Source: Bacteroidota bacterium (lineage in GTDB: Bacteria; Bacteroidota; Bacteroidia; Bacteroidales; B39-G9). Taken from it: a stretch of 46,503 bases of DNA. The notes beneath the pieces were generated by a model, which was given only the letters and a program-made list of their open reading frames with translations, had not been told where the DNA came from and did not search any database. The stretch spans positions 1-46,503 of the forward strand of contig JADFUR010000112.1 in the NCBI GenBank assembly GCA_015222055.1, read 5' to 3'. The translations under genes were made by a program, and so were the position numbers. Below are positions 1 through 46,503 of the stretch, piece after piece. Position 1 is the stretch's first letter. Each line of letters starts with the position of its first letter.

Positions 1-486
<486 letters not shown>

Positions 487-1317
487 ATGAAAGTTTTATC
501 ATTTTTATTCTCATTTATTTTGTTGATTAATATTAATAGTTTTGCACAGGAATTCGAAATTATTGATGGCGATACAATTAATCGTTTAGATAATAACAAT
601 CAAAAACAAGGTTTGTGGGTGATTATTAAGAAAGAAACTGGTAGAAAATCTGATGAGGGATTATATAAAAACAACAAGAAAAACGGCGTTTGGAAAAAAT
701 ATTATAAATCAGGAACTATTAAAAGTGCAATAACATATTTGAATAATCTTCCAACAGGATATGCAAAATTTTATTATGCTAACGGGAATGTTTCAGAAGA
801 AGGAATTTGGAAAATTAATAAGTGGACAGGTCATTATAAGTATTATTTTGAGAATGGAAACGTAGCTTATGACTGGAATTATAATAAAAGTGGCAAACGA
901 ACCGGCACACAAAAATATTATCACGACAATGGAACTTTAATGATTGAAGGCGATTGGACGAATGGTAAAGAGGCGGGAGCTTTAAAAGAATATTATGCTG
1001 ATGGTTCGTTAAAATCGGAAAAGAATTTTGCAGATGGCAAATTAGACGAGACTTCTGTTAAACATTATAAAAAACAAGAAAATAAAGCAATAATTACCAA
1101 ACAAAGTAAGTCAAAAGAATCTGTTAAAATGTTCACTGGCAATGGCTATTTTAAACTAAATAATAAAAGTAAAAAAGTTGACAGAGAAGGTGAATTTTCA
1201 AATGGCAGATTAGTAGATGGAAAACGATATTTTTATAATAATAATGGAGAGTTAATTAAGACTTCTATATATAAAAATGGGAAACTTATCCAAAATATTG
1301 ATAATCTAAAAAAATAA
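487..1317 (+). CDS. Exported MORN/YwqK-type repeat protein
   Basis: A 276-residue protein with a signal peptide (about residues 1-20, hydrophobic core ending in SFAQ). The rest is a series of degenerate 20-25 residue repeats of the kind G-x-W-x-x-Y-x-x-G-x-x-x-x-x-x-x-Y-x-N-G, for example around residues 60-180, matching the MORN-like repeats of the 'toxin-antitoxin YwqK antitoxin' annotation family. Such repeats form extended beta-hairpin arrays. In Bacteroidota they are common in exported or surface proteins of unknown role, so the toxin-antitoxin label should not be taken literally. The protein is Lys/Asn/Tyr-rich. It stands alone, ahead of cysS with a repeat element between them. Function is unknown; the family assignment is reasonably secure. 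Confidence 0.8.
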   Translation: MKVLSFLFSFILLININSFAQEFEIIDGDTINRLDNNNQKQGLWVIIKKETGRKSDEGLYKNNKKNGVWKKYYKSGTIKSAITYLNNLPTGYAKFYYANGNVSEEGIWKINKWTGHYKYYFENGNVAYDWNYNKSGKRTGTQKYYHDNGTLMIEGDWTNGKEAGALKEYYADGSLKSEKNFADGKLDETSVKHYKKQENKAIITKQSKSKESVKMFTGNGYFKLNNKSKKVDREGEFSNGRLVDGKRYFYNNNGELIKTSIYKNGKLIQNIDNLKK

Positions 1318-1349
1318 TTAGTAATTTTGCCATCCGTTTTTAATCTTCA

Positions 1350-1528
1350 TTAGGCTTTGTGAAGAAATAAAATGGTCAGAAATGGCGATGTCGTTTTTAT
1401 CTTTTTACAAGGTATAAAAATTGTGAATATAGCGAAGCGATTTCACGAACACCTTATAAAATAATTTGTGAGTAATAGCCACAGTTTATGTAAAGTTTTT
1501 ATAACGAAGTAAAAAGAACAAGCCTAAA
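1350..1528. repeat. Intergenic repeat-like element with terminal inverted repeats
   Basis: The ends carry an inverted repeat, TTAGGCTTTGT at 1350-1360 and ACAAGCCTAA at the right end, one base short of perfect. Inside are further short inverted segments (AAGGT at 1408-1412, ACCTT at 1451-1455). The motifs GGCTTTGTGAAG near the left end, GTTTATGTAAA in the middle and TATAACGAAGT near the right end occur in the same order as GGCTTGTGAAG, GTTTACTAATGTAAA and TATAACGCAGT at 11136-11206. The two intergenic elements are therefore probably relatives. No open frame is seen in it. Confidence 0.5.
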
Positions 1529-1562
1529 TTTTTATGTTGTTTTTTTACAATGCCTTAATATT

Positions 1563-3035
1563 ATGCAAAATAAGTTGTTTATTTACAATACGCTATCGCG
1601 TAAAAAGGAATTATTTGAACCAGTTAACTCACCCTTTGTTGGAATGTATGTTTGCGGACCAACAGTTTATGGTGATGCACATTTAGGTCATGCAAGACCT
1701 GCAATAACTTTCGATTTGCTTTTTAGATATTTAAAGCATTTGGGTTATAAGGTTCGTTATGTTCGTAATATTACCGATGTTGGTCATCTCGTTAATGATG
1801 CTGATTCTGGTGAAGATAAAATTCAAAAAAAGGCTCGTTTAGATCAATTGGAACCTATGGAAGTTGTTCAACGTTACGTTAACAGTTTTCATAATAATAT
1901 GAACCAATTAAATACATTGCCACCTAGTATTGAACCTAGAGCTTCGGGACATATTATTGAACAACAGCAGATGGTCGCACAAATTCTTAAAAATGGTTTT
2001 GCATACGAGATTAATGGTTCTGTGTATTTTGATATTGAGAAATATAACCAGAAATATAACTACGGTAAACTGTCTGGGCGTGTGTTAGAAGATTTACTTA
2101 ATAATACGCGAGCATTAGACGGGCAGGAAGAGAAAAAAAACCCTTTTGATTTTGCTTTGTGGAAAAAAGCTGACCCTGAGCATATCATGCACTGGCCTTC
2201 AAAATGGAGCGAAGGTTATCCCGGATGGCATCTTGAATGTTCTGTTATGAGCACTAAGTATCTTGGTGATACATTTGATATTCACGGAGGTGGAATGGAT
2301 TTAGTTTTTCCTCATCACGAATGTGAGATTGCTCAATCGGTTGCCGCAAGCGGTCATGACGCAGTGAAATACTGGGTGCACAACAATATGATTACTATTA
2401 ATGGTCAGAAAATGGGCAAATCGCTTGGTAATTTTATTACTCTTAACGATTTGTTTAGTGGTGAGAATGAACTTCTAGGAAAAAAATTCAGCCCAATGGC
2501 TATTCGTTTTTTTATTCTACAAGCTCATTATCGAAGCACTTTAGATTTTTCAAGCGACGCAATTTATGCTGCTGAGAAAGGTCTGCATAAGTTATTTGCC
2601 GGTATTGAGACATTGAATAAAATTACTGTTTCAGAAAAATCAAGCGTTGACGTTAAAAGTTTAGAGCAAAAATGTAAAGATGCCTTAAATGATGATTTGA
2701 ACAGTCCAATTCTAATTTCTCATTTATTCGATGGGATTAAAATTATTAATTCTATTGACAAAGGCAAAAACACAATAAGTAAAGATGATTTAGTTTTACT
2801 GAAAAAAATTTATAACGTATTTGTTTTCGATATTCTCGGATTAAATCAAGAGACTGATTGTGGCTCAAACGATTTGCTAGATAAAGCTGTTGATGCAATT
2901 TTAAATATGAGATTGGATGCAAAAAAAAGAAAAGATTTTGAACTTTCAGATAAGATTAGAGACGAACTTTTTAAAATAGGTCTTGTTATAAAAGATAAAA
3001 AAGACGGTTTTGAGTGGGAGATAACCAGGCAGTAG
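1563..3035 (+). CDS. cysS: Cysteinyl-tRNA synthetase
   Basis: A class I aminoacyl-tRNA synthetase that charges tRNA-Cys in the cytoplasm. The 490-residue length is normal. Visible hallmarks are the zinc-ligand Cys31 in [18 protein letters not shown] with the HIGH-equivalent HLGH at 40-43, a second zinc-ligand Cys226 (WHLECSVM), the [15 protein letters not shown] segment around 240-255 that supplies the remaining zinc ligand, and the KMSKS-equivalent KMGKS at 283-287. The C-terminal region matches the DALR-type helical anticodon-binding region. The last residues (RQ) and the stop codon lie inside a heptamer tandem repeat that begins at the gene's 3' end, so the C-terminus has probably been shaped by that repeat. 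The start is the first Met of the conserved reading frame. Confidence 0.97.
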
Positions 3036-3090
3036 GCAGTAGGCAGAATACAGTAGGCAGAATACGGAATACAGTAGGCAGTAAGTAGAA
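3026..3090. repeat. Short tandem repeat of TAGGCAG heptamers
   Basis: Irregular array built from TAGGCAG units, some extended by AATACAG or AATACGGAATACAG, running from the last codons of cysS into the intergenic space. It resembles the short tandemly repeated heptamers (STRR) seen in Bacteroidota and cyanobacteria. It contributes the cysS stop codon (TAG). Confidence 0.85.
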
Positions 3091-3224
3091 GATAGACGTG
3101 AGTGAAATGCAAAGTTATTTATAGTCAGTTGGCTTCGCCGTCATTTGACTTCATAATATCTCAGCTATTTATTGACAATCAATTAAATTATAAGTAATAA
3201 ATAATACATAATAATTAATAAATA

Positions 3225-4622
3225 ATGGAACACGAAGGAGTAACAAAAGTAAAAGACCTTCTTAAATCGACAGATTATGGAAGTGAAGTGAAAGTAAAAG
3301 GTTGGGTAAGAACAAAACGAGGAAATAAAAATATTGCATTTATTGCCTTAAACGATGGCTCAATTATTCATAATATTCAAATAGTTGTTGATGTTCCAAA
3401 TTTTAATGAAGATACTTTAGCTTTAATAACAACCGGAGCAAGTCTATCTGTAAGTGGCACTCTTGTTGAATCAATGGGAAAAGGACAAACCGTTGAGATT
3501 CACGCTAAAGATATTGAAGTTTACGGAACAGCAGATTCAGAGACTTATCCTTTACAAAAAAAAGGTCATTCATTAGAATTTTTGCGTGAGATAGCACATC
3601 TTCGTCCACGAACAAATACTTTTGGTGCTGTGCTTAGAGTTCGACATGCAATGTCTTTTGCTATTCATAAATATTTTAATGATAACGGTTATTATTATAT
3701 GCACACACCTATTATTACTGCTTCTGATGCAGAGGGTGCAGGGGAGATGTTCAGAGTTACAACTCTAGACGATAAAAATCCTCCTTTAGATGAAAATGGA
3801 AACGTTGATTATACAAAAGATTTTTTTGGGAAAGAAACAAACATGACTGTTTCTGGTCAGTTAGAGGCTGAATTAGGAGCTACTGCCTTATCACAAGTTT
3901 ATACTTTCGGTCCTACTTTTAGAGCAGAAAATTCAAACACACCACGTCATCTTGCTGAATTTTGGATGGTAGAACCCGAAATGGCTTTTTACGATATCGA
4001 AGATGATATGAATACTGCTGAAGATTTTATAAAATATCTTGTTCAGTATGCTTTAGATAATTGTAGCGACGATTTAGAGTTTCTAAATAAAATGTATGAC
4101 ACTAAATTGCTTAATCGTTTAAAATCAATTATTGATACTGATTTTAAACGTCTTACATATACCGAAGCTATTGAGATATTAGAAAAATCAACCAAGAAAT
4201 TTGAATTCCCTGTTAAATGGGGTATTGATTTGCAATCGGAACATGAAAGATTTTTAGTTGAGAATCATTTTAAACGACCGGTTATTCTTATTGATTATCC
4301 AAAAGACATTAAGGCTTTTTATATGAAGCAAAATGACGATGGCAAAACTGTTAGGGCAATGGATGTTCTTTTTCCTCAAATTGGTGAGATAATTGGTGGT
4401 TCACAAAGAGAAGAAAATTATGAAAAATTAATAAGCCGTATTAGAGAACTAAACATACCAGAAAAAGATGTTTGGTGGTATCTTGAAACCAGAAAATTTG
4501 GTACGGTACCTCATAGCGGATTTGGATTAGGCTTTGAGAGACTTATTCTTTTCGTTACAGGAATGAGTAATATTCGTGACGTAATACCTTTCCCTCGCTC
4601 ACCAAAAAATGCTGAGTTTTAA
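3225..4622 (+). CDS. asnS: Asparaginyl-tRNA synthetase
   Basis: A class IIb aminoacyl-tRNA synthetase that charges tRNA-Asn. It has an N-terminal OB-fold anticodon-binding domain (about residues 15-110, [20 protein letters not shown]). The class II motif 2 region follows ([20 protein letters not shown]), and class II motif 3 sits near the C-terminus ([16 protein letters not shown]). The ending [10 protein letters not shown] is the usual AsnRS signature and separates it from AspRS. At 465 residues it is of standard length. The gene follows cysS in the same direction, with a 189-base spacer holding the heptamer repeat. A strong hairpin terminator follows the stop codon. Confidence 0.97.
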
Positions 4623-4650
4623 AAAGGGGATTTAATTAAAAAATATGTTA

Positions 4651-4687
4651 GGCTGTTCATACCATACTATTTGAGCAGCCTTTTTTT
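4651..4687 (+). terminator. Rho-independent terminator after asnS
   Basis: Stem GGCTGTTCA (4651-4659) pairs with TGAGCAGCC (4672-4680), including one G-U pair, and is followed directly by seven T. It sits between the convergent asnS and LacI-type genes. Confidence 0.9.
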
Positions 4688-4688
4688 A

Positions 4689-5708
4689 TTATGTTTTTTT
4701 AGTAGAATCCCTAATAACTAAATTTGTTTTAATAATTTTTGTTATTGCCGAGTAATTCTCTTCATTATTATTAATTCTGTTAATTAATAATTCCGCAGCT
4801 GTTTTTCCCATTTCATAACCTTTCTGATTAACGGAAGTTAATGAAGGGTCTACAAATGAAGCTACCACATCATTTGTAAAACCAATAATAGAAATGTCTT
4901 CCGGAATTTTTAAACCATTGTTTTTTATTACTTTCATTGCACCAACAGCGGTAAGGTCGTTAACAGCAAAAATTCCATCTGGTGGATTTTTCAGCGAAAG
5001 TAAGCTGTTTGTACATTCTAAAGCTTTCTCATAAGTATCGCAATTAATAATTAAATTATTGTCTTGAGGAATGTTGTGCTGTTTTAATGCTTGTAAATAA
5101 CCCTTAAGCCTATTTTGTGATATCAATAATCCTTCAGGACCACATAAATGTGCAATTCTTTTACAGCCCGTAGAAATTAAATACTCAACAGCCTCAAAAG
5201 CACCTTTCATATCATCAACAATAACTCTGTCTGTTTCAATTTTTTCACAAACTCTGTCAAAGAAAACAAGAGGAAGACCATATTCAGCAATGCTTTTAAA
5301 GTGTTCAAATTTATTAGTTTCTTTCGACATTGAAACAATTAATCCATCAACCCTACTATCTATAAGAGTTTGAACGCCTGTAATTTCTTTTTCATACGAT
5401 TCGTTTGATTGACATATCATTACGTTAAAATGTTTGTCATTGGCATAATATTCAATGCCACTAATTACCGATGAAAAAAAATGATGAATAATACCTGGAA
5501 TAACTAAACCTATAGTGTTTGTTTTTGTGTTTCTTAAACTTAAAGCTACTGCATTAGGTTTGTAATGTAATTTTTTTGCCAATTTATTAACTGCAAGTTT
5601 TGTTTTTGCACTAATATTTGGATGATCTGTTAAAGCTCTTGAAACCGTTGACGGAGAAATGTTTAATTCTTTTGCAATGTCTTTTATTGTTATTGGTCTA
5701 TTTTTCAT
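4689..5708 (-). CDS. LacI-family transcriptional regulator of the starch locus
   Basis: A 339-residue LacI/GalR regulator. The N-terminal helix-turn-helix (ITIKDIAKELNISPSTVSRAL, about residues 6-26) and hinge helix (YKPNAVALSLR) are intact, followed by a periplasmic-binding-protein-like ligand domain (TIGLVIPGI..., DGLIVSMS, VVFFDRV-type strand, AVNDLTAVGAM, SIIGFTND). It is transcribed divergently from the secreted starch-binding protein and alpha-amylase genes. A LacI-type palindrome lies in the shared upstream region. The inferred role is a maltose/glucose-oligomer-responsive regulator of those two genes. The effector cannot be read from sequence. The frame is conserved to its end. Confidence 0.93.
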   Translation of the reverse strand: MKNRPITIKDIAKELNISPSTVSRALTDHPNISAKTKLAVNKLAKKLHYKPNAVALSLRNTKTNTIGLVIPGIIHHFFSSVISGIEYYANDKHFNVMICQSNESYEKEITGVQTLIDSRVDGLIVSMSKETNKFEHFKSIAEYGLPLVFFDRVCEKIETDRVIVDDMKGAFEAVEYLISTGCKRIAHLCGPEGLLISQNRLKGYLQALKQHNIPQDNNLIINCDTYEKALECTNSLLSLKNPPDGIFAVNDLTAVGAMKVIKNNGLKIPEDISIIGFTNDVVASFVDPSLTSVNQKGYEMGKTAAELLINRINNNEENYSAITKIIKTNLVIRDSTKKT

Positions 5709-5844
5709 AACTATTTTATAAATTATAAAAATTGATTAATGACGATATTAATTTATTTACAAATTTTAAAAAAAAATAATATTAAGCCCGATTTACTTTC
5801 TTTAAAGATAAAAAAAATAGAATATTTTAAAAAATTTTTTTTTA

Positions 5845-5860
5845 TTGCAAACGTTTGAAA
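5845..5860. promoter_or_regulatory. LacI-type operator palindrome
   Basis: TTGCAAACGTTTGAAA is a near-perfect palindrome centred on the CG (5852/5853), with core CAAACGTTTG. It matches the usual LacI-family operator shape with a central CG step. It sits between the divergent regulator and the starch-binding/amylase genes, 135 bases before the latter's start, so it is the best candidate for the regulator's own binding site. Confidence 0.8.
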
Positions 5861-5947
5861 CAATGTATTCTGTTAAAACTCTTTGATTTTTATATAGTTA
5901 AGCTTTATTTTGTTGCTGAAAAATAAGGTTTTTTACTATTTATTTTG

Positions 5948-5955
5948 TATATTTG
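5948..5955 (+). promoter_or_regulatory. Candidate -7 promoter box
   Basis: TATATTTG fits the Bacteroidota -7 consensus TAnnTTTG and lies 40 bases upstream of the start codon at 5996. No good TTTG -33 box is found at the expected 19-22 base spacing, which would fit a promoter needing an activator, but the call is tentative. Confidence 0.45.
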
Positions 5956-5995
5956 TTTGCAAATTTATTCTATTAGTAACTAAATTAAAGATATT

Positions 5996-8056
5996 ATGAA
6001 AAAATTTTTACTTAAATTTTTTACTGTTGCTCTTTTTGTTGTTGCAACAATTAGTTTTGCAATTGGTCAAGGAATGCCAGATGCAATCAGTATCATACCC
6101 GAACAAGGTACGGGTTGGGATGAATTAACTCTAACCTTTAATCCTGCTTTAGCTTGTAGTGGCGAAAAGTTGAGTCTTGAAGGTTCTGCAACTGTTGCAA
6201 TACACTCAGGCGCTTTTTTAATTGACGAAGGACAAACTGGCTGGGGAAAACATGCCGTAGATTTTGACAAACAATCTGATGACGGAACTTCTACTTCACT
6301 TACAGATAATGGTGACGGTACTTATTCTATTACTTTTACCCCTGCAAAATTTTATCCTGACATACCTGATGGAGCAATAATTACACAAATTAGTGCTGTG
6401 TTTAATAATGGTTCAGGATGGGATGCTGAAGGAAAAGATTTCGGTACAGATGAAGGCTGTATAGATTTCGTTATACCTTTACATTACGAATCTACGGATC
6501 CTGCTTTTGCTTTTAAAATTAATATGACAAAGGCAATTGAAGACGCAATAATGGAAGATCCAATTTTAGGTAAAGTTTATGCAATTGTTGAAGGATTTGA
6601 ACCTATTCAATTACTTGACGTTGATGAAGAATTCTTATCTGACGGCATTTATGAAGGCGTTTTAAATACTGGTATTGTTTTAGATCAAAGTTACAACGTT
6701 AGTTTCCGTATTAATGATGATATTGAAGAAACCAGCACTCCAAGAGCTATTGTTGCTTCTGCAGGAACTAAATCTATTAATGTTTGGTGGAATGATGTTA
6801 CGGGAACAGTTTTAGAAGACCTAATTATAAACGTTGACATGAGTTATCAACTATTAGGACAAGCATCTTCTACAGGTGCATTTAATCCGGCAACTGATAC
6901 TTTAGATGTTGCAGGCTCGTTTAACGGTTGGGGAGAAACAGTTATTGATTTTGCTCCATTAGCAGGAGATACTATTTATACTGCTACAATTCCTAATGTA
7001 GCTGTTGGAACAACTTATGAATACAAAGTTCGTATTAATCATGACTGGGAAAATTCAGAATTTGCAGGTGGTGGTGCAAATCGTAAATATACTATTAGAG
7101 AAGGTCAAAATACTGTAAATGTTTATTATGACAATTATCGCATTGGATGGGTTCCTGTTACAATGTATTTAAATATGAGTTATCAAGAGCAAATTGGAGT
7201 TTTCGATAACACAACAGACCAAGTTGATGTTCAAGGTACATTCAATGGCTGGGGTGGTACAGATGAATTGTTTTATTCTGAAGGTATTTATTCTGTAACT
7301 GTTCTTGCTCCTGTTGGAGACACTATTGAATACAAATTCCGTAGAGGAATGAATTGGGATAATAATGAATTCGCGGGTATGGCACCAGGTAGAAAATATA
7401 TTGTTCTCGATACTATTGGCGGTCTTACTAATGTGTTAGATACTGTTTGGTATAATGATGATAATCCTGCAGTTGCTCAAGCACCTCTTGCTAAAGATTT
7501 AACTGTTACAGGAATAATTAGAATTGGAGAAGTATTAACAGGTCATTATATTTACGAAGATGTTAACAGTGATGCTGAAGGTGTTTCTGCCTATCAATGG
7601 TATAGATCAGATGATGCTGAACAAACTAATATTGAAGCGATTACTGAAGCAACCAATATTACTTATACTTTAGTTGAAGATGATTATTCAAAAAATATTT
7701 TCTTTGAGGTTACTCCTGTTGCAAGTGTTTCTACAGGAACAGGCGATGCTCCTTTAGCAGGCGATGCTGTAAAAGTTAATGCAGGTGTTGCTTATCATAC
7801 AGGAATTGTTTCTACAAATGGAAGTAGTATTGAAATTTATCCTAACCCTACTAAAGACGTTTTACATATTAATAATTTGAAAGATGTTCAAATATTGTTC
7901 ATTTCTAATATGTTAGGACAACAAGTACAAAAAATCAATCTTGTTAATACTGATAAAATACAAATTAGTACAATGGATTTAAATAAGGGTATATATATTA
8001 TTACATTAGTTAATAAAGATGGTAAATCTCATTCTAGAAAGATTATCAAAAAATAA
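5996..8056 (+). CDS. Secreted starch-binding protein with T9SS sorting domain
   Basis: A 686-residue exported protein. In order: a signal peptide (about 1-24), an N-terminal beta domain similar in plan to the start of the next gene's product (AIHSGAF..W near residues 65-85), and a middle domain. Two similar modules follow, near residues 280-380 and 390-490, each with NMSYQ...DVxGxFNGWG...Y.xTV...EYKFR, which looks like CBM48/CBM20-type E-set starch binding. Then comes an Ig-like stretch and a type A T9SS sorting domain (EIYPNPTKDVLHI... to IIKK). By analogy with SusE/SusF it should bind starch at the cell surface, but it is probably delivered by T9SS and not as a lipoprotein, since there is no lipobox. 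It forms a likely operon with the amylase, and a LacI operator lies upstream. No catalytic domain is visible. Confidence 0.85.
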   Translation: MKKFLLKFFTVALFVVATISFAIGQGMPDAISIIPEQGTGWDELTLTFNPALACSGEKLSLEGSATVAIHSGAFLIDEGQTGWGKHAVDFDKQSDDGTSTSLTDNGDGTYSITFTPAKFYPDIPDGAIITQISAVFNNGSGWDAEGKDFGTDEGCIDFVIPLHYESTDPAFAFKINMTKAIEDAIMEDPILGKVYAIVEGFEPIQLLDVDEEFLSDGIYEGVLNTGIVLDQSYNVSFRINDDIEETSTPRAIVASAGTKSINVWWNDVTGTVLEDLIINVDMSYQLLGQASSTGAFNPATDTLDVAGSFNGWGETVIDFAPLAGDTIYTATIPNVAVGTTYEYKVRINHDWENSEFAGGGANRKYTIREGQNTVNVYYDNYRIGWVPVTMYLNMSYQEQIGVFDNTTDQVDVQGTFNGWGGTDELFYSEGIYSVTVLAPVGDTIEYKFRRGMNWDNNEFAGMAPGRKYIVLDTIGGLTNVLDTVWYNDDNPAVAQAPLAKDLTVTGIIRIGEVLTGHYIYEDVNSDAEGVSAYQWYRSDDAEQTNIEAITEATNITYTLVEDDYSKNIFFEVTPVASVSTGTGDAPLAGDAVKVNAGVAYHTGIVSTNGSSIEIYPNPTKDVLHINNLKDVQILFISNMLGQQVQKINLVNTDKIQISTMDLNKGIYIITLVNKDGKSHSRKIIKK

Positions 8057-8076
8057 ATAAATAATTTTGTAAGATT

Positions 8077-8106
8077 AAGAGAGGAGCAACTACTCCTCTC
8101 TTTTTG
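8077..8106 (+). terminator. Hairpin terminator/attenuator between starch-binding and amylase genes
   Basis: Perfect 10-bp stem AAGAGAGGAG (8077-8086) and CTCCTCTCTT (8093-8102) followed by a T run. It may reduce transcription of the downstream amylase relative to the binding protein. Confidence 0.88.
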
Positions 8107-8139
8107 TATTTAGATTAAAATTCACAAAAAAATACTCAA

Positions 8140-10929
8140 ATGAAGTATAATAAAGCAAGAATCTTAATTTTAAGTTTGTCGTTATTGTTATTTAATAAAA
8201 TAGAGGCTCAGGTAGTTACTACCGAACCGGCTTTTCCTACTGTTAACAATACAATAACTATAATTTTTGATGCAACAAAAGGCGATGAAGGTCTTAAAGA
8301 TTTTACTGGAGATATTTATGCTCATACAGGAGTAATTACAGAAAAGAGTTCTTCAGAGAGTGATTGGAAATATGTTATTGCCGAATGGACAGAAAATATT
8401 TCAAAAGCCAAATTAACACAAATTAGCACAAATATTTATCAATTAAAGATTACACCAAATATTTTGGAATATTATGACATTCCTGAAATAGATGAGGTGT
8501 TAAAAATGACTTTTGTGTTTCGTAACGAAGATGGTTCAAAAACTGGTCGTGATATTGGAGGTAAAGATATTTTTATTGATATTTATCAATCTGGTATAAA
8601 TGTTAATATTTTGTTGCCTCAACATGATTTAATAATTCCCGATGGCCAAAACATAAAGGTTCAAGCTGTTTCTAATGAAGCTGACAGTATTTTATTGTTT
8701 ATCGACAATACTAGAATATTAAGTACTGATAATGATACTTTAAATTACGAATTTTCTGATATAATTGCAGGAAAACATTGGATTAAGGTCTTTGCAAAAA
8801 ATAATACCGATACTGTTGCCGATTCTGTTTATTATTATATTAGAGGAGAAATAATTGTACAAGATTTACCAGATGGCTTTGCTGACGGTATAAATTATAT
8901 TGATGAAAATACTGTTACATTGGTTCTGTTTGCTCCCAACAAGCAATTTGTTTATGCTATTGGAGATTTTAATAATTGGGAGCTTAGTGAGCAATACTTA
9001 ATGAAAAAAACTACTGATGACAATAGATATTGGATTACTATTGATAATCTGATTTCTAATAAAGAATATATTTTTCAATATTTTATTGATGGTGAAGTAA
9101 AAATAGCTGACCCATATACAGATAAAACAAGTAATCCATGGAATGATAAATATATTAGCGACGACATATATCCGGATTTAATTCAATATCCCACCGATAA
9201 AACAACAGAAGTAGCTTCTGTATTTCAAACAGCACAAACTCCTTTTAACTGGCAAACAAAAGATTTCACTCCACCAAATAAAGAAGATTTAGTTATATAT
9301 GAACTTCTTGTCAGAGATTATACAAGTAATCGCGATTTTAAAACTATACGAGACACATTAAATTATTTAAAAACTCTTGGTGTAAACGCAATTGAGTTTA
9401 TGCCAGTAAATGAGTTTGAAGGAAATGACAGCTGGGGCTATAATCCTGCTTTTTATTTTGCTGTTGACAAAGCCTATGGCTCAAAAGAAGATTTCAAACG
9501 ACTAATTGATGAATGCCATAAAAATGGCATGGCAGTTATTATTGATTTGGTTTTAAATCATACATACGGACAGTCTCCAATGGTTAGAATGTATTGGGAT
9601 GACACAAATAATCGGCCTGCTACCGATAATCCATGGTATAATCAACAATCAAATTTTACTAATGCGGATGCTCAATGGGGTTATGATTTGAATCATGAAA
9701 GTGTTGAAACGCAAAAATTTGTAGATAGCGTTAATTCATATTGGCTGACACAATATCATGTTGATGGTTTTAGATTCGATTTTACTAAAGGATTTAGTAA
9801 TACAATTCATGGAAGTGAAGACCCTTGGGGAGGTAATTATGATGTTAACAGAATTGCAATTTTAAAACGCATGTCAGATAAAATATGGCAAATTAAAAAT
9901 AATGCGTATGTAATTTTTGAACATCTTTCTGAAAATAGCGAAGAAACAGAACTTGCAAATTATGGTATTATGCTTTGGGGTAATCTCAATTATAATTATA
10001 ATGAAGCAACAATGGGATGGACAGGCAGTTCTGATTTTTTATGGATCTCATATAAAGAAAGAGGGTGGAGCACACCTAATGTTATAGGTTACATGGAGAG
10101 TCACGATGAGGAGCGATTAATGTATAGAAATTTACAATACGGAAACTTTACTGGTGATTATAATACAAAGGAGATTAATACAGCTTTACGTAGGATGGAG
10201 CTTGCAGCCACGTTCTTTTTAACTATTCCGGGGCCTAAAATGATCTGGCAGTTTGGCGAGTTAGGATACGATTACAGTATTGATTATAATGGTAGGGTAG
10301 GAAAAAAACCAATAAATTGGGATTATTTTGATAATCAAAACCGGTTGCGTCTTTATCAGGTTTACTCAGCATTAATAAAAATCAAAAAAGAACAATCGGT
10401 TTTTAGAAGCACAGATTATTCTTTGTCCTTAGTAGGAGCAAAAAAAATAATTAATATTAACTCATCATCAATGGATGTTACAATTATTGGTAATTTTGGT
10501 GTTGAGGAGAATTCAATTGACCCCAGTTTCCAAAAACCGGGGAAATGGTATGACTATTTTGCAGGCGATTCAATTGGTGTTAACGACCCTCATGGGTTAA
10601 TAAAACTAGAGGCCGGAGAATATAAAATTTACACAACAAAAAAATTAACAGCACCGAATGTTGTTACAAGAATTAACAGCATTAGTAATGGGAGTAAATT
10701 ATTCCAGATTTATCCGAACCCAACAACTAACTCATTGCATTTGAATAACGATAAAGAAATTAATAGAATTGTTATTCATAATATTATTGGTTCGCAGGTT
10801 AAAGAGGTTAATGATATTAACTCACAATTGATAGATATTAATGTCTCTGATTTTCAGTCAGGTTTATATTTTGTTTCTGTTTATGATAAATCAGGAAAAG
10901 TAAAGACTAGAAAGTTTACAAAGAAGTAA
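8140..10929 (+). CDS. Secreted GH13 alpha-amylase with T9SS sorting domain
   Basis: A 929-residue secreted enzyme that hydrolyses alpha-1,4-glucans. After a signal peptide comes a beta domain (AHTGVIT...W, about 50-85), then a CBM48-like module (ANKQFVYAIGDFNNWE, about 270-330) and the GH13 barrel from about residue 385. The four GH13 regions are visible: DLVLNH near 470, GFRFDFTK with the nucleophile Asp547, FEHLSEN with the acid/base Glu594, and ESHDEE with the transition-state Asp656. A C-terminal beta domain and a type A T9SS tail (IYPNPTTNSLHL... to RKFTKK) follow. The catalytic set is complete. It lies downstream of the starch-binding protein, probably under the same LacI-type control, though an intervening hairpin could lower its expression. 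Exact product specificity (endo-amylase or other GH13 activity) cannot be read. Confidence 0.93.
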   Translation: MKYNKARILILSLSLLLFNKIEAQVVTTEPAFPTVNNTITIIFDATKGDEGLKDFTGDIYAHTGVITEKSSSESDWKYVIAEWTENISKAKLTQISTNIYQLKITPNILEYYDIPEIDEVLKMTFVFRNEDGSKTGRDIGGKDIFIDIYQSGINVNILLPQHDLIIPDGQNIKVQAVSNEADSILLFIDNTRILSTDNDTLNYEFSDIIAGKHWIKVFAKNNTDTVADSVYYYIRGEIIVQDLPDGFADGINYIDENTVTLVLFAPNKQFVYAIGDFNNWELSEQYLMKKTTDDNRYWITIDNLISNKEYIFQYFIDGEVKIADPYTDKTSNPWNDKYISDDIYPDLIQYPTDKTTEVASVFQTAQTPFNWQTKDFTPPNKEDLVIYELLVRDYTSNRDFKTIRDTLNYLKTLGVNAIEFMPVNEFEGNDSWGYNPAFYFAVDKAYGSKEDFKRLIDECHKNGMAVIIDLVLNHTYGQSPMVRMYWDDTNNRPATDNPWYNQQSNFTNADAQWGYDLNHESVETQKFVDSVNSYWLTQYHVDGFRFDFTKGFSNTIHGSEDPWGGNYDVNRIAILKRMSDKIWQIKNNAYVIFEHLSENSEETELANYGIMLWGNLNYNYNEATMGWTGSSDFLWISYKERGWSTPNVIGYMESHDEERLMYRNLQYGNFTGDYNTKEINTALRRMELAATFFLTIPGPKMIWQFGELGYDYSIDYNGRVGKKPINWDYFDNQNRLRLYQVYSALIKIKKEQSVFRSTDYSLSLVGAKKIININSSSMDVTIIGNFGVEENSIDPSFQKPGKWYDYFAGDSIGVNDPHGLIKLEAGEYKIYTTKKLTAPNVVTRINSISNGSKLFQIYPNPTTNSLHLNNDKEINRIVIHNIIGSQVKEVNDINSQLIDINVSDFQSGLYFVSVYDKSGKVKTRKFTKK

Positions 10930-11003
10930 TTTTTTTCAAGTTAGTATTTTTGATTTTTGTTTATGTTTTTTCATTTTAGCTTAGTATAAATTATTCGTTT
11001 GAA

Positions 11004-11033
11004 AGGATGTCCATTTTTGGACTTCCTTTTTTT
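11004..11033 (+). terminator. Terminator after the amylase gene
   Basis: Stem AGGATGTCCA (11004-11013) and TGGACTTCCT (11018-11027), nine of ten paired, followed by a T run. Confidence 0.9.
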
Positions 11034-11120
11034 ATAGAGATATAAATAAATTTTGAAAAGTTTCTAATGTTATGTAATGTCAGAAAGAAAATTCCTAAAA
11101 ATATAAGTATTTGATAAAAA

Positions 11121-11221
11121 AAACGTCAAGAACAAGGCTTGTGAAGTCTTAAAAACCAGGAGTTTACTAATGTAAATGACTGATTTTTAAGACGAGTATA
11201 ACGCAGTTATTGGCGTTTTCT
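11121..11221. repeat. Palindromic intergenic repeat element
   Basis: Outer inverted ends AAACGTCAA and TTGGCGTTT enclose a long imperfect hairpin. Its stem runs from GTCTTAAAAA (11146-11155) to TTTTTAAGAC (11184-11193), with an inner TTTAC/GTAAA pair. The motif order matches the element at 1350-1528. The minus-strand gene cluster ends just to its right, so it could also act as that cluster's terminator. Confidence 0.65.
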
Positions 11222-11229
11222 TGCAAATA

Positions 11230-11514
11230 CTATGTGAGTTTCCCAAGTAATGTAACAACAATACCTGCAAATTTTTCTGAGTTATCTACAATTTTGTTAA
11301 TCTTGTTATTTCTGTCCTCGCCTGATTTAACAATCTTCATTAACTCAAATAATTTTTTCACATCAGATGGTTCAGGAAATAATTCAACAATTTCCTCATC
11401 TGTTAATCTTGTGATTGATGAAATTTTTGATGCTAATTTTTCATCTGTTTTTTCAGCTCCATCTTCAGCGGCTTTGTCCATATCTTTTTCCAAGTCATTC
11501 CAGTCAATAGGCAT
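11230..11514 (-). CDS. Small acidic protein of unknown function
   Basis: A 94-residue, highly charged protein (MPIDWNDLEKDMDKAAEDG...) predicted to be mainly helical, with a hydrophobic C-terminal segment (AGIVVTLLGKLT). No family was recognised. Its start lies three bases after the stop of the upstream lipoprotein gene, so the two are almost certainly co-transcribed and may be translationally coupled. It is the last gene of a three-gene minus-strand cluster with a lipoprotein and a holin-like membrane protein. That setting hints at a phage-derived or envelope-linked role but does not establish one. Confidence 0.65.
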   Translation of the reverse strand: MPIDWNDLEKDMDKAAEDGAEKTDEKLASKISSITRLTDEEIVELFPEPSDVKKLFELMKIVKSGEDRNNKINKIVDNSEKFAGIVVTLLGKLT

Positions 11515-11517
11515 ATT

Positions 11518-12195
11518 TTATTGATTTAAAGGGTTAGTATTCAAATCTGTGTTTATTTTTTTAAGTTGTTTAAGATACGCTTCAATTTGTTGTTCTTTCT
11601 CAAGTGCAACATTTCCCTGCTTCACTAATTGATTAACCAAGTTATCCGTTTTTGAAAGAGTATTGTTAATTTTGTCATCGCTTACACCAAGCATTTCTAA
11701 ATAACGTTTTCTGTTTTCATCTACTTTTGACGCTGAATACAAAAAACCAGTTAATGAGTTGTTTATACTTCTTGCAATATTATATTCATTGCGGATTTTA
11801 TGTTCAAGTTCTCTTTCCAAATCATCTAAAGGCTTTATTAGCTCAATCCTTTTTGAATTAATTTTATTTTGAAGCTTTGGTGTCAACATTGTAAGAAATT
11901 TTGTTCGATCTTCTTTGTTGCTTGAACTTGCAATTTCTTCCCAGGCATCTTTAATAGTTTGATTTGTGAAAAATTCTTCAGTAAATGCAGGAACCCATTC
12001 TTTAACAATAAATTCATCAACAACTTTTCGTTTCTGATTAAAGAAACTATGCAAAAGATTAATGTGTGACTTTTCTAAACTGTTAATTTTTATTCCGAGT
12101 TCTTCCGAAAGAGATGGTGCTTGTTTCGGAATAGTTGCACAACTGCATATTAAAAATACTGAAAAAATAAAGAGTAATTTTGTCGTAGTTTTCAT
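11518..12195 (-). CDS. Lipoprotein with helical coiled-coil-like body
   Basis: A 225-residue protein starting with a lipoprotein signal peptide (FSVFLICSCAT, lipid-modified Cys19 likely). The mature part is almost entirely alpha-helical in character, rich in Lys/Glu/Asn with heptad-like hydrophobic spacing (residues about 30-215), and ends in a flexible Asn-rich tail. No enzymatic motif is visible. It is encoded between the holin-like protein (86 bases upstream) and the small acidic protein (three bases downstream). The combination of a small two-helix membrane protein and a helical lipoprotein recalls phage lysis (holin/spanin) gene pairs, but no endolysin is present, so this is a weak analogy. 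Confidence 0.7.
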   Translation of the reverse strand: MKTTTKLLFIFSVFLICSCATIPKQAPSLSEELGIKINSLEKSHINLLHSFFNQKRKVVDEFIVKEWVPAFTEEFFTNQTIKDAWEEIASSSNKEDRTKFLTMLTPKLQNKINSKRIELIKPLDDLERELEHKIRNEYNIARSINNSLTGFLYSASKVDENRKRYLEMLGVSDDKINNTLSKTDNLVNQLVKQGNVALEKEQQIEAYLKQLKKINTDLNTNPLNQ

Positions 12196-12281
12196 AATTA
12201 TGTTTTTTAAAACATTTAACTTTTATTTCGAAGTATCTGGATTTCTTTAAAGCTCAACTTTATAAACTTTGAACTGTTTAC

Positions 12282-12491
12282 TTATTTCTCTTTAAATTTT
12301 TGTACCACCTTAAATCCTAATACGCCAAGCACCATTCCAATAGTTTGCCATTGTGGTCTCCATATACCATCAGAAGTTGTAAAAACAGCGTGTAACCAAT
12401 CAATAATGGTTGTAATTGTAACTAAAAATGCAAATAATCGTGCACTACTGTAATTCCCGTTGCTTTCTTTAAAGAATTGTAAAAATTTCAT
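12282..12491 (-). CDS. Small holin-like membrane protein
   Basis: A 69-residue protein with two predicted membrane segments (LFAFLVTITTIIDWLHAVF, about 18-36, and TIGMVLGVLGFKVV, about 51-64) and a basic C-terminus. The start NGNYSSARLFAF resembles small phage-type membrane proteins that begin with a Gly-x-x-Ser-Ser-x-R motif before the first helix. It is the first gene of the minus-strand cluster. No integrase, capsid or lysin gene is near, so it may be a domesticated fragment of a phage or a stand-alone membrane protein. Confidence 0.65.
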   Translation of the reverse strand: MKFLQFFKESNGNYSSARLFAFLVTITTIIDWLHAVFTTSDGIWRPQWQTIGMVLGVLGFKVVQKFKEK

Positions 12492-12624
12492 TTTTCATTA
12501 ATTTTTTTGATTAATTTATAAATGTACGACTTTTTTTAAATTCTATTCAGAAATTATTATCATAAAAATTAAAAAAGACTGATTATTTTCAATAATTTTA
12601 TAAAAATTTTATAAAATTCTTTCA

Positions 12625-15600
12625 ATGAAATTTATTGGTGATTTTCATATCCACTCCCACTATTCTCGTGCGACAAGCAAGAAACTCACACCTGAATATC
12701 TCGACTATTGGGCAAGAATAAAAGGTATAAGCGTTGTTGGTACAGGCGATTTTTCTCACCCGGGCTGGCTAAATGAGTTGAAAGAAAAATTAGAACCGGC
12801 AGAGCAAGGACTATATAAACTTAAAGATGAATTTAAGATAAACGATCAATTAATTAATAATGATAGACGCAATGCAAAAGTACGATTTCTGTTAACGTCA
12901 GAAATTAGTAATATTTATAAAAAAACAGGCAAAGTGCGTAAGGTTCATAATTTGATTTTTGCCCCTGACTTTGATACTGTTGAAAAATTTCAGAACAATT
13001 TACAGAATTTAAATTTTAATATTACTTCTGACGGAAGACCAATTCTAGGATTAGATTCTCGCGATTTGCTCGATTTGGTTTTAAATATTTCTGATGAATG
13101 TTTTTTTATTCCTGCTCACATTTGGACACCCTGGTTTTCGGCTCTTGGTTCAAAATCAGGTTTCGACACTATTGTTGAATGTTTCGGCGATTTATCTGAC
13201 CATATTTATGCTGTAGAAACTGGCTTGTCAACCGATCCGCCTATGAACTGGATGTGTAGCTTTCTTGATAAATATACACTTATTTCAAATTCTGATGCTC
13301 ATTCGCCTGAAAAGCTCGGAAGAAATGCAAATTTGTTTAATACCGAACTTTCTTATAACAGTATTATTGATGCTATAAAAACAGGCAATAAAAATACTTT
13401 TCTCGGGACAATAGATATGTATCCCCAAGAAGGGAAATATCATTACGATGGTCACCGCAAATGTAACGTTTGTTGGAATCCCGTTGAAACTATCATGCAT
13501 AATAATATTTGTTCTGTTTGTGGGAAAAAAGTAACAGTGGGAGTTACAAATAGAATTGTTCAATTATCAGACAGAGTTGATATTAATGAGAGACCTAATA
13601 AACTGCCTTTTTATTCAATTATACCTTTAAAAGAAATTATTTCTGAAATTGCTGGTGTTGGTTCAAGTTCTAAACAAGTTACAAAAACTTATAATTCAAT
13701 AATTAATAAAGCAGGAAGCGAGTTAGACATTTTGCTTAATCTTTCAATTGAAGAAATTAAAAAATCTGCCGGCGAGCAATTAGCAATTGCCATAAAACGT
13801 ATGCGAAATAATGAGGTTGAGGTAAGCGAAGGCTTTGACGGAGAATATGGTACAATTAAAGTTTTTGGCAAGGGCGAGATACAAAATATTGGTTCAAATA
13901 GTTTGTTTTCTGATAACTCAAATTTTGAAAAACCTGTTAATAAAAGAAAATTGTTGAATTTTGATTTGAAAGAATATAAATCGTTGAGAGAAAAAAACCA
14001 TAATAACGAAAATAAAGATGAGGAAGATAATAACTCACAAAAGATTAATACTGAAAATTTTATCAACATTTTAAATAAAGAACAACTTTTGGCTGCCGAG
14101 CATTTTAATGGACCGGCATTAATTATTGCGGGACCCGGAACTGGAAAAACAAGAGTTCTTACGAGCCGAATTGCAAACCTAATAATGAATAAGTCTATTG
14201 CTCCGGAAAATATTCTTGCCGTAACTTTTACCAATAAGGCTGCAAGTGAAATGCTAAGCAGATTAAAAAAACTTCTTATTACTAAAATTGATATTGCCAA
14301 ACTTAATATATCAACTTTTCATGAATTCGGATTGTCTGTACTTAAAAAATATTATGAATACACAGGCAGAGAAAAAAAATTTTCAATAATTGATGAGGAA
14401 GACAAGAATTTGATTTTAAAAAACAAACTAAAATGTGGTGCAAATCAAGTTAAAAAAATTTCAAAAGCAATTACCGAACTCAAGCAGACGTTAAAAAAAA
14501 CATATGATATTGAAGATAAACTTTTGTGTGAAATTTTTGAAAAATATCAAGACACACTTAAGGAATTAAATGTTTTTGACCTCGATGATTTAAATTATTT
14601 TCCATATTTATTGTTTAATGAGTTTACTGATGTGAATGATTTTTATAAGGCACAATTTAAGTTTATTATGATTGATGAGTATCAGGACATTAATTTTTCT
14701 CAGTATAATATGATTAAGAAAATAATTAATGAAGATAATTCCAACTTATGTGTTATAGGCGACCCAAATCAGTCTATATACAGCTTTCGTGGTTCTGATG
14801 TGAGATTTATTAAGAAATTTACCGATGATTTTAAGCAGGCAAAAATATTTGAGCTTAATAAGAGTTATCGTTGTTCAAATAATATTATTAAGGCATCTAA
14901 AGATATTATACAAAGTGAAGATTCGTCAGGTTCTTTTCTTCACGGAATTAATAAAGGTGTAAAAATTCGCATTAACGAACATCAAACAGACAGGAGTGAA
15001 GCTGAGTTTGTTGCTCGCACAATTGAAGCAATGATTGGCGGTTTGCGTTTTTTTTCAATGGATAGCGGCATAACCACAGGTGATGATGATAACGAACAAA
15101 CACTTTCCGATTTTGTTGTTCTTTGTAGGTTGAAAAGCGAAATGGATGAATTGCAACAAGCCTTTAAAAATCACAGCATTCCATATCAACTTATTGGCGA
15201 GAAACCTTTTTTTAAGATAGAACCTATAAAATCAATTATTGATATTATGAGTTTTTGCTATAATGAAGGAAATGTTTTTTTGAGGGATAAGATAATAGCA
15301 CAGAATAAAATTTCTGTGTCAAATTTGAACGATATTAAGGTTTTGATAAAATATAAACCTGTAAAAAAAGCAATTGAGATAATCGTTAATAATTTTTTTC
15401 AAGACAAGAAAAATGATTTTAAAAACGAGATAAATAGGCTTGTTGATTTGAGTGCTGATTATGATAATGGTTTTGAGAAATTTTTAAGGTTTGCTACTCT
15501 CGGGGTTGGTACAGATACTTATAATGCGGATATCGAAAATGTAACATTAATGACTTTGCATGCGGCAAAAGGACTTGAGTTTAAAACAGTTTTTATTATA

Positions 15601-15870
15601 GGCTGTGAAGATGGATTATTACCATATTCTCTTTTTGAAAATCATAAAGCTGATACTAATGAAGAAAAACGATTGCTCTATGTTGGTATGACACGAGCTA
15701 AAAAACATTTATTTTTGTCAAATGCGAGACGTCGGTTTATTAAGGGCAGAGAATATGTTTTACCAAGAAGTCCATTCATTAATAATATTGAAAAAGAATT
15801 AGTAGATTTTTCACAAATTCAGTTTAAGAAGAAATCAAAAGAAGATGATACACAGCTTAGTTTGTTTTGA
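12625..15870 (+). CDS. EndoQ-like PHP nuclease fused to UvrD/Rep-type helicase
   Basis: A 1081-residue fusion. Residues about 1-420 match the endonuclease Q / TIGR00375 family: a PHP-type metal site (DFHIHSHYS at 6-14, TGDFSHPGW, IPAHIWTPW, SNSDAHS near 221-227), a four-Cys zinc ribbon (CNVC near 279-282 and CSVC near 297-300), and the family's C-terminal GFDGEYG segment. After a charged linker, residues about 485-1081 form a superfamily 1A helicase: Walker A AGPGTGKT near 503-510, TFTNKAA, Walker B/DExx MIDEYQD near 682-688, GDPNQSIYSFRGSD, TLHAAKGLEF near 975, and LLYVGMTRAKK near 1016. EndoQ cleaves 5' of deaminated bases and abasic sites. The fusion would couple lesion incision to unwinding. 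The gene is a single unit with no partner nearby. Both halves keep their key motifs. Confidence 0.92.
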   Translation: MKFIGDFHIHSHYSRATSKKLTPEYLDYWARIKGISVVGTGDFSHPGWLNELKEKLEPAEQGLYKLKDEFKINDQLINNDRRNAKVRFLLTSEISNIYKKTGKVRKVHNLIFAPDFDTVEKFQNNLQNLNFNITSDGRPILGLDSRDLLDLVLNISDECFFIPAHIWTPWFSALGSKSGFDTIVECFGDLSDHIYAVETGLSTDPPMNWMCSFLDKYTLISNSDAHSPEKLGRNANLFNTELSYNSIIDAIKTGNKNTFLGTIDMYPQEGKYHYDGHRKCNVCWNPVETIMHNNICSVCGKKVTVGVTNRIVQLSDRVDINERPNKLPFYSIIPLKEIISEIAGVGSSSKQVTKTYNSIINKAGSELDILLNLSIEEIKKSAGEQLAIAIKRMRNNEVEVSEGFDGEYGTIKVFGKGEIQNIGSNSLFSDNSNFEKPVNKRKLLNFDLKEYKSLREKNHNNENKDEEDNNSQKINTENFINILNKEQLLAAEHFNGPALIIAGPGTGKTRVLTSRIANLIMNKSIAPENILAVTFTNKAASEMLSRLKKLLITKIDIAKLNISTFHEFGLSVLKKYYEYTGREKKFSIIDEEDKNLILKNKLKCGANQVKKISKAITELKQTLKKTYDIEDKLLCEIFEKYQDTLKELNVFDLDDLNYFPYLLFNEFTDVNDFYKAQFKFIMIDEYQDINFSQYNMIKKIINEDNSNLCVIGDPNQSIYSFRGSDVRFIKKFTDDFKQAKIFELNKSYRCSNNIIKASKDIIQSEDSSGSFLHGINKGVKIRINEHQTDRSEAEFVARTIEAMIGGLRFFSMDSGITTGDDDNEQTLSDFVVLCRLKSEMDELQQAFKNHSIPYQLIGEKPFFKIEPIKSIIDIMSFCYNEGNVFLRDKIIAQNKISVSNLNDIKVLIKYKPVKKAIEIIVNNFFQDKKNDFKNEINRLVDLSADYDNGFEKFLRFATLGVGTDTYNADIENVTLMTLHAAKGLEFKTVFIIGCEDGLLPYSLFENHKADTNEEKRLLYVGMTRAKKHLFLSNARRRFIKGREYVLPRSPFINNIEKELVDFSQIQFKKKSKEDDTQLSLF

Positions 15871-15890
15871 AAGGTTATAATTAGTCTGTG

Positions 15891-16089
15891 TCATTTTTTC
15901 ATAGTAGTAATAATAATCATTTTAATTTTTTTCCACGAAAATCCCATGAAATAAAACGATTGTGAAAATTTTTGTTTTCTCAAGTTATAGTCTATCCATT
16001 CCGGTTCTTGATTGTATATTATGTTTGCAGATAAGCAAATTAATAAAAAAGAAACAAGTATTTTTTTTAGGGTGATTTTTTTACTTCAT
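15891..16089 (-). pseudogene. Remnant of a small exported protein gene
   Basis: On the minus strand, a frame starting near ATG at 16089 shifts by one base within an A7 tract. It then encodes a signal-peptide-like stretch (ILVSFLLICLSANIIYNQ) followed by PEWIDYNLRKQKFSQSFYF. That is the sort of mature start seen in small exported Bacteroidota proteins, of which the rest is missing. It stops after about 60 codons. It is probably the decayed 5' end of a longer gene; the family is not firmly identified. Confidence 0.4.
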
Positions 16090-16153
16090 TGAGACTTTAA
16101 ATCGTTTTTTTTATCAAATAAAGGTAAGGTGTTTCTATTTATTTAAAAATATA

Positions 16154-16185
16154 TTTGCATTATGAACATAAGTTCATTATCTTTG
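16154..16185 (+). promoter_or_regulatory. Bacteroidota-type promoter for the DUF134/NifX cluster
   Basis: A -33 TTTG (16154-16157) and a -7 TATCTTTG (16178-16185, consensus TAnnTTTG) are separated by exactly 20 bases, the expected spacing. The predicted transcript would begin about 60 bases upstream of the start codon at 16253. A perfect palindrome fills the end of the spacer. Confidence 0.75.
16162..16177. promoter_or_regulatory. Putative operator in the promoter spacer
   Basis: ATGAACATAAGTTCAT has perfect 6-bp arms (ATGAAC/GTTCAT) around ATAA. It lies between the -33 and -7 boxes, abutting the latter, where a bound repressor would block RNA polymerase. The first gene downstream encodes a DUF134 helix-turn-helix protein, so autoregulation is a reasonable inference. 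Confidence 0.65.
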
Positions 16186-16252
16186 TGCTATAATATTAAG
16201 ATTAAATTTTATTAACAAGAAACTTTAAACTTTAAACTTTATACTCAAACAC

Positions 16253-16726
16253 ATGGCCAGACCCGAAAAAAATAGAATTGTAAATAATCCACCACTGTTT
16301 TCAGAGTTTAAACCAGTTGGTGTGCCAAGTAACTCTTTAATTCAGGTTTTGCTTACTCTTGATGAGTATGAGGCTTTTCGTTTGGCAGATTATCTTGGCA
16401 TGTCTCAATTAGAGGCTGCTCAGGAGATGGAAGTGTCGCGACCGACTTTTACGAGACTGATTGAAAAAGCAAGAAAAAAAATTGCAGATTTTATAGTTCA
16501 AGGAAAGGTTTTGTCTATTCAAGGCGGAAACATTCATTTTAGAAGAAATATTATTAAATGTTTAGATTGTGGACATATGTTCCAAATGAATATGGAAGAT
16601 TCGCTTTCTGAGTGTCCTGATTGTGGGTCTAAAAATTTAATGAATCTTGCAGGTGGTTTTGGTCATGGTCAGTGTTGTGCAAATAGAAATAGAGGAAGAA
16701 GAGGATATCGTGGAGGAAGACAATAA
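16253..16726 (+). CDS. DUF134-family DNA-binding protein
   Basis: A 157-residue member of the DUF134 (COG1342) family of predicted DNA-binding proteins. It shows the conserved start MARPEKNRIV and FKPVGVP. Next comes a sigma-region-4-like helix-turn-helix (LTLDEYEAFRLADYLGMSQLEAA...VSRPTFTRLIEKARKKIADF, about residues 38-83). Then follow a GG-x-[HFY] beta element, and a C-terminal four-Cys zinc ribbon (CLDCGHMF...CPDCGS) with a Gly/Arg-rich tail. DUF134 genes are typically next to NifX-like and MinD-like genes in anaerobes, as here. A well-formed promoter with a palindrome in the spacer precedes it. It is likely the local regulator, perhaps metal- or redox-responsive through its cysteines (inference). 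Confidence 0.9.
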   Translation: MARPEKNRIVNNPPLFSEFKPVGVPSNSLIQVLLTLDEYEAFRLADYLGMSQLEAAQEMEVSRPTFTRLIEKARKKIADFIVQGKVLSIQGGNIHFRRNIIKCLDCGHMFQMNMEDSLSECPDCGSKNLMNLAGGFGHGQCCANRNRGRRGYRGGRQ

Positions 16727-16733
16727 GTTTTGA

Positions 16734-16821
16734 TTGTCATTTGTAGTCATTCATTTTTTAAAATCATGCAATGATATTGAAACTAAAGGCACGAGCTTAA
16801 CTTCGTTAAATAAAATGACAA
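16734..16821. repeat. Short palindromic intergenic element
   Basis: Inverted ends TTGTCATTT (16734-16742) and AAATGACAA (16813-16821) enclose a non-coding 70-base core. Similar GTCATTTG/AATGAC words recur near 3145 and 22118-22160, so this may be one of a family of small mobile or structural repeats. Confidence 0.45.
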
Positions 16822-16901
16822 ATAGTAAAATGCAATTTAGAACAGAGAGCAGTATAAGGAAATTTTAAGAATAATAAATTTTGTATTAATATTAATTAAA
16901 A

Positions 16902-16908
16902 AAGGAGG
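16902..16908 (+). promoter_or_regulatory. Strong Shine-Dalgarno AAGGAGG before the DUF5320 gene
   Basis: AAGGAGG, full complementarity to the 16S rRNA 3' end, five bases before the ATG at 16914. Bacteroidota genes rarely use such sites, and the neighbours in this window show little of the kind. It fixes the start codon and suggests either strong translation or acquisition from another phylum. Confidence 0.85.
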
Positions 16909-16913
16909 TTATC

Positions 16914-17255
16914 ATGCCAAGAGGTGATAGAACAGGACCTTTAGGAAATGGTCCTATGACAGGAAGACAAATGGGTTATTGCAATGGTAATGACCAAGTT
17001 GGAAACACTACAAGATTCGGCGGCTTTGGAAGAGGCTTTGGCTTTGGAAGAGGCTCCGGTTTTGGAAGAGGCTTTGGACGTGGTTCAGGCTATGGAAGAG
17101 GTGCTGGTTTTGCTAATGGAAACTATAATGATAATAGTGTTCCAGATGTATCTGAAAAGACAATGATTGAAAATGAGATTAATTCTATTAAAGATCAGAT
17201 GTTATTTTTAGAAAAAAGGCTTTCTGAAATTAGTAATAAAGATAAGGAAAGCTAG
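16914..17255 (+). CDS. DUF5320-family Gly-rich protein
   Basis: A 113-residue protein with the family's hallmark start MPRGDRTGPLGNGPMTGRQMGYC. A low-complexity Gly/Phe/Arg section (about residues 36-65, repeats of GFGRGxGFGRG) follows, then a C-terminal helix with coiled-coil character (IENEINSIKDQMLFLEKRLSEI, about 82-106). DUF5320 proteins are nearly always found beside NifX-like and MinD-ferredoxin ATPase genes in anaerobes, and their function is unknown. The start is fixed by a perfect AAGGAGG. A hairpin terminator follows directly, so this gene may make an abundant short transcript. A high-scoring alternative frame in the same stretch is an artefact of the repeats. Confidence 0.88.
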   Translation: MPRGDRTGPLGNGPMTGRQMGYCNGNDQVGNTTRFGGFGRGFGFGRGSGFGRGFGRGSGYGRGAGFANGNYNDNSVPDVSEKTMIENEINSIKDQMLFLEKRLSEISNKDKES

Positions 17256-17263
17256 ATTTATTT

Positions 17264-17291
17264 AAGTAGGACATTTTTTTATGTCCTACTT
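17264..17291 (+). terminator. Terminator after DUF5320 gene
   Basis: Perfect 11-bp inverted repeat AAGTAGGACAT (17264-17274) and ATGTCCTACTT (17281-17291), with a T-only loop. There is no long T run after the stem, so termination may be partial. Confidence 0.7.
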
Positions 17292-17321
17292 ATCATTATA
17301 CTTAAATAAGAAAACTATAAA

Positions 17322-17543
17322 ATGAAAAGTTTTAGAAATTCAGGAAATCCTGGAAGTGGAAGAGGGCAAGGTAGTGGAGGAGGTCGTGGTCGCAACAACG
17401 GCGGAGCTTTTGGCACAGGAGGCTTTTGTGTTTGCACTCAATGTGGAGAAAAAATTCCTCACCAACAAGGTGTTAAATGTACATCTGTGAAATGTCCTAA
17501 ATGTGGGCATGTTATGATAAGAGAAGAATTACTTAATAAGTAA
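17322..17543 (+). CDS. Gly/Arg-rich zinc-ribbon protein
   Basis: A 73-residue protein with a disordered GSGRGQGSGGGRGRNNGG-type N-terminal half and a C-terminal four-Cys ribbon (CTQCGEKIPHQQG...CTSVKCPKCGHVMIRE). The CxxC pairs (CTQC, CPKC) should bind zinc or iron. Small proteins of this form accompany the NifX/MinD cluster in many anaerobes, with no known function. The Gly-rich half resembles that of the upstream DUF5320 protein, hinting at a shared binding partner or origin (inference). Not a known enzyme. Confidence 0.82.
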   Translation: MKSFRNSGNPGSGRGQGSGGGRGRNNGGAFGTGGFCVCTQCGEKIPHQQGVKCTSVKCPKCGHVMIREELLNK

Positions 17544-17563
17544 GATTATAAATTATGTGATTT

Positions 17564-17653
17564 AATGTATCCTCACAAAAATGTTGATACTGCTATTATA
17601 GTATATGACTGCCATTAATTTTTTTGTATGCTATTTATTTGAGGGGATACATT
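17564..17653 (+). other. Long-range hairpin before the first nifX-like gene
   Basis: AATGTATCCTCA (17564-17575) pairs, with a two-base bulge, to TGAGGGGATACATT (17640-17653). An inner ATACT/AGTAT pair lies near 17585-17605. The 90-base structure fills most of the space between the zinc-ribbon gene and the nifX-like gene. It could be a repeat element, a processing site or an attenuator. No known riboswitch motif was recognised. Confidence 0.45.
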
Positions 17654-17680
17654 TTTATTTAATAATTAAAAATAATTAAT

Positions 17681-18016
17681 ATGAAATTTGCAATACCAAC
17701 AGTTAACGGGAAATTATGTGAACATTTCGGACATTGTGAAAAGTTTGCAATTATTGAAACAAACGAGAATGAAATTATTTCAGAGAATTTTATAGCACCA
17801 CCTTCTGATCATCAACCTGGAGTTTATCCTCAGTTTTTGGCTCAGCTTAAAGTTGATGTAATAATTTCGGGAGGTATGGGACAAAAAGCTATAGATGCTT
17901 TTAATGAAAATAATATTGAAGTTTTTGCAGGAGTTAATTCAGATTCCCCTGTTAAATTGGTTGTAAATTATTTAAACAATCAATTAGCTGGAGGAATGAA
18001 TTTATGCGATCATTAA
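17681..18016 (+). CDS. NifX/ORP-like iron-molybdenum cofactor-binding family protein
   Basis: A 111-residue single-domain protein of the dinitrogenase iron-molybdenum cofactor (NifX/NifB C-terminal/NafY) family, with an RNase-H-like fold. Family features are the start MKFAIPTVNGKLCEHFGHCEKFAI, the PPSDHQPGVYPQFL segment, and the strand VDVIISGGMGQKAIDAF. The HFGHC motif (Cys and His) is a plausible metal-cluster site. No nif structural genes are nearby, so a nitrogenase role is unlikely. By context with the MinD-type ATPases it resembles the orange-protein (ORP) subunits of Desulfovibrio, which carry a Mo-Cu-S cluster. It is followed 30 bases later by the first ATPase. Confidence 0.9.
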   Translation: MKFAIPTVNGKLCEHFGHCEKFAIIETNENEIISENFIAPPSDHQPGVYPQFLAQLKVDVIISGGMGQKAIDAFNENNIEVFAGVNSDSPVKLVVNYLNNQLAGGMNLCDH

Positions 18017-18046
18017 AATAAAAATTGTAATTTAAAATTAAAATAC

Positions 18047-18913
18047 GTGAAAATAGCAATTGCAAGTGGCAAAGGCGGTACAGGAAAGACAACTCTTTCA
18101 GTAAACCTGGCTGCTTTTATCTCAGAAAACGACAAAGTTGTTTTGTGTGATCTTGATGTTGAAGAACCAAATTCAGGATTATTTATTAAAGGCGAACTTA
18201 TTCATGAAGAAGAAAAATTTAAAATGGTTCCTAAATGGGTGCCCGATAAATGCACTTTATGTGGATTATGTCAAGAAGTATGTAATTTTAATGCGGTAAT
18301 AAAATTAGAAAAACAAATAATGGTTTTTCCTGACTTGTGCCACACTTGTTATGCATGTTCTGAATTATGTCCTGAAGAAGCATTACCAATGGTTCCTGTA
18401 AAAATGGGAGAGTTGAAGCATTTTCAATTAAATAACATCTCATTTATTGAGAGCCATCTCGACGTTGGTCGCGAACAAGCAGTTCCCCTAATTTCTCAAA
18501 CAATTGAATATGTTGAGGCAAATTTTGACAAGGATACAATTAAATTATACGATTCGCCTCCGGGAACATCCTGTCCAGTTATTGAAGCTACAAAGGAAGT
18601 CGATTTTGTAATTTTAATTACAGAGCCTACGCCTTTTGGATTTCATGACGTTAAGTTGGCAATTGAAACAGTGAAAAAAATGCACAAAAAATTTGGGGTG
18701 GTTATTAATCGTTATGGAATTGGTAACGATGATGTTTTGAAATATTGCAAAGATAATGATATTCCGCTATTGGCTAAAATTCCAAATGACCGTTTTATTG
18801 CCGAGTTGTATTCAAGCGGAGAATTAATTTATACCAAAGTTCCGGAAGTAAAAAAACAATTAAAAAATATTTACGATTATATTTTAAAACTAAAAGAAAA
18901 CAACAAGGTATGA
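18047..18913 (+). CDS. MinD-superfamily ATPase with inserted 2x[4Fe-4S] ferredoxin domain (1)
   Basis: A 288-residue P-loop ATPase of COG1149. A deviant Walker A SGKGGTGKTT (7-16) and CDLDVEEPN (Walker A' region) are followed by a ferredoxin insert with two clusters: Cys69/72/75/79 and Cys98/101/104/108. The switch region DSPPGTSCPV then follows and the C-terminal half continues the MinD fold (ILITEPTPFGFHDVKLA). The start is GTG at 18047, the only start that includes the whole Walker A strand. The stop overlaps the next gene's ATG by four bases (ATGA). The twin-ATPase arrangement with NifX-like proteins parallels the ORP complex genes. Expected role: ATP-dependent metallocluster assembly or a redox-coupled positioning complex (inference). 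Confidence 0.93.
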   Translation: MKIAIASGKGGTGKTTLSVNLAAFISENDKVVLCDLDVEEPNSGLFIKGELIHEEEKFKMVPKWVPDKCTLCGLCQEVCNFNAVIKLEKQIMVFPDLCHTCYACSELCPEEALPMVPVKMGELKHFQLNNISFIESHLDVGREQAVPLISQTIEYVEANFDKDTIKLYDSPPGTSCPVIEATKEVDFVILITEPTPFGFHDVKLAIETVKKMHKKFGVVINRYGIGNDDVLKYCKDNDIPLLAKIPNDRFIAELYSSGELIYTKVPEVKKQLKNIYDYILKLKENNKV

Positions 18914-19788
18914 AAGAGATTGTAGTTATTTCAGGTAAAGGAGGAACAGGAAAAACATCCATCACTGCATCTATTGCATATCTTGGAGGTAAAGATATTG
19001 TTGTAGCCGATTGTGATGTTGATGCTGCTGACATGCATCTTCTTATGCAACCGGATTTTGAAAAATCTGAAGATTTTTATAGTGGCGAAATTGCAGAAAT
19101 TAATCAAGATGAGTGTATTAAATGTGGTAAATGTAAAGATGTTTGTCGTTTTAATGCAATTCCTATTATTAATAAACAATATACAATTAATTCGTTGAAT
19201 TGTGAAGGTTGCGGTTATTGTGCAAGAATTTGTCCTGCAAATGCAATTACAATGATTGAACAGAATGTTGGGAAAGTACATATTTCTAATACTAAAGCTG
19301 GCAATATTATGGTTCATGCAGAATTAGGTATTGGTGCAGATAATTCAGGTAAACTTGTTGCTAAAGTGAAAAAAGAGGCAAAGTTATTAGCAGAAAAAAC
19401 GAATAAAGAATTTATTGTTATTGATGGTTCTCCAGGAGTTGGATGTCCTGTTGTTTCTTCCCTTTCAGGTGCAGATTTTGTGATTTTAGTTACTGAACCT
19501 ACGGTAGCAGGTTTGCATGATTTAGAGCGCGTTTATCAATTGGTGAAAAAATTTAATATAAAGGCAGGGTGCATAATTAACAAGGCTGACCTTAATGGTA
19601 ATGTGGCAAAGGAAATTGAAGAATTTCTTAAGAAAGAGAATGTAGCCAATATTGCAAATTTGCCTTATGATGAGACTTTTACAAAAGCAATGACTGTTGG
19701 ACAAACAATTGTTGAGTATGGAGAAAGTAATTTAAAGAATATTGTTATAGAAAGTTGGGATAAAATAAAAGAGTTAGTAACGAATTAA
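18910..19788 (+). CDS. MinD-superfamily ATPase with inserted 2x[4Fe-4S] ferredoxin domain (2)
   Basis: A 292-residue paralogue of the upstream protein. It has Walker A SGKGGTGKTS, ADCDVDAADMHLL, ferredoxin Cys residues at the same positions (69/72/75/79 and 98/101/104/108), DGSPGVGCPVVSSL, and LVTEPTVAGLHDLERV. The two ATPases are similar in length and layout but clearly diverged, as expected for a heterodimer. The overlap with the preceding gene implies translational coupling and fixed stoichiometry. Both keep intact nucleotide and cluster motifs. Confidence 0.93.
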   Translation: MKEIVVISGKGGTGKTSITASIAYLGGKDIVVADCDVDAADMHLLMQPDFEKSEDFYSGEIAEINQDECIKCGKCKDVCRFNAIPIINKQYTINSLNCEGCGYCARICPANAITMIEQNVGKVHISNTKAGNIMVHAELGIGADNSGKLVAKVKKEAKLLAEKTNKEFIVIDGSPGVGCPVVSSLSGADFVILVTEPTVAGLHDLERVYQLVKKFNIKAGCIINKADLNGNVAKEIEEFLKKENVANIANLPYDETFTKAMTVGQTIVEYGESNLKNIVIESWDKIKELVTN

Positions 19789-19796
19789 TAATTGAG

Positions 19797-20033
19797 TCCA
19801 CTCAGAAAAGTCGCTAAGCGGTTAATTTTATAAAAAGATTAAAAGCTAATAACTTGTACGTTAATTTATTAGAAATTCGCTAAACGACTATAAATTGATA
19901 AGTTTAGTTTTCAGAGTAGTCTCATAATTAAGAAGATTAATTGTAAATTTGTAAACTTACAGTTTTTTCGGATTTGTAATCCGTAAGGTAAATAAACAAA
20001 GCAAACAAAACTTACGGATTATAAATCCGTAAG
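19797..20033. repeat. Palindromic repeats between the ATPase and second nifX-like gene
   Basis: Two elements fill this 300-base gap. ACTCAGAAAA (about 19800) and TTTTCAGAGT (about 19908) form ends of an imperfect 120-base palindrome containing CGCTAAGCG and CGCTAAACG words. To its right, CGGATT/AATCCG (19969-19983) and CTTACGGATT/AATCCGTAAG (20011-20033) make two small hairpins. A solitary CTTACGGATT appears again at about 21125. They look like dispersed intergenic repeats and may also act as terminators or mRNA stabilisers. No gene is seen here. Confidence 0.6.
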
Positions 20034-20088
20034 AGCGTAAATACAAAGAGAAATAATTAAATATCAACATAATATAAAAAATAAAAAA

Positions 20089-20427
20089 ATGAAGATTGCA
20101 TTTACAACAAAAGGAACAGAATGGGATTCAATGATGGATCCACGTTTTGGAAGAACAGAATTTATTTTAATGTTTGATGAGGAAAAAGACGAATTAGTTA
20201 ATTTTGATAATAGATCTATTGAAGGCGAAGCTCATGGTGCAGGACCAAAAACAGCTCAGCAATTATTAGAGATGAAACCAGATGTTTTAATTACAGGAAA
20301 CGGACCTGGTGGAAATGCTTCTTCAGTTCTTGAACAATCAGGAACAAAAATTTTTGTTGGAGCTGGTCAAATGACTGCTAAAAAAGCTTATGATGCTTAT
20401 AAAAAGAATGAATTAAAGGCGTTTTAA
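20089..20427 (+). CDS. Second NifX/ORP-like family protein
   Basis: A 112-residue member of the same dinitrogenase-cofactor family as the 17681 gene but from a different branch. It has MKIAFTTKGTEWDSMMDPRFGRTEFILMFD, the GAGPKTAQQLLEMKPDVLITGNGPGGNASSVL stretch, and KIFVGAG. It has no cysteine at all, unlike its neighbour, so any cluster must be held by other residues or by partner contacts. It lies 300 bases after the second ATPase, past palindromic repeats. The pairing of one Cys/His-containing and one Cys-free NifX-like protein suggests different roles within one complex (inference). Confidence 0.9.
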   Translation: MKIAFTTKGTEWDSMMDPRFGRTEFILMFDEEKDELVNFDNRSIEGEAHGAGPKTAQQLLEMKPDVLITGNGPGGNASSVLEQSGTKIFVGAGQMTAKKAYDAYKKNELKAF

Positions 20428-20456
20428 ATAATATAGAAGAGAATATTGTTTCACAA

Positions 20457-20485
20457 TCATTGCGAGGATGTATGACGAAGCAATA
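20457..20485. repeat. Dispersed CATTGCGAGG repeat, copy 1
   Basis: TCATTGCGAGG ... GACGAAGCAAT, with ATTGC/GCAAT arms. One of three copies in the window (others at 21068 and 44613). Short hairpin repeats of this kind are common between genes in many bacteria. Confidence 0.85.
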
Positions 20486-20547
20486 CTTAAATTACAGACA
20501 CGCAAGGTTTTATTTATAATAATCCTTGCGGTTTTTCTATTATTAAA

Positions 20548-21042
20548 TTGACAAGTGATTTGAAAAATATTATTAAACCAATTGGAATAATTTATTCTCA
20601 GAATAAAACGCCTAAAGGCACCCCAATACAATCATCTACAGCAAAAAATATAAGTGGAGTAGTAGAGGTATATCCCGAATTTGTTGAAGGTTTAAAAGAT
20701 CTTGATGGATTCTCTCACATAATTTTGTTGTATTATTTTCATTTATGTAAAGAAACAAAATTAGTATTAAAACCGTTCTTAGATGATGAGTTTCATGGTG
20801 TTTTTGCAACTCGGGCTCCATGCAGACCTAACCCTATTGGACTTTCTTATGCTAAAATAGAGAAAATTCAAGGGAATAAAATTTTTGTAACAGGATTAGA
20901 TGTATTAGATGAAACACCACTTATTGACATTAAACCTTATATTCCTGAATTTGACTACAATGAAGTTGAGAAAATTGGTTGGGTGAAAAAAAATGTAAAT
21001 AAATTGCCTGAAGCTAAAGATGATGGCAGGTTCGCAAAATAG
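20548..21042 (+). CDS. trmO: tRNA (N6-threonylcarbamoyladenosine(37)-N6)-methyltransferase TrmO-like
   Basis: A 164-residue TsaA/YaeB/TrmO-family protein that methylates t6A37 in certain tRNAs using S-adenosylmethionine. Recognised from the start (KPIGIIYSQNKTPKGTPIQ), GLKDLDGFSHIILLYYFH, the signature ATRAPCRPNPIGLS and DVLDETPLIDIKPYIPEFD. It is short, with the catalytic beta-barrel domain only and no C-terminal extension, as in archaeal and many anaerobe versions. The start appears to be TTG at 20548; no in-frame ATG precedes the conserved region. TrmO-family genes recur next to NifX/MinD clusters in anaerobes, so this link may reflect more than chance, or the local protein may have another substrate (inference). 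Confidence 0.85.
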   Translation: MTSDLKNIIKPIGIIYSQNKTPKGTPIQSSTAKNISGVVEVYPEFVEGLKDLDGFSHIILLYYFHLCKETKLVLKPFLDDEFHGVFATRAPCRPNPIGLSYAKIEKIQGNKIFVTGLDVLDETPLIDIKPYIPEFDYNEVEKIGWVKKNVNKLPEAKDDGRFAK

Positions 21043-21067
21043 AATTTAAATAATTTATCTTTTCTCG

Positions 21068-21096
21068 TCATTGCGAGGAAGTATGACGAAGCAATC
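21068..21096. repeat. Dispersed CATTGCGAGG repeat, copy 2
   Basis: TCATTGCGAGG ... GACGAAGCAAT, differing at one internal base from the copy at 20457; arms ATTGC/GCAAT. Confidence 0.85.
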
Positions 21097-21177
21097 CTTT
21101 GATTTTCATATTGTAATTTTGATTCTTACGGATTTGTTTTAATTTTAATAATAAATGAATTATTACACATATATAAT

Positions 21178-22023
21178 ATGAAGACTTATTTAGAATGTTT
21201 GCCTTGTTTTATGCAACAGGCTCTTCGGGCAGGTAGAATTGCAACCAATGATGAAAAAAAGTTAAAAGACTTATTAAGTAGCGTTGGTGAAATGATTAAA
21301 GATATTCCTATGCAGAATACTCCACCTGAAACTGGAGATGCAATTTATAGAAAAGTAAGAGAGATTACAGGCGTAAATGACCCATATAAAGAAATTAAAA
21401 AACAAAATATTGCCGAGACTTTAGCTTTGTATCCTGAAATGAAAAATATTATTAACAGTTCGGAAGATAAAATTTTAACTGCTATTAGATTTGCAATTGC
21501 AGGGAATGTTATTGATTTTGGTGTTAACAAAGAGTTTGATATTCAACAAGAAGTAAAAAATAATTTAGAAAAAGAATTTGCAATTTTTGACTACCATAAA
21601 TTTTTACAACACCTTGAAAAGGCAAATTCAATTCTTTATATTGGAGATAATGCAGGAGAAACTGTTTTTGATAAAATTCTTATTGAAGAATTAGGCAAAC
21701 AAGTAACTTTTGTAGTGCGCGATATTCCTGTTATTAATGATGCAACAAAAGAAGATGCAATTGCTTCAGGTATTGATGAAGTGGCAGAAATTATTTCTTC
21801 AGGAACTTCAGCCCCGGGAACAATCTTAAATTTATGTAATGACGATTTTCTCGAGAGATTTAAAAATGCAGATTTGGTTATAAGTAAAGGTCAAGGAAAT
21901 TATGAAGGACTGTCTAATGAAGACCGACCCGTGTTTTTTCTGCTAAAGGCAAAATGCCCAATTATTGCAAATGATATAGGTGTAAAAGAAAACGATATTA
22001 TTTTAAAAGGAATTAACATTTAA
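21178..22023 (+). CDS. DUF89/ARMT1-like metal-dependent phosphatase family protein
   Basis: A 281-residue protein of the DUF89 family (COG1578, subfamily I), whose characterised eukaryotic members are metal-dependent metabolite damage-control phosphatases. Features are the N-terminal CLPCFMQQALRAGR (conserved CxxC), AGNVIDFG, the metal-site motif ILYIGDNAGETVFDK (Asp, Asn), VRDIPVINDAT, and the late SKGQGNYEGL motif. The CxxC-type N-terminus is typical of the prokaryotic subfamily found in anaerobes. It follows trmO with a 135-base spacer containing a repeat. Its natural substrate is unknown. Confidence 0.88.
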   Translation: MKTYLECLPCFMQQALRAGRIATNDEKKLKDLLSSVGEMIKDIPMQNTPPETGDAIYRKVREITGVNDPYKEIKKQNIAETLALYPEMKNIINSSEDKILTAIRFAIAGNVIDFGVNKEFDIQQEVKNNLEKEFAIFDYHKFLQHLEKANSILYIGDNAGETVFDKILIEELGKQVTFVVRDIPVINDATKEDAIASGIDEVAEIISSGTSAPGTILNLCNDDFLERFKNADLVISKGQGNYEGLSNEDRPVFFLLKAKCPIIANDIGVKENDIILKGINI

Positions 22024-22193
22024 TAAAAGTTGCGATTTTGAAATTTGCTTTTGTTCTTTCGTAATTTTAAATTAGAAAGCAATGTCACCAATACACTTTG
22101 CTAAGGAACAAGTTTAATGACAACTAATGACGTGAAACAAATGGCAATTAATGACAAATAATAATTAATTTAGAAATAAAATACATAATAATA

Positions 22194-22385
22194 ATGAATT
22201 GTAAGTGGTATAATGTTTGTCCGATGAAATATTTTTCAGAGCAAGGGAAGCTTGAGAAGAGGTGGATAGAAAATTATTGCAAAGGCAATTGGAAGGATTG
22301 TATCCGTTTTCAAAAAGAAGAAAAAGGTATTTATCACCCCGACAATATGCTCCCAAATGGCGAGATTGATAAAAAATTAAAATAA
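22194..22385 (+). CDS. Small conserved cysteine-containing protein
   Basis: A 63-residue protein (MNCKWYNVCPMKYF...IENYCKGNWKDCIRFQ...YHPDNMLPNGEID) with four Cys in a C-x5-C ... C-x5-C pattern that could hold a metal ion or Fe-S cluster. Short proteins with this layout are widespread in anaerobic bacteria and archaea and have no established function. It lies between the DUF89 and CGGC genes on the same strand. The frame is the whole conserved unit; the ATG is preceded by AT-rich leader only. Confidence 0.78.
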   Translation: MNCKWYNVCPMKYFSEQGKLEKRWIENYCKGNWKDCIRFQKEEKGIYHPDNMLPNGEIDKKLK

Positions 22386-22472
22386 TATGATTTTATAATA
22401 TATAATATAGATTATATTAAATAAATTTGTCGGTAATTATAAAATATAAATCTGATAAAAACATAAATTCCT

Positions 22473-22922
22473 ATGAAAAATAGTGTAAAAATTGGAATTA
22501 TTATTTGCGACAGGTATAATACTTGTGCCGGAGGAAAATGCTTTAGGTCAATAAAAAATCGTGAAGGAGCTTTCGATATTTATGGCGAAGATAAAGAATT
22601 GGAAATTGTTGGTTACACTACATGTGGTGGCTGTCCTGGAGGAAATATTGAATACGCTTGTGATGAAATGATAAAAAATGGAGTGCAGAATATTCACCTT
22701 GCAACAGGTCTTATTGTTGGATATCCTCCATGTCCTCACATTAATTATTTTAAAGATTTTATTGAAAAAAAATATGGACTTAAAGTGGTAATAGGAACAC
22801 ATCCAATACCTCAAAAATATTTAAATGTTCACACAAAGTTGGGAACATGGAATACTCCCGAATGGCAAGAAATTATTAAGCCAACAATATCAGACGAAAA
22901 AACACGTCTTTCTTACGACTAA
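22473..22922 (+). CDS. CGGC-domain protein
   Basis: A 149-residue protein of the CGGC-domain family (PF08821), predicted to bind metal through conserved Cys residues. Visible are IIICDRYNTCAGGKCFRSI (Cys-rich N-terminus), the family motif YTTCGGCPGGNIEY, and GYPPCPHI. The family occurs mostly in anaerobes and is uncharacterised. It is the last intact gene before a run of pseudogenes and fits the Fe-S/metal theme of the preceding cluster. No frameshift is seen. Confidence 0.9.
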   Translation: MKNSVKIGIIICDRYNTCAGGKCFRSIKNREGAFDIYGEDKELEIVGYTTCGGCPGGNIEYACDEMIKNGVQNIHLATGLIVGYPPCPHINYFKDFIEKKYGLKVVIGTHPIPQKYLNVHTKLGTWNTPEWQEIIKPTISDEKTRLSYD

Positions 22923-22940
22923 TTATTTAAAAAAAATATT

Positions 22941-23286
22941 GTGATTATAAACGATGACATTAAAGATTTTTTTGAAAAAGTACAGATAATGGCTTTTTCA
23001 ACTTCCGATAAAAACGGTATTCCTAACGTAGTGCCAATTGGATAAAAAAAAGATTATTAATAACGACTCCATATTGACTATTGATGCTTATCAAAACAAA
23101 ACAAAAGAAAATATTTTGCAAAACCCAAATGTGGCAATAGCAATGTGGAAAGATTTGAAGATGGGAAAGAATGGATTTTGCAATTTAAGCCAAACAAAAT
23201 AGTTAAAGGTGTCATTTTAATTAAGGTGAAGAGATATTTAGTGTAACACCAAATTATGAGAAAGCAGGGAAAAGAATTTAGAATCT
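22941..23286 (+). pseudogene. Decayed pyridoxamine-5'-phosphate-oxidase-family protein
   Basis: A GTG-started frame reads DDIKDFFEKVQIMAFSTSDKNGIPNVVPIG and then stops. After one base shift it continues with INNDSILTIDAYQNKTKENILQNPNVAIAMWKDL, and in a third frame with EWILQFKPNKIVKG and a short further segment. This order (N-terminal ATSDKDGxPNVVPxG, then NPNVAIAxW) matches flavin-binding split-barrel proteins of the pyridoxamine-phosphate-oxidase-like group. At least two frameshifts and a stop make it non-functional. Confidence 0.8.
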
Positions 23287-23395
23287 ATCTTGAATAAAGT
23301 TGATAAGAATTATTTCAATTTTAAATATTTGATTTTATATAGAAAATATTCAATAAGCAACCTACAACAATCAATAATCAAGTAAAAAGCAGAAA

Positions 23396-23721
23396 ATGAA
23401 AAAAATGATTTAGAAGATAGATTTATTGATTTTGCAATAAGAATAAGTAATGTAGTTGATGAAATTGACGATTCAAAATTAGGAACTAATATAGCAGGTC
23501 AAATAATTAGAAGCGGTAGTTCGCCGACATTAAATTATGGGGAAGATCAAGGTGCAGAATCGAGAGAAGATTTTATTCATAAAATGAAAATAATTTTAAA
23601 AGAGCTAAAAGAAAGCCGAATTTGCTTAAAAATTATAGAACGGAAACCATTAATTACAAACATAAAGAAATTAGCTCCAATTATGAAAGAAACAGAAAAG
23701 TTAATAGCTATATATTTATAA
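23396..23721 (+). pseudogene. Frameshifted four-helix-bundle (23S rRNA IVP-like) protein
   Basis: The sequence encodes NDLEDRFIDFAIRISNVVDE, then GTNIAGQIIRSGSSPTLNYG, then AESREDFIHKMKIILKELKE and ESRICLKIIE, the full S23/23S-rRNA-intervening-sequence four-helix-bundle fold (about 105 residues). The ATG at 23396 is out of frame because the following A tract has seven A; eight (or five) would restore MK(K)NDLEDRF. The remainder is intact, so the break is recent, a sequencing error, or suppressed by slippage on the A run. The protein is not inside a 23S rRNA gene here. Confidence 0.8.
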
Positions 23722-24078
23722 AAGTATTGAAACTGCAAAGGTTAATATGCAGAAAGAATGAAAATTGAATATTGTATGTTGAGTGTTGAATATTTTTTTT
23801 CTATTATGAGTTGTTATTTTATAAATTTACACTTAAAAACATGCATAAATTATTATAATTAATTTGTAATTATATATAACTTTACAAATTGCTGAATTAT
23901 CGGGATTTCGCTAAAGTTTAATTTTATAAATTTTTGACATTGCGAATTATAAATATTGAAAAAATACCTGTCAGGTTTGTTTTATAATAGTTACAGGTAT
24001 TTTTTATCTTTCTGTCAAACAATTAGAGAAATCTGTCAGGTGTTGGTAATATTAAACATTTAACTTTAAACTTATATT
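23722..24078. other. Intergenic region with terminator
   Basis: No gene is recognised in this 357-base stretch. It holds a hairpin terminator (23963-24007) and a short TTTCGCTAAAGTTTAATTTTATAA word near 23908, similar to one within the palindrome at about 19813. Confidence 0.55.
23963..24007 (+). terminator. Hairpin terminator
   Basis: AATACCTGT (23963-23971) and ACAGGTATT (23993-24001) form a perfect 9-bp stem followed by a T run. Confidence 0.8.
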
Positions 24079-25017
24079 ATGTATAAATATATTTTTGGTC
24101 CAGTACCCTCACGTCGTTTAGGAATGTCTTTGGGTCTTGATATGGTACCTCATAAAGTATGCTCGCTTAATTGCGTTTACTGCGAATGTGGTCGCACAAC
24201 AAACTTAACAATAGAGAGAAAAGAATATGTTCCCTACGATGGTGTAATATCCGAATTGGATGATTTCATGAAAAATAATCCTGCTCCTGATTTTATTACT
24301 TTTTCAGGTTCAGGTGAACCAACTCTAAATTCTCGTATTGGTGATATTATTAATTATATAAAATTAAATTATGCAAATATTCCTGTTGCTGTTTTAACAA
24401 ATGGAACATTGTTTAGCGATAAAGAAGTAAGAAAAGATTTGCTTAAAGCAGATGTTATTCTCCCTTCGTTAGATGCTGCTTCTAGTTTATCTTTTACAAA
24501 AATTAACAGACCTTTTCATTCAATAAATATTGATGATTACATTAAAGGGGTGATAGATTTTAGTAATGAGTTTAAAGGCAGAATATGGCTCGAAGTATTT
24601 GTTATTCCTGGTATAAATGATAATAACGCTGATTTGGATTTATTGAAAAATATTATTAAGAAAATTAATCCCGAAGTAATTCAACTTAACACTTTAGACC
24701 GCCCAGGAGTTGTTGATGATATAAGAGCCGCAACAAAAATTGAGTTGCAAAGCATTGTTGACTATTGGGCTCTCCCTAATGTTGAGATAATTGCTGCAGT
24801 AGCAAAACGAAAGGATGTAAAATCTTTCCGAAAAGATATTGAATCGGCAATACTTGAAACAATTTTCAGAAGACCATGCACTCTCGAAGATATGGCCGAA
24901 ATTCTTGGATTGCATATAAATGAGATTAACAAATATCTTGATACTTTAGAGGCAGACGGAAAAATTGAAGTTGTGAGACAAGAAAGAGGGCTGTTTTATC
25001 AGGTTAAAAATAAATAA
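24079..25017 (+). CDS. Radical SAM protein (COG0731-like) with C-terminal winged-helix domain
   Basis: A 312-residue radical SAM enzyme. The cluster-binding motif is CSLNCVYCECG (Cys-x3-Cys-x2-Cys, near residues 28-36), preceded by the subfamily start YIFGPVPSRRLGMSLGLDM. The GSGEP SAM-contact motif (near 76), ILPSLDAA, and PGIND follow. Residues about 245-312 look like a winged-helix domain (RPCTLEDMAEILGLHINEINKYLDTLEADGKIEVVRQERG). Proteins of this type are common in anaerobes and their substrate is unknown. It stands alone between terminators. The similarity to wyosine-type and other tRNA-modifying SAM proteins is only at family level. Confidence 0.9.
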   Translation: MYKYIFGPVPSRRLGMSLGLDMVPHKVCSLNCVYCECGRTTNLTIERKEYVPYDGVISELDDFMKNNPAPDFITFSGSGEPTLNSRIGDIINYIKLNYANIPVAVLTNGTLFSDKEVRKDLLKADVILPSLDAASSLSFTKINRPFHSINIDDYIKGVIDFSNEFKGRIWLEVFVIPGINDNNADLDLLKNIIKKINPEVIQLNTLDRPGVVDDIRAATKIELQSIVDYWALPNVEIIAAVAKRKDVKSFRKDIESAILETIFRRPCTLEDMAEILGLHINEINKYLDTLEADGKIEVVRQERGLFYQVKNK

Positions 25018-25040
25018 TTGATAATAATTAATTACAAAAA

Positions 25041-25072
25041 AATGACATGTCAAAAGGCATGTCATTTTTTTA
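25041..25072 (+). terminator. Terminator after the radical SAM gene
   Basis: Perfect 9-bp stem AATGACATG (25041-25049) and CATGTCATT (25058-25066) followed by T5. Confidence 0.93.
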
Positions 25073-25137
25073 TTCCGCAAGCTAACATTTTGTATAAACC
25101 AAATAAAAATATACAAATGTGACGGAGTTATACCAAT

Positions 25138-25586
25138 GAATACAGGGCACCGCTGGCTTTTGACGAAGATTTACATATTGCATCTGTTAATGAAAATGTT
25201 ATGTTAATACAATGGCAAATGGTTTATTCCCAGAACATTCTAACTCATTAAGTTCAGCGATTGATTTTTATCACACAATTGGCAATGTGAAATTTAATAT
25301 TTTAGCTAAACTTTTTTATACAAAATTATCAGATGCTTTTATTTTACAAAAAATTGGAATAGATGCTAATGGTAATATGCTTGTTGAACGTAGTAACGGC
25401 TCCAGTTCTGTTGTTAAAGGAGGTAATGTTGAATCGAAAATAGCCTTTTTAAAGAAATTAAATTTTCAATTTGAGCTTACTTTACAAAATAGTGAATACG
25501 AAAAATTTGAAGAGATTTTGTTAATTAACAGTTTGTCAGATAAGATTGCTTCACTGCGTTCGAAATTACGTACTATCTGTTTTTAG
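25138..25586 (+). pseudogene. Internal fragment of a TonB-dependent receptor
   Basis: One frame reads EYRAPLAFDEDLHIASVNENVMLI and stops. Another, shifted by one base near 25205, continues NGLFPEHSNSLSSAIDFYHTIGN, KFNILAKLFYTKLSDAFIL, GNMLVERSNG and KLNFQFELTLQ. This is the barrel segment of a receptor related to the intact one at 27604 (compare FRAPYGFSEDLHL in that protein). The N-terminal plug, most of the barrel and the C-terminus are missing. A detached C-terminal fragment of a similar receptor lies at 44460, beside the second copy of the psd/DUF486 pair. Confidence 0.85.
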
Positions 25587-25636
25587 AGTGGATTTATTTT
25601 TGATAATATAAAATAAAAATTCGGGTAATTAAATTC

Positions 25637-26582
25637 TTAATGAAGAATTCCCATTCTTTCTCCCATTTTTACTTCAGTTTCTAAACTGTTTTGTGTGTTT
25701 ATCAATAAATCTTCGTCAATTTTAATTTTATTTTCCTCAAAAAGAAGCACAACAGAAGAACCACCAAATTTAAAATATCCTTTTTCTTCCCCTTTTTGAA
25801 CATCACGGCTTTTATATGTTTGAATAATGCTTCCCACCATTGTTGCACCAACTTCCGACATAATTATATCACCAAAATTTTGTGTGTGAATGGTTAAATA
25901 TCCTCTCTTATTTTGACAAAAAATTTCTATCTTTTTTTTAACAGCAATAGGCGAAACTGAATAATAATCGCCATTTATTTTTGTTAATTGAGAAATGTTT
26001 CCCGAAACAGGAAAATGAAAACGGTGATAATCTCAATATTATGATGCTTCCGTTTAAATATTTTTTTACAAGTAATTTGTGTCGTAAAAATTTTTCAACA
26101 TTAAATTTACAACCTTTAACAATAAAATCCTGATTGCTTACATTGCTGTATGCAAGAATTTTACCATCGCCGGGAGAAATAATAATAGTTGAATCTCTGT
26201 CTATTTTTCTGGCATCGGGTTTTAATTTCCGTATGAAGAAATCGTTAAAAGAAACAAATTTTTGTTTCTCGGTTTCATTCAAATCAATATTATAACTTTT
26301 TACAAAAGGCTCAATTTTTTTTATAGATTTTGGAGAATCCATCATATCTCCATAAAAAGAAGAGATGAATTTTCTTTTCACCAAAGTATTAAGCGAAAGT
26401 TTTCCCACAGGATTATTATATAACCAAACAAGCCATTTTTCATCCGCTACTTTTTCAATTTTAATTTCACCAGTTGCTCTTTCTACATATTTTATTGGTG
26501 CATTTTTTGAGAAAGGATAAAATACTAATATTGCTACAATTAATATTATTGAGATAAGTATTATTTTCTTTTTTGATTTCAT
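25637..26582 (-). pseudogene. Decayed phosphatidylserine decarboxylase (left copy)
   Basis: The minus strand starts normally (MKSKKKIILISIILIVAILVFYPFSKNAP) and follows the intact gene at 44739-45698 closely up to KYLNGSIIILRLS. There a net loss of about 14 bases (near 26035) removes the equivalent of the catalytic DYHRFHFP motif and breaks the frame. The rest reappears as MSEVGATMVGSIIQTYK ... KFGGSSVVLLFEENKIKIDEDLL. The protein cannot be active. It is one half of a direct duplication of a two-gene block. Confidence 0.93.
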
Positions 26583-27116
26583 GTGTTTTTTAACTTTTAA
26601 TTAAGATGTTTATATCTTTAAATCCTTTGAGGATTATTCTGTTATAAACTTTACTAAACATCCAAATCTTCATAATGTTTGTTAATTATAAATAATTTAT
26701 ATTTTTTTAAAATTTAAAAAACACCTGCATTTGCTACGTGAAAAAAAAGAATTAACAGAAAGCAATATTAACAATTGGATTATTATCGTCAAATACATTT
26801 ATGACACTGGCTTGGTATGTGCACTTAAATTTTTTTGAATGGAAATGGTTTAATAAATTAGGCTTGCTTTCAATAATTTTTTATTAGTTGGGCAATTGCA
26901 TTGTTTGAATATTTTTTTCAGGTTCCTGCAAACAAAATTGGTTTTAAAGGTAACGGAGGTTCATTCTCAATAGTTCAGTTAAAAGTTATAACATTAATAG
27001 TTTTTTGTGTTTTTACATTAATTGCTTTTAAAAACCAGACAATTAAGTGGAATCATATTGTTGCTTTTCTATTTCTGATTTTGCTGTTTGTTTTATGTTT
27101 AAAAAATAAAGTGTAA
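25647..27116. repeat. Left copy of psd-DUF486 segmental duplication (decayed)
   Basis: About 1.47 kb matching 44753-46223 in the same orientation, with long near-identical stretches (for example CTTTCTCCCATTTTTACTTC at both psd 3' ends) broken by small deletions. It carries the pseudogenes of phosphatidylserine decarboxylase and the DUF486 membrane protein. Confidence 0.9.
26755..27116 (+). pseudogene. Decayed DUF486 membrane protein (left copy)
   Basis: Compared with the intact gene at 45855-46223, the start codon is lost (AACAGAAAGC against AACATGAAAGC). The frame is broken near 26880 (ATTTTTTATTAG), and 12 bases are missing so that LKVIQEVITL becomes LKVITL. The downstream part from 26901 (FEYFFQVPANKIGFKGNGG...) is still open and could in principle be translated from an internal ATG, but lacks the first two membrane helices. 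Confidence 0.92.
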
Positions 27117-27603
27117 ATTTTTAATGGGATTAAGAACTGAAAAGAGTAAACTAAATTCAGGCCGAGACATATTGCAAAAAAAAATAGATTGTATTCTTGT
27201 TGAATAAAATCCATACGATGCAATTGTGCGGTAGTGAGAATGTGAATTGGTTTAGAAACTGTAATATTGAATTTAAAACGTGGCTTTTTTAAAGAGTGAA
27301 TTGAAAAGACTTGGAGCATTTTATCTAAAATATAAGGGTAATTACAGGTTTACTACTTGCATAATTGAAATAGACTTGAAAAATTAAAAAATAATAATAC
27401 TGTTTTTGGCTTCTATGTTGGTGGTTTTTAGGTTCCTCATGATTTTGACGGGAGCTAAGTTTGTTTTTTTAATTCAGCTGAAGCTTTCATTATTTAAATT
27501 TGTTATAAATAAATACCGTAATCATGGTATTGTATAAGATTTTTTTTACGTCCATTTTTGTATTGTTTTAAATCAATCTAAATAAATATAAAAATATAAA
27601 GAA
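27117..27603. other. Intergenic/decayed region before the TonB receptor gene
   Basis: A 487-base stretch with no intact gene. A minus-strand frame (27053-27319) runs opposite the end of the DUF486 remnant and may be the relic of another gene; nothing in it was recognised. Near 27512-27531 there is a small hairpin (AATACC/GGTATT). No TAnnTTTG promoter with proper spacing was found for the receptor at 27604, and no cobalamin riboswitch was seen, although a metal-chelate receptor would be a natural target. Confidence 0.5.
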
Positions 27604-30009
27604 ATGAAAAAAATTATTACATCATTGTTTTTAATTGTATTTACATTACAATTATTTTCGCAAGAAAAAACAGACGCAATGCTTTTTGGGGACGTAAAAT
27701 GTGAAGGAGAACATATCCCATATGTTAATATCCTTGTTAAGGGAACCACAATTGGTACTACAACAGATGGCTCAGGACATTTTAAGTTGGCAAATTTACC
27801 AATAGGTAAAGTCGTTATTATTGCTCATTGTTTAGGATATAAAATGCAAGAACAAGAAGTGGAAATGAAATTAAATAAAGCAACAGAATTATTTTTTGAT
27901 ATAGAAGAAGATCCCTTAGAATTAGAACAAGTTGTAGTTACTGGAACAAAAACAAAACATTATATTAAAGATGTTCCTGTTAGAACAGAAGTTATTACAG
28001 CGAAGTCAATTGAAGCAAAAAATGCAAATAATCTTTACGAAGTTTTGGAAGGGATTCCTGGTATAAGAGTTGAACAACAATGTCAATTTTGTAATTTTTC
28101 AATGATTAGAATGCAGGGTTTGGGAGCAGAACATACACAGATTTTGATAAACGGGCAACCAATTTATTCGGGTTTAGCAGGAATTTATGGTTTACAACAA
28201 ATTAGCACAAATGATATTGAAAGAATAGAGATTATTAAAGGAGCAGGTTCTGCACTTTATGGAAGTAGTGCAGTTGCTGGAGCAATTAATATTATTACAA
28301 AAGAGCCATCGTTAGTTCCTACAACAAAAGTAGGTATGCAATTTGGAAATTATGGTACAAATAAATTTGATTTAGCTTCTTCCTTAAGAAATGAAAAAGG
28401 AAATATAGGATTAAATGTTTTTGCTCAAAAACTTACAGGTGATGCAATTGATGAAACAGGAGAAGGAACAACTTCTGATGAAGTTAAAAAGAAAGATGGA
28501 ATTTCTGACAGAGTAGCTTCAAATCTTAATAATGCAGGATTTGGATTATATATAAAGAACCTGTTCTCAAAAAATGATAAACTTATTTTGAGAGGAAGGT
28601 ATATATATGAAAAAAGATATGGAGGAACAATGGACGATGATTATTATAAAAATCCACTTACAGATGGAACAGAATCAATTATAACAGATAGATACGAAAC
28701 TGAACTTTCTTATAATAAGAAATTTGTAAATAATTCTGAAGTTAATTTATCTGTCGCTTATACTAATCACGACAGATATGCTACAAATGATTCTTTCCTT
28801 GGAGATTATATGGAATCTCATAATGATAGTCTTCCGAAAGTAACAGATATGAGACCTTATCTTGCAGATGAAAACTCAATAACAACAACATTAACTTTTG
28901 CGAAAAAAATAAAAACACATAGTTTATTAGTAGGATTTCAAAGTTATTATAATAAACTTGAAGAATCCGGAATGTATGTTGTTGTAGATCCTTCGAATCA
29001 ATATTCAGGAAGTTCTTATAAATCAACAAGTAAAAAATCGGCAAATGAATTTGGTGCTTTTATTCAAGATGAGTGGGCAATAAGCAATATTTTGACAGTT
29101 GTTCCCGGTATTAGATTCGATATTCACAACTCGAAAGAAGAATATAAGTCAAATAAACAAATTTTTACATCTTCTTTTTTTCCAAAAAATGAGTTTGATG
29201 AGAATAGTATTAATCCTAGAATTGCTTTAAAATATGATGCTTTTGAAAAATTAACTTTAAGAGCGAATGTGGGAACAGGATTTAGAGCTCCATATGGATT
29301 TTCTGAAGATTTGCATTTGTGTAGTGGTTCACCAAGAGTGTGGAAATCCTCTGATTTAAACCCAGAAAAATCTATTAGCTATAATTTTTCGGCTGATTAT
29401 TATGGAACAAAAACAAGAATTAGTGCAAATGTATTCAGAACAGAATTAAAAGATAAAATTGCATTTGCCGATGCTGACCCCAAAACTGAAAATTTAGGAT
29501 ATGATTATCAATGGGAGAATATTGACGATGCTTTTGTTCAAGGAATCGAATTTTCATTAGTTACTAAATTGATTAAAGATCTAGAATTTGGTCTTGATTT
29601 TACTTACAATCAGGGAGAATATGATAATCCAAGAGATGATTGGAAAGGTACTATTTACGAAGATGATAGTAAATATATTTCAAGATTTCCTAAAACAACA
29701 GGGAATATCAAATTTGATTATAGCCCTAAAAATTGGAATTTTGCAATATCAGGAAAATATCAAGGAGATATGTATATAGATTATTTTGCAGAAGATGAGA
29801 TTTCAAGTAAAATAAAAAAAACAGACCCATATATGATTTTTAATGCCAAAGTTTCAAAAACAATAAAACAAGTTAAATTGTTTGCTGGTGTAAATAATAT
29901 ATTGGGCTATATTCAAGATGAAAAACATCTTGATGACGCAGCTTTTATGTACGCTCCTGTATATGGAACAATGTTTTATGGTGGTATATCAATTAAAATC
30001 AGACATTAA
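27604..30009 (+). CDS. TonB-dependent outer-membrane receptor (haem/metal-chelate type)
   Basis: An 801-residue outer-membrane receptor: signal peptide (1-20, ending LFSQ), an N-terminal carboxypeptidase-D-like beta domain (about 25-105, GTTIGTTTDGSGHFKL), then the TonB box region (LEQVVVTGTKTK, about 113-124). A plug follows (about 125-240; VRTEVITAKSIEAKN, INGQPIYSG, IERIEIIKGAGSALYGSSAVAGAINIITKEP) and a 22-strand-type barrel to the C-terminal aromatic/basic end (GGISIKIRH). The plug has the unusual CQFCNFS motif, a CxxC that could bind a metal or form a disulphide. Downstream genes encode a lipoprotein remnant, an exported CbiK/CbiX-type chelatase, a second receptor and HmuY, pointing to tetrapyrrole, haem or cobalt substrates. 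The exact ligand cannot be told. Confidence 0.93.
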   Translation: MKKIITSLFLIVFTLQLFSQEKTDAMLFGDVKCEGEHIPYVNILVKGTTIGTTTDGSGHFKLANLPIGKVVIIAHCLGYKMQEQEVEMKLNKATELFFDIEEDPLELEQVVVTGTKTKHYIKDVPVRTEVITAKSIEAKNANNLYEVLEGIPGIRVEQQCQFCNFSMIRMQGLGAEHTQILINGQPIYSGLAGIYGLQQISTNDIERIEIIKGAGSALYGSSAVAGAINIITKEPSLVPTTKVGMQFGNYGTNKFDLASSLRNEKGNIGLNVFAQKLTGDAIDETGEGTTSDEVKKKDGISDRVASNLNNAGFGLYIKNLFSKNDKLILRGRYIYEKRYGGTMDDDYYKNPLTDGTESIITDRYETELSYNKKFVNNSEVNLSVAYTNHDRYATNDSFLGDYMESHNDSLPKVTDMRPYLADENSITTTLTFAKKIKTHSLLVGFQSYYNKLEESGMYVVVDPSNQYSGSSYKSTSKKSANEFGAFIQDEWAISNILTVVPGIRFDIHNSKEEYKSNKQIFTSSFFPKNEFDENSINPRIALKYDAFEKLTLRANVGTGFRAPYGFSEDLHLCSGSPRVWKSSDLNPEKSISYNFSADYYGTKTRISANVFRTELKDKIAFADADPKTENLGYDYQWENIDDAFVQGIEFSLVTKLIKDLEFGLDFTYNQGEYDNPRDDWKGTIYEDDSKYISRFPKTTGNIKFDYSPKNWNFAISGKYQGDMYIDYFAEDEISSKIKKTDPYMIFNAKVSKTIKQVKLFAGVNNILGYIQDEKHLDDAAFMYAPVYGTMFYGGISIKIRH

Positions 30010-30134
30010 TAAGTCCTCTATTTTTTTTAGAATATAAAAGATTAGGTATAATAGTTTTGTGTATTATTTATCTGTCAGGTCTTTTTTTTAATTTGTTTCG
30101 GTGTTAATTTTATTAATGCAATAAATTAGAAATT

Positions 30135-30598
30135 ATGAAAAAATTAAAACTATCAATTTTATTATTTGCATCCATTTCGTTTCTTTTTTTCTCGTCATGT
30201 GAAAAAGATGATGACAATAATAATAATAATAATCAAGAGCAATTTAAGAGTTTAAATTCTCCTTATTTAATCTGTGTAAGTAGAAGCTCTGGAGGTATAG
30301 GAATATAATTGACAAATCGTTACAAGGCGAAAAAGAAACTTTTACATTAATATTCAAAAGAAAAGATAACGGCAAAATGGTAAAAGCGATTTTTAACAGA
30401 ATTAAACTTTTTGAACCTAAAATGATAAAGGGAATGATGCCATTAAAAGAAAAAGTTGAAACTGGAGTTGCAACTGATGATGAAGAGAAATTGTTTGGGG
30501 AAAAGGCTCAAATTGTTGTAGAAAAAGTAATTGCAAATATGCCAAAAGGTGTTATTACAATTTCGGAATGTTCAAAATGTGTTTTTCCAAGTAAATAA
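30135..30598 (+). pseudogene. Lipoprotein gene split by a frameshift
   Basis: The first frame (30135-30308) encodes a lipoprotein signal (MKKLKLSILLFASISFLFFSSCEKDDDNN, Cys22) and 35 further residues ending CVSRSSGGIGI. A second frame opens before this stop, reads IIDKSLQGEKETFTLIFKRKDNGK and runs to 30598, ending with a CSKC motif. One base gain or loss near 30300 would join them into a protein of about 154 residues. The position between receptor and chelatase suggests a ligand-binding surface lipoprotein. It is either a recent pseudogene or a sequencing error; the downstream part could still be translated from ATG 30377, but without export signals. Confidence 0.7.
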
Positions 30599-30628
30599 AT
30601 AATACTAAATTTTAAAATTAAAAGAACC

Positions 30629-31525
30629 ATGAAAAAATTAATTCTAATATTAATTGTGCTATTTTCATTAAATTCAATGGCACAGGAAAAAAATGCACTT
30701 CTAATAATTGCTCATGGAGCTCCTGCAATTGCATGGAAATGGAATAAACAAGTGTTGGAAATTGAACAACAAGTGAAAGATGTATTGAAAACAAATAAAA
30801 TTATCGGTTATGATGAGGTTAGGGTAGCACTTATGGAGTTTACAAAACCCCATATTGCCGATGTTTTTCATGATTTTGAAAAACAGGGGATTACAGATGT
30901 TTATGCAATACCTTTATTTATTGCACCTTCTGGACATTCAATTTTCGATATCCCTACAATTCTAGGCTTATCTTATGATAAAAAGATGGCTGATGGATTG
31001 AAAGAAGAGAATATCGATATAGTGGATACAGATATTAAAATAACCGTAGGACCAACATTGAATTATGAAAATGTGATGAAAGATATTCTGTTAGATAATG
31101 TAAAAGAATTATCGCAAAATCCATCCCAAGAAGCCTTGGTAATACTAGCTCATGGCGATAAAAATTTTATGCCAATTTGGAAAGACATAACAAATGAAAC
31201 AGGAAACTATATTCTTGCTAATACAGGCATAGATTATTTTGATAAAGGTTTTGTGGAAATTGGACAGTCGTTTTCTACCGATGGTGTTAGCCCAATTCTT
31301 AAAGCTGCTAATGAAAAAAATAGGGTGATTGTTATTGGAATGTATACTTCAATGGGAGTAAAGCAAATGGCCGAAAATTCAGTAACGGTTATAATGGGGC
31401 ATGAGATGAAAACAAAAAAAATGTTTAAAAATAAAAATATTGTTTTTGCTGAAAAAGGTTTGTTGCCTGATAAAAGGATAAGTGAATGGTTAGTGCAACG
31501 TGCAAAAGAATGGATAGAAAAATAA
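30629..31525 (+). CDS. Exported CbiK/CbiX-type (sirohydrochlorin cobaltochelatase-like) chelatase
   Basis: A 298-residue class II chelatase-like protein with a signal peptide (MKKLILILIVLFSLNSMAQ), so it acts outside the cytoplasm. Two domain starts carry the family's metal-site His: LLIIAHGAP (His29) and VILAHGDKNF (His175). Between and after them lie the typical strands (VYAIPLFIAPSGHSIFDIP, VIVIGMYTSMGVKQMA). Cytosolic CbiK inserts cobalt into sirohydrochlorin. A periplasmic homologue in Desulfovibrio (CbiKP) binds haem. Placed between TonB receptors and next to HmuY, this protein more likely binds, carries or removes metal from a tetrapyrrole in the periplasm than makes vitamin B12 (inference). 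No other cob/cbi genes are nearby. Confidence 0.9.
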   Translation: MKKLILILIVLFSLNSMAQEKNALLIIAHGAPAIAWKWNKQVLEIEQQVKDVLKTNKIIGYDEVRVALMEFTKPHIADVFHDFEKQGITDVYAIPLFIAPSGHSIFDIPTILGLSYDKKMADGLKEENIDIVDTDIKITVGPTLNYENVMKDILLDNVKELSQNPSQEALVILAHGDKNFMPIWKDITNETGNYILANTGIDYFDKGFVEIGQSFSTDGVSPILKAANEKNRVIVIGMYTSMGVKQMAENSVTVIMGHEMKTKKMFKNKNIVFAEKGLLPDKRISEWLVQRAKEWIEK

Positions 31526-31543
31526 CAATAAAAAAATTATATC

Positions 31544-31684
31544 ATGAATAAAATAATACAGATTAACCAAACAGAAGACGGTATTAGAGTGTTTTATGCA
31601 GGAAGTCATTTGTCTTTTATTGAAGACTGGAATAAAACGTCGAAAAATTTTAAAGATAATAAACGCGATAAAGAGCAAAAATAA
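31544..31684 (+). CDS. Small ORF overlapping the second TonB receptor start
   Basis: A 46-codon frame (MNKIIQINQTEDGIRVFY...DKEQK) beginning 18 bases after the chelatase gene. Its TAA stop shares one base with the next gene's ATG (TAATG). The arrangement is typical of translational coupling and the composition resembles coding sequence. It has no signal peptide and no recognised family; it may be a genuine small protein or a leader peptide for the receptor. Confidence 0.5.
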   Translation: MNKIIQINQTEDGIRVFYAGSHLSFIEDWNKTSKNFKDNKRDKEQK

Positions 31685-33963
31685 TGAAAACTGTATTGTC
31701 AATCATATTAATATTTTTAACCAGCAATATTGTTTTTGCTAATGAGACTTTTTTAAAGGTTTTCGACAAAGAAACAAAACAGCCGTTAGCTTATGCTAAT
31801 GTTTGTTTTCAAAGTGTTTCTTCAAAAGAAAATTTTTATTTTGTTACATCTTTAAATGGAGAAACAAAAAATCCGGTTAAAGAGAAATCAAAAATCGTTA
31901 TCTCTTTTGTAGGCTACGAAACATTAATTGATACAATAAATCCTAATGAAGCTAAAGTTTATTATTTGCAGCCCGATGTGTTTAATATGGAGCAGGTGGT
32001 TATTACTGCTACACGTACCGAAAAAGCGTTGAAAGATGCACCAGTAATTACTCAGGTTATTACTGCTAAACAAATTGAATCGAGAGGTCTTGAAACTGTT
32101 CAGGATGTGTTGGAAGCTGATATGCCTGGAATTGAATTTCAAAGACACGGTGGCAGTAGCGATATAAATATTCAGGGAATTTCTGCAAAAAATGTGTTGA
32201 TCTTAATTGATGGTGAACGAATGGCGGGCGAAACTCGTGGCAATGTAGATTATTCAAGATTGAATACTAACGATGTTAAACGTATTGAAATTATTAAAGG
32301 TGCTTCTTCAGCACTATACGGTTCTCAAGCAATGGGGGCAGTAATTAATATTATTACCAAAACATCGAAACAAAAATTTTATGTCAATATTTCGTCAAAA
32401 TATAAAGCTTATAATGAAATAAATTATCCCAATTTAAGCAAAAGCGATGAAAATTATAATTTTGAGAAGAACCTTGATAAACCCAATCTTAACATAAATG
32501 CGGTTACCGGATTTAATATTAAAAAGTTTAGTTCAAAAACAAATTTTGTAATAAAAAGCACAGATGCATACCAATTGTATGATAGAGATTCTTTAATTAA
32601 AGAATATATTAATCTTGATACTATTATATACGAAGCTGTACATAAAACTCCAACAAGTATTGAAGGAACTCAGGATTTTTCTATAAACCAGAAATTTGAA
32701 TATCGGTTTAATAATAAATTAAGCCTTGAGACAAATGGAACATATTATAATCATCATAAATATGATTTTTACAAAGATAAAAAACATGATTTTTATGATG
32801 ATTTTTCTTACGGATTAAAAGCGTTTTATAAACCTGATGAGGGAAAATCAATTGTTTTTTCCTATCATTCAGATATATATAATAAATATGATTATCTGGA
32901 AAAACTTGATGAAAAGGTAAAAAATTATAGTCAACAATATCAAAATCCTAAAATTACAGGAAACTATAAAATTGGAGAGAAACAAATGCTTACTGCAGGC
33001 CTCGAATATTTGCATGAGGTTCTTGAATCAGACATGTTTGTTTATGGGGAAATGCAAGAAAAACAGGTTTCTAATTCGGTGGTTTTTTTACAAAACGATA
33101 TTAAAATAAATCCCAAATTGAACATTATTGCCGGTATAAGGGGAGAGTATCATACTTCTTATGGAGAACATTTTACGCCTAAGTTATCGCTTATGTATAA
33201 ATGGCTACCCTTAACTTTTAGGTTAAACTATGCTGCGGGTTATCGTTCGCCGGGATTAAAAGAACTTTATATGAACTGGAGACATCTTGGTATGTTTACA
33301 ATAGAAGGAAACGAGAACCTGAAACCTGAAACAAATAATTATTTTTCAGCCTCTGTTAATTTTTCAAAATTATGGATTAATACATCTGTAAATGTTTATA
33401 AAAATTATTTCAATAATAAAATTGATGGACAATGGGCTAAAGACCAAACTATTCTTAAATATCAAAATATAGAAAAATCCAGCCTATTTGGAATCGATTA
33501 TTTGTCAAAAGTGAAATTATCTAAAGCATTTATCATTAAAGGCGGATATTCGTATGTATACGATAAAAATAGTAACAATGGACTACGACTCTCTGGTGTG
33601 AGCCCGCATAATGCAAATCTGCAATTAGAATATAAGTTCAAAAAAGGCTTTTACGAACTTTTAGCAAATATTACTGGAAAATATATTGGAGCAAAAGATT
33701 TTGATGTATTAGACGAGTTTGAATACCGAGGCGAAGCTATAGAAGAATATTACAAAATGCATTATGATGACTATTCCATTTTAAAATTTTCAGTAAGCCA
33801 ACGTTTTTACAATTCGGTAAACCTTGTGATTGGCGTGGATAACCTTTTCGATTACACGGCAGATATAGTAACATTTAACACATCAACAACTCCCGGCAGG
33901 CGATATTTTATAAGCCTGAATGTGGCAATTGAAAAACTGTATAAACAATTTAAATCTAATTAA
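31684..33963 (+). CDS. TonB-dependent receptor (HmuR-like, haem)
   Basis: A 759-residue outer-membrane receptor: signal peptide (1-19), a short beta domain, TonB box region (MEQVVITATRTEKALKDAPV, about 101-120), plug (QGISAKNVLILIDGERM, DVKRIEIIKGASSALYGSQAMGAVINIITK) and barrel. It has the HmuR/BtuB-like layout and is directly followed by a HmuY-type lipoprotein gene (20-base gap), the usual partner in Bacteroidota haem uptake. It likely brings haem (handed over by HmuY) into the periplasm with TonB energy. It starts in overlap with a 46-codon frame. It differs strongly from the 27604 receptor, so the two should have different ligands. Confidence 0.92.
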   Translation: MKTVLSIILIFLTSNIVFANETFLKVFDKETKQPLAYANVCFQSVSSKENFYFVTSLNGETKNPVKEKSKIVISFVGYETLIDTINPNEAKVYYLQPDVFNMEQVVITATRTEKALKDAPVITQVITAKQIESRGLETVQDVLEADMPGIEFQRHGGSSDINIQGISAKNVLILIDGERMAGETRGNVDYSRLNTNDVKRIEIIKGASSALYGSQAMGAVINIITKTSKQKFYVNISSKYKAYNEINYPNLSKSDENYNFEKNLDKPNLNINAVTGFNIKKFSSKTNFVIKSTDAYQLYDRDSLIKEYINLDTIIYEAVHKTPTSIEGTQDFSINQKFEYRFNNKLSLETNGTYYNHHKYDFYKDKKHDFYDDFSYGLKAFYKPDEGKSIVFSYHSDIYNKYDYLEKLDEKVKNYSQQYQNPKITGNYKIGEKQMLTAGLEYLHEVLESDMFVYGEMQEKQVSNSVVFLQNDIKINPKLNIIAGIRGEYHTSYGEHFTPKLSLMYKWLPLTFRLNYAAGYRSPGLKELYMNWRHLGMFTIEGNENLKPETNNYFSASVNFSKLWINTSVNVYKNYFNNKIDGQWAKDQTILKYQNIEKSSLFGIDYLSKVKLSKAFIIKGGYSYVYDKNSNNGLRLSGVSPHNANLQLEYKFKKGFYELLANITGKYIGAKDFDVLDEFEYRGEAIEEYYKMHYDDYSILKFSVSQRFYNSVNLVIGVDNLFDYTADIVTFNTSTTPGRRYFISLNVAIEKLYKQFKSN

Positions 33964-33982
33964 TAATTAAAATTAAATTACA

Positions 33983-34600
33983 ATGAAACATTTATTAAAT
34001 TTTGCGACAGTAATGCTTTTGGGCGTTACTTTGGTCTTCTCTTCATGCGACAAGGATGACGACCCTGAACCTGAGAACAATGATGTTGTTTCAGGAACAA
34101 TAACAATTAATGCAACTGCTTATGATAAGTGGATATATTTTTCTTTTGCTAATGAAAAAGAAGTTGAAGTTAATGATTTCTCAAATTCGTCTGACTGGGA
34201 CATAGGTTTCCACCGTCAGGATATACGAGTAAATTGTGGGAAATCAGGCACTGGTAAAGGTGGAACATATAATGCTGGTAAAGTAGATTTTGCATCATTT
34301 GCAGAAGCTCCAGAAACAGGATATCTATTAAACGATTCTATTGAAATACTTGAAGCGTTTGTGATGCCACCTGTTAAAGTTAAGGTTCCTGGCGATACTC
34401 TTTTGGCTAAATGGATTGACATAAAGTATGGACAAGCAGGACCGGAATATACTGTTAGTAATAATATTTATGTTGTTAAAACTGCTGATGCGAAATATGC
34501 TAAAATTTGGTTAAAAGATTATTTTAACGATAATTCTGAAACAGGTTATATTACAATGAAATATACTTACCAACCCGATGGAAGTAATAAACTGAAATAA
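33983..34600 (+). CDS. hmuY: HmuY-family haem-binding lipoprotein
   Basis: A 205-residue surface or periplasmic lipoprotein (signal MKHLLNFATVMLLGVTLVFSSCDKDDD, Cys22). The family core is recognisable as AYDKWIYFSFANEKEV ... SSDWDIGFHRQDIRVNCGKSG...GG. HmuY proteins bind haem and pass it to HmuR; the ligand residues of the Porphyromonas protein are two His, while homologues use Met or other residues. Only His77-78 of the FHRQD segment is obvious here, so the ligand set may differ. It is the last gene before a terminator, in an operon with the upstream receptor. Confidence 0.9.
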   Translation: MKHLLNFATVMLLGVTLVFSSCDKDDDPEPENNDVVSGTITINATAYDKWIYFSFANEKEVEVNDFSNSSDWDIGFHRQDIRVNCGKSGTGKGGTYNAGKVDFASFAEAPETGYLLNDSIEILEAFVMPPVKVKVPGDTLLAKWIDIKYGQAGPEYTVSNNIYVVKTADAKYAKIWLKDYFNDNSETGYITMKYTYQPDGSNKLK

Positions 34601-34634
34601 GGAAATAATAAATAGTAATAAGATTAAAACTTGG

Positions 34635-34664
34635 CAGAAAAGGCAGATCTTGCCTTTTCTGTTT
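34635..34664 (+). terminator. Hairpin after hmuY
   Basis: Perfect 11-bp stem CAGAAAAGGCA (34635-34645) and TGCCTTTTCTG (34651-34661) with a 5-base loop, followed by a mixed TTTCT tail. Confidence 0.8.
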
Positions 34665-34885
34665 CTCCTATGGAGATGAGTAATTTAAAATGAAAATTAA
34701 TGATTGAAAGTAATATTGATAATATTTAGTTCCTTATTTTTATTTTGTGAAATGATGTATGCGTTTTTTTTGAAATACAGGATAAATGTGATACAAAAAT
34801 AGGGCTAATACAAAATTGTCAGATATATTGTTTGAGTATATAGTAAACATAAAAATCACTACATTTAGGTATTGTATATAAAAAA

Positions 34886-34900
34886 AAGAACAGCGTTCTT
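34886..34900. promoter_or_regulatory. TetR-family operator candidate O1
   Basis: AAGAACAGCGTTCTT, arms AAGAAC/GTTCTT, 24 bases before the TetR gene's start codon. The same palindrome occurs before the ABC transporter genes (35556-35570). Confidence 0.8.
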
Positions 34901-34924
34901 TACAGTGTAAATTTTTAAGAAATT

Positions 34925-35536
34925 ATGCAGATACAAAAAGCGAATATACGAAAAATAATATTGGATGTGTCGAGAGTTGAATTTTTAGAAAAAGGATACA
35001 AAAATACATCAATGCGAACAATTGCTAAAAAATCGGGAGTTGGGCTAAGTAATACATACAATTATTTTAAAAACAAAGATGAAATTTTAAAAGAAGTATT
35101 GAAACATCTATTACAGGCTTTTGATATACTGATAGATGAACACAATAGCCCTGAATATATTAGCCTTGATATTTTTATTTCTAAAGAATATATGCAAAAG
35201 CAGATAAATATATTCGTCGAATTTATTCTTAAATATAGGGAAGAATTAAAACTTCTTCTTTTTAAGGTTCATGGTTCTTCGCTTGATAATTTTAATGAAG
35301 AATATACTAATCGTCATACAAAAATTGGGTTAGAATACATTGATAAAATGAAAGAGAAATATCCTCAAATTAATACAAATATTTCAGATTTTTTTATTCA
35401 TACTATTAGTTCATGGTGGTTGAGTATAATTGGAGAAATTGTATCGCATGATTTAAGTGATGAAAAAATAAAACAATTTATTTCAGAGTATATGGTGTAT
35501 GCAACAGCAGGATGGAAAAAAATATTGAAAATATAA
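34925..35536 (+). CDS. TetR/AcrR-family regulator
   Basis: A 203-residue TetR-type repressor. The N-terminal helix-turn-helix is clear (ILDVSRVEFLEKGYKNTS, then IAKKSGVGLSNTYNYFKNKDEIL, about residues 12-58). The C-terminal ligand domain is helical and diverged. Matching palindromes (AAGAAC n3 GTTCTT) lie 24 bases before its own start and 33 bases before the ABC operon, so self-repression and control of the transporters are likely (inference from site placement). The inducer may be haem, a siderophore or a membrane-active compound. Confidence 0.93.
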   Translation: MQIQKANIRKIILDVSRVEFLEKGYKNTSMRTIAKKSGVGLSNTYNYFKNKDEILKEVLKHLLQAFDILIDEHNSPEYISLDIFISKEYMQKQINIFVEFILKYREELKLLLFKVHGSSLDNFNEEYTNRHTKIGLEYIDKMKEKYPQINTNISDFFIHTISSWWLSIIGEIVSHDLSDEKIKQFISEYMVYATAGWKKILKI

Positions 35537-35555
35537 CCTTTTTTTTTGAACGAAT

Positions 35556-35570
35556 AAGAACACTGTTCTT
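35556..35570. promoter_or_regulatory. TetR-family operator candidate O2
   Basis: AAGAACACTGTTCTT, a perfect palindrome with 7-base arms, 32 bases before the first ABC transporter gene and 19 bases after the TetR stop. It differs from O1 at two central bases only. Confidence 0.85.
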
Positions 35571-35602
35571 TATTGAATATAAAAATAATAAATAAATAAA
35601 TT

Positions 35603-37375
35603 ATGAAAACATTATTAAAATTACAAGCTTATATGACAGGCAGAAAAGCACTTTTGCCTGGAGCATTGGCTTTGTCAGCAATCAGTACCCTTATGGGTAT
35701 GTTGCCATATATATTTATATGGCTTATTGTAAAAGAGTTATTTAATACTGGGGCAGACTATTCTCAAGTTCGTATTAATACTTATGCTTGGTGGGCTGTG
35801 GGAATGGCAATAGCAGGTGTTATATTATATTTTTTGGCTCTTACACTATCTCACTTAGCTGCATTTAGGGTAGAAACCAATATGCGAAGACTGGCGATGC
35901 GGAAAATAATACGTATGCCTTTGGGATTTTTCGATAGAAATACAAGTGGCAGTATTCGTAAAATTATTGACGATAACGCAAGTATTACTCATAGTTTTTT
36001 AGCACATCAATTACCTGACCTTGCCGGGAGTATTCTAATGCCTTTAACGGCTCTTGTATTTATTTTCGTGTTCGATTGGCACTTGGCATTAGCTTGCCTT
36101 ATCCCAATTATAATATCTATGGTGCTTATGAGCTTTATGATGGGTGGTAAAGGAAAAAAATTCATGAAAAATTATATGACATCTCTTGAAAATATGAATA
36201 CCGAAGCGGTGGAATATGTTAGAGGGATACCTGTAGTAAAGGTTTTTCAGCAATCAGTTTTTTCATTTAAAAATTTTCATAATAGTATTATTCAATACAA
36301 AAATATGGTATTTGAATATACAAAAATTTGGGAAAACCCAATGTCAATTAATATGGTAATTATTAATGGTTTCGTATTTTTTTTAGTTCCCGTAGCCATT
36401 TTATTAATTGGATATTCTGGTAATTATACACTTGTGTTGGTCAACCTGTTTTTCTATATTTTAATAACTCCTGTTTTTGCCCAAAGCATGATGAAGAGTA
36501 TGTATATGAACCAAGCTTTGGGACAAGCAAAAGAAGCAGTAAACAGAATGGAAAAATTAACAGATGTAGAACCGCTTCCTGTATTGAATAATCCCAAAAC
36601 CATAACAGGACATGATATTTGTTTTAAGAATGTGTCGTTTATTTACCCCGGAGCTAAACAAAAGGCAATAGATAATATTAGTTTTATTATTCCCAAAGGA
36701 AAGACCGTAGCATTGGTAGGAGCATCAGGCAGTGGAAAAACAACTATTGCAAGACTCGTTCCCCGTTTTTGGGATGCTGACACCGGAAAAGTTTGCATTG
36801 GAGGAACAGATGTAAAAGAGATTGATCAAAAAGAATTGATGAATAATGTTTCGTTTGTTTTCCAAAACACCAAATTATTTAAAACAAGCTTGCTTGGAAA
36901 TATCAAATACGGTAATCTGGATGCATCAAACGAAGAGGTGGAAAGAGCCGTAGATTTGGCACAATGTCGTGAAATTATTTGCAAATTACCCGATGGATTA
37001 AACACCAAAATAGGTGTAGAAGGTACCTATCTTTCGGGAGGCGAACAGCAACGTATTGCATTGGCACGTGCTATTCTAAAAGATGCACCTATTGTGGTGT
37101 TAGACGAAGCAACTGCTTTTACTGACCCCGAGAACGAATATTTAATACAAAAGGCTCTGGGAAAACTCACCAAAGGCAAAACAGTACTTCTTATTGCTCA
37201 TAGGCTTACCAGTGTAATGGATGCAGACATTATCCTTGTAATAGACAAAAGTAAAATTGCAGAGCAGGGAAATCATTATGAATTACTTAACAAACAAGGA
37301 ATCTACTCAAAAATGTGGAATGAATATCAACAATCAATAAAATGGACTATAGGAAAGGAGATTCAATATGTATAA
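35603..37375 (+). CDS. ABC transporter permease/ATPase subunit 1 (IrtAB/YbtPQ-like)
   Basis: A 590-residue half-transporter with an N-terminal six-helix type IV membrane domain (about 15-310) and a C-terminal ATPase: Walker A GASGSGKTT (373-381), Q-loop SFVFQNTKLF, signature YLSGGEQQRIALARA, Walker B/D-loop IVVLDEATAFTDPENE, and H-loop IAHR. The sequence TAFTDPENE in place of the usual TSxLD is characteristic of the IrtB/YbtQ-like subgroup, which includes exporter-fold ABC proteins that import siderophores. It overlaps the next gene by eight bases, so a heterodimer is expected. Context (haem uptake genes upstream, TetR control) favours iron-chelate or haem transport, while drug export remains possible. 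Confidence 0.9.
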   Translation: MKTLLKLQAYMTGRKALLPGALALSAISTLMGMLPYIFIWLIVKELFNTGADYSQVRINTYAWWAVGMAIAGVILYFLALTLSHLAAFRVETNMRRLAMRKIIRMPLGFFDRNTSGSIRKIIDDNASITHSFLAHQLPDLAGSILMPLTALVFIFVFDWHLALACLIPIIISMVLMSFMMGGKGKKFMKNYMTSLENMNTEAVEYVRGIPVVKVFQQSVFSFKNFHNSIIQYKNMVFEYTKIWENPMSINMVIINGFVFFLVPVAILLIGYSGNYTLVLVNLFFYILITPVFAQSMMKSMYMNQALGQAKEAVNRMEKLTDVEPLPVLNNPKTITGHDICFKNVSFIYPGAKQKAIDNISFIIPKGKTVALVGASGSGKTTIARLVPRFWDADTGKVCIGGTDVKEIDQKELMNNVSFVFQNTKLFKTSLLGNIKYGNLDASNEEVERAVDLAQCREIICKLPDGLNTKIGVEGTYLSGGEQQRIALARAILKDAPIVVLDEATAFTDPENEYLIQKALGKLTKGKTVLLIAHRLTSVMDADIILVIDKSKIAEQGNHYELLNKQGIYSKMWNEYQQSIKWTIGKEIQYV

Positions 37376-39098
37376 TATATTAGAAAAACGATTTGCATTA
37401 ACACACAAAGGGGCAAAAGATTTTACCAAAGGGATTTTTTTTACAACTCTTCTTGACATAGCATTAATGCTTCCGGCAATTTTCGTTTTTTTGTTTCTTG
37501 AAGATTACCTTATACCTGTTATAAACCCTTCGGCTACCGTTGCCAATGGTTTGTGGTACTATATTTTACTTGGTGTAATATTTATGTTGATAATGTGGGT
37601 TATTGCCCGGTTTCAATATCGAAACACATATACTACCGTATATGACGAAAGTGCCAATCGACGTATTTCTTTGGCTGAAAAGCTACGCAAACTACCTTTG
37701 GCTTTTTTTGGAGAGAAAAATTTATCAGACCTTACGGCAACTATAATGGACGACAGTACCGAGCTGGAACATACATTTTCACATGCAGTACCGCAATTAC
37801 TTGCTTCAATTATAAGTATGGTATTGATTGGAATAGGAATGTTTTTTTACAATTGGCAACTATCTCTGGCTTTGTTTTGGGTAGTTCCTTTAGCTACAGT
37901 TGTGCTTCTTATATCTAAGAGATTTTTATATAAAGAATTTCAAATTAATTATCAAGATAAAAGAAATGTAAGTGAGCAAATCCAGGAAGGATTGGATACC
38001 ATACAGGATATAAAATCCTATAACAGTGAAGATACTTATTTAAACGAGTTAAACCAAAGGCTAAATATTTATGAAAAACAATTAATAAAAGGAGAGCTAC
38101 TGGCAGGAGGGCTTGTGAATTCTTCACAGAGTTTATTAAAATTGGGATTAGTAAGTGTTATTATTGTCGGAGTACAACTTCTTTCGGCTGGGACAATTGA
38201 TTTGTTTATGTATCTTATATTCTTGGTGATTGCTACGCGAATTTATAATCCAATAAATGAAGTGTTTAATAATTTGGCAGCCTTATTTTATCTTGATATT
38301 CGTATTAAAAGGATGAACGAGATGGCAGCTTTGCCAATTCAGCAAGGTAAAACCAATTTTAAACCACAGAATTTTGATATTGTATTCGACGATGTAAGTT
38401 TTTCATACGAAACAGGTAAGCAAGTTTTACAAAATGTTTCGTTTACAGCTAAACAAGGAGAAGTAACCGCATTGGTTGGACCATCAGGAGGAGGGAAAAG
38501 TACTTCAGCTAAACTTGCAGCCCGGTTTTGGGATATAGATTCAGGGGAAATTTTGTTAGGAAATCAAAATATTAGCGAAATAGAACCAGAAACTTTACTA
38601 CAAAATTATTCGGTTGTTTTTCAGGATGTAATGCTATTTAATGCCAGTGTAGTGGACAATATTCGTATAGGAAGGAAAGATGCTACTGATGAAGAAATAA
38701 AACAAGTAGCAAAATTGGCACAATGCGATGAGTTTATTAATAAAATGCCAGATAGATACCAAACAATAATTGGAGAAAATGGTGACACTCTTTCTGGTGG
38801 TGAACGTCAACGTATTTCCATAGCTCGTGCTTTGCTGAAAGATGCACCTATCGTGTTGTTGGATGAAGCCACCGCCTCGCTTGATGTTGAAAATGAAACT
38901 AAAATACAAGCAGGTATTTCAGAATTAATACGAAACAAAACAGTAATAGTCATAGCTCATCGTATGCGTACTGTAGCCAATGCGGATAAGATAGTCGTAT
39001 TGGAAAGTGGAAAAGTTGCAGAAAGTGGAAATCCCGAAAATTTGAAGTTGAAAAATGGAGTGTTTGCGAAAATGGTAGATAGACAAATGGCAAGGTAG
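37368..39098 (+). CDS. ABC transporter permease/ATPase subunit 2 (IrtAB/YbtPQ-like)
   Basis: A 576-residue half-transporter partner of the preceding protein. It has a membrane domain (about 20-310), Walker A GPSGGGKST (about 371-379), VVFQDVMLF, signature TLSGGERQRISIARA, Walker B IVLLDEATASLDVENE, and IAHRM. Here the D-loop reads SLD, normal in contrast to subunit 1, so the two nucleotide sites differ, as often seen in heterodimeric exporter-fold ABCs. Start ATG lies inside the upstream gene (eight-base overlap), indicating coupled translation. Confidence 0.9.
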   Translation: MYNILEKRFALTHKGAKDFTKGIFFTTLLDIALMLPAIFVFLFLEDYLIPVINPSATVANGLWYYILLGVIFMLIMWVIARFQYRNTYTTVYDESANRRISLAEKLRKLPLAFFGEKNLSDLTATIMDDSTELEHTFSHAVPQLLASIISMVLIGIGMFFYNWQLSLALFWVVPLATVVLLISKRFLYKEFQINYQDKRNVSEQIQEGLDTIQDIKSYNSEDTYLNELNQRLNIYEKQLIKGELLAGGLVNSSQSLLKLGLVSVIIVGVQLLSAGTIDLFMYLIFLVIATRIYNPINEVFNNLAALFYLDIRIKRMNEMAALPIQQGKTNFKPQNFDIVFDDVSFSYETGKQVLQNVSFTAKQGEVTALVGPSGGGKSTSAKLAARFWDIDSGEILLGNQNISEIEPETLLQNYSVVFQDVMLFNASVVDNIRIGRKDATDEEIKQVAKLAQCDEFINKMPDRYQTIIGENGDTLSGGERQRISIARALLKDAPIVLLDEATASLDVENETKIQAGISELIRNKTVIVIAHRMRTVANADKIVVLESGKVAESGNPENLKLKNGVFAKMVDRQMAR

Positions 39099-39171
39099 AG
39101 CATTATAGTTCAAAGTATAATGTTTAAAAGAAGAATATGAAAATAATATTTTACAATAAAAAAAGTATAAA

Positions 39172-41529
39172 ATGAAAATACAAAAAATAAACAATTGGTT
39201 CGAGAAAAGAACTATTGGAATCATTCGAAAAAGATGGTTAATTATTGCCCTGTTTATTGCAATTGTATCAATAGGATTTAATGGATTAAGAAGTTTGAAA
39301 ATAGAATCATCATGGGAGGATTTCTTTTTAGAAGATGATCCTGTTTTAGTAAAATCTGAAGAGTTCAAGGAGATTTTCGGAAACGATTATTTTGTGGCTG
39401 TGCTTACCGAATGTAATAACTCTTTTACAAAAAAATCGTTGGAGCTTATACGTGAATTATCTAATGAGTTGATGGATAGCCTTTCGTATGCCGAAAAAAT
39501 AAGCTCTCTTACAGATATTGAGTTTATGACAGGAACCGAATTCGGGATGAGAATAGAACAAATTGTTCCTGAAATAATTCCTTCAGATAAGCAATCACTG
39601 CAAAAAATAAAAGATAAAGCATATAGCAAACCTGAAATTGCAGAACGACTTATTTCTAAAGATGGAAAATTTACATGGATTATTCTTAAGCTTCGAACGT
39701 TTCCCGAGGTCGAGATTGGGAGCAAAGAATCAAATTCAATGACTCCTGATATGTTAACAGGTTTTGAAGTAGAAAAGATAATCACAAAAGAAAAATACAA
39801 AACTATCTCGCCAAGAGCAACCGGAATGCCTTATGTTTCATACAAGAAACAGAATTATTTTGGAAAAGAAGCCGGAAAAATAATGGGAATGGCTTTACTA
39901 CTTGCCATAATTGTTTTAATATTAGCTACAAAATCTTTCAGGGGTGTTTTTGTTCCGTTGATAACATCAATTAGTTCTATTGTTATAGTTTATGGAGCGT
40001 TAGGATATATGGGTTATTCCATAGATAGTGGAATGATAAGCATTCCTATTTTGCTCTCATTGGCTGTTGCCATAGCTTATAACATTCATGTATTTACGTT
40101 TTTTAAGAGAAATTTTTTTATTCATGGTAAACGTAAAAAAGCAGTAATTGAAGCTGTTAGTGAGATGGGATGGCCAATTTTGTTTTCGGCACTTACCACT
40201 ATGGGAGCTTTGCTTACATTCCTAATTATTCCCATGCGTCCACTTCGTTTTGTTGGTTTTGCTACTGCTAGCTGTGTGCTTATAACATTTGTTATTGTTA
40301 TTTTATTAATGCCAGCATTATTAAGTTTTGGAAAAAATAGAGCTCCGCATCCAGCATTAAAAGAAAAAGGAGGTCGTTGGTTAGATTTGAAATTAGGGAA
40401 ATTGGGTAATTTTGTTTTAGCATATCCAAAATCTATAATAATTGTTTCAGTTGTTATTATTGGTATTCTTATTATTGGTGCAACAAAAGTAGAATCTGCT
40501 TTTGACATTGAAAAAACAATGGGAAGGAATATCCCGTATGTAGATGATTTGCTCGATATTAGCGAATCTGAATTAGGATCTCTTTATTCTTATGATTTAT
40601 TAATAGAATTTAATGATGATGGTGCAGCCAAAAAACCTGAAAATCTTAATAAATTTGAGGAAGTTGTGGCTTATGCCGAAAGCTTTTCTCTTACTAAAAG
40701 AACGTCTTCAATTCTTAATATTATAAAAGACCTAAACCAAACATTAAACGAAAATAACGAAGTTTTTTATCGTGTTCCCGCTAATAAAAGGCAGGTAGCA
40801 CAGATGCTTCTGCTTTACGAAAATTCGGGAGGAACAGAAGCGGAATATTGGATAGATTACGATTATCGTCGTCTTAGACTTATGGTGGAAATTAGTACAT
40901 TTAATTCAGGCGAAGCCGAAAGAGAATTAATTGATATTCAGAAAATGGCAAGTGTATTATTCCCCGAAGCTCAGGTTACTGTTGTTGGTAATCTTCCTCA
41001 GTTTACGACCATGATGCAATATGTTGTAAAAGGACAGGTTCAGTCGTTTGCTTTTGCATTAATTGTAATAATGGTTCTTTTAATGATTGTATTTGGAAGT
41101 ATTCGTACAGGGCTTGTAGGTTTAATTCCAAATATTGCCCCCGCAATTGCTGTTGGTGGTGTTATGGGCTGGTTCGGTATTCCTTTAGATATGATGACCG
41201 CTACAATTATTCCCATGATTCTTGGTTTAGCAGTAGATGATACAATTCATTTTATTAATCATGGTCAATTAGAGTTTAACCGAACTAATAGTTATGATAA
41301 ATCAATTATTAAAACTTTTAAAACAGTTGGTGTTGCTCTTGTGCTTTCAACCATTGTGATTTCATCCAATTTTTTGGTTTACACAACATCTACAGCAAAT
41401 CAGTTTATAAACCTCGGAATACTTGCTGTTATTGGAATGCTTGCAGCATTAGTTGCTGATTTATTTATTACTCCAATTTTGTTTAAATGGTTTAAAATAT
41501 TTGGAAAAGAAGAGCGTATTAATGGATAA
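39172..41529 (+). CDS. RND/MMPL-family transporter
   Basis: A 785-residue inner-membrane protein with duplicated halves: a first membrane helix (about 20-38), a periplasmic loop, a five-helix block (about 235-395). A helix near 415, a second periplasmic loop and a second five-helix block (about 620-780) follow. The MMPL/patched-like fold is evident from ILLSLAVAIAYNIHVFTFFKR and MILGLAVDDTIHFINHG (the Asp-Asp in the second half is the proton-relay type; the first half lacks it). Without an adaptor protein gene nearby it is not an AcrB-type efflux pump. Relatives (HpnN-like) move lipids to the outer membrane. The downstream LolA-like protein supports such a role (inference). Confidence 0.88.
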   Translation: MKIQKINNWFEKRTIGIIRKRWLIIALFIAIVSIGFNGLRSLKIESSWEDFFLEDDPVLVKSEEFKEIFGNDYFVAVLTECNNSFTKKSLELIRELSNELMDSLSYAEKISSLTDIEFMTGTEFGMRIEQIVPEIIPSDKQSLQKIKDKAYSKPEIAERLISKDGKFTWIILKLRTFPEVEIGSKESNSMTPDMLTGFEVEKIITKEKYKTISPRATGMPYVSYKKQNYFGKEAGKIMGMALLLAIIVLILATKSFRGVFVPLITSISSIVIVYGALGYMGYSIDSGMISIPILLSLAVAIAYNIHVFTFFKRNFFIHGKRKKAVIEAVSEMGWPILFSALTTMGALLTFLIIPMRPLRFVGFATASCVLITFVIVILLMPALLSFGKNRAPHPALKEKGGRWLDLKLGKLGNFVLAYPKSIIIVSVVIIGILIIGATKVESAFDIEKTMGRNIPYVDDLLDISESELGSLYSYDLLIEFNDDGAAKKPENLNKFEEVVAYAESFSLTKRTSSILNIIKDLNQTLNENNEVFYRVPANKRQVAQMLLLYENSGGTEAEYWIDYDYRRLRLMVEISTFNSGEAERELIDIQKMASVLFPEAQVTVVGNLPQFTTMMQYVVKGQVQSFAFALIVIMVLLMIVFGSIRTGLVGLIPNIAPAIAVGGVMGWFGIPLDMMTATIIPMILGLAVDDTIHFINHGQLEFNRTNSYDKSIIKTFKTVGVALVLSTIVISSNFLVYTTSTANQFINLGILAVIGMLAALVADLFITPILFKWFKIFGKEERING

Positions 41530-41596
41530 TGGATGGTTAAGATACCTTAGAAACTATCAATTATCCTTTTTTAAATTTTAATCAGAAAGGAAAAAT

Positions 41597-42136
41597 ATGT
41601 TTGAATTAGATTTTACAATAAAAAGTGCTTGGATATTAAGCCTTATATTTTTATTGGTTTCTTATCTCCCAATTATTTTTGGTGGAAAAGGAGCAAAACG
41701 CTTAGTGGATTTTTCATGGATGAATAGAAAGGGTAAACAATTATCAGTTTTAATTATGATCCTTTTTATATTTATGCTTGTTGCCCCCGTATTTCTAGAG
41801 ATAACTAGTAACCCTGTTCTACTAATAGTAGGTTTTGCCTTTTTTACGATAGGCTGTATTTTTATTTTAATCAGTTACCTAAATTATTTCACAACTCTTT
41901 TGGGGCAATTAATCACAAAAGGAATGTATAAAGTTTCTCGTAATCCTATTTATGTATTCTCATTAGTTGCTCTTATTGGAATCGCCATTTTAAGCGAATC
42001 GTTTCTATTGGGTTTACTGTTGCTCCTATATTCTATTATTCAACACCCTATTATTAAAGAAGAAGAACGATTTTGTAAAGAGAATTTTCGTGAAGAATAC
42101 ATACAATATAAAAACAAAACTAGAAGATATTTATAA
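41597..42136 (+). CDS. ICMT/PEMT-type integral membrane methyltransferase
   Basis: A 179-residue membrane protein with about five hydrophobic segments and a C-terminal isoprenylcysteine/phospholipid methyltransferase motif ([22 protein letters not shown], about 114-135, then [24 protein letters not shown], the usual EE-x4-x-F-G-x-x-Y-x-x-Y-x-x-x-V-x-R-x family ending). Such enzymes methylate lipids or prenylated substrates with S-adenosylmethionine. It is placed between the RND and LolA-like genes, hinting that it modifies the lipid handled by them. A GGA-type ribosome site (AAAGGAAA) is present just upstream. Confidence 0.85.
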
Positions 42137-42156
42137 ACAAATCAAATTTCAAAACA

Positions 42157-42954
42157 ATGAATAGATTAAAAACTATAACAGGAGTTGCAATTCTAATTGC
42201 AATATTTATAATGAGTAGCACAACAATTTTTGCACAAAACTTTATAGGAAAGCAGATAATGCAAAAAGTAAAAGATCGTCCCGATGGAGATACTCGTTAT
42301 GCCGAAATGACAATGAAATTAATTAACAAAAGAAATAGAGTAAGGGAACGAAAAGTAAAATCTTATTCAATGGATATTGGAGAAGATAAAAAAACAATTA
42401 TGTTTTTTCAGTATCCCGGAGATGTAAAAGGTACGGGTTTCTTAACTTGGGATTACGATGAAATAGGTAAAAATGATGACAAATGGTTATATCTGCCGGC
42501 AATGAAAAAAACTCGCCGAATTAGCGGTTCCTCAGCTAAGAAAGATTATTTTATGGGAACAGATTTTACTTACGATGATATGGGAAGTCGTAATATTGAC
42601 GAAGATAGTCATAAATTTACCAGAGAAGAAAATATTGACGGACATAAGTGCTGGGTAATTGAATCTACATCTAAAGACAAACAAGATGTTTTTTCAAAAA
42701 AAATTACATGGATTCGACAAGATTGTTTTATTGCTCTAAAAGTTGAGTATTACGATAAACTTCAAAAGTTGCAAAGAAGATTACTTTTGTCAGACATTAA
42801 AAAGGTTGACGGATTTTGGCAAGCACAGAAGTTACATATGAGTAATGTTCAAACCAAGCATCAAACAGAGATAAGCATTGCAAATACTAAATATAATATA
42901 TCTGTAAATGAAGAAGCTTTTACGGTTTCTAATTTAGAGAGGGGCGATTTTTAA
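42157..42954 (+). CDS. LolA-like outer-membrane lipoprotein-sorting family protein
   Basis: A 265-residue periplasmic protein with a signal peptide (about 1-27, ending IFAQN). It matches the LolA-like 'outer membrane lipoprotein-sorting protein' family (PF17131): [81 protein letters not shown]. The family is usually encoded next to MMPL/RND transporters and is thought to carry hydrophobic cargo across the periplasm. It is not the housekeeping LolA. It starts 20 bases after the methyltransferase gene, so co-transcription is near certain. Confidence 0.9.
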
Positions 42955-42997
42955 GAATAAATAAGGAATTATGGATTAATGAAGTCCTTATTTATTC
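42955..42997 (+). terminator. Inverted repeat/terminator after the LolA-like gene
   Basis: GAATAAATAAGGA (42955-42967) and TCCTTATTTATTC (42985-42997) are a perfect 13-bp stem with a 17-base loop. AT-rich, with no T run, so it may be partial. Confidence 0.65.
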
Positions 42998-42999
42998 TT

Positions 43000-43062
43000 G
43001 AACTTTGTGTGCCTTGTGAGTTTTTGTGTTTAGGGTTTTTCCTTAAAGGGTGCACAAAGTTC
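43000..43062. repeat. GAACTTTGTG inverted repeat element
   Basis: Arms GAACTTTGTG (43000-43009) and CACAAAGTTC (43053-43062) are perfect over 10 bp and surround a GT-rich core. The shape is that of a short palindromic intergenic repeat family seen in many Bacteroidota genomes. Confidence 0.7.
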
Positions 43063-43193
43063 ATCACCAAGTAAAGAAATCTAAAGCATAATTCTAATTT
43101 ATGAACGGCTTTGATACTCATTGTTGTGAAATTTTGTAAAGGTGAGTAATTATTCAGCTTAGTTCGTAATTAATAAATTATATAAAGCAAAAC

Positions 43194-44432
43194 ATGAAAA
43201 AATATTATATAATAATAACAATACTTCTATGGTCGAGCTTTGTTTTTTCGCAAGATGACAAATCAAAATTAAATCTAAATGGTTTTTTAGACACTTACCA
43301 TGCAGTGCAGAGCAAAAGTCCTAACGATTTTATGAGTTCACGCACTCGTTTACGTACAGAATTGGATATAAAAAAAGGTAAATCATTCATGTTTGCTTCT
43401 CTCAATGCTATCTATAACAGTATTTTGCCAGAACAAACTAAAATTGAATTAAGAGAAGTTTTTTTAGAATACACAACTAAAAATTGGAATTTTAAAGCTG
43501 GACGACAGATTGTTATTTGGGGTATTTCTGATGGATTGAAAATTACAGATCTAGTATCTCCAATGGATATGACCGAATTTTTAGCTCGTGATTACGATGA
43601 TATAAGAATGCCGGTAAATTCAATAAGAGTGCGATATTTAAATCAATGCATGAGAGCTGAAATAATTTTTATTCCTGTTTCATCTTTTTCTATTGTACCT
43701 TATCAGGAAGAAAATCCATGGTCGGTATTTCCTTCAAATACGGGTAATTATTTTGATGTGAATATGAATGTTAATCCGGAGAAAACTTTAAAAAATAGTG
43801 AGTACGGCGGTCGTTTATCTTTCTTTTTATCTGGTATTGATTTTAGTTTATCTGCACTTCATACATGGAACAAGATGCCGATTTTTAAACGTCAATTATC
43901 GGCAAACAACGATACGGTATTTGCAGTGGCAGTGCACAATAGAATGGATATGATTGGAGCAGATTTTTCTATACCCATTGCAAAATTTGTTGTTCGAGGA
44001 GAATTTGCAGAGTATTTTGGAGAGTTGCAATCGCTTAATATACCTGTAAACAGTAACGACTTGTTAAAGCGTAACACTACAAATTTTCTCTTAGGAATTG
44101 ATTGGTATCCGGGTAATGAATGGACAATAACAGCACAATATTCACATAAATTGATATCAGATTACATTGATATTATAGAAAACAAAGAAAATACAGCATT
44201 AGCAACAATGGGAATTACTAAAAAAATATTACGTAGCACTCTTTGTTTATCAACTTTTACTTATTTAGATGTTAAAAACATGGGGTTTTTTAATCGAACA
44301 AGTTCTGATTACTCATTAACCGACGAAATTCATATTGCGTTGGGCTATGATTGTTTTCACGGCGATAAAGGAATGTTCGGTATGTATAAAAACAATTCGG
44401 AAGTTTGGTTTAAGGCGAAGTACTCGTTTTGA
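43194..44432 (+). CDS. DUF1302-like outer-membrane protein
   Basis: A 412-residue exported protein (signal peptide to VFSQD) with alternating beta-strand pattern ending in an aromatic C-terminal strand (SEVWFKAKYSF), typical of an outer-membrane barrel. It carries the DUF1302-type signature LREVFLEYTTKNWNFKAGRQIVIWG ... DLVSPMDMTEFLARDYDDIRMP. DUF1302 proteins are often encoded beside RND/MMPL and LolA-like genes, and the set is thought to form a transport route for hydrophobic compounds across the envelope. It is separated from the LolA-like gene by a terminator-like repeat, so it may have its own promoter. Confidence 0.86.
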   Translation: MKKYYIIITILLWSSFVFSQDDKSKLNLNGFLDTYHAVQSKSPNDFMSSRTRLRTELDIKKGKSFMFASLNAIYNSILPEQTKIELREVFLEYTTKNWNFKAGRQIVIWGISDGLKITDLVSPMDMTEFLARDYDDIRMPVNSIRVRYLNQCMRAEIIFIPVSSFSIVPYQEENPWSVFPSNTGNYFDVNMNVNPEKTLKNSEYGGRLSFFLSGIDFSLSALHTWNKMPIFKRQLSANNDTVFAVAVHNRMDMIGADFSIPIAKFVVRGEFAEYFGELQSLNIPVNSNDLLKRNTTNFLLGIDWYPGNEWTITAQYSHKLISDYIDIIENKENTALATMGITKKILRSTLCLSTFTYLDVKNMGFFNRTSSDYSLTDEIHIALGYDCFHGDKGMFGMYKNNSEVWFKAKYSF

Positions 44433-44459
44433 ATCATTTATTATAGCATTGTAATTAAT

Positions 44460-44594
44460 ACAGGTCTGAAAAATATACTTAACTCTTATCAAATGGACTT
44501 TGATAAAGGAGCTAATCGAGATGCAGGTTATGTTTATGGACCTTCGTTACCGAGAACCATTTTTGTTGGTATTAAATTAGGTAATTTGCTGTAA
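44460..44594 (+). pseudogene. C-terminal fragment of a TonB-dependent receptor
   Basis: An open frame without a start, reading [19 protein letters not shown], then [22 protein letters not shown] and LGNLL before the stop, the standard last two strands of a Bacteroidota TonB receptor. It begins 27 bases after the DUF1302-like stop and faces the psd gene. The matching internal fragment of a similar receptor lies at 25138-25586 beside the other psd copy, so the fragments probably mark the ends of one rearranged gene. Confidence 0.85.
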
Positions 44595-44612
44595 ATAAAG
44601 TTTTATTAGTCG

Positions 44613-44641
44613 TCATTGCGAGGGCGAAGCCCGAAGCAATC
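44613..44641. repeat. Dispersed CATTGCGAGG repeat, copy 3
   Basis: TCATTGCGAGG and CCGAAGCAAT with ATTGC/GCAAT arms; the core carries an inner GGCGAAGCC palindrome absent from the copies at 20457 and 21068. Confidence 0.85.
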
Positions 44642-44738
44642 TGTTGACAATCAATATATAAGTGTTGCTTTTCTGCTGGCTGGCGGATTGCAAGGACGAA
44701 AAACATTTTTCGGAGTGGAAGCGATTTTTAGATGTTTT

Positions 44739-45698
44739 TTAAAAATTTTCCCCAATTCTTTCTCCCATTTTTACTTCAGTTTCTAAACTGTTTTGTGTGT
44801 TGCTGATTAAATCTTCGTCAATTTTAACTTTGTTTTCTTCAAAAAGAAGTACAACTGAAGAACCACCAAATTTAAAATATCCCTTCTCTTTTCCTTTTAA
44901 TGCCAAATCTCCTTTATATGTTTGAATAATACTTCCAACCATTGTTGCACCTACTTCTGACATAATAACATCACCAAATTTTTGTGAATGAATAGTTAAA
45001 TACTCTCTTTTATTCTGACAAAAAATTTCTGTAATCTTTTTTATAGCAATAGGTGAAACAGAATAATAATCGCCTTTAATTTTTGTTAATTTAGAGATTT
45101 TTCCAGCAACAGGGAAATGAAATCTGTGATAATCCGTAGGGCACAAGCGTAAAATTACAATACTCCCATTTAAATATTTTTTTGCTAGTGAATCATTTTG
45201 TAAAAATTTTTTAATATTAAATTTATAACCCTTAACAATAAAATCTTGATTTGTCATATTGCTGTATGCAAGAATTTTACCATCACCCGGAGAAATAATT
45301 ACATTCGAATCAATATTTATTTTTCGGGCATTAGGTTTTAATTTTCGAATGAAGAAATTATTAAAAGAAGAGTATTTTTGTTTATCTACTTCAGTCATGT
45401 CAATATTATATTCTTCTACAAATGGTTTTATTTTTGAGACAGATTTTGGAGAATCCATCATATCACCATAAAAAGAAGATATGAATTTTCTTTTTACCAA
45501 AGAATTGAGCGAAAGTTTACCCACAGGATTATTATATAACCAAACAAGCCAATTTTCGCCCATAACTTTTTCAATATTAATTTCACCGCTTGCTCTTTCA
45601 ACATATTTTATTGGAGAGTTTTTTGCAACCGGGTAAAATGTTAATATTAATAAAAATAATATTATTGAGCTAAGAATTATTTTTGTTTTTGATTTCAT
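44739..45698 (-). CDS. Phosphatidylserine decarboxylase-like protein (intact copy)
   Basis: A 319-residue membrane-bound enzyme that makes phosphatidylethanolamine from phosphatidylserine. One N-terminal membrane segment (IILSSIILFLLILTFYP). Family motifs: SFNNFFIRKLKP, ISPGDGKILAYS, the catalytic-site LCPTDYHRFHFPVAG, GATMVGSIIQTYKG and the self-cleavage region KFGGSSVVLLF, where Ser280 of GGSS would become the pyruvoyl group. The SS in place of the more common ST (LGST) is tolerated in some families. It is divergent from the DUF486 gene (156-base gap). A decayed copy of the pair lies at 25.6-27.1 kb; this one has no damage and is likely the functional gene, unless a housekeeping psd exists elsewhere. 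Confidence 0.92.
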   Translation of the reverse strand: MKSKTKIILSSIILFLLILTFYPVAKNSPIKYVERASGEINIEKVMGENWLVWLYNNPVGKLSLNSLVKRKFISSFYGDMMDSPKSVSKIKPFVEEYNIDMTEVDKQKYSSFNNFFIRKLKPNARKINIDSNVIISPGDGKILAYSNMTNQDFIVKGYKFNIKKFLQNDSLAKKYLNGSIVILRLCPTDYHRFHFPVAGKISKLTKIKGDYYSVSPIAIKKITEIFCQNKREYLTIHSQKFGDVIMSEVGATMVGSIIQTYKGDLALKGKEKGYFKFGGSSVVLLFEENKVKIDEDLISNTQNSLETEVKMGERIGENF

Positions 45699-46223
45699 GT
45701 GTTTCTTAATTTTTAATTAAGATGCTTATGTTTTTAAATCCTGTGAGGATTATTTTTTTACAAAGTTATAAAATTTACTAAATATCCAAACTGGCATTCT
45801 GCTTAATAATTATAAAAAATATTTACATTTGCCGACTGAAAAAAGAGAATTAACATGAAAGCTATATTAACAATTGTACTATTATTATTATCAAATACAT
45901 TTATGACACTGGCCTGGTATGGTCACTTAAAATTTTCAGACTGGAAATGGTTTAACAAGCTAGGTCTCGTTTCAATAGTGTTAATAAGCTGGGCAATTGC
46001 ATTGTTCGAATATTTTTTTCAGGTTCCCGCAAACAGAATTGGATTTAAAGGTAACGGAGGGCCATTTTCTATAGTTCAGTTAAAAGTTATTCAAGAAGTT
46101 ATTACTTTAATCGTGTTTTGTGTTTTTACATTAATTGCCTTTAAAGATCAAACAATTAAATGGAATCATATTGTTGCTTTTATATTTTTGATTTTAGCCG
46201 TTTATTTTATGTTTAAAAAATAG
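44753..46223. repeat. Right copy of psd-DUF486 segmental duplication (intact)
   Basis: About 1.47 kb matching 25647-27116 in the same orientation. Both genes here are open, so this is the conserved copy. Confidence 0.9.
45855..46223 (+). CDS. DUF486 (DMT-like) small membrane protein, intact copy
   Basis: A 122-residue protein with four predicted membrane helices (about 3-20, 38-55, 78-97, 102-119). It matches the DUF486 family of drug/metabolite-transporter-like proteins, with the conserved MTLAWYGHLKF at the first helix and ALFEYFFQVPANRIGFKGN. The function is unknown. It is divergently placed next to a phosphatidylserine decarboxylase gene here and, in damaged form, at 26755-27116, so the pairing was fixed before the duplication. 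Confidence 0.93.
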   Translation: MKAILTIVLLLLSNTFMTLAWYGHLKFSDWKWFNKLGLVSIVLISWAIALFEYFFQVPANRIGFKGNGGPFSIVQLKVIQEVITLIVFCVFTLIAFKDQTIKWNHIVAFIFLILAVYFMFKK

Positions 46224-46235
46224 CATGAATAAATA

Positions 46236-46358
46236 TTATTCATTAATAAAATATTTAATGTTATCTATTTGAATAAAATCGGGTTTAATCAACACTGCTT
46301 CCATAATATCATTCTCATTGTCAAGCGTCCAAAACTGAATTTTCAAAACATGTTGCAC
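46236..46358 (-). pseudogene. C-terminal fragment of glycerophosphodiester phosphodiesterase-like protein
   Basis: The minus strand reads KIQFWTLDNENDIMEAVL, then IKPDFIQIDNIKYFI and a stop, preceded by an in-frame stop. The pattern W-T-x-D/N-x-x-x-D-x-x-x-x-x-x-x-x-x-x-x-D-x-I-x-x-D matches the final strand and helix of GDPD barrels. About 40 codons remain and no catalytic residues are present. The upstream part is AT-rich and unrecognisable to the window's end. Confidence 0.5.
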
Positions 46359-46503
46359 TTACAAAATTGTTTTTTTGATAACTTTTTTATTATAAGCAAA
46401 TTTGTCTTAATTGTTGCGTAAAAAAAATCACGTAGTGATGATATGTTTATAGCACTGAGTTTATGAAATATTTTAATTGCCGTAGGTACGTCATGTTTCA
46501 ATA

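Follow-up and report, generated by a model that had tools for sequence, protein, structure and literature searches.

The seven genes that lie in one direction on the + strand at positions 16253-20427 of the window, the 46,503-nucleotide stretch of DNA analysed here, encode DUF134, DUF5320, a zinc ribbon, NifX1, MinD1, MinD2, and NifX2. Judged by sequence comparison, this cluster is an orange-protein (ORP)-type module in which NifX1 corresponds to a stand-alone Di-Nase half of MrpORP, and the likely task of the set is to handle iron-sulfur or related metal clusters in bacteria that avoid oxygen. We consider it fairly likely that the cluster is an anaerobe-type, ORP-kind module for handling metal-sulfide clusters, with MrpORP split and under local control of DUF134. 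New here is a 16-bp palindrome in the promoter spacer that, as predicted from its conservation, is very probably the DUF134 operator.

The gene cluster and its relation to the Desulfovibrio ORP complex

The first-pass annotation had listed these seven genes as one cluster, and all of them are present on the same strand, supported by Pfam except for the zinc ribbon. DUF134 (UPF0251; 16253..16726, +; 157 aa) matches PF02001 with 83.5 bits against a gathering score of 27, and DUF5320 (16914..17255, +; basic, pI 9.3) matches its Pfam model with 87.2 bits, while the Gly/Arg-rich zinc ribbon of 73 aa (17322..17543, +; pI 9.7) gives sub-threshold Pfam zinc-ribbon matches only. NifX1 (17681..18016, +) and NifX2 (20089..20427, +) match PF02579 (Nitro_FeMo-Co) with 64.9 and 38.5 bits, the former being of the MrpORP Di-Nase type and the latter carrying an orange-protein type domain. 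MinD1 (18047..18913, +) and MinD2 (18910..19788, +) match CbiA/ParA and Fer4 and are MinD-type ATPases with an inserted 2[4Fe-4S] ferredoxin. No Rfam family reached its gathering score in 15800-25700.

Both ATPases carry C-x2-C-x2-C-x3-C twice, at positions 69/72/75/79 and 98/101/104/108, and these Cys are 99-100% conserved (72 MinD1 and 81 MinD2 sequences). The identical Cys spacing remarked upon earlier is thus real; since 2[4Fe-4S] ferredoxins ordinarily show this pattern, it is less special than it sounds. The end of MinD1 and the start of MinD2 share 4 nt, an overlap of exactly this size being found in 51/72 MinD1-MinD2 pairs, and 62/72 pairs lie within 12 nt.

The ORP complex of Desulfovibrio vulgaris (Orp3, Orp4, Orp5, Orp8, and MrpORP) likewise contains two adjacent MinD-like ATPases, Orp3 and Orp4, likened here by description, with two [4Fe-4S] ferredoxin motifs each (PMC6345978, in part). 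A Mo-Cu cluster on the ORP protein is a further feature of the Desulfovibrio complex. An Orp8-like NifX and a Di-Nase domain are also shared: NifX2 (112 aa, pI 5.2, without Cys, H49 invariant) aligns over residues 2-104 with the solved ORP 2WFB (E 2.1e-8, 37.4 bits), and NifX1 (111 aa, pI 4.8; conserved H15, H18, C19, H44, C109, and H111) scores 114.8 bits against the MrpORP model at positions 265-365, in its Di-Nase part. In contrast to the whole MrpORP of Desulfovibrio, nothing in this genome exceeds the 450-bit cut-off for the two-domain protein with fused P-loop NTPase and Di-Nase, and a separate Mrp (261 bits) is encoded elsewhere besides the lone Di-Nase NifX1. A canonical MrpORP fusion was therefore ruled out. 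The orp operons use sigma-54 promoters; the promoter seen before the present cluster appears to be of the TTTG/TAnnTTTG type with a candidate operator for DUF134 in its spacer, and no sigma-54 activator is among the called genes of the cluster. The cluster also has the additional Gly/Arg-rich DUF5320 and zinc-ribbon proteins, and in the latter six Cys and one His are invariant (48 sequences). Orp5 is a small [2Fe-2S] protein. The PF02579 domain is common to the nitrogenase cluster carriers NifX/NafY/NifB as well; a nitrogenase remnant was ruled out by the lack of any PF00148 (NifD/K) match in this 98.56% complete genome, in line with the earlier description of the cluster as being without nitrogenase genes.

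The cluster order recurs in relatives of nine named phyla (by record titles), and the earlier placement in a Bacteroidota genome is thus too narrow. Among the 80 relatives gathered via MinD2, the 44 loci with at least 4 kb upstream of MinD2 contain, on the same strand and within 4 kb, MinD1 (44/44), the zinc ribbon (34/44), DUF5320 (31/44), DUF134 (31/44), and NifX1 (28/44), and NifX2 is present in 50/51 loci with at least 3 kb downstream. This recurrence indicates that the cluster is not due to chance, and the neighbourhood survey proposed in the first-pass annotation found the genes together around MinD2 rather than scattered among relatives.

A candidate operator in the promoter spacer

Upstream of DUF134, the candidate operator ATGAACATAAGTTCAT (16162..16177, no strand), a 16-bp palindrome, fills the spacer between a -33 element TTTGCA (16154..16159, +) and a -7 element TATCTTTG (TAnnTTTG; 16178..16185, +) that directly abuts it. 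We take the TTTGCA and TAnnTTTG elements to be a Bacteroidota-type promoter. Over 56 sites, the operator is preceded by a TTG motif that starts 7 or 8 nt ahead of it (counts of 30 and 25, with overlapping motif classes), and TAnnTTTG begins 0 nt past the palindrome in 34/56. A generic promoter/terminator scan gave 35 promoter-like sites compared to 25.6 in shuffles and was not relied on.

The window genome has a single exact copy of ATGAACATAAGTTCAT. Near-matches with one mismatch occur at C53 and C89 of this genome, the former 5' of a gene judged by eye to be carbamate-kinase-like. The loci, 0.97 Mb in total, contain 49 sites with no more than one mismatch, against 0.67 expected. Fifty cluster genomes (~157 Mb), hand-chosen from the 80 relatives and including many loci for which upstream sequence exists, were searched for the exact operator, which was present in 31/50, compared to 0/50 for the reversed control, and absent from 19/50, several of which have it with 1-2 mismatches. 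Of the 34 exact copies, 32 stand before DUF134 or DUF5320, and the remaining two lie 5' of a rubrerythrin gene and 5' of a Cupin_7 gene. Similarly, a 16-bp palindrome lies within ~130 bp upstream of 65/84 DUF134 genes versus 8.5% of 4000 control windows, and one with a CATATG-type core in 48/84 versus 0.55%; these counts cover the 84 of 85 genes with enough upstream sequence and still include L103, a duplicate of L016. DUF134 genes of other families carry variant operators, and no operator was seen at five genes of family f18 (G065, G070, G122, G169, and G176a).

DUF134 placement was followed in 19 genomes, control genomes included, the latter showing that DUF134 is found in bacteria and archaea. 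In a wider set, 65/247 genomes were over the cut-off and supplied the upstream regions of 20 DUF134 genes plus seven regions with DUF134. Where DUF134 is detached from the cluster, the operator is kept with at most two mismatches at 7/11 genes; it was not found at the detached genes of G006, G008, and G009, G007 has one with three mismatches only, and at the DUF134 genes of G017 and G018 no match with two or fewer mismatches was seen. Hence, it could be argued that the palindrome is the site of another regulator, such as an ArsR-type repressor, with which DUF134 merely co-travels, as in six clusters the site lies upstream of DUF5320 while DUF134 is encoded at another place in the genome, and the detached genes of G006, G008, and G009 are without it. 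We regard this as very unlikely, since the site accompanies DUF134 also where MinD2 is not close (G142, G293, and G060), and since L027 and L039, the two searched genomes without DUF134, have the operator at neither locus.

DUF134 and its predicted recognition of the operator

DUF134 consists of a DeoR-like HTH with the recognition helix at approximately residues 62-70, a four-Cys zinc ribbon (C103, C106, C121, and C124), and a basic Gly/Arg tail. Covariation was analysed with an operator rule that is blind to the identity of bases 3-5 and uses the core, base 2, and symmetry. By this rule, 66/84 DUF134 genes have an operator and 18/84 have none, and dropping L016 as not credible left 65. DUF134 residues 68, 64, and 67 covary with operator bases 3, 4, and 5, respectively, each ranking first of 129 columns, which also argues against another regulator at this site. 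At base 5, residue 67 scores 0.324 and other columns up to 0.289, and such near equality means that shared ancestry explains part of the signal. In a half-site tally from which L103 was removed and which still includes L016, S64 is paired with C in only 31/50 half-sites. A tree was made of the 47 genes in which residue 64 is P or S and residue 67 is T or S, and the strictest test, on independent sister pairs, gave 2.7 versus 0 in favour with 2.3 undecided, being underpowered at a median p of 0.25.

The A2 profile of DUF134 matched PDB 7BHY (E 1.7e-5), with an HTH of the DeoR type. We infer that 7BHY and 8R7Y, both named deoxyribonucleoside regulator, are the DeoR of PMC11229326. A search of the PDB with the DUF134 model (pLDDT 73.6) gave sigma region 4 domains as best matches, with Z ~8 near background, and DeoR was absent among the matches listed; the DeoR sequence match is the better guide.

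DUF134 shares the helix motif SRPTxSR with DeoR of Bacillus subtilis (SorC family), and its operator has the same TGAAC half-site, with G and C spaced 11 bp apart as in OL18, so that binding of this half-site by DeoR likewise speaks against an unrelated regulator. A contact of Arg39 with G4, reported at low resolution on ATTGAACA, matches the pairing of DUF134 R68 with G3. The DeoR-DNA complex was solved at 3.7 Å, its authors noting that contacts are not visible with high confidence, and in a 15-bp complex described earlier, one of the chains contacts only backbone through R39 (PMC11229326). Unlike DeoR, the 157 aa of DUF134 comprise HTH, zinc ribbon, and Gly/Arg tail without the C-terminal sugar-phosphate effector domain, and whereas DeoR binds a 39-bp operator as a tetramer, DUF134 usually has one palindrome in the promoter spacer. 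Taken together, operator conservation, helix covariation, and the agreement with DeoR suggest that DUF134 very probably acts as an autorepressor whose DNA code can be read, repression rather than activation being suggested by the operator position.

In the open-access literature searched, DUF134 and DUF5320 are seldom named (UPF0251 and COG1342 included), and one source, as far as its available text goes, gives neither a function (PMC7565180). A predicted operator and a code agreeing with a DNA-bound relative thus make the hitherto uncharacterised DUF134 a regulator that can be put to the test. Operators may become predictable from the DUF134 protein sequence alone, and a DUF134 regulon would mark genes belonging to the ORP/NifX metal-sulfide machinery, the role of which in Desulfovibrio is called putative (PMC6345978 and PMC4672049, both in part).

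Possible functions of the module

NifU and Mrp genes occur at a minority of loci. A NifU_N-type scaffold is present in 8/81, several of them ~1.3 kb before MinD2 and thus between NifX1 and MinD1 (one representative scanned), and an Mrp/NUBPL iron-transfer ATPase precedes MinD1 in L008, L042, and L080, that of L042 scoring 320 bits against the NTPase part of the MrpORP model. The addition of NifU or Mrp in some relatives speaks for the handling of metal-sulfur clusters rather than for cell division, and the split MrpORP ties NifX-type proteins to Fe-S carrier ATPases. The earlier parallel with the Desulfovibrio orange-protein locus thus stands at the sequence level for NifX2, NifX1, and the ATPase pair, while its link to cell division very probably does not carry over. 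A role in cell division or polar positioning, as proposed for the ORP complex, might be read from the MinD-like ATPase fold (MinD structures at Z ~24 with the MinD2 model), the polar localisation of MrpORP, and the MinD-like C-terminal amphipathic helix of Orp3/Orp4 (PMC6345978, in part). We find it extremely unlikely, since the division role is a hypothesis in the available text of its source (PMC4672049), no division gene was recognised among 12 modelled families and the listed neighbour clusters (most of the latter judged by eye), and the two ATPases reach 33.0 and 44.8 bits against the bacterial MinD model TIGR01968, far below its curated cut-off of 212.9.

A MinD1-MinD2 heterodimer might instead act as an ATP-gated reductase similar to NifH or BchL, driving low-potential electrons into a partner's cluster or substrate. 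Additional conserved Cys are found in MinD1 (C176 in switch II, and C234) and MinD2 (C35, C179, and C221), and both ATPases have a Cys seven residues past a Walker-B-type Asp (D169-C176 and D172-C179), the same offset as in DVLGDVVC of two NifH-family proteins, whereas the Mrp proteins of four relatives are without it. In NifH this Cys ligates the cluster. NifH and BchL structures also score Z ~22 to 22.6 with the MinD2 model. NifH uses two Cys per subunit, only one of which is matched here; moreover, the genome has no NifD/K-like partner, and hhalign aligned MinD1 and MinD2 with a NifH-type protein over the P-loop region alone. MinD and ApbC structures score as high as NifH with the MinD2 model. 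This reading is consequently unlikely in our view. Assigning the MinD2 model by fold was also tried and was rejected as MinD, ApbC, and NifH all lie at Z ~22-24 and the scores separate none of them.

A possible though rather doubtful alternative is storage in trans resembling IssA of Pyrococcus furiosus, in which the NifX domains would nucleate thioferrate, DUF5320 and the zinc ribbon would replace the IssA tail, and the MinD pair would mobilise Fe and S. IssA, compared here by description, joins a NifX-type domain to a cationic tail with 15 Gly, 14 aromatic, and 7 cationic residues in 70, is made only when iron and sulfide are abundant, and some members of its clade are also tail-less (PMC5524996, in part). 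Two IssA homologues go up in Methanococcus voltae grown on pyrite (PMC8516115, in part). In the present cluster this chemistry appears to be divided between acidic NifX proteins without such a tail and separate basic proteins accompanied by two ATPases, DUF5320 having a 32-residue FGRG-type stretch of 16 Gly, 5 Arg, and 8 aromatic residues. The likeness is one of composition alone, however, and Gly/Arg stretches may also bind nucleic acid, the DUF134 and DUF5320 proteins of Methanosarcina mazei being listed as possible G-quadruplex binders (PMC7565180, in part).

For the preferred reading, an ORP-kind module under DUF134 control, comparative support is strong for the first step, in which a DUF134 dimer on ATGAACATAAGTTCAT between the -33 and -7 elements would block RNA polymerase and thereby repress the operon along with the DUF134 gene itself. 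DUF134 may then be released when its zinc ribbon and Cys/His tail read a shift in metal, sulfide, or redox conditions. Gene overlap, homology, and neighbours suggest that MinD1 and MinD2 would form an ATP-dependent heterodimer, the ferredoxin inserts of which may provide electrons or clusters for loading or remodelling a metal-sulfide cluster carried by NifX1/NifX2, while the basic DUF5320 and zinc-ribbon proteins might hold or buffer anionic metal-sulfide species. Tentatively, and with a probability that we place low, DUF134 could be the founder of a group of metal-sulfide-responsive repressors with a three-residue code (68, 64, and 67 choosing bases 3, 4, and 5), combined with an IssA/ORP machine in split form, where a metal-sulfide polymer would be built by NifX proteins, held in trans by Gly/Arg proteins, and loaded or mobilised by the MinD-ferredoxin heterodimer at the cost of ATP, amounting to an Fe-S reserve, similar to ferritin, that is common to unrelated anaerobes.

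Besides the operator and promoter (16154-16185), the features beyond the first-pass annotation include three recurring downstream neighbours, encoding an ARMT1-like (DUF89) protein (21178..22023, +; 13/37 loci with at least 6 kb downstream), a CGGC-domain protein (22473..22922, +; 13/37), and a radical SAM protein (24079..25017, +; 10/37).

The cluster and its conservation in relatives

The cluster lies on the forward strand and comprises DUF134 (16253-16726), DUF5320 (16914-17255), a 73-aa Gly/Arg zinc ribbon protein (17322-17543), the PF02579 protein NifX1 (17681-18016), the ATPase MinD1, which has a GTG start and carries a 2[4Fe-4S] ferredoxin insert (18047-18913), MinD2 with the same architecture (18910-19788), and a further PF02579 protein, NifX2 (20089-20427). 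The DUF134, DUF5320 and zinc ribbon proteins are basic (pI 9.2-9.7), and the NifX and MinD proteins acidic (pI 4.8-5.4). The first-pass annotation had described the cluster as occurring without nitrogenase genes, and this was borne out, as the window genome (3.75 Mb, 98.56% complete) contained no PF00148 (NifD/K) match. Between MinD2 and NifX2, which lie 300 nt apart, are several inverted repeats (19809-20033); this stretch may serve in processing or termination and so set NifX2 apart.

A MinD2 query against GTDB genomes identified a relative encoded in 362 of 400 candidate stretches, and the best 80 of these (66-91% identical) were used together with their flanks. The closest named relatives were a Bacteroidales MAG (91%) and an Ancylomarina (89%), in keeping with an origin in Bacteroidota. 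Nearly all of the 80 are MAGs, for which binning errors are possible, and going by record titles they were assigned to Bacteroidota (43), Cloacimonadota (14), Spirochaetota (7), Calditrichota (4), Chlorobiota (2), Fidelibacterota (2), and Ignavibacteriota, Acidobacteriota and Chlamydiota (1 each), with 5 unplaced. Among the 44 loci with at least 4 kb upstream, MinD1 was present in 44, the zinc ribbon in 34, DUF5320 and DUF134 in 31 each, and NifX1 in 28, while NifX2 was found in 50 of 51 loci with at least 3 kb downstream. Scattered occurrence of the genes in relatives had been named as the finding that would speak against a coherent cluster; instead, the cassette is conserved across relatives. 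Within the window's phylum MinD2 is widespread, yet patchy, with matches at E <= 1e-60 in 7 genomes, including the window's own, of an even sample of 247.

With one representative scanned per neighbour cluster, a flavoprotein disulfide reductase was the commonest neighbour listed (26/81 loci), followed by an ArsP_2 heavy-metal exporter and a metallo-beta-lactamase fold protein (16 each), Cupin_7 (14), glyoxalase (12) and a NifU_N scaffold (8); a methyltransferase (11/81) and a Cys/Met PLP enzyme (9/81) were recognized by eye.

A predicted operator upstream of DUF134

The -33/operator/-7 stretch upstream of DUF134 reads TTTGCA-TT-ATGAACATAAGTTCAT-TATCTTTG (16154-16185). Across 0.97 Mb of loci, the palindrome ATGMACATAWGTKCAT was found 49 times when up to one mismatch was allowed, 28 of these copies being exact, against an expectation of 0.67 based on three replicates of Markov sequence. 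Every one of the 49 lay close to the beginning of a gene of the cluster, in most cases its first gene. When seven sites from additional regions were included, the -7 element TAnnTTTG abutted the palindrome end exactly in 34 of the 56 sites, and TTG preceded many of them by 7-8 nt, indicating that the operator fills the promoter spacer and thus occupies a repressor position. DUF134 would then act as a repressor, and its zinc ribbon and Cys/His tail may sense a ligand.

The exact operator was present in 31 of the 50 cluster genomes (about 157 Mb) and the reversed control sequence in none of them. It occurred once in the window genome. A total of 34 distinct exact sites were collected; 32 of them, among these the sites of loci L013 and L063, are located in front of DUF134 or DUF5320. 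The remaining two are found before a rubrerythrin gene (L152, position 585) and before a Cupin_7-cytochrome operon carrying two operators, one exact and one with a single mismatch (L153, 629 and 854), possibly marking a wider DUF134-type regulon. In the 247-genome phylum sample, four genomes carried the exact operator and one the reversed control; the four were the window's, G142 with two copies just upstream of its DUF134, and two without a DUF134 over the cut-off.

The operator also accompanies DUF134 genes outside the cluster. In 11 genomes DUF134 is detached from the cluster, and the upstream operator was exact in G004, G010, G011 and G012, carried 1-2 mismatches in G003, G005 and G014, was weak in G007 (3 mismatches), and was not found upstream in G006, G008 and G009. 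The clusters of the same genomes kept an operator with at most one mismatch in 10 of 11, G014 being the exception. No operator within 2 mismatches was found upstream of DUF134 in G017 and G018, where the gene lies downstream of the cluster. Beside detached DUF134 in three genomes we observed a methionine gamma-lyase-like gene (L158 5588-7358, L161 3671-5868, L154 7371-9327) scoring below curated cut-offs, in L154 recognized by sequence only, which is a possible link to sulfide.

DUF134 genes of other families in the phylum carry variant operators, such as ATGAGCATATGCTCAT, TTGTGCATATGCACAA and TTTAGCATATGCTAAT. Variants were detected at 15 of 20 sampled genes, among them 12/12 outside family f18, and five f18 genes of these 20 had no operator. 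Of seven further DUF134 regions, G142, G293, G060 and G187 had an operator within 2 mismatches and G121, G069 and G152 none within this limit, G069 and G152 having related palindromes. Overall, a 16-bp palindrome was found at 65 of 84 DUF134 genes compared to 8.5% of 4000 random windows, and one with a CATATG core at 48 of 84 compared to 0.55%.

DUF134 and DUF5320 have been called proteins without known function (PMC7565180). Going by the open-access literature searched under DUF134, DUF5320, UPF0251 and COG1342 alone, we consider the DUF134 operator undescribed.

Recognition helix and the DeoR regulator

Covariation was analyzed in 65 gene-operator pairs across 129 protein columns, and for each of the half-site bases 3, 4 and 5 the best-correlated column was inside the DUF134 recognition helix: residue 68 for base 3 (score 0.72, next column 0.30), residue 64 for base 4 (0.31, next 0.13) and residue 67 for base 5 (0.32, next 0.29). 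Counted over 66 genes, with locus L016 included, R68 occurred with G in 122/124 half-sites and N68 with T in 8/8. P64 was paired with A in 46/50, S64 with C in 31/50, A64 with A in 16/16 and G64 with T in 6/6, and Q64 with A in 4 and G in 6, while T/S67 occurred with A in 90/98 and G/Q67 with G in 33/34. Part of this covariation is due to shared ancestry, most of all at base 5. For P/S64 versus A/C, 42 of 47 genes agreed and each character changed 9 times along the tree; independent sister pairs gave on average 2.7 agreeing to 0, too few to reach significance (median p 0.25).

At E <= 0.001 the DUF134 profile matched only 7BHY (1.7e-5) and 8R7Y in the PDB, both named deoxyribonucleoside regulator, which we infer to be the Bacillus subtilis DeoR of PMC11229326. 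The DeoR helix ISRPTVSRLL aligns with VSRPTFTRLI of DUF134. According to that paper, the DeoR operator is ATTGAACAAAATTTCAATTACCAATTTACATATGTTCAA, R39 contacts G4 and T14 in a 3.7 A complex of which the authors warn that resolution is limited, and the R39 of one protein chain makes backbone contacts only in the 15-bp complex that preceded it (PMC11229326). Judged by the spacing of the two DeoR arginines (R34, R39), R39 is the counterpart of R68; G4 of ATTGAACA corresponds to operator base 3, and the G-to-C spacing between half-sites is 11 bp in both operators. The recognition code was derived before this comparison. Comparison of sequences demonstrates the cassette, the predicted operator, the covariation and the homology to DeoR.

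Candidate function of the encoded proteins

ORP loci, MrpORP and IssA are already known (PMC6345978, PMC3897727, PMC5524996). NifX1 matched the Di-Nase domain of the MrpORP model (114.8 bits), and its H15, H18, C19, H44, C109 and H111, kept in 95-100% of 44 sequences, could plausibly bind a metal. NifX2 lacks Cys altogether and has an H49 invariant across 74 sequences; it matched the orange protein structure 2WFB (2.1e-8), 1RDU (1.9e-11) and MTH1175 (1EO1, 4e-6). An Mrp/NUBPL-type ATPase is encoded upstream of MinD1 in L008, L042 and L080 (Pfam) and downstream in L019 (by sequence), that of L042 matching the NTPase part of MrpORP with 320 bits. Hence, a few relatives have the two parts of MrpORP together in a single cluster, and this link by way of a fusion protein would connect NifX1 to an Fe-S carrier ATPase. 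We infer that the module is an ORP-type metal-sulfide handler with a split MrpORP. The foremost rival explanation is IssA-like storage, with the Gly/Arg proteins acting in trans. As an ORP-type handler, the module would perform metal-sulfide chemistry.

Homology between MinD1 and MinD2 extends along most of each protein (260 columns aligned by hhalign, probability 100). Both keep all eight ferredoxin Cys, a switch II Cys (C176 and C179, respectively) and further conserved Cys. Their genes overlap by 4 nt in 51/72 pairs, suggesting that translation is coupled and that the two products are partners in a 1:1 ratio, and the proteins may form a heterodimer. The predicted MinD2 model (pLDDT 86.8) gave nearly equal Z scores to ApbC (24.2), MinD (24.1) and NifH (22.6), so the fold does not decide function, and neither protein comes near the curated cut-off for bacterial MinD. 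The cell-division reading of the cluster deserves less interest, and the DUF134 regulator more.

A second NifX of MrpORP-Di-Nase type in the window genome (L087 1495-1833, G000:C32) adjoins SiaC and DUF6272 genes, and a same-genus relative has a like protein beside like genes (L175 1889-2227, G002:C296). Elsewhere in the window, ATTGCGAGGANGTATGACGAAGCAAT occurs twice between genes (20459-20484 and 21070-21095; 0 expected in shuffles) and is a short interspersed repeat. Two broken reading frames resemble, as judged by eye, a pyridoxamine-phosphate-oxidase-type gene (22941-23300) and a four-helix 23S-insertion-type gene (23380-23720). A 1081-aa protein (12625-15870) is a UvrD-type helicase from residue 483 onward, and its N-terminal part, without a Pfam match, is presumably PHP-like.
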